A DNA stretch of 64,000 nucleotides, from NCBI GenBank assembly GCA_021234155.1, contig JAJEKV010000032.1:3539835-3603834 (forward strand), in the 5' to 3' direction. The DNA is from Isoetes taiwanensis (lineage: Eukaryota; Streptophyta; Lycopodiopsida; Isoetales; Isoetaceae). Below the pieces are notes generated by a model. It was not told the origin of the DNA and made no database searches. It was given only the letters and a program-made list of their open reading frames with translations. The position numbers were made by a program, and so were the translations under genes. Position 1 is the first letter of the stretch, and each line of letters starts with the position of its first letter. Positions 1 through 64,000 of the stretch are shown here, in pieces.

Positions 1-2394
1 AAACATGCGGGCCCTTCTAGATGTGAGTAAGCTTCCAATGGATCGATGGTTAAGGTGGTTCTAAAGTATCATCCATCGGAAGCTTACTGACACCTACTGT
101 CAATTCTAAAGCCAATTGCAAAGCATCACATTTGAGGAAAGCATCACCATGTGGCTCAACATCCATATCAATGTCACTCACAACATCCATTTGACAGTTT
201 ATGTGGATATTCTAAAGAATCACCTACTAAGGAGTCATATCTACTACCCATGAGGAGCTTACTCCCACCTAGTACCATTTCAAAAGTATTTCCTGTTTTG
301 AAAACTTTAAGATTCTAGAGCTATCTAGAACATCCTATTTTGAGTTTTTGCAAGTTTCAAAAAATATCTCTATTTTTAGGCTGAGATGCTTACCCTAAGC
401 ATCTGGAACGTCCCGGAACATGGCATTTTGATTGTTTGAGAAGTTTCAAAAAACCTTTTATTTTTAGGTTGAGGTACCAATCCTGAGCATCTGGAACATT
501 CCAAAACATGCGGACCCTTCTAGATATGAGTAAGCTTTCAATGGATCGATGGTTAAGGTGCGACGTACTACCAATTCTAAAGAATCACCTATTGAGGAGT
601 CATACCTACTACCCTTAAGGAGGTTACTCCCACTTACTCTCATTTCCAAAGTATTGCATATTTCCAAAACTTTATATCCTTGGACTGAGCTTGCACACCT
701 ACTACCCATGAATCACCTATTGAGGAGTCATACCTACTACCCATGAAGAGCTTACTCCCGCCTACTACCATTTCCAAAGCATTGCATATTTGAAAAAAAA
801 ATTATCCTTGGACTGAGCTTGCACACCTACTGCCAATTCCAAAGCATCACACATGGGGAAAGCAACACCCATGTGGCCCAACATCCAATACTAGCAATCC
901 TAAAGAATCACCTATCGGAGTCTTACCTACTACCCATGAGGAGCTTGCTCCCACCTACTACTACCATTTCTAAAGCATAGCATTGCATATTTTGAAAATT
1001 TTCTATTCTTGGGTTGAGCTTGCAAATTTTTAGGCTAAGATGCCAATCCTGAGTGTTTGGAACCTTCCAGAACATGCGGGCCTCCCACCTACTACTACCA
1101 TTTCCAAAGCATAGCATTGCATATTTTGAAAATTTTCTATTCTTGGATTGAGCTTGCAAAGTTTTAGGCTAAGATGCCAATCCTGAGCGTTTGGAACCTT
1201 CCAGAACATGCGGGCCCTTCTAGGCGTGAGTAAGCTTTCAATGGATCGGCAGTTAAGGTGCCACGTACTATCAATTCTAAAGAATCACCTATTGAGGAGT
1301 CATACCTACTACCCATAAGGAGGTTACTCCAACTTACTATCATTTCTAAAGTATTGCATATTTCCAAAACTTTCTATCCTTTAATTGAGCTTGCACACCT
1401 ACTGCCAATTCCAAAGCATCACACATGGGGAAAGCAACACCCATGTGGGTCAACATCCAATACTACAAATCCCAAAGAATTACCTATTGAGGAGTCATAC
1501 GTATTACCATGAGGAGCTTACTCCCACCTACTACAATTTCCAAAGCATTGCATATTTCCAAAACTTTCTATTCTTAGACTAAGCTTGCACATGCCAATTC
1601 CAAAGCATGTGGCCCAACATCCAATACTACCAATCCTAAAGAATGACCTATTGAGGAGTCATACATACTACCCATGAGGAGCTTACTCCCAACTACTACC
1701 ATTTTCAAAGCATTGCATATTTTGAAAACTTTCTATTCTTGGACTGAGCTTGCAAAGTTTCGAGACTTTTTTATTTTTAGACTGAGCCGTCTTACCCATG
1801 AGCATCTGAAACATTCCAGAACATTCTATTTTGGCTTTTTGTAAAGTTTCAACAAGCTTTCTATTTTTAGACTGAGGTGCTTATCCATGAACATTTGGAA
1901 CATTCCAGAACATCCTATTTTGAGTATTTGCAAAGTCTCAAAAAACTTGCTATTTTTAGACTGAGGTGTTTATCCATGGCATCTGGAACGAGCGTCTACA
2001 AAGTTTCAAAAAACTTACTATTTTTAGATAGGTGCTTACCCAGGATCATCTGGCGCATTCTGGAACATTCTATTTTGAGTGTGTGCAAACTTTCAAAAAA
2101 ACTTTCTATTTGTAGACTGAGGTGCATACAAAGTTTTAAAAAGTTGCTATATTTAGACTGAGGTACTTATCCATGAGCATCTGGAACATTCTAGAACATT
2201 CTATTCTGGTTCCTTACAAAGTTTCAAAAAAGTTACTATTTTTAGATTGAGGTGCTTACCCATGAGCATCTATAACATTCCAGAACATTCTAGAAGACTT
2301 GAGAGCTATCTAGAACATAGAGAATTCTTGAATGAATTAGCTCTCCCTTAACTAAATTTGAATTTCAAACTTTCTCAACAAACTAATGCTTGGA

Positions 2395-2450
2395 CTTGTG
2401 GTAGGTATGGGGGGTTTGAGGGGCACGGACTACGGTTCGAATCCCTTAGT
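2395..2450 (+). promoter_or_regulatory. tRNA-like B-box block inside the satellite (copy 1)
   Basis: The 11-mer GGTTCGAATCC at 2,434-2,444 matches the RNA polymerase III internal B-box consensus. It is preceded by 'ggtaggtatggggggtttga', which could be a degenerate A box about 30 bp upstream. No cloverleaf folds convincingly, so this is more likely a tRNA-derived SINE head or relic than a tRNA gene. Confidence 0.4.
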
Positions 2451-3054
2451 CGTCTACCCATGAGCATCTGAAACATTCTCGAACATTTTATTTTGGCTCT
2501 TTTTGTAAAGTTTCAAAAAACTTTCTATTTTTCGACTGAGGCGCTTACCCATGAGCATCTGGAGCATTCCAAAACATCCTATTTTGAGTGTTTGTAAAGT
2601 GTCAAAAAGCCTGCTATTTTTAGACTGAGGTGTTTACCCATGAACATCTGGAACATTTTTTTTTGAGTGTTTACAAAGTTTCATGAAACTTACTATTTTT
2701 AAACTGAGATGCTTACCCAGGAGCATCTGGAGCATTCTGGAAGATTCTATTTTGAGTGTGTGCAAACTTTGAAAAAACTATCTATTTGTAGACTGAGGTG
2801 CATACACAAAGTTCCAAAAACTTGCTATATTTAGACTGAGGTACTTATCCATGAGCATTTGGAACATTCTATTCTGGCTCCTTACAAAGTTTTAAAAAAG
2901 TTACTATTTTTAGACTGAGGTGCTTACCTATGGGCATCTGGAATATTCTAGAAGATTCAAGAGCTATCTAAAACATTCTAGAACATCTTAGAGCATTCTT
3001 GAATTAATTAGCCCTCACCCTTAACTAAGCTTGAACTTCTAAATTTTTCAATAA

Positions 3055-3120
3055 ACTAATGCTTGGCCTAGTAATAGGTATGAAAGGTTTTGGGGGGCAC
3101 GGACCACGGTTCGAATCCCT
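3055..3120 (+). promoter_or_regulatory. tRNA-like B-box block inside the satellite (copy 2)
   Basis: A second block, diverged from the one near 2.4 kb, has GGTTCGAATCC at 3,108-3,118 after 'ggggggcacggaccac'. Both copies follow similar text ('aaactaatgcttgg'), so the block seems to have been amplified with the repeats. The 11-mer is intact in both copies while the sequence around it has diverged. Confidence 0.4.
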
Positions 3121-3525
3121 CATGTTTAGGCTATGATGTATTATTGCATTTTTTGTGCATAGAATCGAAGTTCTAGTATGAGAACTTATAAGCAATAGTT
3201 TTCAAGAGCATATCTTCAAGATCTGGGCGAAAACTTGGTTGCATTGTCGAACTTACTGCAGAGAAACAGAGCACACAAAAACAGGGCGAGAACTAGGACG
3301 TGGAAATTTGAACCATGTGTTCATTACGTCCGAGAAAGTTCAGGTCTTGCAATATTCCCTTGGGAATATCTCTCGGCAGTGCCGCCAGACTTGCCGGCGC
3401 TGCGGCTTTGCCGCTTGGGTGCTGCCTCGGGAAATTACCTCGAGGAATTTTCTCGACCTTAACTTTTCCTTGGGTTGCTGAGTTGTGGACTCCTTTTTAT
3501 CACCTTCCCTAGGTTGAGAGAGTAA

Positions 3526-3732
3526 GGCTACGTTCCCATGCGCCTCCGACCGGACTCTAAGATTCAAGGCCAGTAACCGGAGAGTTCAGAAATCCCCCTC
3601 CATTTCTGAAAAATCCAAGCCAGCCTTGGAAGTTGACCTCAAATTTCGAAGTTAAATATGAACATGGGAACTGTTTCGACTTCAGCTTGACAAGAAATTT
3701 GGAAGTCCGGTCTGTTTCATGGGAACGTAGCC
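3526..3732. mobile_element. MITE with 15-bp perfect TIRs and TAA target duplication
   Basis: The 207 bp element starts GGCTACGTTCCCATG and ends with its exact reverse complement CATGGGAACGTAGCC. It is flanked on both sides by TAA (3,523-3,525 and 3,733-3,735). A TWA target duplication with GG-starting termini is typical of PIF/Harbinger (Tourist-like) MITEs. There is no coding capacity. Confidence 0.85.
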
Positions 3733-3735
3733 TAA

Positions 3736-5130
3736 TTATCCGTTGATCCGCGATTAGATAGCTTTATAAATGGAACGTCAGTTTAAACTTCTGGTCTAAT
3801 ATCGGCGGAAGTGGCTGCTCGTGCTTTCATCGTGACTGATGTTCCTTTCGTGGGAAATCAATGTTTGCAGCTTCTTAAATTGGGTCAAATATGTTTTGTT
3901 TGATCTTCAAGGTTCATCTGATTTCAACATAACTGGTCTGTAATAGTAGAGCTAATTACATAAGATTACAACAAACAAGTTGATAGAGAACCCATGCCTA
4001 CATGTAATCCCTTGAAGGATAAAACGGCTTCACATGTCAAGAAGTGAAGGATTTAAGATCTCTAATGGTCTATATAAGGTTGGTTAATTGGGGCTTCGTT
4101 GGTAGCCATGTAAGCCATAAGGGTTTTCACATCTTTGAACTCAATGTCGTGACCAGTCTTTCCATCAGAAACAGATCAATCAGAGATTGCTTTAGCTGCC
4201 TTAGTCTTTCCATCAGAAACAGATCAATCAGAGATTGCTTTACCTGCCTTACTGGAGGCATTCTAGATAGCCAGAGATTGACAGACAAACTCATAAGATT
4301 AATCTCTGGAATGAGCTGTCCCTTGCAATGTGTGTAGTAGTCTACAAGCTAAGCTAAACACATGGCTTGTTCGACAATCGCATAATTTATCAAGATAAGA
4401 TTTTCAGGTAGATTCTGCCAATGCAACACCATAACCAGGTTCCTGGGAATCAAGTAATGCAGATTCATAACGTAGCCATCCTTTCCAAATTGCTCCTAAA
4501 TCATGCCAAGAATTAAAAATTCAAGTACATGGACAATAGTTCTCAACAAGGAAAAAAACTCTCTTTGACAATGCCAATGTACACCCTAACATGAATTTCA
4601 TTATAACATGAATTTGAATATTTCTTTGCCATTTGCCATGAAGAAATAAAACCATGTTCCTTGGAAACATCCACAGTGGTGGCACCATAAAACATCTGCT
4701 TGGGTTGGAATATATGAGATATGTGTAGACATTCTATCTTCAAATTATATATGTAGCACATAGTTTGCTTCCTGTTGCATGACACCTTGAACACACAAGA
4801 AGATTACTAATGGCCATTGCGACATTTCAAAGTGGACGGATGATGTATTAGGATCATGTAAATTTGGGGGCCCATTTGAAGAAAATATGAGCAAATGAAG
4901 CACACTAGAATAGGTTAGAATTCCATCAATATATGGCATCAACTTTAACATGCAACAACATGCAAAATTTTAAGGAAGATGCGGCCTTTGGAAACAAAAA
5001 CAAAGAGAACCAAGCAATTTTCTTGGCAGGAAGAAAAATGAAGACATGTCTTGAATACCCAGTCAGAAACACATATAAAAGGGCCTAAGAATATGATTGA
5101 AGAGATAAAATACAGAAGAAAAAGGAGCAA
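3736..5130. other. No gene seen; one 48-bp tandem duplication
   Basis: No conserved reading frame is visible. The only structure noticed is a direct duplication of a 48 bp unit, 4,155-4,202 and 4,203-4,250, each copy starting 'agtctttccatcagaaacag'; the copies are nearly identical. The 3' part (about 4,540-5,130) is presumably the downstream region of the small minus-strand gene that follows. Confidence 0.5.
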
Positions 5131-5132
5131 GT

Positions 5133-5507
5133 TTAAAGACCCATAGTTTTTCTGTTTCGAATTTCATGGCCACATTTGGCACAGAAAGTTTTGGTCAGGT
5201 AAGGAAGTGGGGGGTTAGCAGAGGTGCCAGAAGGAACAGGAATGCCCCGTTCATAGACGAGAGTGGGGAGGGGGGGTTGTTTGGTGGAATCAAAGGAGGT
5301 TTTGTGGGAGGAACAATTAGGGCAGATTTCATCCCTTTCCCTGCGAGGAAGAATAGCGGAAATGTAACGGGGGTTTTCGGGAGGTTTAAGAAACCACCTG
5401 TATCCGCAGATCCTGCATTTGCACACCACCTCGTCCTTGCAATCCTCGGCTATGAAGTCCGTTAGCTGCCCTCTTGAGCTCACGCACATGCAGTGGTACA
5501 TATCCAT
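5133..5507 (-). CDS. Small zinc-ribbon-like hypothetical protein
   Basis: A 124-residue single-exon frame. Three cysteine clusters can be seen. VCKCRICGYRW lies at about residues 28-38, EICPNC at about 61-66, and a C-terminal FCAKCGHEIRNRK at about 108-120. Two CxxC pairs spaced about 30 residues apart fit a zinc ribbon, and the last CxxC could form half of a second site. The middle is proline-rich. I do not recognise a named family. The start was chosen as the first Met of the frame; it gives MDMYHCMCVSS. The foldback element at 5,671 lies about 160 bp upstream, so that element may supply or disturb the promoter. A spliced or longer gene is possible. Confidence 0.55.
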   Translation of the reverse strand: MDMYHCMCVSSRGQLTDFIAEDCKDEVVCKCRICGYRWFLKPPENPRYISAILPRRERDEICPNCSSHKTSFDSTKQPPLPTLVYERGIPVPSGTSANPPLPYLTKTFCAKCGHEIRNRKTMGL

Positions 5508-5670
5508 TTTCTTCCTTCCTTCCCCAACACAACAAAAACGTCGCCTTTCAACCTTTTACCCTTCCCGTGCCCCTTCGTTCCTGCCCGTCCGATCTTCCAC
5601 GTGGCACGCCCAAAAACATTTTACTTCGTTTCATGGCCAAGTGTACTTTAGCCTACTAGAATACCCATTT

Positions 5671-6609
5671 GGGAAAATTATACAAATGCCCTTGTATCTT
5701 GGTGAAATTGTCAAAATAGCCCTTTATTTCAGTAAATTATCAAAATGCCCCTAAAAATGACCACGTGGATCTTTCAAAAAAAAAAAAAACAAAAATGACC
5801 ACGAATTCTAACCTCTCGCTTCAGTCATGCATGGAATGCTCTTCCCAATCACGCCAGGAATACTCTTCCAACTCAAGCATTGCTGTGGGATTCTTTACAT
5901 TATGAAAAGTGAAAGTATAAAAATGCTTAAGTTAGAAGAGAGAAGCTCCCCCGCGTTGCTTACAGTTTCCACAAATTGCACCATTTCCTTCATTCTGGAC
6001 TTGTACCTTCCTCTGCAAACTTCTAATCTCTTGCAACAAATCGTCTTTCCCTCTGCAAACTTCCAATCTCTTGCAACAAATCGTCTTTTCCATTTTTCCA
6101 AAACTGTTGTTGAGAAGAAAGAAACTATGACCATAACCTTTTCATTCGCTTTGGCATCTTCAGACCTTTTCCTATTCAATTCTAATATTCCCCCTTCGGC
6201 TTCCGCTAGTCGATGCAGCAATTTAGACTTTTTCATTTCATACCTTAAATGCAGATGCATCATATCTACGGCTTGTTTTTTATCCAAATAATACGCTCGT
6301 TTTCTTCTCGTTCGTGCGCCTCAACAATGATCTTACTGCCAGGAATGCTAAAGCCACAGAAAAATATTCACCGAAAAAAGGCAACAAATCCTCATCTTCA
6401 TGGGCAAGGCATTTTATGATGAGATCCTTCTCAATGGGACTGATATAGCAAGAATTCGTGGCCTGATTTGAAAGAGCATTCCATGTACGACTGAATTGAG
6501 AGGGGTCGCAGGCACAAAACAAAGAACAGGGGTATTTTGATAATTTACTAAAATAAAGGGGCATTTTAACAATTTCACCAAAATACAAGGGCATTTTTAT
6601 AATTTGCCC
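5671..6609. mobile_element. Foldback/MITE-like element with ~80-90 bp inverted ends
   Basis: The left end (5,671-5,756, starting gggaaaattatacaaatgcc) and the right end (about 6,525-6,609, ending in attttgataatttac-type text and aatttgcc) are reverse complements with scattered mismatches. They share blocks such as 'cccttgtat.ttggtgaaat'. The arms enclose about 770 bp of unique sequence that includes a minus-strand frame. I could not settle a target duplication. Short AT-rich ends plus a captured gene piece suggest a non-autonomous DNA element. Confidence 0.7.
5895..6287 (-). pseudogene. Captured gene fragment inside the foldback element
   Basis: An open frame of about 130 residues begins MDKKQAVDMMHLHLRYEMKK and reads like a charged, helical, coiled-coil-type segment. 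The frame is disturbed by a direct duplication of about 40 bp (6,011-6,050 and 6,051-6,090, 'ctctgcaaacttc.aatctc'). Because 40 is not a multiple of three, the second copy is read in another frame. The C-terminal part becomes hydrophobic and looks non-coding. The family is not recognised; it is most likely a piece of a host coiled-coil gene. Confidence 0.35.
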
Positions 6610-6615
6610 TATCTT

Positions 6616-6665
6616 TTTTTGTCACTCCTTACTATAGGCTATTTGGTCTCCGTGGACAATAAAAG
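6616..6665 (+). mobile_element. LINE-A 3'-end fragment
   Basis: The text 'ctatttggtctccgtggaca' followed by 'ataaaa' and a short ATTCA-type tail matches the 3' terminus of the LINE copies ending near 8,366, 44,995 and 50,286. Only the terminal ~50 bp is present. Confidence 0.6.
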
Positions 6666-6875
6666 TCAACTCAATTCAATACTATCATGAATCTTACATA
6701 TCAAGAATTTAGTTTGAGTATTTCGTGTTGTACATAACAAAACAGCTAATTGGTCATGTTGTCTGTGATCACAAATTGTTTGATGTGTCGAATTCTTTAA
6801 ATTATAAAAGCTAAGAAACAAGGTGCTTAAGCACAGAGGATTGTTGGAACAACCTGTTGTCAGCAGTATTTGAGT

Positions 6876-8366
6876 ATGCCAGGGCTGCCCACTCTCTCTG
6901 ATGCTATTTGATCTGAACAGTTGGAAGATTGGCTTGCTGAACACAGGGGAACTGAAGCTCAGCCCCTGCATCACATAATTCGCAAGCTCATATATGCTGA
7001 CGACATGGACCTCTTAGGCTACACTCCAAAGGACATGCAATGCCATTTGGATGCTCTAGAGACTTTTTGCTGGTTTACTGGCATGCGGGTTAACTTGGCC
7101 AAGACTAAGGTGGTGTTCGTCTAATCCCTGCGCCAGCCAAGGCCTTCCTCCTTCATTTACTAGGGCCAAGCTGTGGAGGCAGCTCCCACCTGCAAGTATT
7201 TGGGAGTAGAGTTACTGGGACACTTCCATTTGGTTGCACATCACAGCAGGCTAGAAGGCATTGTACGCCATGCAAAACAACAGTCACAAAGCAGAGTTGT
7301 ATGCCTGGGCCATCAGTGGCACTTGTTCAGGTCCTTGATAGAGCTTGTTCTCTTATACATAGTCGAGGACTGAGGCCCGGTAATATCCCTTGCCACCTGA
7401 AATAACCTGAAGCAGGTGCAGAAGGCTTTCTTCAGCTCGAGCACTTGAGATGAAGTCTATAGTTCCATATCAGATCCTGCTGCAGGAGACAGGTTTCTTG
7501 CTCCTTCAAAGGGCCACACTAGATTGCTATATCATCTAATTTCAAAAGGTGGTCAATCTGGGTGATGCTTGTCTCTCCAATCTTGCTTATGTCGTAGCAC
7601 TGTGTCTACAGTGTATTAAAGCTTGCTAAGGAAAAGCAACCTGAGTGGTTCTCCTGATGGAATGTGCAGGCATACAGGTGCGTACAAGTCCAAGTTGAGG
7701 AAGATCACTATCACTTGAGGCAGTACCTTGATGCCTACTTCCTTAGCAAATTGGGATGTGGGTGCTCTCGAACAAGTTAAAAACGGCACACTACTAGCAG
7801 CGGCAGATCAATCCCATGCTCACAAGAGGTCCACAATGCTACATATGTATACATTTGCCCATGAAGAAGCACAAACTAATACCTTCCACTCACATGAGTG
7901 CACAAACCGCCTCGCATTGAGATAGGTAGATGGACTCGGGGAGGCATGTGAGGGGGATCATCCAAAGTTGCCAATAGGGAGCCATTGAATATGAATGCCA
8001 TGCCCTGCTGACCTTGTCCAAAGATTCGATCATTTCTTGTCAAGATATGTTCAGTTAGTCCCGCCTAATCAGCTGCTATATGTGTTATTAGACATAGCCT
8101 CTGTGGTCTTACTGGGATCATATCCTCAAGAGGTCATGGACACACACACTCAAATATGTCCTTCGGCATGGTATTGAATTGTACCCTCATATATCATTGC
8201 ACAGTTTGTCAGTATCCTTATTACTGCCAAAGTTTTTCCCTTGAAAACCCTTCGTACAAGGTTTTTTTAATCCTAACAATAATACGCTTGCTATTCTTTT
8301 TATTTGAGCCCCATAGACTATTGGTCTCCGTGGACGATAAAAAAAAACATTCCATTCCATTTCTCT
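6876..8366 (+). mobile_element. 5'-truncated LINE-A copy with RT remnant
   Basis: The copy begins inside the RT domain, with text matching GCPLSPTLF-type motif B. It contains LIYADDMDLLGYTPKD (YADD, motif C) in an open stretch at 6,921-7,124, then the CKYLGVELL segment near 7,190. Several stops and frame changes follow. A C-terminal block (PCPADLVQRFDHFLS region, 7,995-8,177) matches the end of the other copies. It ends with the shared 3' terminus 'ggtctccgtggacgataaaa' and an (ATTCC)n tail. It is dead. Confidence 0.8.
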
Positions 8367-8369
8367 AAA

Positions 8370-10125
8370 TTGTGTAGTCTGGTTGTAGTTAGAACTTTGA
8401 GGTTTTTATGAATTAGAGATAGGTGCACGTTGTTTGTGAATTTATTGGGTCCCTAAATAAATATTGAAAGTGTCTCAATCCATACTTGTTCTGGAATTTG
8501 TTTGCAAGGACATGGTCCTCTAGAAGCAACCATTTTTGTTGTATTTGCAATGAAGCTTTATGTTCTTGCATGGCATCATTATCCCTGTCGTCTGGAGCTG
8601 GTCATCATTATCCCTTCTTATACACCTTATCTAAAGTCCAAAAAACTCCTTTGCCTATGAGATACATCACTAAATGTCCTAAAATAACTCCTTTTCATAT
8701 GTATTCGTATGCCTTAGCTCGAAAAAATCTTGTATCATCCACTCACATGTTATATACTGTCTAATATATGGTCTACATCATATAAAATCGGGTAATCCCA
8801 GCCATCGTTAGGCGCGACCATTTAGAAAGTTTTAGTAAACTGTTACTTAGGAATACGATATTATTGCAAGGTTATTGGAGGGGGGTGGCGTATTCGTGTG
8901 TATGCATGTGGAACTCTTCGTCTATCATTAGACGCCCTGTATGAATATCAGCAGAAACAACTAAGGGCTCTAGAGGATTTTAATTCAATGGTTGAATTAA
9001 AAAACATCTGAGATGTTGTTTTCAATCGTTTGATATGTAGATTTAATCTATTATACTTAATACAATATTAATGTGTAACAATGGGATGTGTATGGGCCCA
9101 AATCTTTTTTGGCCCCTCCCGGGCCTAAGGGTTGTTTTGTTTGAGAAGCTACCTAGCAAGTTAAGGTCTTAGGGTGATAAAAGAGTATGGTACATGGAAT
9201 ATGCAGTGACATGAATAAGAACAAGAAGGTAGGAATCTCAGACGCATTAAGTGTATAGAATCTAGGTAAAAGCTAGAACGATTCAAGAAAGACCTCAATA
9301 AAATGCACATGTGTAAAGATGGTTTAACATCATTGCACCATTTTTGTAAACAAAATTTAAGCTTGTATAACTGGTAAATGAATCGTACTTAAACTAAAAT
9401 CATTCAGCGGCCTCAGGGAACTGGATGAGCAATTTCACATATAAAGCAGAATCCATTTGAGCAAGAGTGGACAAATGAGTTCTTCTCTAAATGCAAAAGG
9501 ACGGGGTTAATTGAGTGACAAGAGTATTATATCATTCAGCATTGCAAAAAGAGCATAAGACCAAGCAGGAGACAATGCATGGTGAAGATAGATAAGCCTT
9601 CTTACAATATCAAGTTGGTTAATCATCTGCAGATTTAACTTTGTTTAGAAAATGAAATGCTCAAAGCATCAAAGAATTGACTCGTCCCTTCTGTTAACAA
9701 ACAATCTGGTCAAGGTGTTCCATCAGCTTAAGCTCTCCCCGCATGATACACCATAGGTTTAGCACAGTTCGTCCACATGTGTTCGTCCTCATTCATCGTC
9801 TATTATCACCTCATGAATGTCAGGTACCTTAAACAATCCAGCTGAATGTTTTGGTATTAGTAAAGAATTTTGACGCTAAATCTTTCAGTGGCACATGTTA
9901 CAGCCTTTTGAGGAGACCTATTCCCATGTTAGCAACTTGTTTTGCAAAGTATCTTACAAAATTTTAATTTTATACAGAAGCTTAATTTGCATAACACCAG
10001 TGGCAACTTGCACATCCATGTAGACAAAGCTACAAAATAAAATGAAACAAATATGAGTTGTCAGCAAAGAATATAGCAAAGAATATAGCAAAGAAAAAAA
10101 AAACCTAAAAATAAACTGAAAATAT
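8370..10125. other. No gene seen
   Basis: AT-rich sequence with short frames only (the longest is about 90 residues at 8,486-8,764, without a recognisable domain). No inverted or tandem structure of note was found. Confidence 0.5.
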
Positions 10126-10128
10126 TCC

Positions 10129-11980
10129 TTTTTTTTTTTGGTGGAACGACAGAGGTTATATTACTTGTAAAACTTTACATGGTAATATACAAAATTGAGA
10201 TAAAAATCTCACTATGTAGAGGAATGAAACATCTACAATACACCTCCATAAGAAGGAGGGACCAAACTATCAAAATTTAGGCACTTCATCAAAGTTTTAA
10301 ACTACGAAAATATAGAAATATTCAAAAAGATATCAGATGTATCCAAGATCAGTAGGAAACCATACCAGCTTAGTTTAGCACTCCATCCAGAGAGATAATG
10401 GCAAATGCTTCGCCAGTATGTTCGAATAGCATACAATCCAGCTCAGCAGGACCCAGAGAAGAAGCATCCAGCAAATGAAGGATCCAAGAATCCCGTGCAT
10501 CCTCATGGATTGACCATTTCTGAGAAAAAAACATCTTCAAATCTCTGTTGTATTCCCATACGTCCATGTTCTTTAGAAGCCGCTCAAAAACTTTGCAGCT
10601 GGTCACTTCAGTTTTAACCCAAAAGAGGGCATCGATGATCTCAAGGGGGCCCATCATAACAGTCAATGGATCCGTCTCATGTACATGGCCGCCCTCATAT
10701 GTCTCTTCAGCAGAAAATCTGTAAATAGAATCATTCAAACCATTAAAATAGGCATCAAAGAAACCAGAAAGCCTCTGAAAGGTCCACACAGTGTCCCAAA
10801 GCTTATCATAGTTTGACCCCTTTAGGTATCTATGGGCCATAGCAGCATCAACTAATTGAAGAAGGAAAGAAATTGGCCCTTCAAGTCCCCAAGGCAAGGG
10901 GCTAATTGAGTTGTGGCAGCTCCATCTCGATGTTTCCAAATAGACGACAACATAGGGCCCTGACAATGCCCAGAAATGGCTGATCCAAATTGAGAAATTC
11001 AAAGAGCTCATTCTCTATTCGCAGGGGGGGACAGTTAGGGGCCGAATCCAATTCCAAACATGTGTTCAACCATATGCAGACAAAAATATGAGTGGAGGTC
11101 TCAATTTCTCTACATCCAAAGGGGCACAGAGCTGAGATCTGAGGGTTGAATGTAGCTAGATAGGCCCTACATTTAAGGCTTTTATTCAAAAGAAGCCATC
11201 GGAAAAGCACAATCTTATTAACACATTGTAGACTCCAACACTTCCTGACGACAACAACCACCACCTATACTGAGCGACCCCATTCTTTCTCAATTTCGGA
11301 TTGTGGCTTATCCAAGATCATCTCTGTATCCTTTGTTGCCACATTTTCAATTAAGGTCAAAACCTAAAACAGGTCCAGCTTTGACACTAGAAATGATAGA
11401 ATGGATGCCCTTGTTCGTAGTAGTTTCCAACAAAGGAGGGGAGATTTCATCCTCTCTCTTTCAACCACCTGAAACCTTTAGTTTCCCAATTGTAGGAAGA
11501 TTAGCTTGCGACCATTCCTTATATTTGAGGGGTGCTTTAAAACCAGACAACCCTCCTCTTCATCTACTAAGTCTTGGTGCCAAAAAAAACAGAAGTCCTC
11601 ATCAACTTGATCAATAGGGATGGTTGAAAAACATACAGAAGCCTTGTTCCAAGCCTGAGTTATTCTTCTCATGATCCTAAAGGTATGGGGAGCAGTCTTT
11701 AATTGGTAAAAGACCTAGTCTAGCAAATGATAAGGTAAGGAGGGTTGTCCCTTTATGTTAGAGGCTTTTAGCCAGTATCGGGTGAGTTTCAAAGCAGGGG
11801 ATAAATTATCTGAAAAAAGAGCCCTCCAAACTTGCACAGAAAGGTCCTTACAGCCCATGCCACCCTTCTTTTTTGGTAAAGTCAAATCTTTCGAGGGCAC
11901 CATCCTTGCACCCTGCCATATGAAATCCCTAACCAGCAACTTCCAGTTTTTTGTAAGATTCTTTATGAGCAATGATGGCA
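10129..11980 (-). pseudogene. Decayed plant L1-type LINE, 3' half
   Basis: Read on the minus strand, three frames resemble the end of a plant L1 ORF2. The segment at 11,715-11,972 contains RDFIWQG followed by LTLPKKKGGMGCKDL, the post-RT region. The segment at 10,902-11,264 has the zf-RVT-like stretch FRWLLLNKSLKCRAYLA followed by CPFGCREIETSTHIF. The frame at 10,370-11,011 continues downstream. The + strand T-run at 10,129-10,139 is the poly(A) tail seen from the other side. Frame breaks between segments make it a pseudogene. The 5' end is not visible beyond about 12.0 kb. Confidence 0.7.
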
Positions 11981-12256
11981 GATGAGAAAAAGATATATGA
12001 CAGAATTTACAATCTCTATTCTCCCTGCCAAAGATAGGGATTTTAGATACAACTGGATCTTTTTCTTCATTCTACTGATGATCCCCCAGAGGCCATGAAG
12101 ACTCATGTTTAGAGCTAAAGGCCCAAAAGTCTAATTACTGACTTATGGTCAGATACCTTGATCCTACATATCTTCTGCAAATTGGTTTCAAGAAAATACT
12201 GCTCTTGGACCTGCAAGTTGTGTCGTTTTAGTGTATGGAGGGGTTTCCTTTGTAAA

Positions 12257-12760
12257 TTTTTTTTTTTTTTTTTTTTTTTTTTGATGCAAGATGTTTTGAT
12301 TTTATTAAACATAAAAAAAGGAGGTATACACGACCTTATTGGAGTGGCTCCACAATAGGCCAGGTATTCAAATACAAGCACAATGGAACCCAATAGTCCG
12401 AGACAGAGGATCCAAGAACAAATACCATTCCTTTCAGCTGGAGGGAAGGTGGAGATTACTCGATGGTCCAAAGTTGAAGCCATCTGAAGCTCATACCCGC
12501 AAGATCCAGACAGCTGAAGAGCACCAAGGAGCAAATATCATCCTACGCGTTAACTTGGTATGGACTATCTTGCTACCAGCTATACTACAAGTGACTCTCC
12601 CTTCCATTACTGTACTATGGGATGTATGCACCTTCTTCAAGCAAAGTAGCAGATTACACAAACCTGCCCCAGGGGGGTGTCCACTCGCTCTCAAATGCTG
12701 CTTCACCTGCCTGCATAGACTTCAACTTCAGGAAGATCAACTCACTTAAGGCTCCAGGTT
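12257..12760 (-). mobile_element. Second poly(A)-ended retroelement remnant
   Basis: A T-run of about 26 bp at 12,257-12,282 is followed by 'gatgcaagatgttttgattt', which looks like the 3' end of a retroposed minus-strand element. A short minus frame at 12,491-12,706 has no clear domain. Its upstream extent is unknown. Confidence 0.4.
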
Positions 12761-12769
12761 CAGGTTCCC

Positions 12770-14440
12770 ATTGGAACGCAAGGAACATGGCTCGATGAGT
12801 GAGCAACTGTTAAAGAAATCTGGTCTCCCGCCCAAGACTTCCTCCTTTAATCTCCTCCATCGCCCATACCGTCCGGTCATGAGTTATCCTTCGATCCTAA
12901 TCTCCCCCTAGCTGGGAAAGGGGAAGGACTTAATTTTCTGCCCCAATGGCAATCATGTCAAGTAGCACAGCAGGCTGATATGCAAAGAACGGGCTCAGCC
13001 CAAATGACCCAACTGCCTATCAAGAACAGCTGATCTGAGCACCTGCTTAAAGCGAGCAACCCACAATGAGTGCAGGCCTTCCCCTACTGCAAGGAGTGCA
13101 GCATTTACCCTGGCTTCCCATTATAGCTTTAACCTTTGCAAAGGCCTAAAAAACAAGACAAGATTACCTCCAGGACGACCCACAGCTAGGCCTCAAGAAC
13201 TTCCACAGATAAGCAGGCCTCAGGTGATGTCTGGGATCTCAGAGAAGATGGGCAAAGTTTCGTCTGCACCAGATCAAAGGCGCCCAGCCACCAGAGCTCT
13301 TGCCATAACCTAAACCTGGGAAACAAATCAAGCGGTTGGCTAGCAGCAGGCCTGGCCACCCAAGCCCTTCCAGCCATGATTCTGAAGAGGTCTGCAAGGG
13401 AACGGGCTGCCGCCGCCATAGGCGGCTGCCCTAAGCCGCTCAAACCCTAAACGCCATCCTCAGGAATCCCCTTTGTAATTTTTATAGGCTTTTTATTATA
13501 GTTTTACTACGATTTTATTGATGTATTCGTGTGGATGTACGAAATAGTATTCTAGAGTGCACGCTTTCATAACCATCAATTTTATGTTAGGAAAATAATT
13601 GTGTGGCTTTGATGTCGGTTTGTCTGCATGTGCTTTTCAACCCTAAATTTTCAAAGTGCTAATGCAGCTGTAGACAAAAAATTTTCTAGGGTTTTTTTAA
13701 TGCTAGTTCTCATGGCGAATAGATTCCATGACTCATGTCCATCGAGGTCCCCATTTGATGCTCTTAGAATTAATATTTTTTATGCTCTGGTGCTGAAGTC
13801 GGCAAATAATGTGTGAGATTATTATGTAAACTCGTATTTGAAAGGCATTTCCCAGTTATTTCATGCAGCACAAAGAAATATTTTGATATTTGGCTTCAGA
13901 TCAATTTCATCTTAACTTTTGTAGACTATGCCATACATTGATCTCAGAGCAAGAGCTGCAATAGGTTTGGAGCCACATGAAAGCTATATTACACTACATC
14001 CTCTTTTGATCAGGCAGTTGGGCAGAGGAAAAGGACATTGAAGGCATCACTTCCATACAATTTCTAATGTTGCATTGTTGTGGTTCAGTATTACTGTTGT
14101 TACTATGAGAAGCCCATGGTCACAATTTACCTAAACAGGCATTTCAACTCTGCCTAGTCTAGAACACAGTATCACACATCTTGCTGAACGACTTGAAAAC
14201 CCATAATCAGCATTGGTCCAATGGATGTCCTATTTTGACCTTTCTTATGCCACCAGAGAAACCTTGTCTTTATTTCTCTGCTGTATGGCTATTTCAGCTG
14301 TTATAATATAAGATCTACTGCTAACAGATTAAGAAGTCATTCCAAGTATATCACATATTCCATTGTCTCTTAGATTGAAAGCTATTTGGAGATATTCAAA
14401 AATCTTTACTTGCTAAGGTATTTCATCTTGTTTTGTTGTT
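12770..14440. other. No gene seen
   Basis: The GC-rich first part (about 12.77-13.45 kb) contains short frames on both strands but none with a recognisable domain. The rest is AT-rich. Nothing is supported. Confidence 0.45.
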
Positions 14441-14874
14441 TTTTTAACGTATAACACACACCATTACATTACACGCATTAAAATTAAATTCCCCCTTAAA
14501 CCCCCTTTGGTTTGGGTGCATATTCACACGGGGGGTGACTCCGGGCATCGAGAGCTGTTGGATAGGCATATTCGCCCCTTATTCCTTAATCTACACCGTA
14601 CGTAAAGTTCCTCATTTGTGGGGTATGCAAGTACAAGATTTTCTATACTGTATAATAAGATTCGCAAAATACTATAAGATTTCAACCGGAATACTATATG
14701 GTGCTGATTTCGTACGTGCAAAATACAATTATGAGGGCTCTCGCTGCCCTACGTCACCCCCCGTGTGAATATGCACCCAAACCAAAGGGGGTTTAAGGGG
14801 GAATTTAATTTTAATGCGTGTAATGTAATGGTTTGTGTTATACGTTAAAAAATTTTTTTGCCCCTTCGGGGCCA
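14441..14874. mobile_element. Long-TIR MITE copy 1 plus adjoining GC hairpin
   Basis: Arms of about 99 bp (14,441-14,539 and 14,753-14,852) are almost perfect reverse complements. They run from 'tttttaacgtataacacaca' at the outer end to 'cacggggggtgac' at the inner end, around a 213 bp core. The right arm is followed by a T-run and the hairpin GCCCCTTCGGGGC (14,860-14,872). A diverged relative in opposite orientation lies at 18,888-19,292 and has the same hairpin at the matching end. The hairpin therefore probably belongs to the family and is missing from the left end here. No coding capacity. Confidence 0.85.
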
Positions 14875-17800
14875 AAAACAAACAATGTTACATGACACTT
14901 GGATGAGTAGATATTGCGAATATAAGCAAAACAAAACAAAACAAGTGTACATTTAGAATAGATAATGAGAAGAGCAACTGCAATTTTTGGAATAGTTGTG
15001 CATCCAATTCATCTGTATGAAATTCCTGGGTGGAGCGATAGCTTTGGTCTGGAATTTGAACCCGAGTTGTTTACAGTGCTACATAACATAACAGGGCTGG
15101 TCCATTGCGGCAAAATATAGTGTTTGAAGCTTCATTGTTGCATAGAATATGTCTTAGGAGAACAAACAATAATATAATTAATATCATCCATTTATTTGCA
15201 AAGAAATAATGAAAGCTACACTTACTACTGGATATGTAGCACAATTGTGGCCTAATATATTGGAGTTGAAAAGCATAATACAAAAATTACCACGATACAA
15301 TCCAGTTATTGCATGTCGCGTGAAAGCCTCAAATTAATTATTATAAAGAAGAAAAATAGGTGTTGCATACCAGGTAGAATCCAGATCTTTCCCTTCGCAA
15401 ATATGTGGCTTTCCAAGGCATGTCTGATTCTCTGTACAGTAAAAAAGATTCTATGATTTTTGTCAAACTGCAAAATTTCCCCTTTGAACAAATGTTCTCA
15501 AGCATATTAGACGTGCAAGATTCTCCATAGAATCCATTCCTGCCCTCAAGTCTTCTTCATTTCTTTCCAGCATACACTCCTATGATTGCCACATTGATAT
15601 CCATACTTTCTTCTTTACTAAAGAAGCTGCAAATCCACGAAGCCCAGCACTACCTAGCAAAACAAGATGCCCTCTATAAACTGAACCATCTACCCGATGG
15701 CTTCTCCAAACTGAGCATATCCATTAGGTTATGCATGTCTCCATTTTTTTAACATAATGAAACACATGAACTATAAGATTTGAAAGGACAATGCATGGAG
15801 TCGTAATGAACAGGTTCTGAATCGACCAAATAGGGATAGAAAAATGTGGTACAATTTTTTTTACCAGCAAGGTGACCACTATCTGATTTTAATACAGTTC
15901 CCCTACTGCGCCCATCTGATCGACTCAAGCAGTAGCATTTCGCTCATCTTCTCCTCCTGCACAAAGCCCATATGGCGGTTTCAGATCAGGAGCCTTGTTT
16001 TGTTTGAACGTTTTACAATGTGGGATAAACAGAACTCAATGTTGATAATATCATTTCTGGAGTAAAAATAAGAGGTTCTTACCAAGCTACAAATATTTGA
16101 ATATCTTCATCCCAGGGCAAATGCAGGTCCGCATGATATAAGTGCCGAAAATGGCCCAACCATAACCCAACAGAAATGAAAGCAGGCAGATCCGATGTGT
16201 AAAGCATTCGCAGATCAAAAAACAGATCCGATTTTGTGACTTGCACATTATTTCGATGAGTCCAAGTCTCTTGCCAAATGGTAAAAAGGCATCAGAGCAC
16301 CTGTAAATTCGTAGCTCCCTTTGTATTTGTCTAAAAACATTTTGAAAAGCAAGCTTACCCAGGCAAAGCATATTTGAAATGGCTCCAAATCCCTAACTAG
16401 TTATTGTGAATCGGTGCAGGCTTTTGTGCCATCGATTTGTACCAGATAAATTCATGTATGCACAGTGGATCATCCTCTTGCATGTCACGTTGCTTCAGCC
16501 ATACCATATGAACAAACATGCCGGTTTCTTCTGTGATAAAACCACATACAAAGGGGGAAGGACAGAAATGCAGCATGAATTAGAGAAAAAGGGGCGGAGA
16601 TGAAGACATGCCCAAAAGGGAAATGGCATTATGGGCATCTTTTAAACAGAGCCGGGTACCATAAAGAGGCATGGATTCGCCATAGCTGACCCATATCAAC
16701 GCCGGATCTTCCGAGGAATTTCTCGAACCGCTGCTCATGCATCCTAGCCCTAGATATTAAACCCTAGAAATGAACCCTAAAAATAATGGGAGGATATTCA
16801 CAACCAGCACAAAAAAAACCCCACCGCAGGATTTGCCCCTTTTCTAAAATCAATGGCTAACAAAAGGTTGCACTATAGAAATACTCTTTAGTACACCTGG
16901 ATGAATACGGCCACCAAATCATATGAAAACCTTAGAGAAAACAGTATAAAAACATAAAAAAAAACCCCTGTTATAATGCTACATATTGCTCATTGATATG
17001 GCCCAACAAAGTAAAATTGTTCTTGTTTCTTGTTTCTTCAAAACATCTAGCATATGGATGGAGGAGCAAAGATTTAGATTTAAACTATATGATATGCTTT
17101 GCCTGTTGGGATTACAGCTACATGGGATTATTACAAAAGGAGGTGCAGGTATACAACAGCCCACTTCTGCAATTTCCATTCATCTTAATAATGGTTCTCT
17201 TTATGAGTAGTAGCTTCTGCATTATCTTAGAACTCCTAATCCTTAAAGAGTATTCTATAGTCTATCTATCCTCTGTGCATCAAATCCTTAATAAGATGTT
17301 CTTTTGTTTGGTCCCAATTGTTAGGAACAAATTAGTGTCTTCCTTTATACACATCATGGTTGTTTGTGTGTCTCCTTGTTCTGTACAAGGACGCCAATGA
17401 TGCATTAGTAGACATACAAGAACTCCAATGTAGTTACGTATACATCACAGACCTATGGCAGGACATGGCTGCCCTGCTCAGGGCTCAACCTCCAATATAG
17501 TTGCATATACAGTATGCATCTATGGCAAGACATGGCTGCCACGCTCCAGGCTCAACAGGAAATTTATTTATTTGTTCTTGTTGAGCACCTAAAATGGTTC
17601 TAATTAATGCATTTTATACATTCTGGTAAGGGACTCGCAAAGAGTACAAAAACCGGCCGAGATAGGCTTGTCATTCATCATAACGGCAGTATACAATGTT
17701 TAAATAGTATAGACCTGACCATAGGAACAATGTCGAGCTACCCCAAAAGAGAGTGTGTGCACAGGCAGTGCATAAGGGTATTGACAACAACCTCCCATCA

Positions 17801-18885
17801 GGATGAAAAACCCAGCCCTTTCAATTTTTCGAGGAAACCCCTAATGAGAAATGGTCGCCAACAAGCTTGGATGGTTGCCTGGAGAATTGAAGTGAGGCGA
17901 TGGTGGATGCAAGAGTGAGCGAACCTGCGAGACGACATAATACCTGCAAAGGAAATGGAATACATAGAAGGCACCCATCAATGGTTAAGGAGAACAAGAA
18001 GGGGCATGATGGAGAAGCGGCAACCTACACAACAACAAATAACCCAAAAAACTGATGTGAGTGGTTAGTAAAGATGATATATAAAAATCGACAATACATG
18101 GCAGAAGAGAAAATAGCATCACCCTTAGGGTGGAGATAAACAGCATTACCCAGCGGGTGGAAGAAAGAACATGGTAAAAGAGAAATTTGTGTCACCCTCA
18201 TGGTGGAAATAAACAACACCACCCATGGGTGGAGAAAAAAGGCATCACCATGTAGGTGTAAAAAAATTATTATGGCAGTACCCGACAGGTGGATGACAAT
18301 AAGGCAGTAATGAACAGAAATACACGTGAAAACAAAAACAAGCTCCCAACATGGCAGGGCGGGTAGGGAGGGAAGCAATGGGCAAGGAGAGAAGTGTTGC
18401 TGTGAGAAGACGCCGATAACCAGCCTCGAATATGAAGAGTATTTATATAATGGCTCGTCCCTGCCCAGAATAGCAACAAAAATTCTACTAGAGATAATCG
18501 ATAATTGTTATGGAAAATTTCACTGCCATTAGCAATTATTGCCAATAAAAGAGAGCAAATCGCATCCTTTATAGTGTTGTGGCAATTACATCTTAGTGTT
18601 GTTATGGATAAAAAAATGAAATTCTTTCATCCCATGTAAACTATGTTCAGTTCCATTGTTTCTTAAGTGTGATAGCGATGAAGAACTAGCATTATTCACC
18701 TATATATTCAGGTAGTTCAATTGTACCATTTGTTTGTAATTATAGCGTTGGAAAATTGGCATTGGAAAACCGAATCGGATTTTAACTCCCTGAGCAAAGA
18801 TATGTTTTGCATCTCCATTTTGGAGAAAAAGTGTCCTCATTACATTTGTTTTCTACTTTGTGTACCAATCCCTATACCATCCCCA
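14875..18885. other. No gene seen; small local duplications
   Basis: No conserved frame was recognised. An ~85 bp imperfect direct duplication lies at about 17,430-17,555, with 'gcaggacatggctgccctgc' and 'gcaagacatggctgccacgc' as matching blocks. A degenerate minisatellite lies at about 18,110-18,300. The B-box-like string on the minus strand near 15,055 is weak. Confidence 0.45.
18110..18300. repeat. Degenerate minisatellite
   Basis: Four or five units of about 40-60 bp repeat the pattern 'gcatcaccc..gggtggagat/aaaaa'. Each contains a small CACCC/GGGTG inverted motif. It is AT-rich between motifs, with no coding sense. Confidence 0.55.
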
Positions 18886-18887
18886 AG

Positions 18888-19292
18888 GCCCCGAAGGGGC
18901 AAAAAAAAAACTTAGTTAACACAAACCATTACATCCAAAACTTTTAAATTAAATCGAAAATCCCCTTTGATTTGGGTGCATATTCACAGGGGGGTGATGT
19001 AGGGCAGCAAGAGCCCCTTTTGTATTCCTTCAAACCGGATAATACACATACGAAATCAACATCATTTAGTACATTGCCTCAAACCTTATAGTATTTTGCA
19101 ATTCTTGTTATACAGTATACCAAAACTTGTACAAGCATACCCCACAAACGAGGATCGCTATCTACGGTCTAGATCGAGGAATAAAGGGTAAATATGCTTA
19201 CTAAGACTTATCGATCTTTGGAAGTCACCCCTATGTGAATATGCATCCAAACCAAATGGGATTTCGGGGGCTTAATTTAGAAGTGTTGGATA
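18888..19292. mobile_element. Long-TIR MITE copy 2 (inverted and diverged)
   Basis: It starts with hairpin GCCCCGAAGGGGC (18,888-18,900), an A-run and 'ttaacacaaaccattacatc'. The arm then reads 'tttgggtgcatattcacagg' and is matched on the right by 'tgtgaatatgcatccaaacc'. The core, with 'aacttgtacaagcatacccc' and 'gtacattgcctcaaacctta', resembles the reverse complement of the copy near 14.6 kb. More substitutions and indels in the arms show that it is older or inserted independently. Confidence 0.75.
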
Positions 19293-19519
19293 TGTTCAGT
19301 ACTCCATTGGTGACAACCGACCTCCTTCTAAGTATCCCGGAGAATGGTCAGTCTCAACAATCATTTATAGTATAGCGAGCAGATGTTTCCAAATATATCA
19401 ATTAACAGATTTCGAACATGGCTTTACTAATTTGTTTGGAATGGGGATCTTTTAAAAAGAGTCTAGCATATCAAGTTCATTTATAAAATTAATCGTACTT
19501 CAATGTTATATGCATATTC

Positions 19520-21240
19520 AGCAGTAATGTAATGTAATGTAAATTAAATCACGCCTTTTGAGACCCTCAGGTCCATGGGCGAAACGATTACAAAAATATA
19601 GTTTTCCAGCTGGGCACTAAAGGCCTTGTGCCTCCAATGTAGTTCCTAATAAGTATAGATCCAACAGCTCTTTTCTTTCTTTCCAATATTCTCTGAGGTA
19701 TGTACCTAATTTTCTCGGGGGTAGATGTAATAAACCATTCAAAGTGTTTTCCTGAATACCATATTGATTACGCAGATAATCAAATGTCGTGCAGTGAAGT
19801 AAGGCATGTTGTTCATCCTCTACTACCATATCCAAACAGCACGGACAGTACCGTAATTCATGAGGAATTCCGTTTGCCCTTCCAACTTCCACTTCCAGGT
19901 GATGAGAACTGAGTCTGATTTGAGAGATTAGTTTTCGTCTTCTCCGATCCAAACCTGATTTCAGCTAGTCTTGCTCTCCATAAACCACTATCATGGGATT
20001 TATCTCTTTTCTATAAAATTCTCTTTTTGTCCCTAGATCTTGATTGGGCCATAAACAGTGCTGGGCCTTTTCCTCGACCCATTGCCTGATTTCTGCCTCT
20101 GTTTCAGGGAGTTCTTCAATCGGGATGTCCCATAGACGAGCCCATTCGATCAGCTGCTTATACCATCCCGGATAGCATTGATGATTTGACTCTTGAAGAG
20201 CTTGCTATGGCAGCCGATTTGTTTCCATCCTTTTTACTCTAGCATAGTATAGCAGTGTTTGGTAAAGGGCTTCTACTTCTAGTAAGTACATGCCGCTTTC
20301 AGCCAAGAGCATCTCATATGGGGTCTGTAACTTTGCACCCAATTCTTCCAATAGGAATCTTTTCAACACCTGTTCTATTTTCTTCCATTTGTGTCTTGCA
20401 AGTCCTGGCCCCCAGGCAGGGCAAGCATACAGAACGACGGTCTGCACTAGCATGCGGAATAGAAGTTTTCTAAGTGGCCATTGCCATATACAATTTTGCG
20501 AACAATAACTCAAACATTTATATAAAGCTCTGTATCCTCCTGATATTCTTTTCTGGACCCCAGTATTCCATTTGTAATTATTGGAGAAATCGACCCCTAG
20601 ATACTTATAATCCTTCACCTGTTCCAGGCTTTCCCCATCTAGAACCATATCAATATTTTCTCGTGCTCCTATAACCATTACTTTGGTCTTTGATTTAGTG
20701 ACTTTCATCCCTGTTGAGCAGCAAAAATGCTCTAGTGCCAACAAGTGTTGCTGAAGGCTCTCTTTAGTTCATGCTATCAGCACCACATCATCTGCATACA
20801 GGAGGATTTTTAGCACATATTGTCCCAGGCGAGCCCCATTTCCATCAGCCACATTGAGCCATTCCTCTAGCTTGTCTATGAAGATTCTAAATAGAGTCGG
20901 GGATAACGGACATCCCTGCTTCACTCCTACATTGCACTCAATTTTTTCGGGCCCATCTAAAGGAAAAGAAAGCTATATTAAGACCTTCTCGTAGAGCCTT
21001 GCTACTGCTTGTGTCAGATTAGGAGGTACCTTCATATCCTGCATTCTCTCTGCCAGCTTTCCTCTTGACACTCGGTCGAATGCCTTTGTGAAGTCTACAA
21101 AACAGCAGTAAAGAGCACGTCCGTGCCCCTTGGATCCTTCCGCCAACACTCTAAGTGTTATCAGATGATCTATCGTTGAGTGATCCTTCCGGAAACCAGC
21201 CTGCCCTATGGCCCTTATCCCAGCGACATGAGGTGTTCTT
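19520..21240 (-). pseudogene. 5'-truncated LINE-B, RT and C-terminal zinc knuckle
   Basis: On the minus strand the RT palm motifs can be read in order. They are FVDFTKAFDRV near 21.1 kb, GVKQGCPLSPTLFRIFID near 20.9 kb and LLYADDVVLIA near 20.8 kb, broken by a stop just afterwards. An open 179-residue stretch follows (20,205-20,744) with the KYLGVDFSNN segment. The terminal block (19,617-19,952) has a CPCC-x8-HALLHC zinc-knuckle-like motif. The 3' end carries a (TACAT)n-type tail at about 19,525-19,545. It is a different family from LINE-A, with a related architecture. The RT is inactive in this copy. Confidence 0.85.
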
Positions 21241-21244
21241 TGGA

Positions 21245-22835
21245 GGGAACTTATTATTAGCAGAAGGTAGAGGAAAGATAATCACCACAACAAAATAAAT
21301 TAGGATGTCAATTTATCAGAAATGTATAATTAACTGAGAGAGCAATTCTCGATGCTTGAGACTACGGGTTACATCTCTTTTGGTACTGACATCAGGCCAT
21401 TAAAGACTGGGGGCTCCATTGGCATATGACATCGGGCCTTGTAAGTTCCTCGGAAATTTGGATTTTTAGTTGATTGTTGTTTGAGGAAGCTAAGTTGTAT
21501 TTACATAGCAGTCAGGTCTACTCAAATCAAAAAGCAGATGCTTAATGCTCCTAAGGCTGGGAAGACAATTGAGATGTTCGAGAAAGAACACTTATGGATT
21601 TTAGATGTAACTTTGCCAAATCCTCTTTATCTTTAGAAATTATTTTCTTCATTAAGCATGGGATACCTACTTAGATGCAGTATTTTATTTAGAGATGGGC
21701 TTAACATTATATAATTTACAATCAATTCTTATACATCAAGCAAGGGATTTGATAGCATTTGAGAACTATTGCCCAAAGCCATGATAGTACTTGCAAGTTT
21801 AAAGTGTTGGCTTAGCCTCATCTTTATGTTGATTGCACCAAATATGCAAAATCACAAGTTATGCACCAAATATGCTGATGGCATGTGGCAGGACATGCCA
21901 CATGATTATGATACTAATTATATAGATTGATGCACCACAGGAACAGAAGCACAAATAGAAAAGATAGAAACATGAACATGATACAAAAACATGTGGATTG
22001 CCTGCAGAATCATTCCATCAAAGATCCACAGAAATAAAAAACACAGATTAAAACAGAAAGGAAGACAGACTTTGACTAGGTCAGAGAAAGACGAGATTGG
22101 ATCAGAGGAGAAGATTGATGCTGATGCTGCTAGTGCTGATTGTATGTGGCTATCTTCACAACAACTTGTGAAGCAGACACACATTATTCAAGCTCAAAGA
22201 ATAGAGACAGAAGATGTGTGTGTTTCGTCCACCTAACATTGATAAATTCATGGAGATAAAAACACAAAATTTGGATCCAAAAGATGGGGAATCACATATT
22301 AAAGTGGCAAATCTAGAGCCCATGATTTCAAATTATGACTTCACATCAAATATTGTCAATTATATCACCACTTGATTTAGTGCTACAACAGAGAAGATTC
22401 AAAGGACTCTTCGACAGAGAAGAGCCTGGGATTTGAACCCAAGGTAAATTCCAGTCAAACTCCAACACGCTTCTTCCAATCAAATCTCCTGTCACTTAGG
22501 AAAAAACTGAAAGCTATTTGCTAAAGCCTTCAAAATCCGGCTAGAAAAGCCAAAGCAATCAAGAGTTTCAAACAAGCTTGCTGATTTCACCAACACTATG
22601 CAAATAGTTCACAACTCCAAATTGGTTATTTCTGAATTGCTGGATTTGTGCACAACAGCACCCAGTCTTCAGTCACAACGCAACAGTCAACACATGCACA
22701 CCATACCGGCGGATTTTCTTACGCCCTTTTCAGAATTGAATTCTGATCTCCTCCCGATTCAATCTTGCTTTAAACCTTCTGTAATCTCACTTCAGCAGTC
22801 ATTCTAGAAAACCCTTTTCCACTGACTTTGTATGT
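21245..22835. other. No gene seen
   Basis: Only short frames without domains are present. A minus-strand string resembling a B box (GGTTCAAATCC, near 22,430) is isolated and not called. The 3' part may be diverged exon debris, but nothing is supported. Confidence 0.45.
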
Positions 22836-22842
22836 GCCCTAA

Positions 22843-22983
22843 GGCTGGGTTCACATGCACCTTCACGACCATCACCATCATGTAAAAGGGCTCACCGTTT
22901 TACGTCCACCATCGCCCACCATCGCCAATTTGCACTGGGCAAAACAGGCGCTTCTCCGGCGATGGTTGCATATGAATCGGCCC
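22843..22983. mobile_element. Diverged MITE with TAA flanks
   Basis: The left end GGCTGGGTTCACATGCA and right end tgcatatgaatcggccc are imperfect inverted repeats (12 of 17 positions). TAA lies on both sides (22,840-22,842 and 22,984-22,986). This fits a PIF/Harbinger-type MITE, distinct from the one at 3.5 kb, though the right flank overlaps telomere-type repeats and the TAA there could be coincidental. Confidence 0.5.
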
Positions 22984-23006
22984 TAAACCCTAAACCCTAA
23001 ACCCTT
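22981..23006. repeat. Interstitial plant telomere-type repeats
   Basis: Three and a half copies of CCCTAAA follow the MITE directly. Similar text flanks the pair on each side ('ttccactgactttgt' before, 'ttccaccgactttgt' after). The insertion or repair event therefore duplicated about 20 bp of target. Confidence 0.75.
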
Positions 23007-23161
23007 CCACCGACTTTGTTTAGCAACCTTTGACATAAAACATTTGTTATTATTAGACAAATGCTGGATGATTATTCTTCACATATTAGAGGAAATTATT
23101 TCTGCCGTTTACTTTCCTTATTTTCCTTTTCTTATGGGATTTTTTATGGAGGATTGCTGGG

Positions 23162-23190
23162 GGGTGAAAGTATGCTGGTGGGTATCAAAA
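23162..23190 (+). repeat. Left terminal inverted repeat of the 7.7 kb transposon
   Basis: It begins GGGTGAAAGTATGCTGGTGG, continues GGTATCAAAA, and runs into a 24 bp perfect palindrome. It mirrors the right end with one mismatch in 29 bp. Confidence 0.9.
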
Positions 23191-23212
23191 GCATGCGTCC
23201 GGACGCATGCTT
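23189..23212. repeat. 24-bp perfect palindrome at the left TIR
   Basis: The half-site AAGCATGCGTCC is followed immediately by its exact reverse complement. It lies at the inner edge of the left terminal repeat and is absent from the right end. It may be a transposase-binding or cruciform-forming site. Confidence 0.8.
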
Positions 23213-23525
23213 ATAGCAGGGTTTTAGCCCGCTTAAAGCACCCCTGCTTTTGCTTAATTTGGGGTGCTGATGGGTGTAACTGCCCGTCAATTTTTTTTAC
23301 GCCCTTCATGTACTAACACGTCCACCTCACGAATGAACCGTTAGGAAAATGATTGTGGGTTTTTGGCTGGATTTTCGCGCGAGTGGTGTGGTAGTGCGTT
23401 GCAAATTGATTATTGCCGTCATGGGCGCGAAAATTCTCCCTCCAATTCACTTATCCTCCCTCTCTCGGGGAATTTCATGGCGCCCACGAGGCCGGCACGG
23501 AGGCAATCACACGTTTAGCATTGGA

Positions 23526-26500
23526 TTTTCGGCCCGATGAATCCCAATACGGTGTTCAGATTTGTTGGATGTCAATGCAACACGGGGAAATATCACGTGA
23601 AGATCCGTTTCCTCGCAATTTACAAGAAATTGGATGCAACGAAAGAGAGAATACAGATTACGAATAAGATGAAAAGGGCGGTTGAGCGGGAGGATCTGAG
23701 CATGAGACGCAGGCAAGAAATAGCCAAGCAAGTAGTTGATTACTTCAATAAGCTCACCAAAAAGCATTCACCCGAACTCAAGGCTGATGTGATGAAGAGG
23801 GTGGTTCATCACCACGAAATGGAAATCTCAGAACCTGGACTTTTGCCAAATCCAAAGGAGTGCAAGGCAGCGGGGTGCTGCTCAACAACTTGAAACAGAC
23901 AATGGCAGCCACAAAGAGGCAAAGGAACCATGATATTTGGAGAGCCAGAACCTCAACACTTGTGATGGCTTCTTCCACAAATTCGAGATGCAATTCCACT
24001 ATGGCAGGGCTGTTAGGTACATCTATTTCTTGCCTTCATGCCTGTGCTTCTTCATGCTTTCAAGTATCTGCTGAGTGATGCTGGCTGGGATATGTTCATT
24101 GATACATGTGCAATATTTCTTATGATAGGTTGCATGAGGTCAACAATTGCAACTGCTGCATTAAGGAAATCGGAAGCCTTCCTTGGAAATGGTCCGTGGT
24201 CTGCTTTCCAAAAGAGGTTGAGGTGCGATTCTCTCACCCCTGCTTGCAAGCAAAGCATAACAGAATTCTGGAAAGAAAACAGCTGAGTCTCTCCTTGCAA
24301 GAAAGATGTTGTGAACACTGTTGGAGAGTCAGGCTTCCGAATTTCTTATCCCTTGCACCTTATGGAGGTCACACAGGTATAAGTTTCCATACAAACTTTT
24401 TTTTCTGCTATTATTGCATAAATATTTCTAACCAAAGGCCACCATTCACCAAGCACTATATCAACAATACAAAAAGGCACATCCTGAACACCCTGTTTGC
24501 TTAAAGGCTTTCGAGAAGTTGAAGCCTATTTATGTAAAGAAAGTATCAGAAAGGGAAACCTGTTGTTGCATATACCATATGAAGTTGGAGTATGCCAGGG
24601 TAGCACTGAATGCATTAAGGTCGTAAAACCGGATTCCATGGTGAAGAGTGCAAGTGCACTGCGAGGTCCGTGGACACGGTGAGAAGTGTCACGGCCAGCC
24701 AACATACGTATGACTCAACCCAACCAGCGAGCTCGAGGGTCTGTGGTTTGCAAACAGAGCTGGCGAGGGTGAAGAATGGTATAAACATGACTGCTTGATG
24801 CAGACATGTCAGAAGTGTGGCATAAAAAGTCTTCCTATATGTCCAAGAGAAAGAGAGAATCACGAGTTCTTGCTTGAATGGAAGACGTTTGAAAAGGTAA
24901 TACTCTCTTTATTGCTTGCTGAAGCATGCTGATATGTGTCCGTCATGTCTTTGAATATCGCTTTTTGTGCTTTCGGCTTTACCGATCTTCTTTTTTATGC
25001 TCTGGACCTTGTTCTGATTCCATTTGGAGACGTAAGAAGTTGGTGGAGTTGCGGCTGCGTTACCAAGGAAGTGCCAGGTGGCAGCAGAAAGAAAAGATCC
25101 AATGCCACCAAGAAGGGAAACAAAAGTAAGAAGTCCAAGGTAGCTGGTGGGACACAGCCTGAAGCTGCAGCACAAGTTGAGAAGAAGGGAAACAAAAGTA
25201 AGAAATCCAAGGCAGCTGGTGGGACACAAACCAAGCCGCAAAGACAAGATGAGACCTCAAATGGCAAGGGGAAAAAAAAGAAAGGACCAAAGCCAGTCCT
25301 TAGATTGTCCTACAAGAAAACGGCAGTGAAGGCTTTCATTTCATATCTGTGTTCCACGTTGAAGATATTCGTGTCACACAATTACAGGGCTAGGTGGCAG
25401 GCCATGCAATTCAAGAGTTGCTTGGACAATATCCAAGATGGCACCATTGTTTCTGTAATTGATTTTGCTGAGAATTACAGCATCAAAATACAAAGGGAGG
25501 TTCAAAGCCAGCATTGGCACAATGACCAGATAACAATTCTCGTCCACATCACGTATAGGATGGACAACAGCTCTGGGATCAGAAAGCTATTGAAGGAAAC
25601 CCATTTTTACTTGAGTGATGACAAGCTTCATGACACTCTTTTTGTGCAACACTGTCTTAGAAAGCACAATTCATGGCTAGTATCAAATGGTGTAGAATTC
25701 TCCAGGCATATAGTTTGGTCAGATGGTTGTTCTAGCCAATTCAAATCTGCCCGACCATTCTATTTCCTACCAAGATATCACCACGAGCTAGGGAAGGAAA
25801 TAATATGGAATTTCTTTGGGACAGCCCATGGTAAGGGAGAGCACGATGGGCAAGGGGCAGTCCTTAAAGGGGCATTCACTAGAGAGCAGCTCAAGTATGA
25901 TGGAGTGAGATTTAGGGGTGCTGCTGATGCCTGTGAATTCGCTATGAGTTGGAATGAAGGTGCCAGCAACGGGGACATCAAGAGGTAATATGCTTTCATC
26001 TGCATTCATCTGCTTTTAACGTGCTTTCATCTGCTTCACAAAGTGCTTTCATCCGCTTTTATCTGGCCGCGGTAATAATCTTTGTATTGTGCCCAGACCG
26101 TATGTGAACCGCAATAGTTGTTGCCGGCTTTTTGCGTGCACACCGGTTCATTGGAAAGGATGATGTTGATAGGACAGACCGGGCCGGATTTGGGCGTGCG
26201 AGTAGAAGGGACCAAGGAAATACACAGCATCAGGACATACTTGGCCAAATCAAGCACAAGGGTGGCTCATAGAGGTTTAAGTTATTTCTGTGGTAACTGT
26301 TTGAAAGGAAACTGGTCATCTTGTGTGAACAAGCAGAGGTTAAAGAATTGGAAATATGTTACTCTAAAGCCAGAAAAGTCTACTGGTGAAGGTACTGAAG
26401 ACGAAATCGATGAGGCATTTTTTGAAGGTGATGGAGAATGGCTTAGTGGAAACATAGAGGAAGGTGATAACTTTGCTGTTGTAGCCGAGGAGGGAAATCA

Positions 26501-26801
26501 GGAGAATGCAGATTTCTATGTGGTAAAATGTGTTAAGCCGAGGCATATCCTTGACAGAATTGTCAAGGATAGCTGGGGTCAGACCTTCAATGTCGATGAA
26601 CATGTGTTGGCTGGTTTGTACTATGCTGTCCAGCCCGATGGTACTTGGGAGCTACTTGAAGACAAAGGTCTGACCTTCCAGTACAGTCATCACGTATCAG
26701 CTATCAAGTTTGAGATGAATCAGATTCCTGGCACCAACAGATTTTCCCTTGATCAGGCTACTCACCAGATGATCCTTGACAGTCTGCCATATGAAGGTTG
26801 A
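23526..26801 (+). pseudogene. Spliced DDE-like transposase gene (decayed)
   Basis: Coding blocks occur in order. They are a basic N-terminal frame (23,537-23,893), a block ending at a GT donor after 24,376, and an exon from 24,438 with KLKPIYVKKVSERETCCCIYH. A cysteine cluster (CLMQTCQKCG, near 24.79 kb) ends at a donor after 24,896. The catalytic region is at about 25.0-25.99 kb, and a C-terminal exon (SYFCGNCLKGNW...) ends at 26,801. Candidate acidic residues are the Asp in VIDFAENY, the Asp in WSDGCSSQFK and Asp/Glu in GKGEHDGQG. The family resembles uncharacterised DDE-like proteins scattered in plant and animal genomes (from general knowledge). In-frame stops at 24,284-24,286 (TGA) and 24,624-24,626, and a doubtful exon junction near 23.9 kb, suggest that this copy is inactive. 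A lysine-rich linker is duplicated (GNKSKKSK-AGGTQ, twice, near 25.12 and 25.19 kb). Confidence 0.7.
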
Positions 26802-27191
26802 ATATGCTTTGACCTAGTTGTTTTATCATTTTAACAGGTCTGTAGTTACTTGTGTACTTGTCTCAAATTTTGATCATTATGTTGGAGACAATGCTTGTGA
26901 GTATTGGAGTCTTTTAGTATTGGAAACAATGCTTGTAGTAGTGCTGTATTGGAGTATTTTAGTATTGGAAACAATGCTTGTAGTATTGGAGAGTAAGCTT
27001 GATATATATTACAGAAAATTGTACACCCAAGATTTGAGACATCTTACAAGATCACTCAATACTCAAGATAACACAAAGTAATCATGCATATATTACAAAA
27101 AAGTAGTGTACAATGGTTACTTCATGAGTCATCGAAGTCCTCAAATCTATGCTCGTCGCCAGGAAGGGTGCCCAGCAGCTGCCTTTGCACT

Positions 27192-28043
27192 TCAATAGGA
27201 GCATTGAGGATATAGTAGGCCGAGACAAGGTAGTTGTTGAGACAAGTAATCCAAAGATTGCTGAATCGCCTCCGGGGCCAACCATGCATCAGTGAAATCA
27301 ATTTGTGAGATCGTTTCCTGTACTGTATGAGAGGCCAAGTATTCCAAAGCCGGACACACAAACTTCTGCAAAAAATTGTCCTCTTCTTGCCTCTTGAAAG
27401 GCATAACAGGAACGGTTGTGTGTGCAGGGTTTAGAAACCCTTTGTGCAGGCTGTCATAAACCAAGAAAATCATACCATGATATTGAGGAAAATCCTCAAG
27501 AACAACCTTCAACTCCTTGAAAAAGAGTTGCTTTTCTGTGCTGGTTGGATGCTCGCATGCATAGCAATGCTCTTGACTATATATCTTCAAGAATCTGGTC
27601 TGCAAATCAGGGAACAATGCCTCCACCATATCCCTTGTATTCCGAAGTAGAGAAGCACTCCAAATCACAACATCAAACCTCTGCAGTGCCCACTCCACAA
27701 ACTCATGATACCCTGGTCTGCAAATGAGGTACTTACTTGCAGTTTCTTTTACAACATGGTTCGTTTGTGGTGGATGCAAGATTTTTTGGTTCATTCTCCT
27801 CTTATTTATTATGCGTGCCAAGACACCATTTATGTCAAGCACCATGCACTTCCGTCTGGGTGTCCATCCCTCGGCGTTTGCAACCACTTGTCGATGGGCT
27901 GCCGCATCGTGGCTTGTCAGGCCGGATTTGTCTTTGGGAAGTGCTATCCGGGCGTCTTTGGAAGTTCTTTGCGACCTCTTTGGACTCTGGTTTATCTTTG
28001 CTACCAGGTGATGGAGAGTGCTGATAGCCATAGCTAGATACAT
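27192..28043 (-). CDS. FCP1/NIF-like HAD phosphatase homologue, transposon cargo
   Basis: A 283-residue frame. The HAD phosphatase landmarks of the FCP1/SCP (NIF) family are in order: motif I MVLDINGVLA at about residues 67-76, RPGYHEFVEWALQRFDVVIW then SASL (motif II, ~110-134), a Lys-rich segment, and VYDSLHKGFLNP near 209 in place of the usual DDSP-type motif. Motif I normally reads DxDx(T/V); here the second Asp is Asn, so the general acid/base is missing. Related plant proteins with a DINGLL/DVNGLL motif exist (general knowledge), so this probably reflects a plant lineage rather than a sequencing error. The N-terminus is basic and Ser/Lys-rich. A splice acceptor (TTTTGCAG) upstream near 28.13 kb suggests that an earlier exon could exist, so the start is provisional. 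It lies between the transposase and the second cargo gene, convergent with the transposase (gap about 390 bp). Confidence 0.75.
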   Translation of the reverse strand: MYLAMAISTLHHLVAKINQSPKRSQRTSKDARIALPKDKSGLTSHDAAAHRQVVANAEGWTPRRKCMVLDINGVLARIINKRRMNQKILHPPQTNHVVKETASKYLICRPGYHEFVEWALQRFDVVIWSASLLRNTRDMVEALFPDLQTRFLKIYSQEHCYACEHPTSTEKQLFFKELKVVLEDFPQYHGMIFLVYDSLHKGFLNPAHTTVPVMPFKRQEEDNFLQKFVCPALEYLASHTVQETISQIDFTDAWLAPEAIQQSLDYLSQQLPCLGLLYPQCSY

Positions 28044-28527
28044 CCTTACTAGTATCTCCCTGTCCCCAATGTATGGGTGTTTCCTGGCTATCAGTAACCC
28101 GTACCAAGTGGTGACTTAGGGTCCTTGGTCTCCTGCAAAATCAAAAGTGGTGCTACAATTACCAACTGAAACTGGCAGGACATTATGCCAAGTGAAATAA
28201 GACAAGTAAAATAACTGCTTGAACTTAAATATTGGATTGCACCTTTTATATGTAATAGTTTGTTTTTGCACTTTGGTTTCTTCATTATCATGCGGGTTCT
28301 CTCACTATCTTGACTTCAGATTCGGTAAAAGCACCACTTGTGGCTGCCTTCTCCTTCTGCATGCAAATGCATATTGATCCCTAGGTTGAAACTCGAAACA
28401 AATTTTACAAGGACACAATGGGGGAAAAAACATATATTATGGTATTACACAAAAACCTTTTAACTGGTCGTTTTGGCAAGTCTTGTGCAAACAAAATTGG
28501 GCCTGAAACAAGTACATATAAATTACA

Positions 28528-30503
28528 TTAGACGGCTGGTTTTTTTCCTAGTGCCACGCCTATAGGCACGTCCTCATCAACCGAATCATCTGACTCACCC
28601 TCACTCTCGGGCTCTATAACCTTTTTGGTCCTGGACCTTGTGAGCCTTGTGATTCGGCCCACAACTTTGTTCACCTGCTTATCCACTATATTCGGGTCTT
28701 CAACATCCTTGTCTGCCCCTGCATCAACAGTGTTAGAGGAGGCCTTTGTAGAGGTTGTTGCATAATTTGGCACTATATTGTATTTCTCAACATCGTCAGA
28801 ACTACTGGAATCTGCTTTGGACCGTGTTGGTGTCTTTAGCACAGTGCTTTCAGGTGCTGCAATGTGCTGCTGACTGCTTGCCTCATGCTGTTCAGTGTCT
28901 ACAGGCGCTTCTAATGTACCCACTTCAGGAAACAAATGTGTACCTTTTTTGGCTGTTCTTGCTTGTGGAGTTCGAGTCCTTGTAGACTTGTGTCCGGGGG
29001 TCCTTTTACTAAGAGGTGTTTTCACATGCTTCCTTTTCCTGTTGCTGTCTGGAGTTGTAACTACCACCTCATCTAGGTCAATTGTCTCAACTATTTGTTT
29101 GTGTGCTGCCCCAGCATATAAGGGTTCCTGCTTGACTGTCTTCCCCAATTCCTCCACTAAGCCTGCTGGAACTGTTTCTGAGCATTCGAGGCGATTTGTG
29201 TCTTCTCCATAAGCAAACTCGAGGCGGTGACATGATATCATTGGCCACATTTTCAAATGGACTTAGGGTGTAATCATCCGGAATGCGCCCGCATGTGGAG
29301 CATCTCTCCTCATCTCCAATTGGCAACTTTGAATGTCACGGGATAGATGCTCACAAGCTGGCCAGACTCTCCTTGTAAGTTCCCTAAGCTGTTGAGATTA
29401 CGTAAATCTTTGCTTGACTTTTGCAAGTCGCACTTCATTGTTTGCAACCTCGGCAGCTATAGTGGCCACTGTTCAACTATCCCCTCATCTATTGGGCCAC
29501 CCCCATTTCAACAAGGGCTTTGAGCATGTACTACGCCATGTCTTTCTCTCTCCAAGCTCAATTAGCTCGGCCAGAGGCACCAAACATCGGGACTGTGGAT
29601 TGCTTGAAGGCGTGAGATGTTGTCTTTAATTTTTCGCAATTTCTCTTGTGAAGCCAAGAAGAAAGCTCCCTTAACGAGGACCGGACAACTAGCTCCTTCT
29701 TGGAGACTAAATCAGCCCTTTGCGTGTCTAGGGTTTCTCGCAAATCTTTGCCGCGGGACTTCCGGCGTGATATGTTCTCCCCATAAAGCGTTTTGTGTGT
29801 AGGCTGTTGGGCCGCGGTGCAAAGCTCCTAATGGACGGCCTCCCTTCTAATTTAATACCAGTGCCTCCGGCCCGGCCTTTCGCTATGCTTTTCGGGTTTG
29901 TGGTTTCTTTGAGATTTGCTGGCCTCTGCTCGCGCTTCTTTGGAGCCTTGCTTGCCGGTTCACTTTTAACCTTGCTGCTGTAGGCTCTACTCTTTGCTGC
30001 AACTGCTGCCCAGTTAACCTTGAACTTCTGTGGATCCTGCTTTGCTCTCAGGCAGTTATTGAATGCAAATAGGTATGATACTGTCTTTCTAACTTCTCTG
30101 TTCTTCAATCCGTCCGGGTATATTTTGCTCAGAAGCTCTATCAGAGCTTCTTCGTGCTCTGGCCTCACCTTGTCAATGGAAGTTTTGCCAGGAATGACCC
30201 CGTTGGTATCCCAAACTTCATTGTACTCTGCTGCAGATATGAGATCTGTTCGAAATTGAGAGGGATGAACGCCCTCGTTTGGCAGACCTGCATACGCATG
30301 GAAGTCTTCTTCGGTGCGGCAATCAGCCAGGTCCGGTCTTAAGGGAACGTTTCTTCTGGCCTGGAAGAATGCAAGAAAATCGAATTAACAGGGTTGAACC
30401 CTAAACCCATTGAAATTTTGTTTTGTTGCTTTTTGCTTACCCGGATAATGGGTTCCGTTGGAATTACTGCTTGAGCGGGCGGATCAATCACCTTCTTTAC
30501 CAT
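28528..30503 (-). CDS. Spliced charged nuclear-type protein, second transposon cargo
   Basis: Exon 1 is 30,503-30,441 (21 codons, MVKKVIDPPAQAVIPTEPII) and ends at a CGG|GTAAGC donor. Exon 2 begins at 30,360 after TTCCAG, in phase, and stays open to 29,728. It contains the segments RPDLADCRTEEDFHAYAGLP and RPEHEEALIELLSKIYPDGL, then a basic Lys/Arg-rich tail. Further downstream are ERCSTCGRIPDDYTLSPFEN (29.3 kb) and a last block (29,256-28,528) with ETIDLDEVVV, resembling a SUMO-interacting motif, Thr-Pro-rich basic stretches and an acidic C-terminus (EPESEGESDDSVDEDV). The ERCSTC frame and the last block differ by one frame near 29.22 kb, indicating a frameshift or an unseen intron. I do not recognise the family. 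DNA-binding accessory function is inference only. Confidence 0.55.
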
Positions 30504-30504
30504 G

Positions 30505-30580
30505 GTTGATTCGCGGGTTGCTTGGCCGGAGTAGAGAAAGCGCAAATTCGCGGGTTGCTTGGCCGGAGTAGAGAAAGTTG
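30505..30580. repeat. 37-bp tandem duplication upstream of the cargo gene
   Basis: Two nearly perfect copies of 'ttcgcgggttgcttggccgg' plus 'agtagagaaag' lie just upstream of the ATG at 30,503, in the presumed promoter or 5' leader. Confidence 0.8.
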
Positions 30581-30826
30581 GGGAAGAGAGATTTGGAAAA
30601 ACACAAATTCGAAAGTTCGTTCGTTTGTCTAGTGGTTCCAGATTGCAGGGGTCGCATTCATTACCGGGGGCGGCAAACAGGTCATGATTGTATAAACGGG
30701 TACCGGCTAGACGAATAGACGGGCAGAATATAGGTGGTACTATATAGGTGAAGGGTGGGAAAAAAGTGTATGACGGGTGGGAAAAAATGTATTTTGGGTG
30801 CTGGTGCTGGTGCTGGCGTCGCGTTT

Positions 30827-30855
30827 TTTTGCTACCCACCAGCATACTTTCACCC
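30827..30855 (-). repeat. Right terminal inverted repeat of the 7.7 kb transposon
   Basis: Read on the minus strand it begins GGGTGAAAGTATGCTGGTGG then GTAGCAAAA. Just inside, GGTGCT trinucleotide-type repeats and two GGGTGGGAAAAAA blocks form an asymmetric subterminal region. Confidence 0.9.
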
Positions 30856-31060
30856 TGGGGGCCGTGGATGGAGAGCATATTCCATAAATTGTACCTCATT
30901 AACGCCTCATGATTTTTTGCCAAATAAAATAAAAGCCAAAACCTAAGGTCTCGCAGCATTGCCATATTAAACCGGGTATTAAACACGCAACTTTTACAAA
31001 ACCCTGAATCACAGACAGCTCGAATGAGCCATCTGTTCTTGCTGCCCAAGAATCACCGCA

Positions 31061-31250
31061 GAACGGATCCTCTAGTGGTGCTGCCCTAACTAATTCTGCG
31101 CTGACTCCAGGATTTCGAACTGCCTGAATGATCCCGGGCCGGAAACAAATGCACTAGTCCAGAATGGATCCTCTACTAGTGCTGCTCTAACTAATTCTGC
31201 GCTGACTCCGGGATTTTAAACTGCCTGCATGATCCCGGGCCGGAATCAAT
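31061..31250. repeat. ~100-bp imperfect tandem duplication
   Basis: Copies start at 31,061 and 31,162. Both contain 'ctaactaattctgcgctgac' and 'gatcccgggccgga'. A minus-strand B-box string (GGTTCGAATCC, rc near 31,345) follows, so a Pol III-derived repeat is possible but no A box is clear. Confidence 0.7.
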
Positions 31251-31259
31251 CGTCTTCCC

Positions 31260-33370
31260 AGGTCAATCCTCTTTCTTGACAGTCATGGCAACTGGATCTA
31301 CCTCTAGAACAGACAGAGATAACTGCTAACACCAGGGCTGGAGGATTCGAACCTTCAGGCCATGCCGGCATACAACACTTTCCACCTCTCCATCAGAATA
31401 AGGATCGCCATTTTGGAGCGTCCAAAGCAGATGCTCATTACAACTTCATAAGGCACTTCAATTCCGCCCTCATCATCAAAAGAGCCCTCTGATTTCTCGA
31501 GTAAGGACCTAAATAGGGGATGGCTCAAGTACTTAGAATTGATTACGTAACGGCGTTTTCCCTTTCAAACGCTCTGGAATTTCTTCTTCAAAGTTGTCGG
31601 ATTCTTCTTACCTGTAGAAAGATTTACTGCACTCCCTTTCATTGCAGAATAGACCTTGCCGGATCCGTTGGCACCCCTGCCAAAAAAAGAAAGCGGTATG
31701 CATTCTTATCCTTCCGTTCTAAAACCATGCGTAGAAACCAAAAAAAAAAAAAAACAAAACCATCCCAGAGCCCAATTTTGGAATGCTATTTGACTGGCTA
31801 ACAAGCAGCTCAAATCGCTCAAAAAATATAGTTTGACTATGGTTTCGCATACAATAGAAGTGCCAAATCTTGGCCCAACCATGCCTGAGATACCGCCCAC
31901 AAATACCAAACGAAATAATTGGAAGCTTATAACGTGGTATGCTATAATAATTTTTTTGAGTTCGACATGTAGTTTCAATGTTTTTAGGAACTAGCAATGG
32001 TTTGACATAATGAGTTTTACATTGTTTTTAAGCTATCGTGATTTTATTGTGCTTGATTAGCAAGACTAATGAATGCATACTTTATTTTGTTTGTGTCGAT
32101 AACATGGGCATATCCACATTTACCAATTTGAAACAATGCAACTAGTAAAATGTGAAATCAAAGCGCTTTATTCATTGTGTACTTGACTCAAATTACGTAT
32201 ATATTGCATTGAAACACATAAGGGTTCTTCACGGTTCGACTTGAAATTACCTAGTGTCATTTCTCTAGTCTTTTTTTCTTTCACTAACTACTAGAAATGT
32301 GTCGAGCATTATTCGAGTAATTTTTTTCGCACGTGCAATAAATTATTATAGAATTTTGTATTCCCCAAATTGCCCTTGACTTCAACAATGTTTAAATTGA
32401 AACACACTTATTTAAGAAGTGCATTTGAAAGATTTTAAAATTTATAAAAATTTAAAATCCCCCTATAAAACCAGATTGCATAATATTGATAGTGTCCATC
32501 AACATTGATTGCGGCCTCAAATATAGAGCCTTTGCAAATATTTTTTATACAAAAGATAATAAAGTAATTGGATGCCAGTCAGAGATGAAGTAGATCTTTA
32601 ACTTTAGGAACAAGTGAGATGCATCCAATATTAATTCTGAAATCCAACCTTTGCCCGTAGCAAATCCTTCTATCTCTGCAACATTGAATCTTCCAACCAT
32701 TCCAAGTATTTCTAAAAGAACTCTATAGGAATCATGTCCAGACCATGGGCATTTGTGAGGAGCCATTAAGCGACATGCCTCTTAGAGATCCTGCTTGAGG
32801 TTGTTGTAACTCTTGCATCTTATCAATCAACCCTTTACTTGAAATCTTGTTGTGCATAATTTCTTCCCATCACGTCATTGTACTTGTATACTTTCTCCTA
32901 GAAGAACTGAAAGAAATGGGTTTAATATCAGCAGGAAGATGAAGAATATCACTATCAGGCAATTACAATGTGGAAAGTTTTGTGAAGGGCATTTTCTTAT
33001 TTGATCAGTGACAGCAAGTTCTTATACCTTTTGCTAAAGACCCTATCTTTGTTGAAATTTTATTAACTTTGTCAAATGGAAGGGCATTTTGGTATACCAT
33101 AGTAAGACTTGATGAAGTTAGAGGGGTCAATCTTCGAATTACATCGCCATATTTGCCATCTACCTTGTGGCGGATGGAGCGGAACATTATTAACCACTCG
33201 GGCCCAAATCAAATGATCGCTCCTTGAGTTGGAATCAGGCATGAACAAATAAGGAGGGCAATGTACTTGGTGGTAGTGGAATCCACCATAGGCAATGAAC
33301 TCAATTAGATGCAAACTAAGATATTGATATAAAACAACACACTTGTCTAGGGTTTTGGTGGATCCCATCT
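31260..33370. other. No gene seen
   Basis: AT-rich sequence with a poly(A) run near 31,740. Frames up to about 100 residues occur but none has a recognisable domain or conserved neighbours. Confidence 0.45.
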
Positions 33371-33374
33371 TTTA

Positions 33375-33655
33375 TACGTGGTCGAAGTCTAGAGCTCGGT
33401 GATATCTATGGCCACCTGGAATGACTTGAAGCAACTGCAGAAAGCCTTCTTGGCTCGAGCACTTAGAGAAAACCCCACAGTCCCCAGATTCTTCTGCAGG
33501 AGACAGGTCTCTTGCCTCTACAGAGGGCCAACTTGACTCCCACATTTATCTACTTTCATAAGGTAGTCATTATGGGCAATGATCATCTTCGCAACCTTGC
33601 TTATACTGTGGCTATCGGTCCGCAGCGCCTCAAGTCCTGTTGGAAGAAGAAATTG
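33375..33655 (+). mobile_element. Internal LINE-A fragment
   Basis: Text such as 'ttcttctgcaggagacaggt' and 'cagcgcctcaagtcctgttg' is collinear with the C-terminal part of the LINE-A copies near 44.1 and 49.3 kb. Both ends are truncated and there is no tail. Confidence 0.7.
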
Positions 33656-33659
33656 TTAT

Positions 33660-35385
33660 AAGATATTTAGGTTGATATTAAATTTTGAATTGACCGATTG
33701 ACCTTTTACACCAGTGTTTCCCTTGTAATTTAGCTTGACTATTAATTTAGACAACTTATATACTCGTTATATCTCTATACTAGTTACATCTAGACCGTTA
33801 ATCCAGAAATCTACCACATGATATTTCATATTTTTTCAATACTAGATGTTCACCTAAAAAGAAGATGGGGTCAAACATGCTTTTCCACATCAGCCTGAGA
33901 TTTATGAGCATGGTTTAAGATCAATAATACGATCAAGGAGGAAACACAAGTTTTTATTAAACAAAGCTCTGGTACAATACAAGACAACAGCTCTGCCATA
34001 TTACATTGAACAGATAGAAGAGGTTTCAATCAAACTGAAGCCTCTGAACATTTTGGCAACAGTTTCCCAATCAGGAATTACAACAGAATTGACTACATCA
34101 TTCCATTCAACAAAGAGTAACAGAAGATGCTTCAGCATAACTGAAGCCAATGAACAAGAACAATTCTAGAATTTACAATAACACGACAAGCTAAAACGCA
34201 ATAGGATAGATAAATAGATAGATATTATTTTAACGTCCACAAGAACCCTACAACGGGCCATGGGGCATAATTGAGTGCCTTGTTCCATTCAACAAAGAGT
34301 CACAGAAGAGGCTTCGACACAATTGAAGCCAATGAACAAGAACAATTCTAGAATTTACAATAACACAACTAGGAACTAAAAAAGCATCAGGATAGATAAA
34401 TAGAAAGCACCATATAAAATATGGTGGACTTATTCTAATGGCTAGAACTCATTCAGTAAAGTGAGACTAAGTTTTGCATTGAATCTCTGTTAGAATTTTG
34501 CATCATACAATAAGAAGTGGTTCATGATATTTTTGCATAAAATTTACAAACAACCTATTGAGAAAGTTCACAATATTTACTGTGCTGGGAAACGCCGAAC
34601 CTTTGGCTTATACTGAAGCAAGAGGGTGCGAGACAAATCTGGCAGGTGAAGAGAAACAAGAGAGCTTTCAAATCAAATGCTCAAACACAGCACGCTTGAG
34701 CTTTCAAATCGAATGCTGAAGCAGAGGACGTGGCCACAACAGAGTTTGAACTTCCCCTGTTTTGCAAACAGCCCATACCTTGGCACACCCAATCTGCCAT
34801 AGCCTGCCGCATATCACCTGCGCTCTGATTAGAACACGGCCATCTGCACCAACGGACCATCCATCCCTCACAAAAATAAACCCTAAATGCTTCTGTTTCG
34901 AATCCAGGATGCCACCGTCAGCAATGTACAGCAATGTAAATATTCTCATACGAATACAACAAAAAACCATTAACAATCATATGTTATAAAAATACACTTT
35001 ATGATTGTGCAGACATTATGCAAGTAACAACAAAGAGAAGAATTAGGGCACATTCCATTAGAGGATCCAGCTTGAAGTGGATGACAAAGCACATACAACA
35101 GCAAGAAAATGTCAATGGTTTTCTTGCACTATTTTGCCAGCGAATATATACATGGAGAGCTTCCAAGCTCTCATCCACATCATATACATTCTCCAGAAAT
35201 ATCTGAAGCTCTTTCTTTGGACAGAATCAGCCAGTAGAAGCAACGAAGAAAAACTCTGACAGGTAAGTGTAATGGAGAGCTTCATTACCAGTAATCTCGG
35301 CATATAATCGTATAAAAAATGTCTGGTCCACATCCCCATATATCTTTAGTTGTATTTCTCTACCAGCTATCATGTGGTTGGTAAA
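33660..35385. other. No gene seen; one ~120-bp direct duplication
   Basis: Two copies of a block start at 34,101 and 34,283 (offset 182 bp), each containing 'gaagccaatgaacaagaaca' and 'attctagaatttacaataac'. No coding frame is supported. The right part is presumably the 3' flank of the homeobox gene. Confidence 0.5.
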
Positions 35386-35387
35386 CT

Positions 35388-38300
35388 TCAACTATTTGAC
35401 AGCTCATCTGTATCACCAATTTCCTCATCATTCACTTCCTCATTTCCTACAATACGATAATTATCATCGTCTGTCTCTCTGTCATCTCCTTGCGCCTCAG
35501 CCGAACCTTCAATCCCCTCTCCATTTATCTCATCATACACTTCCTTAGGGCTTTCTCCATCCTCTTCTTCTAGCTGATGATGCTCATCAGAGGAGTTTAC
35601 TAATTCGGCATCTTCTACCTCCCAATCCTCTTGACCTTCATTCTCTTCTTGTGAATCACTGCTGCCTTCCTGCTCATATGCTTCCTGCAGAACTCTTTTG
35701 TCCGTTGCATTCATACATAGCATGCTCCGGCTACCTTCATGAACATTAGTGCCATTATTAGCTTGAGACGCATATCTTTCTGATGATCCATCTTCTGGGC
35801 TAATACTGCGACTATCAGTTACATTCCAATTCCTAGAGCCTTCAACAGCAATGGGTGGGCTATCAGACTCTTCTCCGAATCTAACTCATCCTCTGAATCC
35901 TCTTCAGCAACATCCTGCACCATTGCATTAATACTGTCAAAAAATTTCCCACAAAAAGAAGAAAACTAGGTAAATCCCAAAATAGCAATCATGACCCAAA
36001 GGGGTCCATGAGAATAAAGATAAGCAAAAGTATATGTCGTAAGGTAGGCGGCCAGGCAAGTAAACATCCACAAAGAATTTTCCCGATCCATGTGAATGTT
36101 CATGTTATAACTTACAATTCTAGATACACCAGCTTTCCTATGTTCGGTTTCCATCCGCTGCTTCTGTTCAGGAGTATATGCTACAGCAGCGTCGAACGAC
36201 ATTAATCTCATGGCAACAGCAGCAGTCGTGTGAGGAACCCAGACAGGACTCTTTCTTACACCTCCCGATGCTTCTTTGACACCCAATTGTTCAGCTGTTT
36301 CATAGGAAGGAGATAACCAATCGTGATGAACCGCACTTTCGAGTTCAGTAAACGCCTACAAATAAACATCAGTCCATTAATATGTGATGTGATCTTCGCT
36401 TAAGTAAATTTCAATACCAACCTGCAAAAGGTCGCTCGGACAGGACACAACCTTTATGTTCTCATACCATGCAGTCCTGGTATCCTCACTCCATGTATCT
36501 TTGAGAGCTTCTCGTGGAACAGAAAGCTGGTAAGCAGAAAAATATAATTAAAAAAGACAACCTTACTGTTTACAAGATTACGAAGTGGAAGTTCAAAAAA
36601 AAAGGTGTTGATTTTCAAAATGACATTCATGTCTTTTTAGAAACTCAGGCATTCAAGACTATTTTCTTAACTCTCTATTCTCAAGTAGCAATTTCTCTAG
36701 CTTATGGTCACAACAAAAAAGAAAAACATGATATAACCAAAGTGATGCACAAAAGCTCACTACCTCCACTTGAAGCATTAACCATTTTAATAGCTGAAAC
36801 CTGCCAGGCAGAATATCAATTGGCCCACACATGTTTCCATCCAATTGCTCACATGTGTGACGAGAATATTTCATATCCAATGGAAGAGTTTTATGACACA
36901 CTTCACAATGCTGTTCCTTTGGCCAATATAAATTATGGCAACTGTCACATGCAAACAAAACGTCTGGCTCTTTTCTTACATCTGAAACTAAGGCTTTCAA
37001 CATATGTCCTGAACTCAAGCACTGTAACCAAAGCCATGCATCAAACTCTGTATATCGAATAAGGGCCTTTTTCTTTTCAGACATGGACTTCCTTTTCTCC
37101 GCCAAAACTGTACCAACTTGCCATGGATCGTCTTCTGAGCCAGAGACAGGACTATCTTCTTTGAAGCTCACAAGAGACGCTTCAGATGACATAACAGAAG
37201 CACCAAATTGTTCTGCATTTTTGCTCCTCAAGCTTTCTTTAAATGCACTCTCTATTTCCTTCAGCGAGGTAAAAAGATGAGCTTCCCGACACCCCCGAGT
37301 GTCTAAGGCAGCCACCAAGGCATCAAATCCCTGCAATTTTAGCAGACATAGGTAAAAATTGTAGTTGAAATATGCCTAGGTTATAACAACCTACTTACCT
37401 CTTCTGTGTCAATGACTTCCCAACGTCCATCAGAATGAGATTCGAAGTAAATTCTTCCTATGGCAGGCTCTTGGAGACTACTTCCTACAGTAAACTGCCA
37501 ATATCGGTTGTATCGGCGATCCACACCTAGTGGTAGGGATCTTATAGTATAAAGCTTCTCTGCCCGTAAACGTATATCTGTTCTTACTTGAGCACGGGAT
37601 CTTTCACAATCAACAGAACCTAAAATTGCTGAACTGCATTCTGGAAAATCATGTGTCCCACCTCCCCTTAAACTCGCCTTTTTCCTTGTAAAATCATCAT
37701 TGTCAAATTCTTCGTTTATACCCAAAGCATTCAATGAATTGGGAGTCCCCTCTGCTTTTCCCCTTAAATGCTCCTCTTTGATCCGCCGCTTGTCAAGTTG
37801 AGATTCCTCCCACAGCTGCCGTTTGAATGCGGAGGCTGCAGCATACCGTTCCTGCAGATAAAACAAAAGGTAAAAACAGGCAACAAATAAAGGACACTTG
37901 CCCCAATCCCTCAGACAGGCATAAAATGACGGCTCACCTCAATACTAAGACGAACTGCATTTCCTTCATTTATAATATGGACCAAGGCTGTGAGAGCAGC
38001 AAGCCTCTCCTCAACACTTAAGCTACCATATTCTCCCTCCATCAGACCTTGCACCCATGCTTCTCCCACTTGACTTTCATCGATCTCTCCCTCCACAGCA
38101 TCAAAATTATGACTTTTTGAAGACACAATTGCTCCCTCCTCAACATCTCCACCTGGTTTAGCTTTGCGCTCAGATCCATCACTATCCGCATCTGCATCTG
38201 CATCTACATCATCAACATCTTGGTCATAATCTTCATCCCGTTCAGGTTCTTCGGTGTCGTCTACATCTTTGAAAGTCTCTGCATTATCATGAAGCCCACT

Positions 38301-41300
38301 TTGGAACACATCTATCCTTTCTTTTGCAGCTAGCAGAATGTCTTCTTCATCAGTTGGGTCTTTTCTAAATTGTGCACGCACGCAATATGTTGATGGAGCT
38401 ACTCTTTCAAACAGATTTGTGTCTCTAGAAAGCGCAGCAGATATTGATGCCTCTGGTGTTTTTGTTGTTGATAAGTCACGCAGCCCCGATTTCTACAATT
38501 AGAAGTTCCTGGTTAAACAGGCATTTATTATACAGGTTAAATAGTTCAACAACTACCTGAATACGATCTGCGATTTGAAGAACAGTCAATCCTTTACCAC
38601 CTTCTAAAGAAAGGACATGGAATGCCGCATACTTCACAGTTCCAGGAGCCAAGCGATGCTGGGACCTTGGAGGACGGCCACAATTCCTACCTCGCATTAG
38701 CGCCACTGCATTTACTGCAGCTGCGCCAGATCGCAAGTTTGCCACAGCATCATCACCAGCATTAACCTGAAAAATAAACAGAATTGATGTCATGTAAACT
38801 GAATATAGAAGTTACTGTAGAAGTTACTGTGCAAACCTCTGCCAGGTCACTACATTGATCAGCTTGAATCTTAGCCTTCTTCCATTTTGGCCCAAATCCA
38901 GCAGCTAATGCAAACTGTCTTAGTATCTCTGGCCAGGTCAAAGGACTCAAGTTTCGGCCCCAGTCTTGAATGTCAAATCCCCAAGCATAAGCCTGAACAC
39001 CACTCCAAGTTAGGACTCATGTTGCACCAATTAAAGCTATCTAAGAACCTGCAAGCATGAATAGAAATGAGAATATACCGCTTCAACAATTTCGGGATGA
39101 CCACCAGCAGCAACAGAGATCACATGCTGACTTCCCCCGGCTGCAGCTTGTGCAGCATCTTCTACATCCTTAACAAGGGTTTTTAGAAGAGCAATATGTA
39201 TCTCGCTTATAAGCCTAGAATCCTGTATGCCATAATACATCAAGACAATTAGAAACATCAACAGCTGAGATGTCATGATATGAGAGGACCATATACTCAC
39301 ATAATCATGCAAAGCCTGTACAAACTCGTCTAATGTGAATGGCCATAGACCGATGGTATCTGCAAATGTGGTAAGGAACCTCCAAACCTGCAGAAATAAG
39401 AAACACAGTTAAGCAAATGAAAACTTAGGCATCATGCCCAAGAGATGTAGTCATGTTATACCATGAACAAATTGAAAATATTCTCATTTGAAGTAGACCA
39501 GGGAGGAACTGTCAACACTTTTCTCATCTTCACAGCAGATGGTGGAAACTTCTTCAAACTAACTGCAACACCGAAGTAAATACTTGACTATTAGTAAATA
39601 AGATGCATGTAGAGCTAATCCCAAGAACATAGTCTAGTACACAAAATAGAGGGATGGTTCATAGATCTGAGTCAGAAGTTCAAGGCCAAGATCCAAAGTT
39701 TCCAAAACTTTATGGATGCCTTAACTATCATCTTTAGCCATTGGATCACATTGTATGCCACACACAACTTTCTGGTTGCCTCAGAATTGGCTGCCCTAAC
39801 TTGCTCAGCAGCCAGTTCTCCTATTTTAGAATTGCAATCATATTTTCTTTCAATATCATATATCAAAATACATTGACAAAGAAAAAGTGACCCATCTTTC
39901 TAGAAGCATAATACTCGGGATTTAAACTGCTGACTTATCTCAAAATTCTTTATCCTACTTTCATTATCTGCAAAGTGCACCCTGAGAAACTCTTGCTATG
40001 TAAGGTATGCTGAGACAACAAGGATCTAAAAGCACTAAAAAGCACCAAACTTGGTTAATGACTTAATACCTTGACTGGAATCTGGTGGAGGTAAAATGCC
40101 CTCCAAATCAGTAGAGACCAAGCCCGGTACATATACCCCTAGCTGCATCAACTCCAAATGTTCATCATCCATGAATCCTGTGGACACTTTTGCCAATTTC
40201 TTTGCTGTAGCACGCTCATATGCAGCTTTTGCTTTTGCAGCTTCCTTTTCCTTTTTTGTTTCTTCTTTTCTGCGCAAGATCTCAATCTGAAGTAGACAAA
40301 GAATTAACATTTAAAAGATCAGTTGCACATGTTAAAGAATAAAGAAGTTATACCCGTCTTTGTTCTTTCTTCAGTAATTTTTCCATGCGCTCATATTCCC
40401 GTTTTTGCTCTCGCTGAAGGCGTTCATTCTTCTTTAATTGTTCACGATTAAACTTTTCTAACTCCTTTTTCTGTTGCTCCTCTCTCTGAAATTTGATAAC
40501 ATACTTTAGAGAAAACATTCAGAGAAAAGGAAAACCAAAAACGTTACCTTTCGCCGTACAGCTTCCTGCTTTTCCTCTTCTTTTCTCATTCGTTTTTCAT
40601 TTGCTGCAGACCTTCCTTCATCAATCTGTAACTGGGTTGATAAAAATACATCAGACCGATAATTCTTCTACATGCCAAAGAATCAGATGGTACCTTGCGC
40701 TTTTTATCAAGCCTTGCTTCCTCTTGTTCATGGATGCATTTGTCTGTTTCCTGGTGAGAATTACGATTATATGCAGCATCCGAACCCCCATCATCCAATC
40801 CAAGGTGACCTTCATTTCCATAATAAGGTCTTTCTGAAAAGGACTTTATCCTGGACGATGTCGCTATTTCAGAAAGCCTATCAAGTCTGGAATATGCGCT
40901 TCTCTCATAAAATTGAGTTCCTGTAGGATGTTCAGGCAAAAACTGATGCTCACATACAACTTTGGATCCCGACTGAGCACCAGACCCTGGAGGTTTTTGT
41001 TTCAATAACGTGGATGTCTGAAATGATTCCAAAGAATACCCCTGTAAATATAGAACACGTGTTGCCAAATATAAATCATTTCTCAATCAACTCTTCAGTA
41101 AAATTGGCAAATATTTGATGAATTTAATTGGATATTTTCCTTCAGTTGTTTCTGAATTACACTCCATTCCCATTTCGGATGCTGATCCTTTAACCACTTC
41201 AAACAAAAATCTTCCCACAAAAAGAATGTGTTTGATCTTCTTAATGAACAGTTGATTATTCTGTGCTCTAAACTAAATTTCCAATTCTTTTCCAGCTCAT

Positions 41301-42293
41301 AATTTCTAATCCTGGAGCTATCACCCATAAAATGCACTTAATCCTGTAAAAAACACAAAACAATATCCAAGGTCTGAATGTCGAACACCACTCACTTTGT
41401 TTGCTCTGCCATCATGTCTGCCTAGAGACTTATGACGTGCGGCCCCATTTCCAGCTTCAACAGATTCTGATAATAAGTTCAAACCCAAAGAAGCGGTCAG
41501 ACTAGAAATACATGATTACATTTACCAAAATTTTGCATAGATGAAAAAGACAATACCTATTGGCATCCCAAAAGCTCCTGGAGGAAGTGGGTCAAACTCA
41601 TAACCTAGCATTGGCCCATCTTCTCGTAATGGCTCCCCCAGCTGGGATTCAACCAAAGCAATGGCAGATGTTTCAGCAGCCGAGCCAGGCTGCTTCCATG
41701 GCTCTATCCAAGGTTGGTGTCTGAGTTCTGCTTGTGATTCATAGTAACGCTGTTCGACTGAAGGTTCAATGTGTGTTTCTGTTTTAAAGAATGTCTGAGA
41801 GCTTTTCCTAGAAGTTCCTTCTGTATCCTTCTTAACTGCCTTCTTTGAATGAGGGGGTCTCAAATCAGGTTCAGCATCATCATGATAATACTCACTTGTT
41901 TGATCAGCATCAGCCATTCTGTATGCATTATTAGGATGGTACTCGTTAGATCCAGGTGAGGACTCCACCTTTGGTCTTTTTACAGCACCTTCTTCATTAA
42001 CCTTTCTATCCTTCAACCTTCGATGGCAAAACCACATTCTCAGTTGCCTATCTGTGAGATTAAGCTGAGCTGAGAGTGCTTCTCTGACATCATCAGAAGG
42101 ATACTTATCGTCTGCAATAACATGCAAAAATAAATATCATCATCCTTTTACTTCAAGAGATCAAGATAAAGAAATAAGGAAAATCACCAGCATAGACTCT
42201 TTCCAGAGTTTCGAGTTGTGAAGGGGTTTTCATTTTCCTTTTCGGATGCTTACTCTCCGGAGTTGCACGTTTGCTCTGTTCTTCCCACTCCAT
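35388..42293 (-). CDS. Homeobox-DDT domain protein, RLT-type ISWI partner
   Basis: An 18-exon gene model of about 1,550 codons. Exons by my reading: 42293-42188, 42111-41557, 41466-41396, 41041-40694, 40631-40548, 40485-40354, 40286-40070, 39562-39462, 39387-39301, 39222-39079, 38992-38837, 38766-38557, 38492-37938, 37851-37399, 37330-36764, 36526-36422, 36355-36116, 35914-35388. Junctions are GT-AG and keep phase. A homeodomain spans exons 1-2 (KRKMKTPSQLETLERVYA ... RQLRMWFCHRRLKDRK). A charged coiled coil follows (exons 5-7), then the DDT domain (PPWSTSNENIF ... LWPFTLDEFVQALHDY), a WHIM/HARE-HTH-like region (GTVKYAAFHVLSLEGGKGLT) and RSLPLGVDRRYNRYWQF. The C-terminus is very acidic. Plant RLT1/RLT2 proteins of this architecture act with ISWI remodellers in the nucleus (established). 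In the last exon the frame shifts after EDELDSE near 35,870-35,876, and one base seems missing. Start: the ATG just before the homeodomain; no upstream in-frame alternative was examined. Confidence 0.9.
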
Positions 42294-43115
42294 TTCAACC
42301 CTAATTCAAATTTCTAAGAATCTTCAGAAAAGGATCTCTTTCACCTACATGCGAAAATCTTCTCTTCCGATGTGTCGGAAATGAAAGCAACAAGCTTGGA
42401 GGTAGCCGGGCACACTGAACATTCGATTGAAGATCATAACTTTAAACGATGAAAACCATACCGGCAATGCAAATAGCTCGGAGGGCAGAGAAGCGCAGGA
42501 AGGAGGGAACCCTAACGAGAATTGGGTGGGCGAAAAAACAGATTGGGAAGTGAGGAAAACCAATTGGGTGGTCGGGGAAGCCTTCCGGCGAGGCAGAGGA
42601 AGAAGGAAAAGGTAGGATCTAGCAAAGGGGAAGGGCAGAAAGGGGCGGAGGCGAGTTGGGTAGTGGCGCAAAGGGGGGAGCATTGATTGGGTGGCACGAA
42701 AACAAGAAGAATAGGCAGCAACGGTGATGATGGATTAAGATTTCTTGCTATGCTCTTCTGTGGCTGCATAATCTGCAGCCCTATTTTTGCACAACTCATC
42801 ATCATCTGCATAAGCATGAGCATGCAGCGCCAATTGCTCGCATTACACATTCCTTCCATCAATCTTATGCAGATCACATGTCCTTCGTCCTTTGCACCTT
42901 GGGCTTGGTCCTCTACCTGTATTTTGCCTTATTTCCATTATCCATGCCCCCATGCTTTCCATGCATGTATCGGTATCCATCCCATGCCTTCTTTCGCGGG
43001 TGAACTGAATAACAAACATTCCCACAATGGGAAACAACCATCAATACTCCTAAAGGAAAACTGAATGACCATGTAAGTTTGTTACCATGTATGTATGGGG
43101 TATTTCCCACCGTAA
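42294..43115. other. Upstream region of the homeobox gene; no second gene seen
   Basis: A purine-rich stretch (on +) at 42,430-42,720 is the likely 5' leader and promoter of the minus-strand homeobox gene. Short frames on both strands lack domains. Confidence 0.45.
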
Positions 43116-43121
43116 GAACAG

Positions 43122-43382
43122 GTTATGTGACATTCTGCTTGCGCTTTCAATAGCGCCTCGCCACGTGGCATACATTTTAACCTTGAACGTAAGTAAAAAT
43201 TTCTTGGCTGCTCTGTTTTTTTTTGCATTTCTCTGCGGCCTTCTCCTGCACTGATTTTGGGGATGATTCTGCTGTCCAGCATATGACCTGCTATTCCGAT
43301 GATTCTACAGCGATTCTACAAAGCAGGTGAGCAGGTAAATCATTTTAAAGAACTTTTTTTTTGCCGCAGAATGTCACATAAC
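43122..43382. mobile_element. Inverted-repeat element with 17-bp perfect arms
   Basis: GTTATGTGACATTCTGC (43,122-43,138) and its exact reverse complement (43,366-43,382) bound a 227 bp core with no frame. Similarity extends weakly outward ('ccgtaagaacag' against 'ttccttgttac'). It is probably a MITE remnant; no target duplication was settled. Confidence 0.55.
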
Positions 43383-43394
43383 ATGTTTCCTTGT

Positions 43395-43504
43395 TACAAA
43401 AATGTTGTTTTAGACAACATTCTGGCGTGTCAGGCATGCCTCCGCGTTGACGCGCGTCGGCAGGCCTTCCACACCAGAGTGTTGCCTAAAGCAACATTCT
43501 TGTA
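43395..43504. mobile_element. 110-bp near-complete hairpin element
   Basis: The arms TACAAAAATGTTGTTTTAGA... and ...TAAAGCAACATTCTTGTA pair almost along their whole length, through 'ctggcgtgtcaggcatgcc' against 'ggcaggccttccacaccag'. The loop is short and GC-rich. TA at each end fits a Stowaway-like MITE. Differences between the arms include compensated or G-U-tolerant changes, so a hairpin RNA is a second possibility. Confidence 0.65.
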
Positions 43505-44062
43505 TACAGAACCACTTTCCAGTGTTGGGCAGTGGGGCTCTGCGACCGCAGTAGCCCCGGACGAGTCACTGGCAAACCGAAAACTGGGACCGATGCGCAT
43601 TCCCCCACAATGTGGAAATTGGGAGGCAATTTTTCCTTCGGCTATGGCATCGATGAAACACCGTGCCCCTTCTCCTTCCTTTTGTATTTAATTAGATCTA
43701 CATGCGAAGAGTTTGGTACGCCATGGAGGTGAGCTTTTCCAGCTTATTTATGAAACGAAGGGCTTTCAGAGGCTCTCGTCAGATTTTTACTCTGGAGCTT
43801 CAATCTCCTGTGAAAATGGAGAATTAAGACGTCTATTAAGGGCAAACAAGTTCTCCGGCATATTTTTTTGCTTCTTACAAGCTCAGTTTTATGTGGATCC
43901 AATGACGATGGCATGCAAAATGATACGACAAGGAAACGTTTCAGAAGACTTGAACTACCACTTCCTCCTTCTCTAGTCAATACCTCTTCCTTTTTCATTT
44001 TGCCCTTGTCTTTTTGCTTCATGCCTTTATTCTGTGAAAGTGTTTTCCTTAGTACGAGCACT

Positions 44063-44995
44063 AGGGGTGAAGTCCACGGTCCCATATCAAATTCTACTGC
44101 AGGAGACAGGATTCTTGCCTCTTCAGAGGGTGGCCCTTGATCGCCACATTGTCTATTTTCAGAAGATGGTCAATATGGACGATGTTCATCTCCCTAAATT
44201 AGCTTATATCATGGCAATGGGGCCGCAGCGCCTCAAGGCCTGTTGGAAGGAAAAGAGACCTCAACGGTTGGCTAAATGGAATGTGCAGGAGCACAGGTGC
44301 ATACATGTGCAAACAGAGGCAGATCGCCATAGCTTGAGGCAATATCTTGATGCTTGCTTCCTCAGCAAGCTTTGGGATGCCAATGCCCTTGAACATGTCA
44401 AGACAGCACATTACCAGCGCCACATAAATCCCACATTGGAACGAGGCCCGCAATGCTACCAGCGTACCCACTTGCCCATGAAAAGGCGCAGACTCATTGC
44501 CTCCATTCGCACAGGGGCACATCATCTTCGAATTGAGACGGGCAGATGGATTGGTGAGCCGCGCCGGGACAGGCTCTGTCAATGCTGCCAAATGGGAGTC
44601 ATTGAGGATGAATCTCATACCCTTCAAAGTTGCCCAGCATATGATCAAATCCGGACGCGCTATGCTAAATTGGTCAGGGCCAGCCGTTACATTTGACATT
44701 GAGCACAGCATCTGTACGGGTGCTGGGATCATACCTTCGGGAGGTTATGGACATGCGAGATCAGCTATGTCCTCGGGCACACAATTGACATGTATATATA
44801 CATTTATTTCATGATGATGTATACTTGTACAGTTTGACAGCATTCTTATTACTGCCACGGTTTTTCCCTCGAAAACCCTTTGGGGCGGGGGTTTTTTAAC
44901 CCGGACAGTAATAAGTTTGCTGCGCTCCTTCTGGGTCCCATAGGCCGATTGGTCTCAGTGGACGATAAAAAATCATTCTCATTCTCATTCTAATA
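44063..44995 (+). mobile_element. 5'-truncated LINE-A copy, C-terminal region
   Basis: An open frame (44,034-44,696, the first residues being flank) covers the region after the RT. It contains a basic helix-rich stretch (RRRLIASIRTGAHHLRIETG) and a CQCCQMGVIEDESHTLQSCP zinc-knuckle-like motif. The 3' region has the family hallmark 'ccctcgaaaaccctttgggg', 'ggtctcagtggacgataaaa' and an (ATTCTC)n tail ending near 44,995. It is the youngest-looking C-terminal copy in the window but is cut off 5' of this region. Confidence 0.8.
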
Positions 44996-44999
44996 GAGT

Positions 45000-46830
45000 A
45001 TTAGAGCTCCTATTTTTCCTTAACGGATCTGTCGGAAGTTAAAGGTAGTTTACAGGGCTTGCGATGGGTTCTTGCATTGCCGGATTTCCTGTTGGGCACT
45101 GGCAACAGGGATTTGCTTCTGCAGGGTGTTGGCCGGGCAACAAAGCTTGGAGAAATCATTTTATTGTCGGTCTTGAACAAAGCTTGGAGAAATCATTTTA
45201 CTGTCGGTCTTGAACTGTAACTGCTAAAGCAGCTGTAAACTTGCGTTAATCTATTACAACCAGTAGCAACCTGTACCCACGAAATTGTCTTTCCACTTTC
45301 CATTCCGAAATGTAGGAAAGTTGCAGGCTTGTCATGGAGGGTGATTCAAATCCACAGGATGGTGTGAATCATCCAATTTTGTCTTTGTCGTCTTCTCTCA
45401 TTACGCCAAAGATTGATGCTTCTCATCCAGGTCTTGTTGTATATACAGCTGAGCCAGGAGGCTTTCTCTGCCTAGGAGTTAGTTGCCAATGTGATACAAA
45501 TAGGTACAGAGGACCACCGGATAGCCGCATTGCTCCGCATCCTGATGCGGCAACTTATGCATTCTTTGTTTCTAATGATAATGCCATATATGGAATGGGA
45601 ACAATTAGGTGTGTCAGTTTCAGAGTTATATACTTTGCGGTCTCGCATGACTCTTGCAAAAGCTTTATTAATTCAGGAGATTGGCCAGGTGGATGCTGTT
45701 ATAAGGCATGAGCAATTTGGGTTAGCTATGAACTAGTATTTAATATACATTTTCTGTTTTGTGCTTTCAAGTTTTGATGTATATATGTGAGTTTTGATGT
45801 GGACATATGGTTTAGTACTTGCAAGAGCACATAGACATTGGAGGGCTCAATTTGGTGCATTGCAACAAATGTGGTTGTTGGGTGGCTGAGTTGAGGTTTC
45901 TTTAATGCAATGTATAACAGTTTTGGAGTAATGTATAGATGTGGATGTTGTGGATCTTTGTTGTTTGTAATTGAAGCCATTTTACTTGACTAAAAGTTTG
46001 AATTGTGATGTAGGATTGTGATGTATGTACTAACTTGTGGAATTTTTTAAGGGCTACGGCCACCTAGGTATAGCAATTATCCCATATTTGGAACAATGGC
46101 TATGCCCGAATGAGCATGGGTATCTTGCTGGGATTCAACTCCCTAGGCTCATTGTGTTTTGTCTTTTGCAGATTATTTCTCAAACTTTAGAACTATGGAT
46201 GGTGGTAATCACTCTGGTGTCACTGAGTGCAAATGCTATGAGTGACGTCAAGAGTGATTAACACCATGCATATGCTTTTTGGAAATTCGAGGATCTATGT
46301 GTCAAAAAGGATCATATGCAGACATTCTTTGGTTGGGATAGCTGCTATGTTCATAGAGCATGAGCATCTTGTTGGGGTTCAACCCCCCAGGCTCTATTCC
46401 ATTAATTTTGCTGTTGTATGAGAAACTGTAATCTTTATACGTATAAGAGATCGCCTCTTAATTTAATCAAGATAGAACCATTAGATAAATGGTAATTTAT
46501 GGGGTGCATCAATGGGAGGGTGTTTGACTCTATCTTGACTTGCAATGAAGGGTGTAGAGGTTGTCTGATGGAATATTGTTGATAATATTCCTCGATCCAA
46601 TGGTCATAAAAAATTATGAGACACCCCAAATGCTAATACATCCAAAATCAAACATAACTAAAACTAGTACCCGATGTTGCAGCCATAAGTACGTTCATCC
46701 ATGAAGTACGATGGAATGGCATGTATATGGCAATGCAAGTTTTTGTTTGATTGGTTTGTAGGTACCAATGGAAGTGTTGGTTCAATTGGCTTATTTGAAT
46801 ATTAACTAATATGTGAACTTGTTTCTGGCA
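45000..46830. other. No gene seen; short duplications
   Basis: A 37 bp direct duplication lies at 45,141-45,177 and 45,178-45,214 ('caaagcttggagaaatcatt'). A frame at 45,334-45,711 (MEGDSNPQDGV...) has no recognised domain and is not called as a gene. Two blocks near 46,105 and 46,360 share 'gagcatg..tatcttgctgg' and 'ttcaac.ccc.aggctc', a diverged repeat. Confidence 0.45.
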
Positions 46831-46864
46831 GAAAGGCGAGAGTCTCAACTCTATTGCACCAGAT

Positions 46865-47707
46865 ATGGATCTCATTTTTCTCATGGAGACATGGGAGCAT
46901 GCAGGGCACAGATTACCGGACCTCCCAGGCTATCTGCATTTCTCGGTGTTCAATGAGTGCACAGGCAAGCGAGGGCATGGCGGTGTTGCCTGCTACTACC
47001 GTGCAACCTTGAGGCACTCAGTCTCGTTGCACAAAACAGACAGGCACAATCGCTACTTGTGGGTGCGCGTGCAGCATGACAGTGGCGACACTCTCCTCAT
47101 AGCAGCATGCTACTTTCCACATGACGAGAGCAACTTCTATAACACTCATTTGGATGTGGATCGATTGGAGCCCTATGTCGATCTATATGATGACATACAG
47201 CAGCACAAACAATTGGGCAGGGTTATGTTGCTTGGCGACTTTAATGCACGCACAGGAGCCGAGCAGGTTCCAAAATTTAACCCCCTGGAGGAGGACGTCT
47301 TGCAATTGAACCCCGCAGAGGTGGCTTGGTCAAGGATATCAGATGACAGCCATATTTCGCGCTATGGCAGGCAGTTGTTGTTGCTGGGTAGTATCTTTGA
47401 CCTGGTTATTTGTAATGGGTTGGCACAATGGCCGTCTTCCAGTTGCTACACTTGTAGACAGGAGAACCAAGGGGGCGGGTCCAGTGTGGTGGATTATCTG
47501 CTGGTTGAGGAACGGGATCTGCACCTGGTTACTCATTTTTCCATCGGGACGCATTACTTTCGGGACGAGGAAGTAGATTCGGACCACCGGCCCCTGTTCA
47601 TGCATCTCCATTGGGAGGCTTCCCGTGCATCTGCTGCTTCAACACACCGGGTGCCCCACCGCGCTGGACTACGACCCGTCGCGAGGGACCTATGCCCACG
47701 CGCTTGA
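46865..47707 (+). CDS. LINE-A AP-type endonuclease ORF (fragment of ORF2)
   Basis: A 280-residue open frame with exonuclease-endonuclease-phosphatase hallmarks. FLMETWE is at about residues 5-11, RVMLLGDFNARTG near 120 with the catalytic Asp/Asn pair, SVVDYLLVE near 220, and VDSDHRPLFMHL near 240 with the catalytic SDH. The domain nicks target DNA for target-primed reverse transcription. The N-terminal beta strand (usually NxRGL) is missing or altered, so the first Met is likely internal to the original ORF2. The frame is lost beyond about 47.65 kb. Confidence 0.8.
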   Translation: MDLIFLMETWEHAGHRLPDLPGYLHFSVFNECTGKRGHGGVACYYRATLRHSVSLHKTDRHNRYLWVRVQHDSGDTLLIAACYFPHDESNFYNTHLDVDRLEPYVDLYDDIQQHKQLGRVMLLGDFNARTGAEQVPKFNPLEEDVLQLNPAEVAWSRISDDSHISRYGRQLLLLGSIFDLVICNGLAQWPSSSCYTCRQENQGGGSSVVDYLLVEERDLHLVTHFSIGTHYFRDEEVDSDHRPLFMHLHWEASRASAASTHRVPHRAGLRPVARDLCPRA

Positions 47708-48159
47708 GCATGATCTAGCGGGACGGGCCGCAACTCCCCACACTTCAAGAGCAATGCTGCTACCGACTCAACCGCTGCTCGACGGGCCGAAAGATGCTTT
47801 GGGAGAGGCAGCGCCACGGCGAACCACAGGCACTACCACCTTTCCCCGCAACAAATGGTTTGATGATGAGTGTCGGGAGCTCAAACGCACACTCCGACAA
47901 GTCACTGATCCCATCTCTCGCCCACAGGCCATCAGTCAATACCGCTCCTTTCTCAAGAACAAGAATGCCAGATACCTCGCAGAGCATCAAGAATGATGTT
48001 TGGTCTCGACCGCACCCCCAGACATTCTCGGAGAAGGGTCTTGAGCAAGCCCGCACGACCCACGGGGAACATCACCCGGAGCAATGGGTACAGTGACTTT
48101 GCAGCGGTTTGTGACGACAGCATTTCGGGGGCGGGCACCATCCCTCCTCCACGATAGGC

Positions 48160-50095
48160 ATGGCTCTAGTTATCACAGAAGGGGATGTTATCATGGGCCT
48201 ACAACGTCTAGCTAATGGGAAGGCAGCAGATTTAGATGGCATGCAGGCAGAACTTCTGAAATGGGCTGAGCCTCCACTGGTGCCTGTCCTCACCGCATTA
48301 TTCAATAAAGCATTGCGAGAAGGCTTCCCTACGCAATGGACCACTAGCAGAGTGGTGCCCATATACAAAGTAGGGGACCCTCAATGCCCGGCCAACTACC
48401 GTACTATTATGGTCAGCTCTCTCTTTGCAAAACTGTTAGCTGGCATCCTTGAGCAGCGGCTGACAATATGGGCAGAGGAAACGGAGGTGCGAGCTCTTAC
48501 ACAGGCAGGTTTTCGGCCCAGACATTCCACCATTGATCATATCTTCACTCTGCACACATTGATTGAGGATAGCAGGAATCGCCGGCAGAACCTCTACTGT
48601 TGTTTCGTCGATTTTGCAAAAGCGTTCGACCACGATTACTCGTAACAAGCTCGGGGACGATTGCGCATTTGGGGACCCCCGGACTTGCGGAATGCAAGAT
48701 ATAGGTCTGACGAGGCATGCTCAGCCAGATCACATCACCCGATAGCCGTGTGAATCGTAGCATTGGAGTGCGTCGTGGGGTTGCCCCTCTCCCCCACACT
48801 CTTTGGCCTATACATTGATCATTTGGAAGATTGGCTCTCTCGAGCATGGAGCTGGCAAGCACATCTCATGCATCACACAATCCCGCAACTCATATATGCC
48901 GATGATGTCAACCTCATGGCCTATACTCCGAGGAGGACATGCGGTGTCACTGGATGCTCTTGACACTTTTTGCCAATTCACCGGCATGCGAAGTTAACTT
49001 GGCCAAGACTAGGGTGTCTTTGCTAGTTGCATCGTCCGCCGACCAAGGCTTCCCACCTTCACTTACCAGGGGCAAGAGGTAGAGGTGGCTCCGACCTACA
49101 AGTACTTGGGGATTGAGTTCTCAACTACCACCCATTGGGATGCGGCTATCAGGTTGCGGGTCACGGCGGGTTGGAAAGTACTATATGCCATGCAGAACAA
49201 CAGCCACAAGGCAGAGTTGTACGCCTGGGGCCACCAGTCACATTTGTTTCGGGCCTTGGTTGAGCCGGTCCTTTTGTATGGAGCAGAAGTGTGGGGCCCG
49301 GTGATATCCCTCAACACCGGAATGACCTCGGCGGTGCGAGAAGGCCTTCTTGGCACGGGCCCGGGGTGAAGTCCACAGTTCGCACCGCATCCTACTCCCG
49401 GAGACAAAGCTTTCTACCCCTTCAACGGGCCGCATTGGAACGCCATATCGTTTACTTCCAAAAGGTGGTCGCTATGGCTGTACACGCTTGCCCCATCTTG
49501 CTTTGGCACACGCCGATGGGTCCCCAACGCCTGAAATCCTCATTGAAAGACAAGCAAGCTTCGGTGGTTCTCACGCTGGGGGGCGTCGCAGCAAAACGTG
49601 CGCGCTGTGTCGGGGACAAAGAAAGATCGCGAGGCACTTAAACCGCACTGGATGCTACTTTCCTTCGCCAAGCTTTGGGATGCAGAGGCTCGACGCGACG
49701 TTAAGGCGGCACACTATCGGCAGACAAGTCAATCCTAGGCTCACAAGAGGCCCACACCAACTTGTACACCCAAACCGCCCATGAAGAAGCGCAGACTTAT
49801 AGCCTCCATTCAAGCGCGGTGCACATCGCCTCCGCATTGAAGCAGGCGTTGGGCTCGGGGAAGCACGAGCAAAGGCTTTGCTGTGTTGCCGCCGTGGCGC
49901 GATTGAGGATGAATGTCATACCCTCCGGATGCGCGGCATTTGCCCATATCCGAGAGAGGTATGTTCGACTACTAGTGCCTGGCCAGCCGTTGCATCAGTT
50001 ATTGACTACGGCGTCAGTGAGTTTGTTGGGGTCATACCTCCAGGAGGTTATGGATGCACGGACCCGTTTGTGTCCTACGGGACGGTCTTGAACTG
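48160..50095 (+). pseudogene. LINE-A reverse transcriptase and C-terminus, broken
   Basis: The block at 48,160-48,645 has LANGKAADLDGMQAELLKWA and CCFVDFAKAFDHD (motif A), then loses frame. GLPLSPTLFGLYIDHLEDWL and LIYADDVNLMAYTPRR (YADD) follow in 48,763-48,963, and YKYLGIEFSTT in 49,085-49,369. The C-terminal part (49.35-50.1 kb) is split over several frames and ends with the CCRRGAIEDECHTLRM cysteine/histidine block. At least four frame changes are needed, so no active RT is encoded. Confidence 0.85.
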
Positions 50096-51601
50096 TCCTA
50101 TGCAATTGTACAGTCTGCCAGCATGCTTATTACTGCTAAGTTTTTTCCCTCGAAAACCCTTTGGGGCGGGGGTTTTTTAATCCTGTCAGTAATACGCTTG
50201 CTGCTCTCTTTTTTGTTTGGGTCCCATAGGCCAGTTGGTCTCCGTGGACGCTAAAAACCTATTCTATTCTATTCTATTCTATTCTATAATCAAGGTTATG
50301 GAGTAGATCATATATTAGCGATAGTTAGATGAAGGATGTCATGCTAGAAGGCTTTGTAAGGAAATACCTTGACTCAAGTGAAGAAATTAGCATTTTTAGT
50401 ATTCAACTAGTAACTTGCCCACCGTTTGTGGGCTTTACATGTGACTGTTCACCTTTTGTAATCATTCTATGTGAATTTTCACAAACAATGGGATAGTAAT
50501 GTGTTACCAGTAGTTTGAGGAGCCCCGTAAATATCGAATGCGATCACTTTTAAACCATGGGTATATCCTTGTCTTTAACATGTTAAAACCACGTCACAAA
50601 AAAAAAAAAAAAACCCAGCCTGAACTAGATAATCTACACCAGACATCTGCCTCAGTCAATCCCTTGGCAGTATTATCATCCTATTACCAAGTATGAGCCA
50701 AACAGGCATAGTATCCTTTTACCTACTAAACTTTTCTTTTTCCTTTTGTTCTCAATTATTTTCTACTATATACCTTTATAGGTATTGTGATCATGTCATA
50801 ACAATAGACCATTAATTTATGTTACTTGTTATGAACAATAGTTCCTTTATTCTCAACTGTATATTATCAAGATATCATGTCTATGTATTTGGAACGTTAT
50901 ATTAAACAGATACATGTTTTATTGTAAACATTTCCTTAAAAGGATATATACTCTTAAAGACAAAAGTTACTTTTGGTCCTTCTGGAAACTATTATGCACT
51001 GCAAATACTATAAACCATACATTAGGGTATTTTCTCCATATTTTTAGGTATTCAGTTTTATAAACAGCCTTTTAGATATAGCAAATTAGTACAATGTACT
51101 ATTTTAGCATTTTTGAGGCCGAAAAAATTAGAAACTTAAATTGTTAGCAGATAATAGATAAGTACATGATCCATTATATCTCAAAATGACTATTTCCCAC
51201 TGTTATATTACTAGTATTATAGATGTTCCATATCTGGACATTCATTCATCAGATTATGAGATAATCTGGTAAAAGGATTAACCTGTTTCTCTTAAAGTCA
51301 AGTACGAGACTGTATTGCATATAGTAAAAACAAAGAAAACAGATAGTAATCCATATGTTATGCTGTTTTATCAAAAAGATCCTAGCATTCATCCACTGGA
51401 AAAATCCTTGCAAACCGTTTTTGTAGAAGTACCAATCCCTTATTTATGCCACTGCCTTTTTGAAGTGTCTGAACCCGTTTAGTCTTCTAAAACATCGATC
51501 ATCCTCTAAGCCAAAACAAACATATAGAGCAAGGAGGAACAATGGGAAGAAAATCCCGTACCTGCAGCCAATCAATACCCTGTTAGCATGAAAATGGTAT
51601 C

Positions 51602-51670
51602 AGGGCAAGGGCCAAAAGGTACATTGGGATTTTCAGCTTTTCGCTGATCACCCATTGTGCCTCTTGCCCT
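51602..51670. ncRNA. Conserved three-stem hairpin, left copy
   Basis: Nested stems: AGGGCAAG with CTTGCCCT (8 bp), GGTACATTGGG with CCCATTGTGCC (10 of 11 pairs) and TCAGC-TTTTC-GCTGA at the tip, separated by asymmetric internal loops. It lies in the first intron of the RT unit. Its transcribed strand and role are unknown, and it may simply be a DNA palindrome. Confidence 0.45.
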
Positions 51671-52091
51671 TTAGGTCAGTTAAAACATTAAAGGAATGAA
51701 AGAAAGAGATGGTGAAATGAAAAAATATAGTTACATCATCCTATGATAATATCTGTCAATCAACTGTATAATGTATTATCTTATACTTGGTGATCTCCAA
51801 GTTTTAGGCTGCAAGAATGCTAAGTTAACACGTTAAAGACCTTACTGTTATGTACCAGCATAGGTGGACTTTTAACATTATCATATCTTTATTAGTGAAT
51901 AGACTAGCTATTAAATATCTGATCTATAAACCGAAATAGTGCATGACTAAGAATAATGTAACCATTATACATATTACAGAGCTTCGTTGTTATTCGGGTC
52001 TATAATATAACTAATGGGAAGAAAGATCTTTGGATAAGTCGATTCGAAGATATTAATATATTACATGTCTTGTTAGCAACACCACTTTCGC

Positions 52092-52417
52092 CTAAAAAAT
52101 TCGAATAGATTTAACCTGGTTGTTGTCTGGATCGTCCACATTATTTTGTGAGTCGTTTACACTTTGTGCAGCATATAGATCATCCTGGCGCTTCTTGCCA
52201 TATTGTCTAGCACCCTTTTGGTAACCTGATCTTTCATTTTTGTTGGAGTAAGGCCTTTTCTGTCCAAAACCACCCCTGATGTTACGAGAATCCATAGTAT
52301 TCTTGTGGATATTACTGGATATCCGGCAGAATTCTAACTCTCTGTTTAGCGCCTCATTGTTAAGCCGCTCTTCATCTGAACTAGAGGTTTCTCCACCATC
52401 CGAAGTCGTGAGCCCAT
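52092..52417 (-). pseudogene. Basic first exon of RT unit, left (unit 3) copy
   Basis: This is homologous to the intact exon at 63,176-62,877. The stretch MDSRNIRGGFGQKRPYSNKN and the DPDNNQ donor region (exon end 52,116) are preserved. Small indels near 52,402-52,412 break the frame between the ATG at 52,417 and the rest. The downstream intron is cut off at 50,613. Confidence 0.7.
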
Positions 52418-53010
52418 ATTTTGGGGGCAGGATTTTGGAGATATAAATGCGGATCCCAGACCTTACCTAACTTATTTGTGCAAAGGGAAATGTAATCCGC
52501 CCTTGGTTCGAAGCAATATTAATAGCCACGGTCCCGATACATCATTGTCATTATCTCTGGCAGTCAGATATTAAGGCCTTTACAACTATATTGTAAAGGA
52601 TAATTAAAAAGCCTATTTCTTTATGTAATCTTAATTTTAGATTATCGTTCTTAGTATTTTTAATTTTATATAGCCTATATAGACTATGTTATGTCCTCCT
52701 TTATTAATTTAAACAAAAGAGGTCTATTCTTTTAGCATTTTAATTAAAGCTTATATGTGTACCAAATGTACACGAACAAATTAGATATTTCTATCCACCA
52801 TGTTTATTAACTGTGGTGAACTATTTACACTTCATAGTAAGCTTTTAATAAAAAAAATCCTACCACCTTCCGTGGAATAAGGAAACACACCATTAATTTA
52901 TATGTCTGTGACCATGGGGATGGCTAACCCCACTATCACGGCCGAGGGGTTAAGCCTTATCCCATATTAAACAGCAAACTGAAAACTTTTTATAGAAAGA
53001 CATACCTTGT

Positions 53011-54960
53011 TTATTGAGGCCATAAGAATTGCAGCAGTGTTTTACTGTCATACTGTAATGCTGGAAATTCGTTGTTGCATACATATTTGTATACAGACCT
53101 CCTTAGTCCTTTGATATCGAAACCATTATCAACAAAACATTGGATTAGCTTGTTGATATCTTTGCAAAAGATCTCTTGGGCAAGAGTTAATGTACATGAA
53201 TGGTAATACTTGTGAAATGATGACATTTCTTGCTTGGTAATATGGTCTGCAGCTAGAGGCATGCACATATTTGAGTGCCTTGAATGGGAGAATATCTCTC
53301 TTATCGAATTTCGAAGTTCTGAAAATACCGTTAGCTCGGCTGAGAACTTCAATAGTCATATTAAGGAAGTTACCCTTGTAGCCAAACTTTGCTTTAGGAT
53401 CATCCCTAAATGCAATTTCTGTTTCTTCTTTGATACCCAGAAAGTTCATATCATAAATATTGATGTTTACAGAAGTATCTGGGGTAATCAGATTTAAAAA
53501 CTCTCTTATTATGGGACAGTTGAGAGCCATTAAGTCGTCCATATATCTAAAGGTTGATTTGAACTTTTCAGCCTCCTTGTATCTTCCTTCTGTAGCTAAT
53601 TTTTTGATGAAGTCAGCTTCAAACCAGGCAAGGTATAGGTTGCACCAGCAAGGGCTGCATGCAAAACCCATAGGGATACCACTGATTTGTGTCCATGTTC
53701 TTGTTCCCCTCATAATGTAACAGTTTGTTAGAAGCCATATGTTGGTCGTGAATGAAGGTGTTCATGGTCAAGAGTGTCGGCATTTACCTTTAGGATCAAT
53801 TTTTAAACCATTTGACAATATAGTCGTCCTCTCCATCTTTTTTGATCCATAGTTTGTTGTTGTGATGTAAACCAGTCATATATTCCCAAGTCTTAGTAAT
53901 CACTAGTGTCATAATTCGACATATACCTGAATCACCATTTAGTGGAATGCTCTCGTAGCACTTAGTGATATCAGCCACGAAAACATTTGTAATTATATCT
54001 GATAAATTAAGTATCACATCATAAATCGAATGTACCATCCAGTTTGGGTTAATCTTACCCGGAAACAAGTTACAGAACTTCTCACATATTTTTTTGGCAA
54101 TGTCAGGCCACACTTCTATAATCATATTTAGACCAGCTGTAATTATATTGGAGAACTGAGTGTATATTGTACCGTGTGCATTCGTTATCCAACGATAGTC
54201 TTTTTTATGGGCCTTGTAGACACCTAGAAGATAAGGTAGTCTCTCACTTGGATAACCTTCATATGGGGTAATTAGTTGTATTTTATTTTTTATCTTCCAT
54301 ACAATGGCAACTTGATCCATATGTACTTCTCTAAAGTCTGTACTTTGTAACCTTTCATAAGCCCGTTCTCTCATATGTTTTGGGCATATGAAAGCAGGGT
54401 TATTGGTGGCCTTGTCCACCCCTGCCACATATAAATATTTGTTGATCCAATCAATGCTTCTAACCACTTTAACATCATTTAGTGGAAATCTTCTGGTACG
54501 GTCTAATTTGAAGGCATTCTTCAAAGCAATTGAAACTTTTTTAGTCACAATATCTTTGACTTCTTGTCTATAGTAATCTTCCACATGAGGGTATTCATAT
54601 CTGTGTAGATCAAAGATATTTTCAACTGTTTGGTTTAATTCCTGTTCCAACTCATCCCATTCTAGTTTTTTGTCAGGTATATGGTTTAACCCAAACTGTA
54701 ACATATTTCTTAGCTGCACATTTTGTATGATCTCCAAATCAGTGGTCCTAATATGACCAATGGATATATCAATGAAGTTCTGTAATTCAGGAAGAGAGCA
54801 TGGACATACATTGTCTTCTTCTTGGGCAAAGATGTAGAACGGTTTATATACTATATCCCTCATGTTTTCAGTATATTTCCATGAAAACATGGTGTTTTCC
54901 ATCATATTTTCTCCGATCTCACCAAGTACTTCCACTATAGCAGTGTGGCATATTTTAGGT
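53011..54960 (-). pseudogene. Penelope-like reverse transcriptase of unit 2
   Basis: N-terminal to the palm is AGVDKATNNPAFICPKHMRE, a DKG/DKA motif typical of Penelope-like and telomerase-related RTs. Then come LGVYKAHKKDYRWITNAHG, motif A FVADITKCYESIPL, motif B GIPMGFACSPCWCNLYL and motif C FRYMDDLMAL. No GIY-YIG endonuclease follows, and the frame ends at ...LLQFLWPQ. Endonuclease-lacking Penelope-like elements are known from plants, fungi, protists and rotifers (established). Breaks: a frame change near 54,970 joining the upstream exon, a frameshift and stops near 53,715-53,800, and a third frame change near 53,165. The right copy keeps the frame at that last site. An AAG|GTATGT donor-like site follows the stop codon at once. 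Confidence 0.75.
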
Positions 54961-55379
54961 AAACATATCTTATCTAGAATTTAGATAAGAATGTGCAATG
55001 CACAATCCTCTTCTTCTGTTTTGGAGCACTGTTTTTAAGATGTAATTTGCCCAACGAGTCCTTATGCAAGCATTTGATATTCTGCAAATATTAACATTAT
55101 TACATTATATGTTAGTACTAGGAAACTATTGTTTGAAGACTTAGTCTGGTTCATTGGTATATGATGATATCCTTCTAGGATAAAGCCCATCATTAGATTG
55201 AAGCAGCCATCTGGCTAATGGGTGTCTCATAACTAATGAGATCCATATTTTTTGTCAGTTTGGTATTATACATATATCCAGTATTCTAACAGATACATAA
55301 CATGATAAACAATATCTATTGTACTCAATGATAAAATAATGAGATTGAGTCTATAGTGGAATGCCATACCTTATACATC

Positions 55380-56360
55380 ATACTTGAGTGTTTGAACAGC
55401 ATTCCCACCAATAGCTTGTCTTTTGTAGTAGAATTTTTTGTGACAGAGTGGCCTATGTTTCCTGGGGTCTCCAGTCCTTCTATTGTAATGCTTTCAGAGT
55501 TATCTGTATTAGTAGAACTGGCAGGTAGAACAGTGATCCTAGGTGGATCATTAATTTTGTACCCAGAGCCAGCTGATTTTGTCGATTTGCTCTGTTTGGA
55601 TATCTTATTACTACTGGTACTAGCAGTAGTGAATGTACCCTTAAGGAAATCGATAGGTTTAATTGTCTTTTCACAAATGTCAGTCATTATTCCTTTGGGA
55701 AACTTAATCTTAAGGTCGGCCATAGGATCTTCAGCTTGGGTCATAGTCATCCCAATCATCATATTTCTGACCTCTATATAGCTAATATAGGCCATAACCC
55801 CGACTTTGAGTGTGGTCTTAATATAATTTCTGAACGCCACCATCTGCCCAGCAATTGACATATTAGGAAAGATAATGTTCAAATTATTGAGCATATACCA
55901 AACTGTCTGATCAAACCAGATCATATTTTCACCACATCTGTCTTCCTTTTCTTTGCCTCTATCGTCACATATACATTTGAAGTATGGGCACATGGTGCGC
56001 CAGATACGTTTAAGGTAAAAGTCATCCCTTGTCATATTTGCGTAGGCCATGTGGCCTTTTTGACATAGAATCATCAGATCACTTGCATTACAATGTTTGT
56101 CAAAAAACTTAGTATCAACTGCCAATTTTACCTTAATCATTTTCATACGTTCCATTCTATAAGCTGCTGCTTTAGCATTGTCAGCTGCTTCTTTGGAGAT
56201 GTCTCCCAAAACCATCCATGCCTCCTCACTGATTGGTGCTAGGGCACCAAAATTTTTTGTTCTCCAAATGGCTTGGTTGCATAATAAACCATGGTTTTCC
56301 ACTAACCTTTGTGAAATAAGTGGAAATTTAAGACAGTTCTTCAGTGTAAACTTAAAATCC
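55380..56360 (-). pseudogene. N-terminal domain exon of RT unit, duplicate copy 1
   Basis: A long frame, open from upstream of 56,360 to a donor at AAG|GTATGG (exon end 55,380). It encodes a domain I do not recognise, with KFTLKNCLKFPLISQRLVE, CPYFKCICDDRGKEKEDRCG (Cys-rich) and a Ser/Thr-rich linker (TTASTSSNKISKQSKSTKSA). The next exon appears to begin at 55,081 after TTTGCAG, in phase. The role could be gag-like or nucleic-acid binding; that is inference only. Confidence 0.6.
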
Positions 56361-56519
56361 TGTGTCTCATAACTAATGAGATGCATATTTTTTGTCAGTT
56401 TGGTATTATACATATATCCAGTATTCTAACAGATACATAACATGATAAACAATATCTATTGTACTCAATGATAAAATAATGAGATTGAGTCTATAGTGGA
56501 ATGCCATACCTTATACATC

Positions 56520-57264
56520 ATACTTGAGTGTTTGAACAGCATTCCCGCCAATAGCTTGTGCTTTTGTAGTAGATTTTTTTGTGACAGAGTGGCCTATGTT
56601 TCCTGGGGTCTCCAGTCCTTCTACTGTAATGCTTTCAGAGTTATCTGTATTAGTAGAACTGCCAGGTAGAACAGTGATCCTAGGTGGATCATTAATTTTG
56701 TACCCAGAGCCAGCTCATTTTGTCGATTTGCTCTGTTTGGATATCTTATTACTACTGGTACTAGCAGTAGTGAATGTACCCTTAAGGAAATCGATAGGTT
56801 TAATTGTCTTTTCACAAATGTCAGTCATTATTCCTTTGGGAAACTTAATCTTAAGGTCGGCCATAGGATCTCCAGCTTGGGTCATAGTCATCCCAATCAT
56901 CATATTTCTGACCTCTATATAGCTAATATAGGCCATAACCCCGACTTTGAGTGTGGTCTTAATATAATTTCTGAACGCCACCATCTGCCCAGCAATTGAC
57001 ATATTAGGAAAGATAATGTTCAAATTATTGAGCATATACCAAACTGTCTGATCAAACCAGATCATATTTTCACCACATCTGTCTTCCTTTTCTTTGCCTC
57101 TATCGTCACATATACATTTGAAGTATGGGCACATGGTGCGCCAGATACGTTTAAGGTAAAAGTCATCCCTTGTCATATTTGCGTAGGCCATGTGGCCTTT
57201 TTGACATAGAATCATCAGATCACTTGCATTACAATGTTTGTCAAAAAACTTAGTATCAACTGCC
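56520..57264 (-). pseudogene. N-terminal domain exon, duplicate copy 2 (part before LTR insertion)
   Basis: This is the same domain as copy 1, with an internal stop after KQSKSTK near 56,715. It is interrupted at VDTKFFDKHC by the LTR retrotransposon; the remainder lies at 60,360-61,174. Confidence 0.7.
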
Positions 57265-57870
57265 TGTAATCCAACATAATGAACCAAACCCCAAGCTGAG
57301 CAGAATGCAAAATATATGCATCAGGCTGCGCCACACTCTACCAGCAAGCACTCACAAGGCAAGACAATAGAATTGAAGAGAAGAATTTGAAGAATGGAAC
57401 AACAGATCAAATACACTTCAATTGCACAATCAAATAATAATCTAGATAATCTGGAGGTTCTTCCTCCTCTTCATTAATTGTTTCTTCCATGGAACACTCT
57501 ATAACAAAGGATTTGCTTCCAAACACCAAGAGTGAGAGAGAAAGAATGAGGAGACGTACCCCTCCTCTTAAACTTACACATCAAATCTCCTCCATTCATC
57601 TTTAAGCAATCTCCACCATTAGATCTCCAATAACTTACATGTCTCCTAGGATTGCGCCACCTCACCCCCATGCTTTAACCATTGAAAAGGACTTTTATAC
57701 ACCTTCCAAGTCCATAAGTTCAACTTCTATACATCATAAATGCTTCATCCCCAATATTTTCACATTTTTTACATTTTCTCCATATTACACCCATATTATT
57801 CTCCATTTTTGCACACATTTCACCAATTTAAGCACATCATGCACAAATAGTCAAGAAAAAACGCACAACA
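57265..57870 (-). repeat. LTR, left (3' LTR of minus-oriented element)
   Basis: It begins TGTAATCCAACATAATGAAC and ends CGCACAACA. It is near-identical to the partner LTR, with differences concentrated in its first ~110 bp on the + strand. Confidence 0.9.
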
Positions 57871-59752
57871 TTATCCCCCCCCAAGATTATTCATCGTCCC
57901 GATGAATTCTTCAAAAATCTTTTCTTTGATCTTCATATCTTCAACTTGGTCCTCAAAATAGCATCACAACTTAACAAAAACCCAATATCAAAATGTCTTC
58001 AAGTCTTCAAAAACATCTATAGAAGTCTTCCAAGGAAAAAAAAATACTAAAAACTTCTAACATCACTTCATCTTCATCAATTATAGGGTGGCAAGTCCCA
58101 TCCAGGTCAGTGGCACCCTCGCTCTACTGCCCAGTATGGCGCTATATCCCCTTCACATCACTTATAATTTTTCATCACATTTTACATAGGTCATGAGATG
58201 CTGCTGCCTTTCTAGGTCAGCACATCCATCATGCCATCCATAATCACTTAAATAAAAACTAAAACTTGTAAAACTTCTGTTGATGCTTTTAAATATTGAA
58301 TAACTTAAATATTAAACTTCCGTCAATTGCAAAAGCAAAATACCGACCATTGTTTCTTGATCTTCATACTTGACTTGGAAATGTTCAACATAGTACTTGA
58401 ACTTTAATTTACCTTGAGAGAACACGTCTTCCAACAATAGATAATGGCTTCAACATCATTTCATCTTCAAAGATTTTGTGGATTCAATAACTTGTTGAGG
58501 AATAAATATATGGGATATTCTATCTCTTGCATAAAACTTCATCTCCAAAAATATCATAAACACTTGCATGTTGGATGATGAACATAGAATTTGAACTCAT
58601 GATCAAGAGGTTTGACAACCAACAACTCATCCAATGGACTATGTGCCAAGACGTCAAACTTTTAAAATTTCCATCTTTTCTTATCATTTAGTATTTTCTT
58701 TATTTCCCTTGGTTTCCACGATTCTCCACAACCCCTTTTTTATTTTTTTTTCATTCCTCTGCTGCTGGCATGCTTGGCGGGCGTGCGATTAGGGCATGGA
58801 ATGGAATGAAGGAAAACCGACTCTTTCCTCCTCTTTCCTTGTCGCTGACTCAACATCAGCTATGGCATGCTAGGGTCATTGGATCGGACATCCTTTTACG
58901 TATTCATATTACGCAAGCATAGGTCCGAGGCAAAACGGAGGATAGATCCGGTAGAAGGCGGATGGGTAACCGGCTTAGGGTATGGCAATACTGAGATGGA
59001 GCGGCGGCTTGCGGATCCATGACTGGGAACAAAAGATGGATAGGATATGGACGAAAGAGGTTAGAAACAAAAGAATGAGACAAAAGAACAAGAACGACAT
59101 GGCAGAATCGGCAGTGGTTAAGGTCGATTTAGGGTATGGCAGAACGATTTAAGGCCTTCGGATTTCTTAGGCAGTGTCTTCATGGGCTATGGCAGCATGC
59201 ATATCAATAGAATCAAAGCAGAAGAGCCGATTTTTCTTTGCAGGGATTGTAAACACAGATCATAGGCAGGGCTTGGCAATTCCTTTCTTTTCTTTTCTTC
59301 TCTCTCTTTTTTTTCCAGGGTCCGTGGTGGAAGGAAATGGCGTGAGCATGGTTTTGATTGGGCTTTGCTTAAAGGAATAAGCTTGATAAATGATAATACA
59401 GGGCTTGGTTTTAATTGAGATACGACAAATTCTGATAGCAAACGAGCACGGTTTTTTAGAGACGCAGAGATTTATACCATTTATACCATTTCTGCTTTTG
59501 CTAAGGCATTTTCTTTTTAGAAGCATTTGGCATTCCATTCAATCATGCTGGCCAGGCATAGAAGAAATAGAAGCCTTTTCATCCAAAATTATTTTGCAAG
59601 TAAATACTTCATCATTCAAAACCGGATCCATACCTCGAAATTAATCCTTGTTCCTCACGGATGGTCCATCTCGGATCTCGCATCTCTATGTGACACTTTG
59701 TTTGAAGATATCATGGTGATAGAATTTGCTATTCTCGGAATGCCCCCACTTA
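57871..59752 (-). other. Interior of the LTR element, non-coding
   Basis: No frame shows gag, protease, integrase or RT. Two similar phrases, 'cggcttagggtatggcaata' and 'cgatttagggtatggcagaa', occur at about 58,972 and 59,127. It relies on proteins from another element. Confidence 0.7.
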
Positions 59753-60359
59753 TGTAATCCAACATAATGAACCAAACCCCAAGCCTGAAGCGTAATGCAA
59801 AATATATGCATCAGTGCGCCACACCTCTACCGACAAGCACTCACAAGGCAAGACAATAGAATTGAAGAGAAGAATTTGAAGAATGGAACAACGGATCAAA
59901 TACACTTCAATTGCACAATCAAATAATAATCTAGATAATCTGGAGGTTCTTCCTCCTCTTCATTAATTGTTTCTTCCATGGAACACTCTATAACAAAGGA
60001 TTTGCTTCCAAACACCAAGAGTGAGAGAGAAAGAATGAGGAGACGTACCCCTCCTCTTAAACTTACACATCAAATCTCCTCCATTCATCTTTAAGCAATC
60101 TCCACCATTAGATCTCCAATAACTTACATGTCTCCTAGGATTGCGCCACCTCACCCCCATGCTTTAACCATTGAAAAGGACTTTTATACACCTTCCAAGT
60201 CCATAAGTTCAACTTCTATACATCATAAATGCTTCATCCCCAATATTTTCACATTTTTTACATTTTCTCCATATTACACCCATATTATTCTCCATTTTTG
60301 CACACATTTCACCAATTTAAGCACATCATGCACAAATAGTCAAGAAAAAACGCACAACA
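59753..60359 (-). repeat. LTR, right (5' LTR of minus-oriented element)
   Basis: Partner of the left LTR. From about position 110 onward the two are essentially identical, indicating a recent insertion. Confidence 0.9.
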
Positions 60360-61174
60360 CTGCCAATTTTACCTTAATCATTTTCATACGTTCCATTCTA
60401 TAAGCTGCTGCTTTAGCATTGTCAGCTGCTTCTTTGAGAGATGTCTCCCAAAACCATCCATGCCTCCTCACTGATTGGTGCTAGGGCACCAAAATTTTTT
60501 GTTCTCCAAATGGCTTGGTTGCATAATAAACCATGGTTTTCCACTAACCTTTGTGAAATAAGTGGAAATTTAAGACAGTTCTTCAGTGTAAACTTAAAAT
60601 CCTTTTCTTTACCCGAATTGTTTTGATTTGCACTTGGTAGTAAAGCAGCCTTATCTTCTTCTGTTAGTAGATCAGCACTAAAGAATTCATCCGTATTACT
60701 GGATTCCCTGGCTGATAACTCTGTATTTTCCAACCTGATCTGCTCATCTTCTTTAGCATGTGAATTCTTAATGTGGTTAGCATCTTCTAGAGCAGTAACA
60801 CCAAGTATAAAATTCTTAGCACTTTCATCTTCAGCTTTAGTCCACTCGTATATTTTGTGTGGCAAGCTATCATATAAGCTATACACAAAGGGAAATACCT
60901 CTTCTTCTTTGCTTGAGAGTTTGTTGATGCTTGGTAAAAGCATTAACCATTCACTGAATCCGAGATGTGATACAGCAGATATTTGATCTGGAGTCCTAAT
61001 AGCCTCCCTTTCCAGAACTAATTCATGGAACTTCATATTCTTTATACAGCATAGGATAGTCTGTACAGCTGCGTTTGGGCATTCAATCCTGTTCTTATCA
61101 TATCCAATTTCTATGAGTTGTTTATTCCAGGTAGGTGGTATGACCTCATAGTCTTCTTCCTCATCAAATGCATC
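60360..61174 (-). pseudogene. N-terminal domain exon of RT unit, 5' part
   Basis: The exon begins at 61,174 after the acceptor ATATGCAG and reads DAFDEEEDYEVIPPTWNK. The domain continues with helix-rich sequence (LGFSEWLMLLPSINKLSSKE) and an acidic Glu/Ser-rich stretch before KDFKFTLKNC, where the duplicated segment starts. One extra base near 60,437 shifts the frame (ends GDISQRSS). The LTR insertion then splits the exon. It joins in phase (phase 0) to the basic exon ending at 62,877. Confidence 0.65.
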
Positions 61175-62876
61175 CTGCATATTTTTTGAAAGATTCCAGC
61201 AAGCATTAGTAACTCAGTAATATATAACAATGTATAAGTATTGATGTATTCAGTAATCTTCATTTGGTATTCCTAAGTAGAAGCTTAGGATATCTCTTCA
61301 GCTCATACAAACTAGTAAATAGGTAAAGGATAACACCAGATGTCTCTAGTGTGATGAAGTATCTAAAAAAAACCCAGCCTGAACTAGATAATCTAGACCA
61401 GACATCTGCCTCGGTCAATCCCTTGGCAGTATTATCATCCTATTACCAAGTATGAGCCAAACAGGCATAGTATCCTTTTACCTACTAAACTTTTCTTTTT
61501 CCTTTTGTTCTCAATTATTTTCTACTATATACCACTTTATAGGTATTGTGATCATGTCATAACAATAGACCATTAATTTATGTTACTTGTTATGAACAAT
61601 AGTTCCTTTATTCTCAACTGTATATTATCAAGATATCATGTCTATGTATTTGGAACGTTATATTAAACATAAACAGATACATGTTTTATTGTAAACATTT
61701 CCTTAAAAGGATATATACTCTTAAAGACAAAAGTTACTTTTGGTCCTTCTGGAAACTATTATGCACTGCAAATACTATAAACCATACATTAGGGTATTTT
61801 CTCCATATTTTTAGGTATTCAGTTTTATAAACAGCCTTTTAGATATAGCAAATTAGTACAATGTACTATTTTAGCATTTTTGAGGCCGAAAAAATTAGAA
61901 ACTTAAATTGTTAGCAGATAATAGATAAGTACATGATCCATTATATCTCAAAATGACTATTTCCCACTGTTATATTACTAGTATTATAGATGTTCCATAT
62001 CTGGACATTCATTCATCAGATTATGAGATAATCTGGTAAAAGGATTAACCTGTTTCTCTTAAAGTCAAGTACGAGACTGTATTGCATATAGTAAAAACAA
62101 AGAAAACAGATAGTAATCCATATGTTATCTTTCATTTTATCAAAAGATCCTAGCATTCATCCTTTGGAAAAATCCTTGCAAACGTTTTTTGTAGAAGTAC
62201 CAATCCCTTATTTATGCCACTGCCTTTTTGAAGTGTCTGAACCCGTTTAGTCTTCTAAAACATCGATCATCCTCTAAGCCAAAACAAACATATAGAGCAA
62301 GGAGGAACAATGGGAAGAAAATCCCGTACTTGCAGCCAATCAATACCCTGTTAGCATGAAAATGGTATCAGGGCAAGGGCCAAAAGGTACATTGGGATTT
62401 TCAGCTTTTCGCTGATCACCCATTGTGCCTCTTGCCCCTTAGGTCGATTAAAACATTAAAGGAATGAAAGAAAGAGATGGTGAAATGAAAAAATATAGTT
62501 ACATCATCCTATGATAATATCTGTCAATCAACTGTATAATGTATTATCTTATACTTGGTGATCTCCAAGTTTTAGGCTGCAAGAATGCTAAGTTAACACG
62601 TTAAAGACCTTACTGTTATGTACCAGCATAGGTGGACTTTTAACATTATCATATCTTTATCAGTGAATAGACTAGCTATTAAATATCTGATCTATAAACC
62701 GAAATAGTGCATGACTAAGAATAATGTAACCATTATACATATTCTGTAGCTCGTTGTTATTCAGTCTATAATATAACTAACAGGAAGAAAGATCACTGGA
62801 TAAGTCAGTCAGCATATTAATATATTACATGTCTTGTTAGCAACACCACTCAGCTAAAAATTCGAATAGATTTAAC
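61175..62876 (-). other. ~1.7 kb first intron of the RT unit
   Basis: It is bounded by CAG|GTTAAA at 62,877/62,876 and ATGCAG at 61,175. It contains the conserved three-stem hairpin at 62,370-62,438. Its downstream part (below 61,364) has no counterpart at 50.6 kb, where the array ends. Confidence 0.55.
62370..62438. ncRNA. Conserved three-stem hairpin, right copy
   Basis: It has the same fold as the copy at 51,602-51,670. The only change in the stems is at the outermost base pair (A-T in the left copy, A opposite C here). All inner stems and loops are identical. Confidence 0.45.
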
Positions 62877-63176
62877 CTGGTTGTTGTCTGGATCGTCCAC
62901 ATTATTTTGTGAGTCGTTTACACTTTGTGCAGCATATAGATCATCCTGGCGCTTCTTGCCATATTGTCTAGCACCCTTTTGGTAACCTGATCTTTCATTT
63001 TTGTTGGAGTAAGGCCTTTTCTGTCCAAAACCACCCCTGATGTTACGAGAATCCATAGTATTCTTGTGGATATTACTGGATATCCGGCAGAATTCTAACT
63101 CTCTGTTTAGCGCCTCATTGTTAAGCCGCTCTTCATCTGAACTAGAGGTTTCTCCACCATCTGAGTCGTAGCCCAT
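62877..63176 (-). CDS. Basic glycine/arginine-rich first exon of the RT unit
   Basis: An intact exon of 100 codons. The N-terminus is acidic and serine-rich (MGYDSDGGETSSSDEERLNN), followed by a basic, glycine-rich stretch (RNIRGGFGQKRPYSNKNERS and GYQKGARQYGKKRQDD). This is typical of nucleic-acid-binding tails. It ends DPDNNQ at a CAG|GTTAAA donor whose phase fits the acceptor at 61,175. It is probably the start of the RT polyprotein in a spliced transcript. The left copy is mutated. Confidence 0.6.
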
Positions 63177-63766
63177 ATTTTGGGGGCAGGATTTTTGGAG
63201 ATATAAATGCGGATCCCAGACCTTACCTAACTTATTTGTGCGGGAAATGTAATCCGCCCTTGGTTCGAAGCAATATTAATAGCCATGGTCCCGATACATC
63301 ATTGTCATTATCTCTGGCAGTCAGATATTAAGGCCTTTACAACTATATTGTAAAGGATAATTAAAAAGCCTATTTCTTTATGTAATCTTAATTTTAGATT
63401 ATCGTTCTTAGTATTTTTAATTTTATATAGCCTATATAGACTATGTTATGTCCTCCTTTATTAATTTAAACAAAAGAGGTCTATTCTTTTAGCATTTTAA
63501 TTAAAGCTTATATGTGTACCAAATGTACACGAACAAATTAGATATTTCTATCCACCATGTTTATTAACTGTGGTGAACTATTTACACTTCATAGTAAGCT
63601 TTTAATAAAAAAAATCCTACCACCTTCCGTGGAATAAGGAAACACACCATTAATTTATATGTCTGTGACCATGGGGATGGCTAACCCCCACTATCACAGC
63701 AGGGGTTAAGCCTTATCCCATATTAAACAGCAAACTGAAAACTTTTTATAGAAAGACATACCTTGT

Positions 63767-64000
63767 TTATTGAGGCCATAAGAATTGCAGCAGTGTTTTA
63801 CTGTCATAATGTAATGCTGGAAATTCGTTGTTGCATACATATTTGTATACAGACCTCCTTAGTCCTTTGATATCGAAACCATTATCAACAAAACATTGGA
63901 TTAGCTTGTTGATATCTTTGGCAGCATCTCTTGGGCAAGAGTTAATGTACATGAATGGTAATACTTGTGAAATGATGACATTTCTTGCTTGGTAATATGG
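63767..64000 (-). pseudogene. RT C-terminus of the adjacent upstream unit (cut by window end)
   Basis: It contains MYINSCPRDAAKDINKLIQC and ends ...LLQFLWPQ. Here the region is in one frame, whereas the homologous left stretch (53,150-53,175) is frame-shifted. The unit continues beyond the window. Confidence 0.75.

Follow-up and report, generated by a model that had tools for sequence, protein, structure and literature searches.

Do the additional genes inside a plant DNA transposon merely travel with it, or do they work for it? This question arises at positions 23162-30855 of the window (the whole 64,000-nucleotide stretch of Isoetes taiwanensis DNA that was analyzed), where a 7,694-bp DNA transposon encloses two genes besides its transposase. 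A first, sequence-only reading had allowed for both passive capture and a part in the element's own biology. We consider it likely that the element represents a fixed three-gene module, composed of a transposase and two dedicated accessory proteins that act for the element.

Ends, transposase and copies of the element

The 7.7 kb DNA transposon of the sequence-only reading, with terminal inverted repeats (TIRs) that match at 28 of 29 positions, is well founded. The match between the 29-bp TIRs can be extended to 36 nt at 89%, the element opens with GGGTGAAAG, and both flanks carry the same four letters as a target-site duplication (TSD). In the 9-kb region holding the element, 20 inverted 14-mer seeds lie more than 60 bp apart, while mononucleotide shuffles of this region gave none in 19 of 20 cases and two in the remaining one. 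Ends and transposase are arranged as follows:

23158-23161, no strand: left TSD, TGGG, same letters as 30856-30859
23162-23190, forward strand: left TIR, GGGTGAAAGTATGCTGGTGGGTATCAAAA, 28 of 29 positions matching the right end
23519-26801, forward strand: transposase gene with several predicted exons, frames broken in the window copy; based on frames, homologues, tblastn and predicted fold
23519-23890, forward strand: N-terminal frame of the transposase
about 24017-24381, 24432-24626 and 24714-24900, forward strand: further pieces of the transposase
24933-25985, forward strand: core frame of the transposase, catalytic Asp codons at 25461, 25722 and 25845
26118-26801, forward strand: C-terminal frame of the transposase
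30827-30855, minus strand: right TIR, 28 of 29 positions matching the left end
30856-30859, no strand: right TSD, TGGG, same letters as 23158-23161

Two minus-strand genes are convergent with the spliced transposase gene; a gene of the NIF type adjoins the transposase and a RING-like gene is the far one. The transposase itself had been recognized from the letters as a spliced, transposase-like gene, and this assignment holds: its core frame has 108 homologues, among which the three Asp of a DDD/E type core are conserved, and the multi-exon structure is backed by tblastn of seven homologues against the majority sequence of 13 copies. The fold predicted for the core is RNase H-like and resembles integrases. 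Nevertheless, the Gypsy-type integrase core (rve) gave no Pfam match up to E 1 / E 0.1, and Pfam scans for the transposase yielded no fitting family. Foldseek with the core model found no match at E <= 0.001, the A1 profile none among PDB sequences and the PHROGs search nothing; query protein P0001 gave one unconfirmed pattern match among viral contigs and a chance-level match only in NCBIfam. With TIRs, TSDs of fixed length and a DDD/E transposase, the element is a cut-and-paste DNA transposon.

Many further copies are present in the genome (1,658,258,908 bases in 1110 contigs). Its first 239 bp gave 815 candidates at first look, a number that is not a copy count, and the best 40 of them, window included, match at 96-100%. 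We fetched 22 loci of this family (family 1), namely 20 of the 39 matches besides the window as 9.9-kb stretches and two more as 9-kb stretches starting inside the element. Both ends are present in 14 of the 20, and each of these 14 copies is flanked by a perfect 4-bp TSD of varied sequence. If a gene (transposase core, NIF or RING-like) is scored as present at half or more of its compared length, 13 of the 22 loci comprise all three. L014 falls short with its NIF (0.45 of the compared length) and L017 with its transposase core (0.20), while L020 lacks the RING-like gene. Recurrence of both ends and cargo, which the sequence-only reading had proposed to check, was thus found, and the contrary case, no other copies or copies always devoid of cargo, did not occur. 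The idea that 5'-end matches of about 96% represent short non-autonomous elements was discarded, L025-L030 being near full length (L021, L023 and L024 match at the 5' end only). Thirteen of 15 elements entered the copy alignment; L015 and L019 were omitted as internally deleted.

These partial copies bear on passive capture, according to which an ancestral element took up two host genes once and has carried them since without use to itself. Gene capture is frequent in plant transposons, and some loci are what such a history would leave behind: L018 keeps its transposase but lacks the RING-like gene and retains hardly any of the NIF gene, and the three loci with only the 5' end can be read likewise. 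However, L015 and L019 have lost the transposase core and retained both extra genes.

The window copy contains several broken frames, the interruptions probably stemming in part from assembly error. The I. taiwanensis assembly is described as built from nanopore R9.4.1 reads with Illumina polishing (PMC8566536). Among nine main-group copies, CAG is kept at 60% and CTG at 63% of sites, compared with 80-89% for six control triplets, and variation among copies amounts to 0.184 inside CHG versus 0.056-0.060 at three or more bases away. What replaces them is mixed in type and in many cases introduces a CG (CGG, CG, CGA, CGT and CGC; CCG, TCG, ACG and GCG); per site, reverse transitions account for 5.2%, deamination-type changes for 4.5%, transversions for 4.4% and deletions for 4.6%. 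We therefore rejected ordinary decay as the sole cause of the broken frames, the changes being concentrated in CAG/CTG and mixed. Deamination alone leads to C-to-T and G-to-A. Since the replacements go beyond these two types, miscalling is favored over deamination, and much of the apparent decay in family 1 is probably nanopore miscalling at methylated CHG sites, which polishing with short reads was unable to correct within repeats. A literature search revealed no report of exactly this CHG error, while CHG methylation has been tied to transposon silencing (PMC8514461). If the error reading is correct, the copies carry methylation and have suffered less damage than their sequences suggest.

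The NIF-type and RING-like genes

The sequence-only reading placed two convergent multi-exon genes on the other strand, one of them encoding an FCP1/NIF-like HAD protein, and the match to PF03031 bears this out:

27122-28150, minus strand: NIF/FCP1-like HAD gene, approximate limits, based on the PF03031 match
27330-27851, minus strand: NIF domain, PF03031 E 1.7e-17
27441-27464, minus strand: motif LVYDSLHK, with DD in copy L012
27816-27845, minus strand: motif LDINGVLA (DxN)
28528-30503, minus strand: RING-like/coiled-coil gene, based on window positions, the L014 frame and the second family
28528-28530, minus strand: TAA stop of the RING-like gene
29291-29302 (CSTC) to 29182-29193 (RLEC), minus strand: RING-like pattern between these motifs, broken in the window and clear in L014
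30361-30440, minus strand: GT-AG intron of the RING-like gene, second exon from 30360
30441-30503, minus strand: exon 1 of the RING-like gene, starting MVKKVIDPPAQ

The NIF domain scores 64 bits (E 1.7e-17) in the window, 74.4 bits (E 1e-20) in L012 and 78.2 bits in L041, a locus of a second family introduced below, at a cut-off of 21.8. The solved proteins closest to it are UBLCP1 and the SCP-type CTD phosphatases (best about 21-26 bits), while in NCBIfam it stays below cut-off both as dullard-like and as HAD-IIID. Could it be an active CTD-type phosphatase that shifts Pol II CTD phosphorylation in the element's favor? The clear domain and the identity of these relatives speak for such an enzyme. 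However, UBLCP1 and the SCP/dullard-like phosphatases, which share the NIF/HAD domain, have DxD where the element NIF has DxN, and the element NIF thereby departs from the catalytic motif DxDx(T/V) of NIF/FCP1-type phosphatases. At motif I, the window and all 17 loci in which the motif was found (of 22 family-1 loci) have DxNGVL, and DxN recurs in L041 and in a further locus, L043, whereas DxD is found in each of the 11 host NIFs that were sampled. At the later DD motif, L012 and L041 are intact and the window reads YD. In HAD phosphatases the second Asp of DxD is established as the acid/base residue. Because DxN replaces the DxD of the host proteins, CTD dephosphorylation by the element NIF is doubtful, and we hold the active phosphatase to be improbable. 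The earlier suggestion of altered Pol II CTD phosphorylation is thus left unsupported.

The RING-like protein is less easily classified. Its longest single frame (432 aa, in copy L014) contains a RING-H2-like pattern that reaches 20.1 bits against zf-RING_2, below the cut-off of 27.3 bits; in L041 one His ligand is replaced by Asn and the best Pfam match is Prok-RING_1 (E 0.015). The protein has a charged tail, and NCBIfam yielded nothing for it.

Both genes had been called host-type, a label we no longer use. Protein-database searches with family-1 queries gave 597 candidates for the NIF and scored 7996 for the RING-like protein, none at E <= 0.001, in a search that needed shared 5-residue words and could miss distant relatives. 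Failure to find a close host homologue in these searches speaks against passive capture. In a tree with long branches and few sampled host types, the four element-type NIFs (window, L012, L041 and L043) stand apart from the 11 host NIFs with a support of 98/99, which is compatible with a single origin of element NIFs without proving it.

Gene order and constraint across diverged families

A genome search with PF03031 led to 3261 first-look candidates and at least 151 matches. Among the matches listed, 33 score 142-196 bits, some are intermediate, and a large class with several alignment lengths lies at 60-85 bits. Three low-scoring loci were fetched. L042 proved to be a host gene of the FCP1-like type, with none of the element's genes, and L043 is a DxN-type NIF with neither a transposase nor a RING match within 3.8 kb. 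L041 belongs to another element, whose 30-bp TIRs (L041:121-150 and 7448-7477) match perfectly and whose TSD is CAAA, and it carries the same gene trio in the order and orientation of family 1. Both families start with GGGTG. Over aligned residues, L041 and family 1 are 60% identical in the transposase core, 44% in the C-terminal part of the transposase, 32% in the NIF, 29% in the RING-like protein and 37% in the N-terminal part of the latter.

A search with the 5' end of family 2 led to 476 candidates, the best 40 at 83-100%. Using all 150 listed NIF places, a convergent NIF lies near eight of these 40 ends (seven at 3.9-4.1 kb, one at 11.5 kb) and near one of the best 40 family-1 ends. The family-2 transposase core yielded 13,377 first-look candidates, and the best 150 span 100-56% identity; judged by this spread, they comprise several families. 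The family-2 RING-like protein gave 2085 candidates, the best 120 at 100-34%. For the pair tests, 90 of the 150 listed NIF places were used, while the 33 high-scoring ones were tested apart and 27 partial or other places including FCP1-type were omitted; 112 of 122 RING rows were used, the other ten being overlapping or second pieces. Convergent NIFs occur within 6 kb at 14 of the 150 listed transposase places, with no other arrangement. Transposase and RING-like genes form at least 48 convergent pairs (at 46 of the 150 listed transposase places), and RING-like and NIF genes at least 17 pairs on one strand, again with no other arrangement within the tested distances. By arithmetic, about 0.1-0.2 pairs in any arrangement are expected by chance for each pairing. 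The NIFs in RING pairs have match lengths of 540-546 bp (12), 522 bp (3) and 534 bp (2), and their RING-like partners are down to 35% identical to that of L041. None of the 33 high-scoring host NIFs adjoins a RING match, among the matches listed.

The close spacing on one strand raises the possibility that the RING-like and NIF frames are one spliced gene encoding one protein, so that the element would have two genes. In 16 of the 17 listed RING-NIF pairs, 0.4-1.1 kb separate the two genes (5.6 kb in the other pair), and a protein-like stretch between the two frames is a candidate for an extra exon. However, the aligned copies have a TAA after the RING-like frame, and we regard a single gene as rather unlikely.

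Between L041 and family 1, pS is saturated (0.81-0.85) and pN is 0.27-0.50 in every gene segment; judged from these substitutions, all three proteins have been under constraint between families 1 and 2. Within family 1, CHG and CG sites were masked, and the analysis covered those gene segments that could be read in one chosen copy each. Compared with the main group, two subfamilies of two copies each show fixed differences of 19 N/11 S (omega 0.54) and 7 N/7 S (omega 0.31), with a lower frequency at coding sites than elsewhere (0.0114 versus 0.0195; 0.0052 versus 0.0108). For the NIF alone, fixed differences give an omega of 0.31 and 0.30. The main segment of the RING-like gene alone reveals no constraint within family 1 (omega 1.73 and 0.68 on six and three changes), and changes private to single family-1 copies have an omega of 0.72-1.31 by segment. 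Purifying selection, proposed by the sequence-only reading as a sign of a functional system, is indicated between families and, within family 1, over all segments taken together, with the exception of this RING-like segment taken alone. The within-family numbers are small, and our argument rests on the comparison between families.

Passive capture is disfavored because the diverged family of L041 keeps the trio and its order at saturated synonymous sites, with all three proteins constrained and a single arrangement among the pairs found. We therefore judge it improbable; of the two options left by the sequence-only reading, the element's own biology is favored. The extra genes look like working parts, since one fixed order travels across strongly diverged families, and they most likely belong to the element.

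Known transposons and a possible role

To which lineage does the element belong? Ginger transposons have a 4-bp TSD as well, Kolobok TSDs are TTAA, and VANDAL transposase and TSD differ from those of the present element; to our knowledge, the VANDAL protein VANC is neither NIF nor RING-like. In TSD, DDD motif and size, the element comes closest to the Sola superfamily, a placement by description and not by kinship of the transposase, and the lineage is perhaps Sola-like. Sola transposons are described as having a DDD transposase, 4-bp TSDs and a usual size of 2-9 kb, all found in our element, and as occurring in a moss; Sola2 of amoebozoa may encode an extra protein, Fanzor1 (PMC10741241, PMC3627910). 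In contrast, the passages cited name no NIF or RING-like gene for Sola (PMC10741241, PMC3627910), and Sola2 TSDs are AT-rich there, unlike ours. KolobokP is likewise a eukaryotic DDD/E lineage marked by a second enzyme gene, which however encodes a His-Me finger homing endonuclease (PMC9587614). VANDAL (Mutator-like) is reported as a plant DNA transposon whose non-transposase protein VANC works for its element, which is engaged in an arms race with methylation (PMC10398659); this role is known in VANDAL and proposed here. A limited literature search, covering titles and the beginnings of abstracts, found no published transposon with NIF, FCP1 or RING genes.

One might speculate how such a module works. 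In its coding unit, a DDD/E transposase occupies one strand, and the other strand encodes, in convergent orientation, first the RING-like/coiled-coil protein and then the DxN NIF-type HAD protein. We infer that both extra proteins are trans-acting factors in the element's service. The RING-like protein may act at chromatin as an accessory factor, perhaps as a ubiquitin ligase whose target is a host protein involved in silencing or repair, while a NIF without the acid/base Asp might bind phosphorylated partners, e.g., a CTD-like tail, more than hydrolyze them. A DxN NIF and a RING-like protein with a charged tail would fit a pair of trans-acting cofactors better than a CTD phosphatase. Together, by analogy with VANC of VANDAL, both proteins could counter silencing or assist transposition. 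We put forward tentatively, as a possibility rather than an expectation, an undescribed plant transposon lineage whose spread depends on an obligate pair, a RING-like E3-type factor together with a catalytically altered NIF "phospho-reader", that counters silencing of host chromatin or couples transposition to Pol II. If this obligate module exists, it is old, with about 30% identity under one gene order, and it would explain the abundance of the lineage in Isoetes.

Conserved genes other than the transposase occur in few DNA transposons, and the known role of VANC showed how transposons fight silencing. NIF genes borne by such elements, which annotation may easily mistake for host phosphatases, can constitute a repeat family in their own right. 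If our reading is true, the NIF/RING-like pair that a lycophyte transposon has conserved over deep divergence would represent a new counter-defense or transposition cofactor.

Further NIF matches

The matches of the genome search with PF03031 include a low-scoring locus (L043) and clusters on one contig (G000:C1018).

L043:1308-3451, minus strand: DxN-type NIF, the motif I form of the element NIFs (motif LDMNGVLLK)
G000:C1018:22.9-23.03 Mb and 26.0-26.8 Mb: clustered high-scoring host-type NIF matches

Within 3.8 kb, no transposase or RING match was found near the L043 NIF. Its match length of 465 bp is common to 11 of the 150 NIF places among the matches listed. An upstream frame of a different kind adjoins it. 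The clusters on G000:C1018 suggest that SCP-like phosphatase genes were duplicated locally.

Additional features of L041 and of the window

The locus of the second, diverged family (L041) comprises two further features, the second of which is perhaps a fragment of a nested retrotransposon.

L041:6595-6790: palindrome, one perfect pair of 89-bp arms
L041:4600-4939, minus strand: weak retropepsin-like stretch, within the reading frame that lies upstream of the NIF domain

Within the window, the following were noted, both reverse transcriptase entries by eye only:

22983-23005: short telomere-like CCCTAAA run, immediately outside the element's left end
35388-42136, minus strand: frames of a putative multi-exon gene
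46817-48645: frames resembling an endonuclease/reverse transcriptase, LINE-like in appearance
53129-57320: frames resembling a second reverse transcriptase-like gene

The multi-exon frames appear to resemble a homeobox-containing chromatin-remodelling partner, and this is perhaps the host gene closest to the element.

CHG sites in family 1

Differences between family-1 copies (L009-L014, L016, L017 and window 23162-30855) concentrate at CAG/CTG (CHG) sites, where changes are of mixed type and frequently produce CG. They are probably nanopore miscalls at methylated CHG; consequently, frameshifts within repeats in the present assembly may be false.
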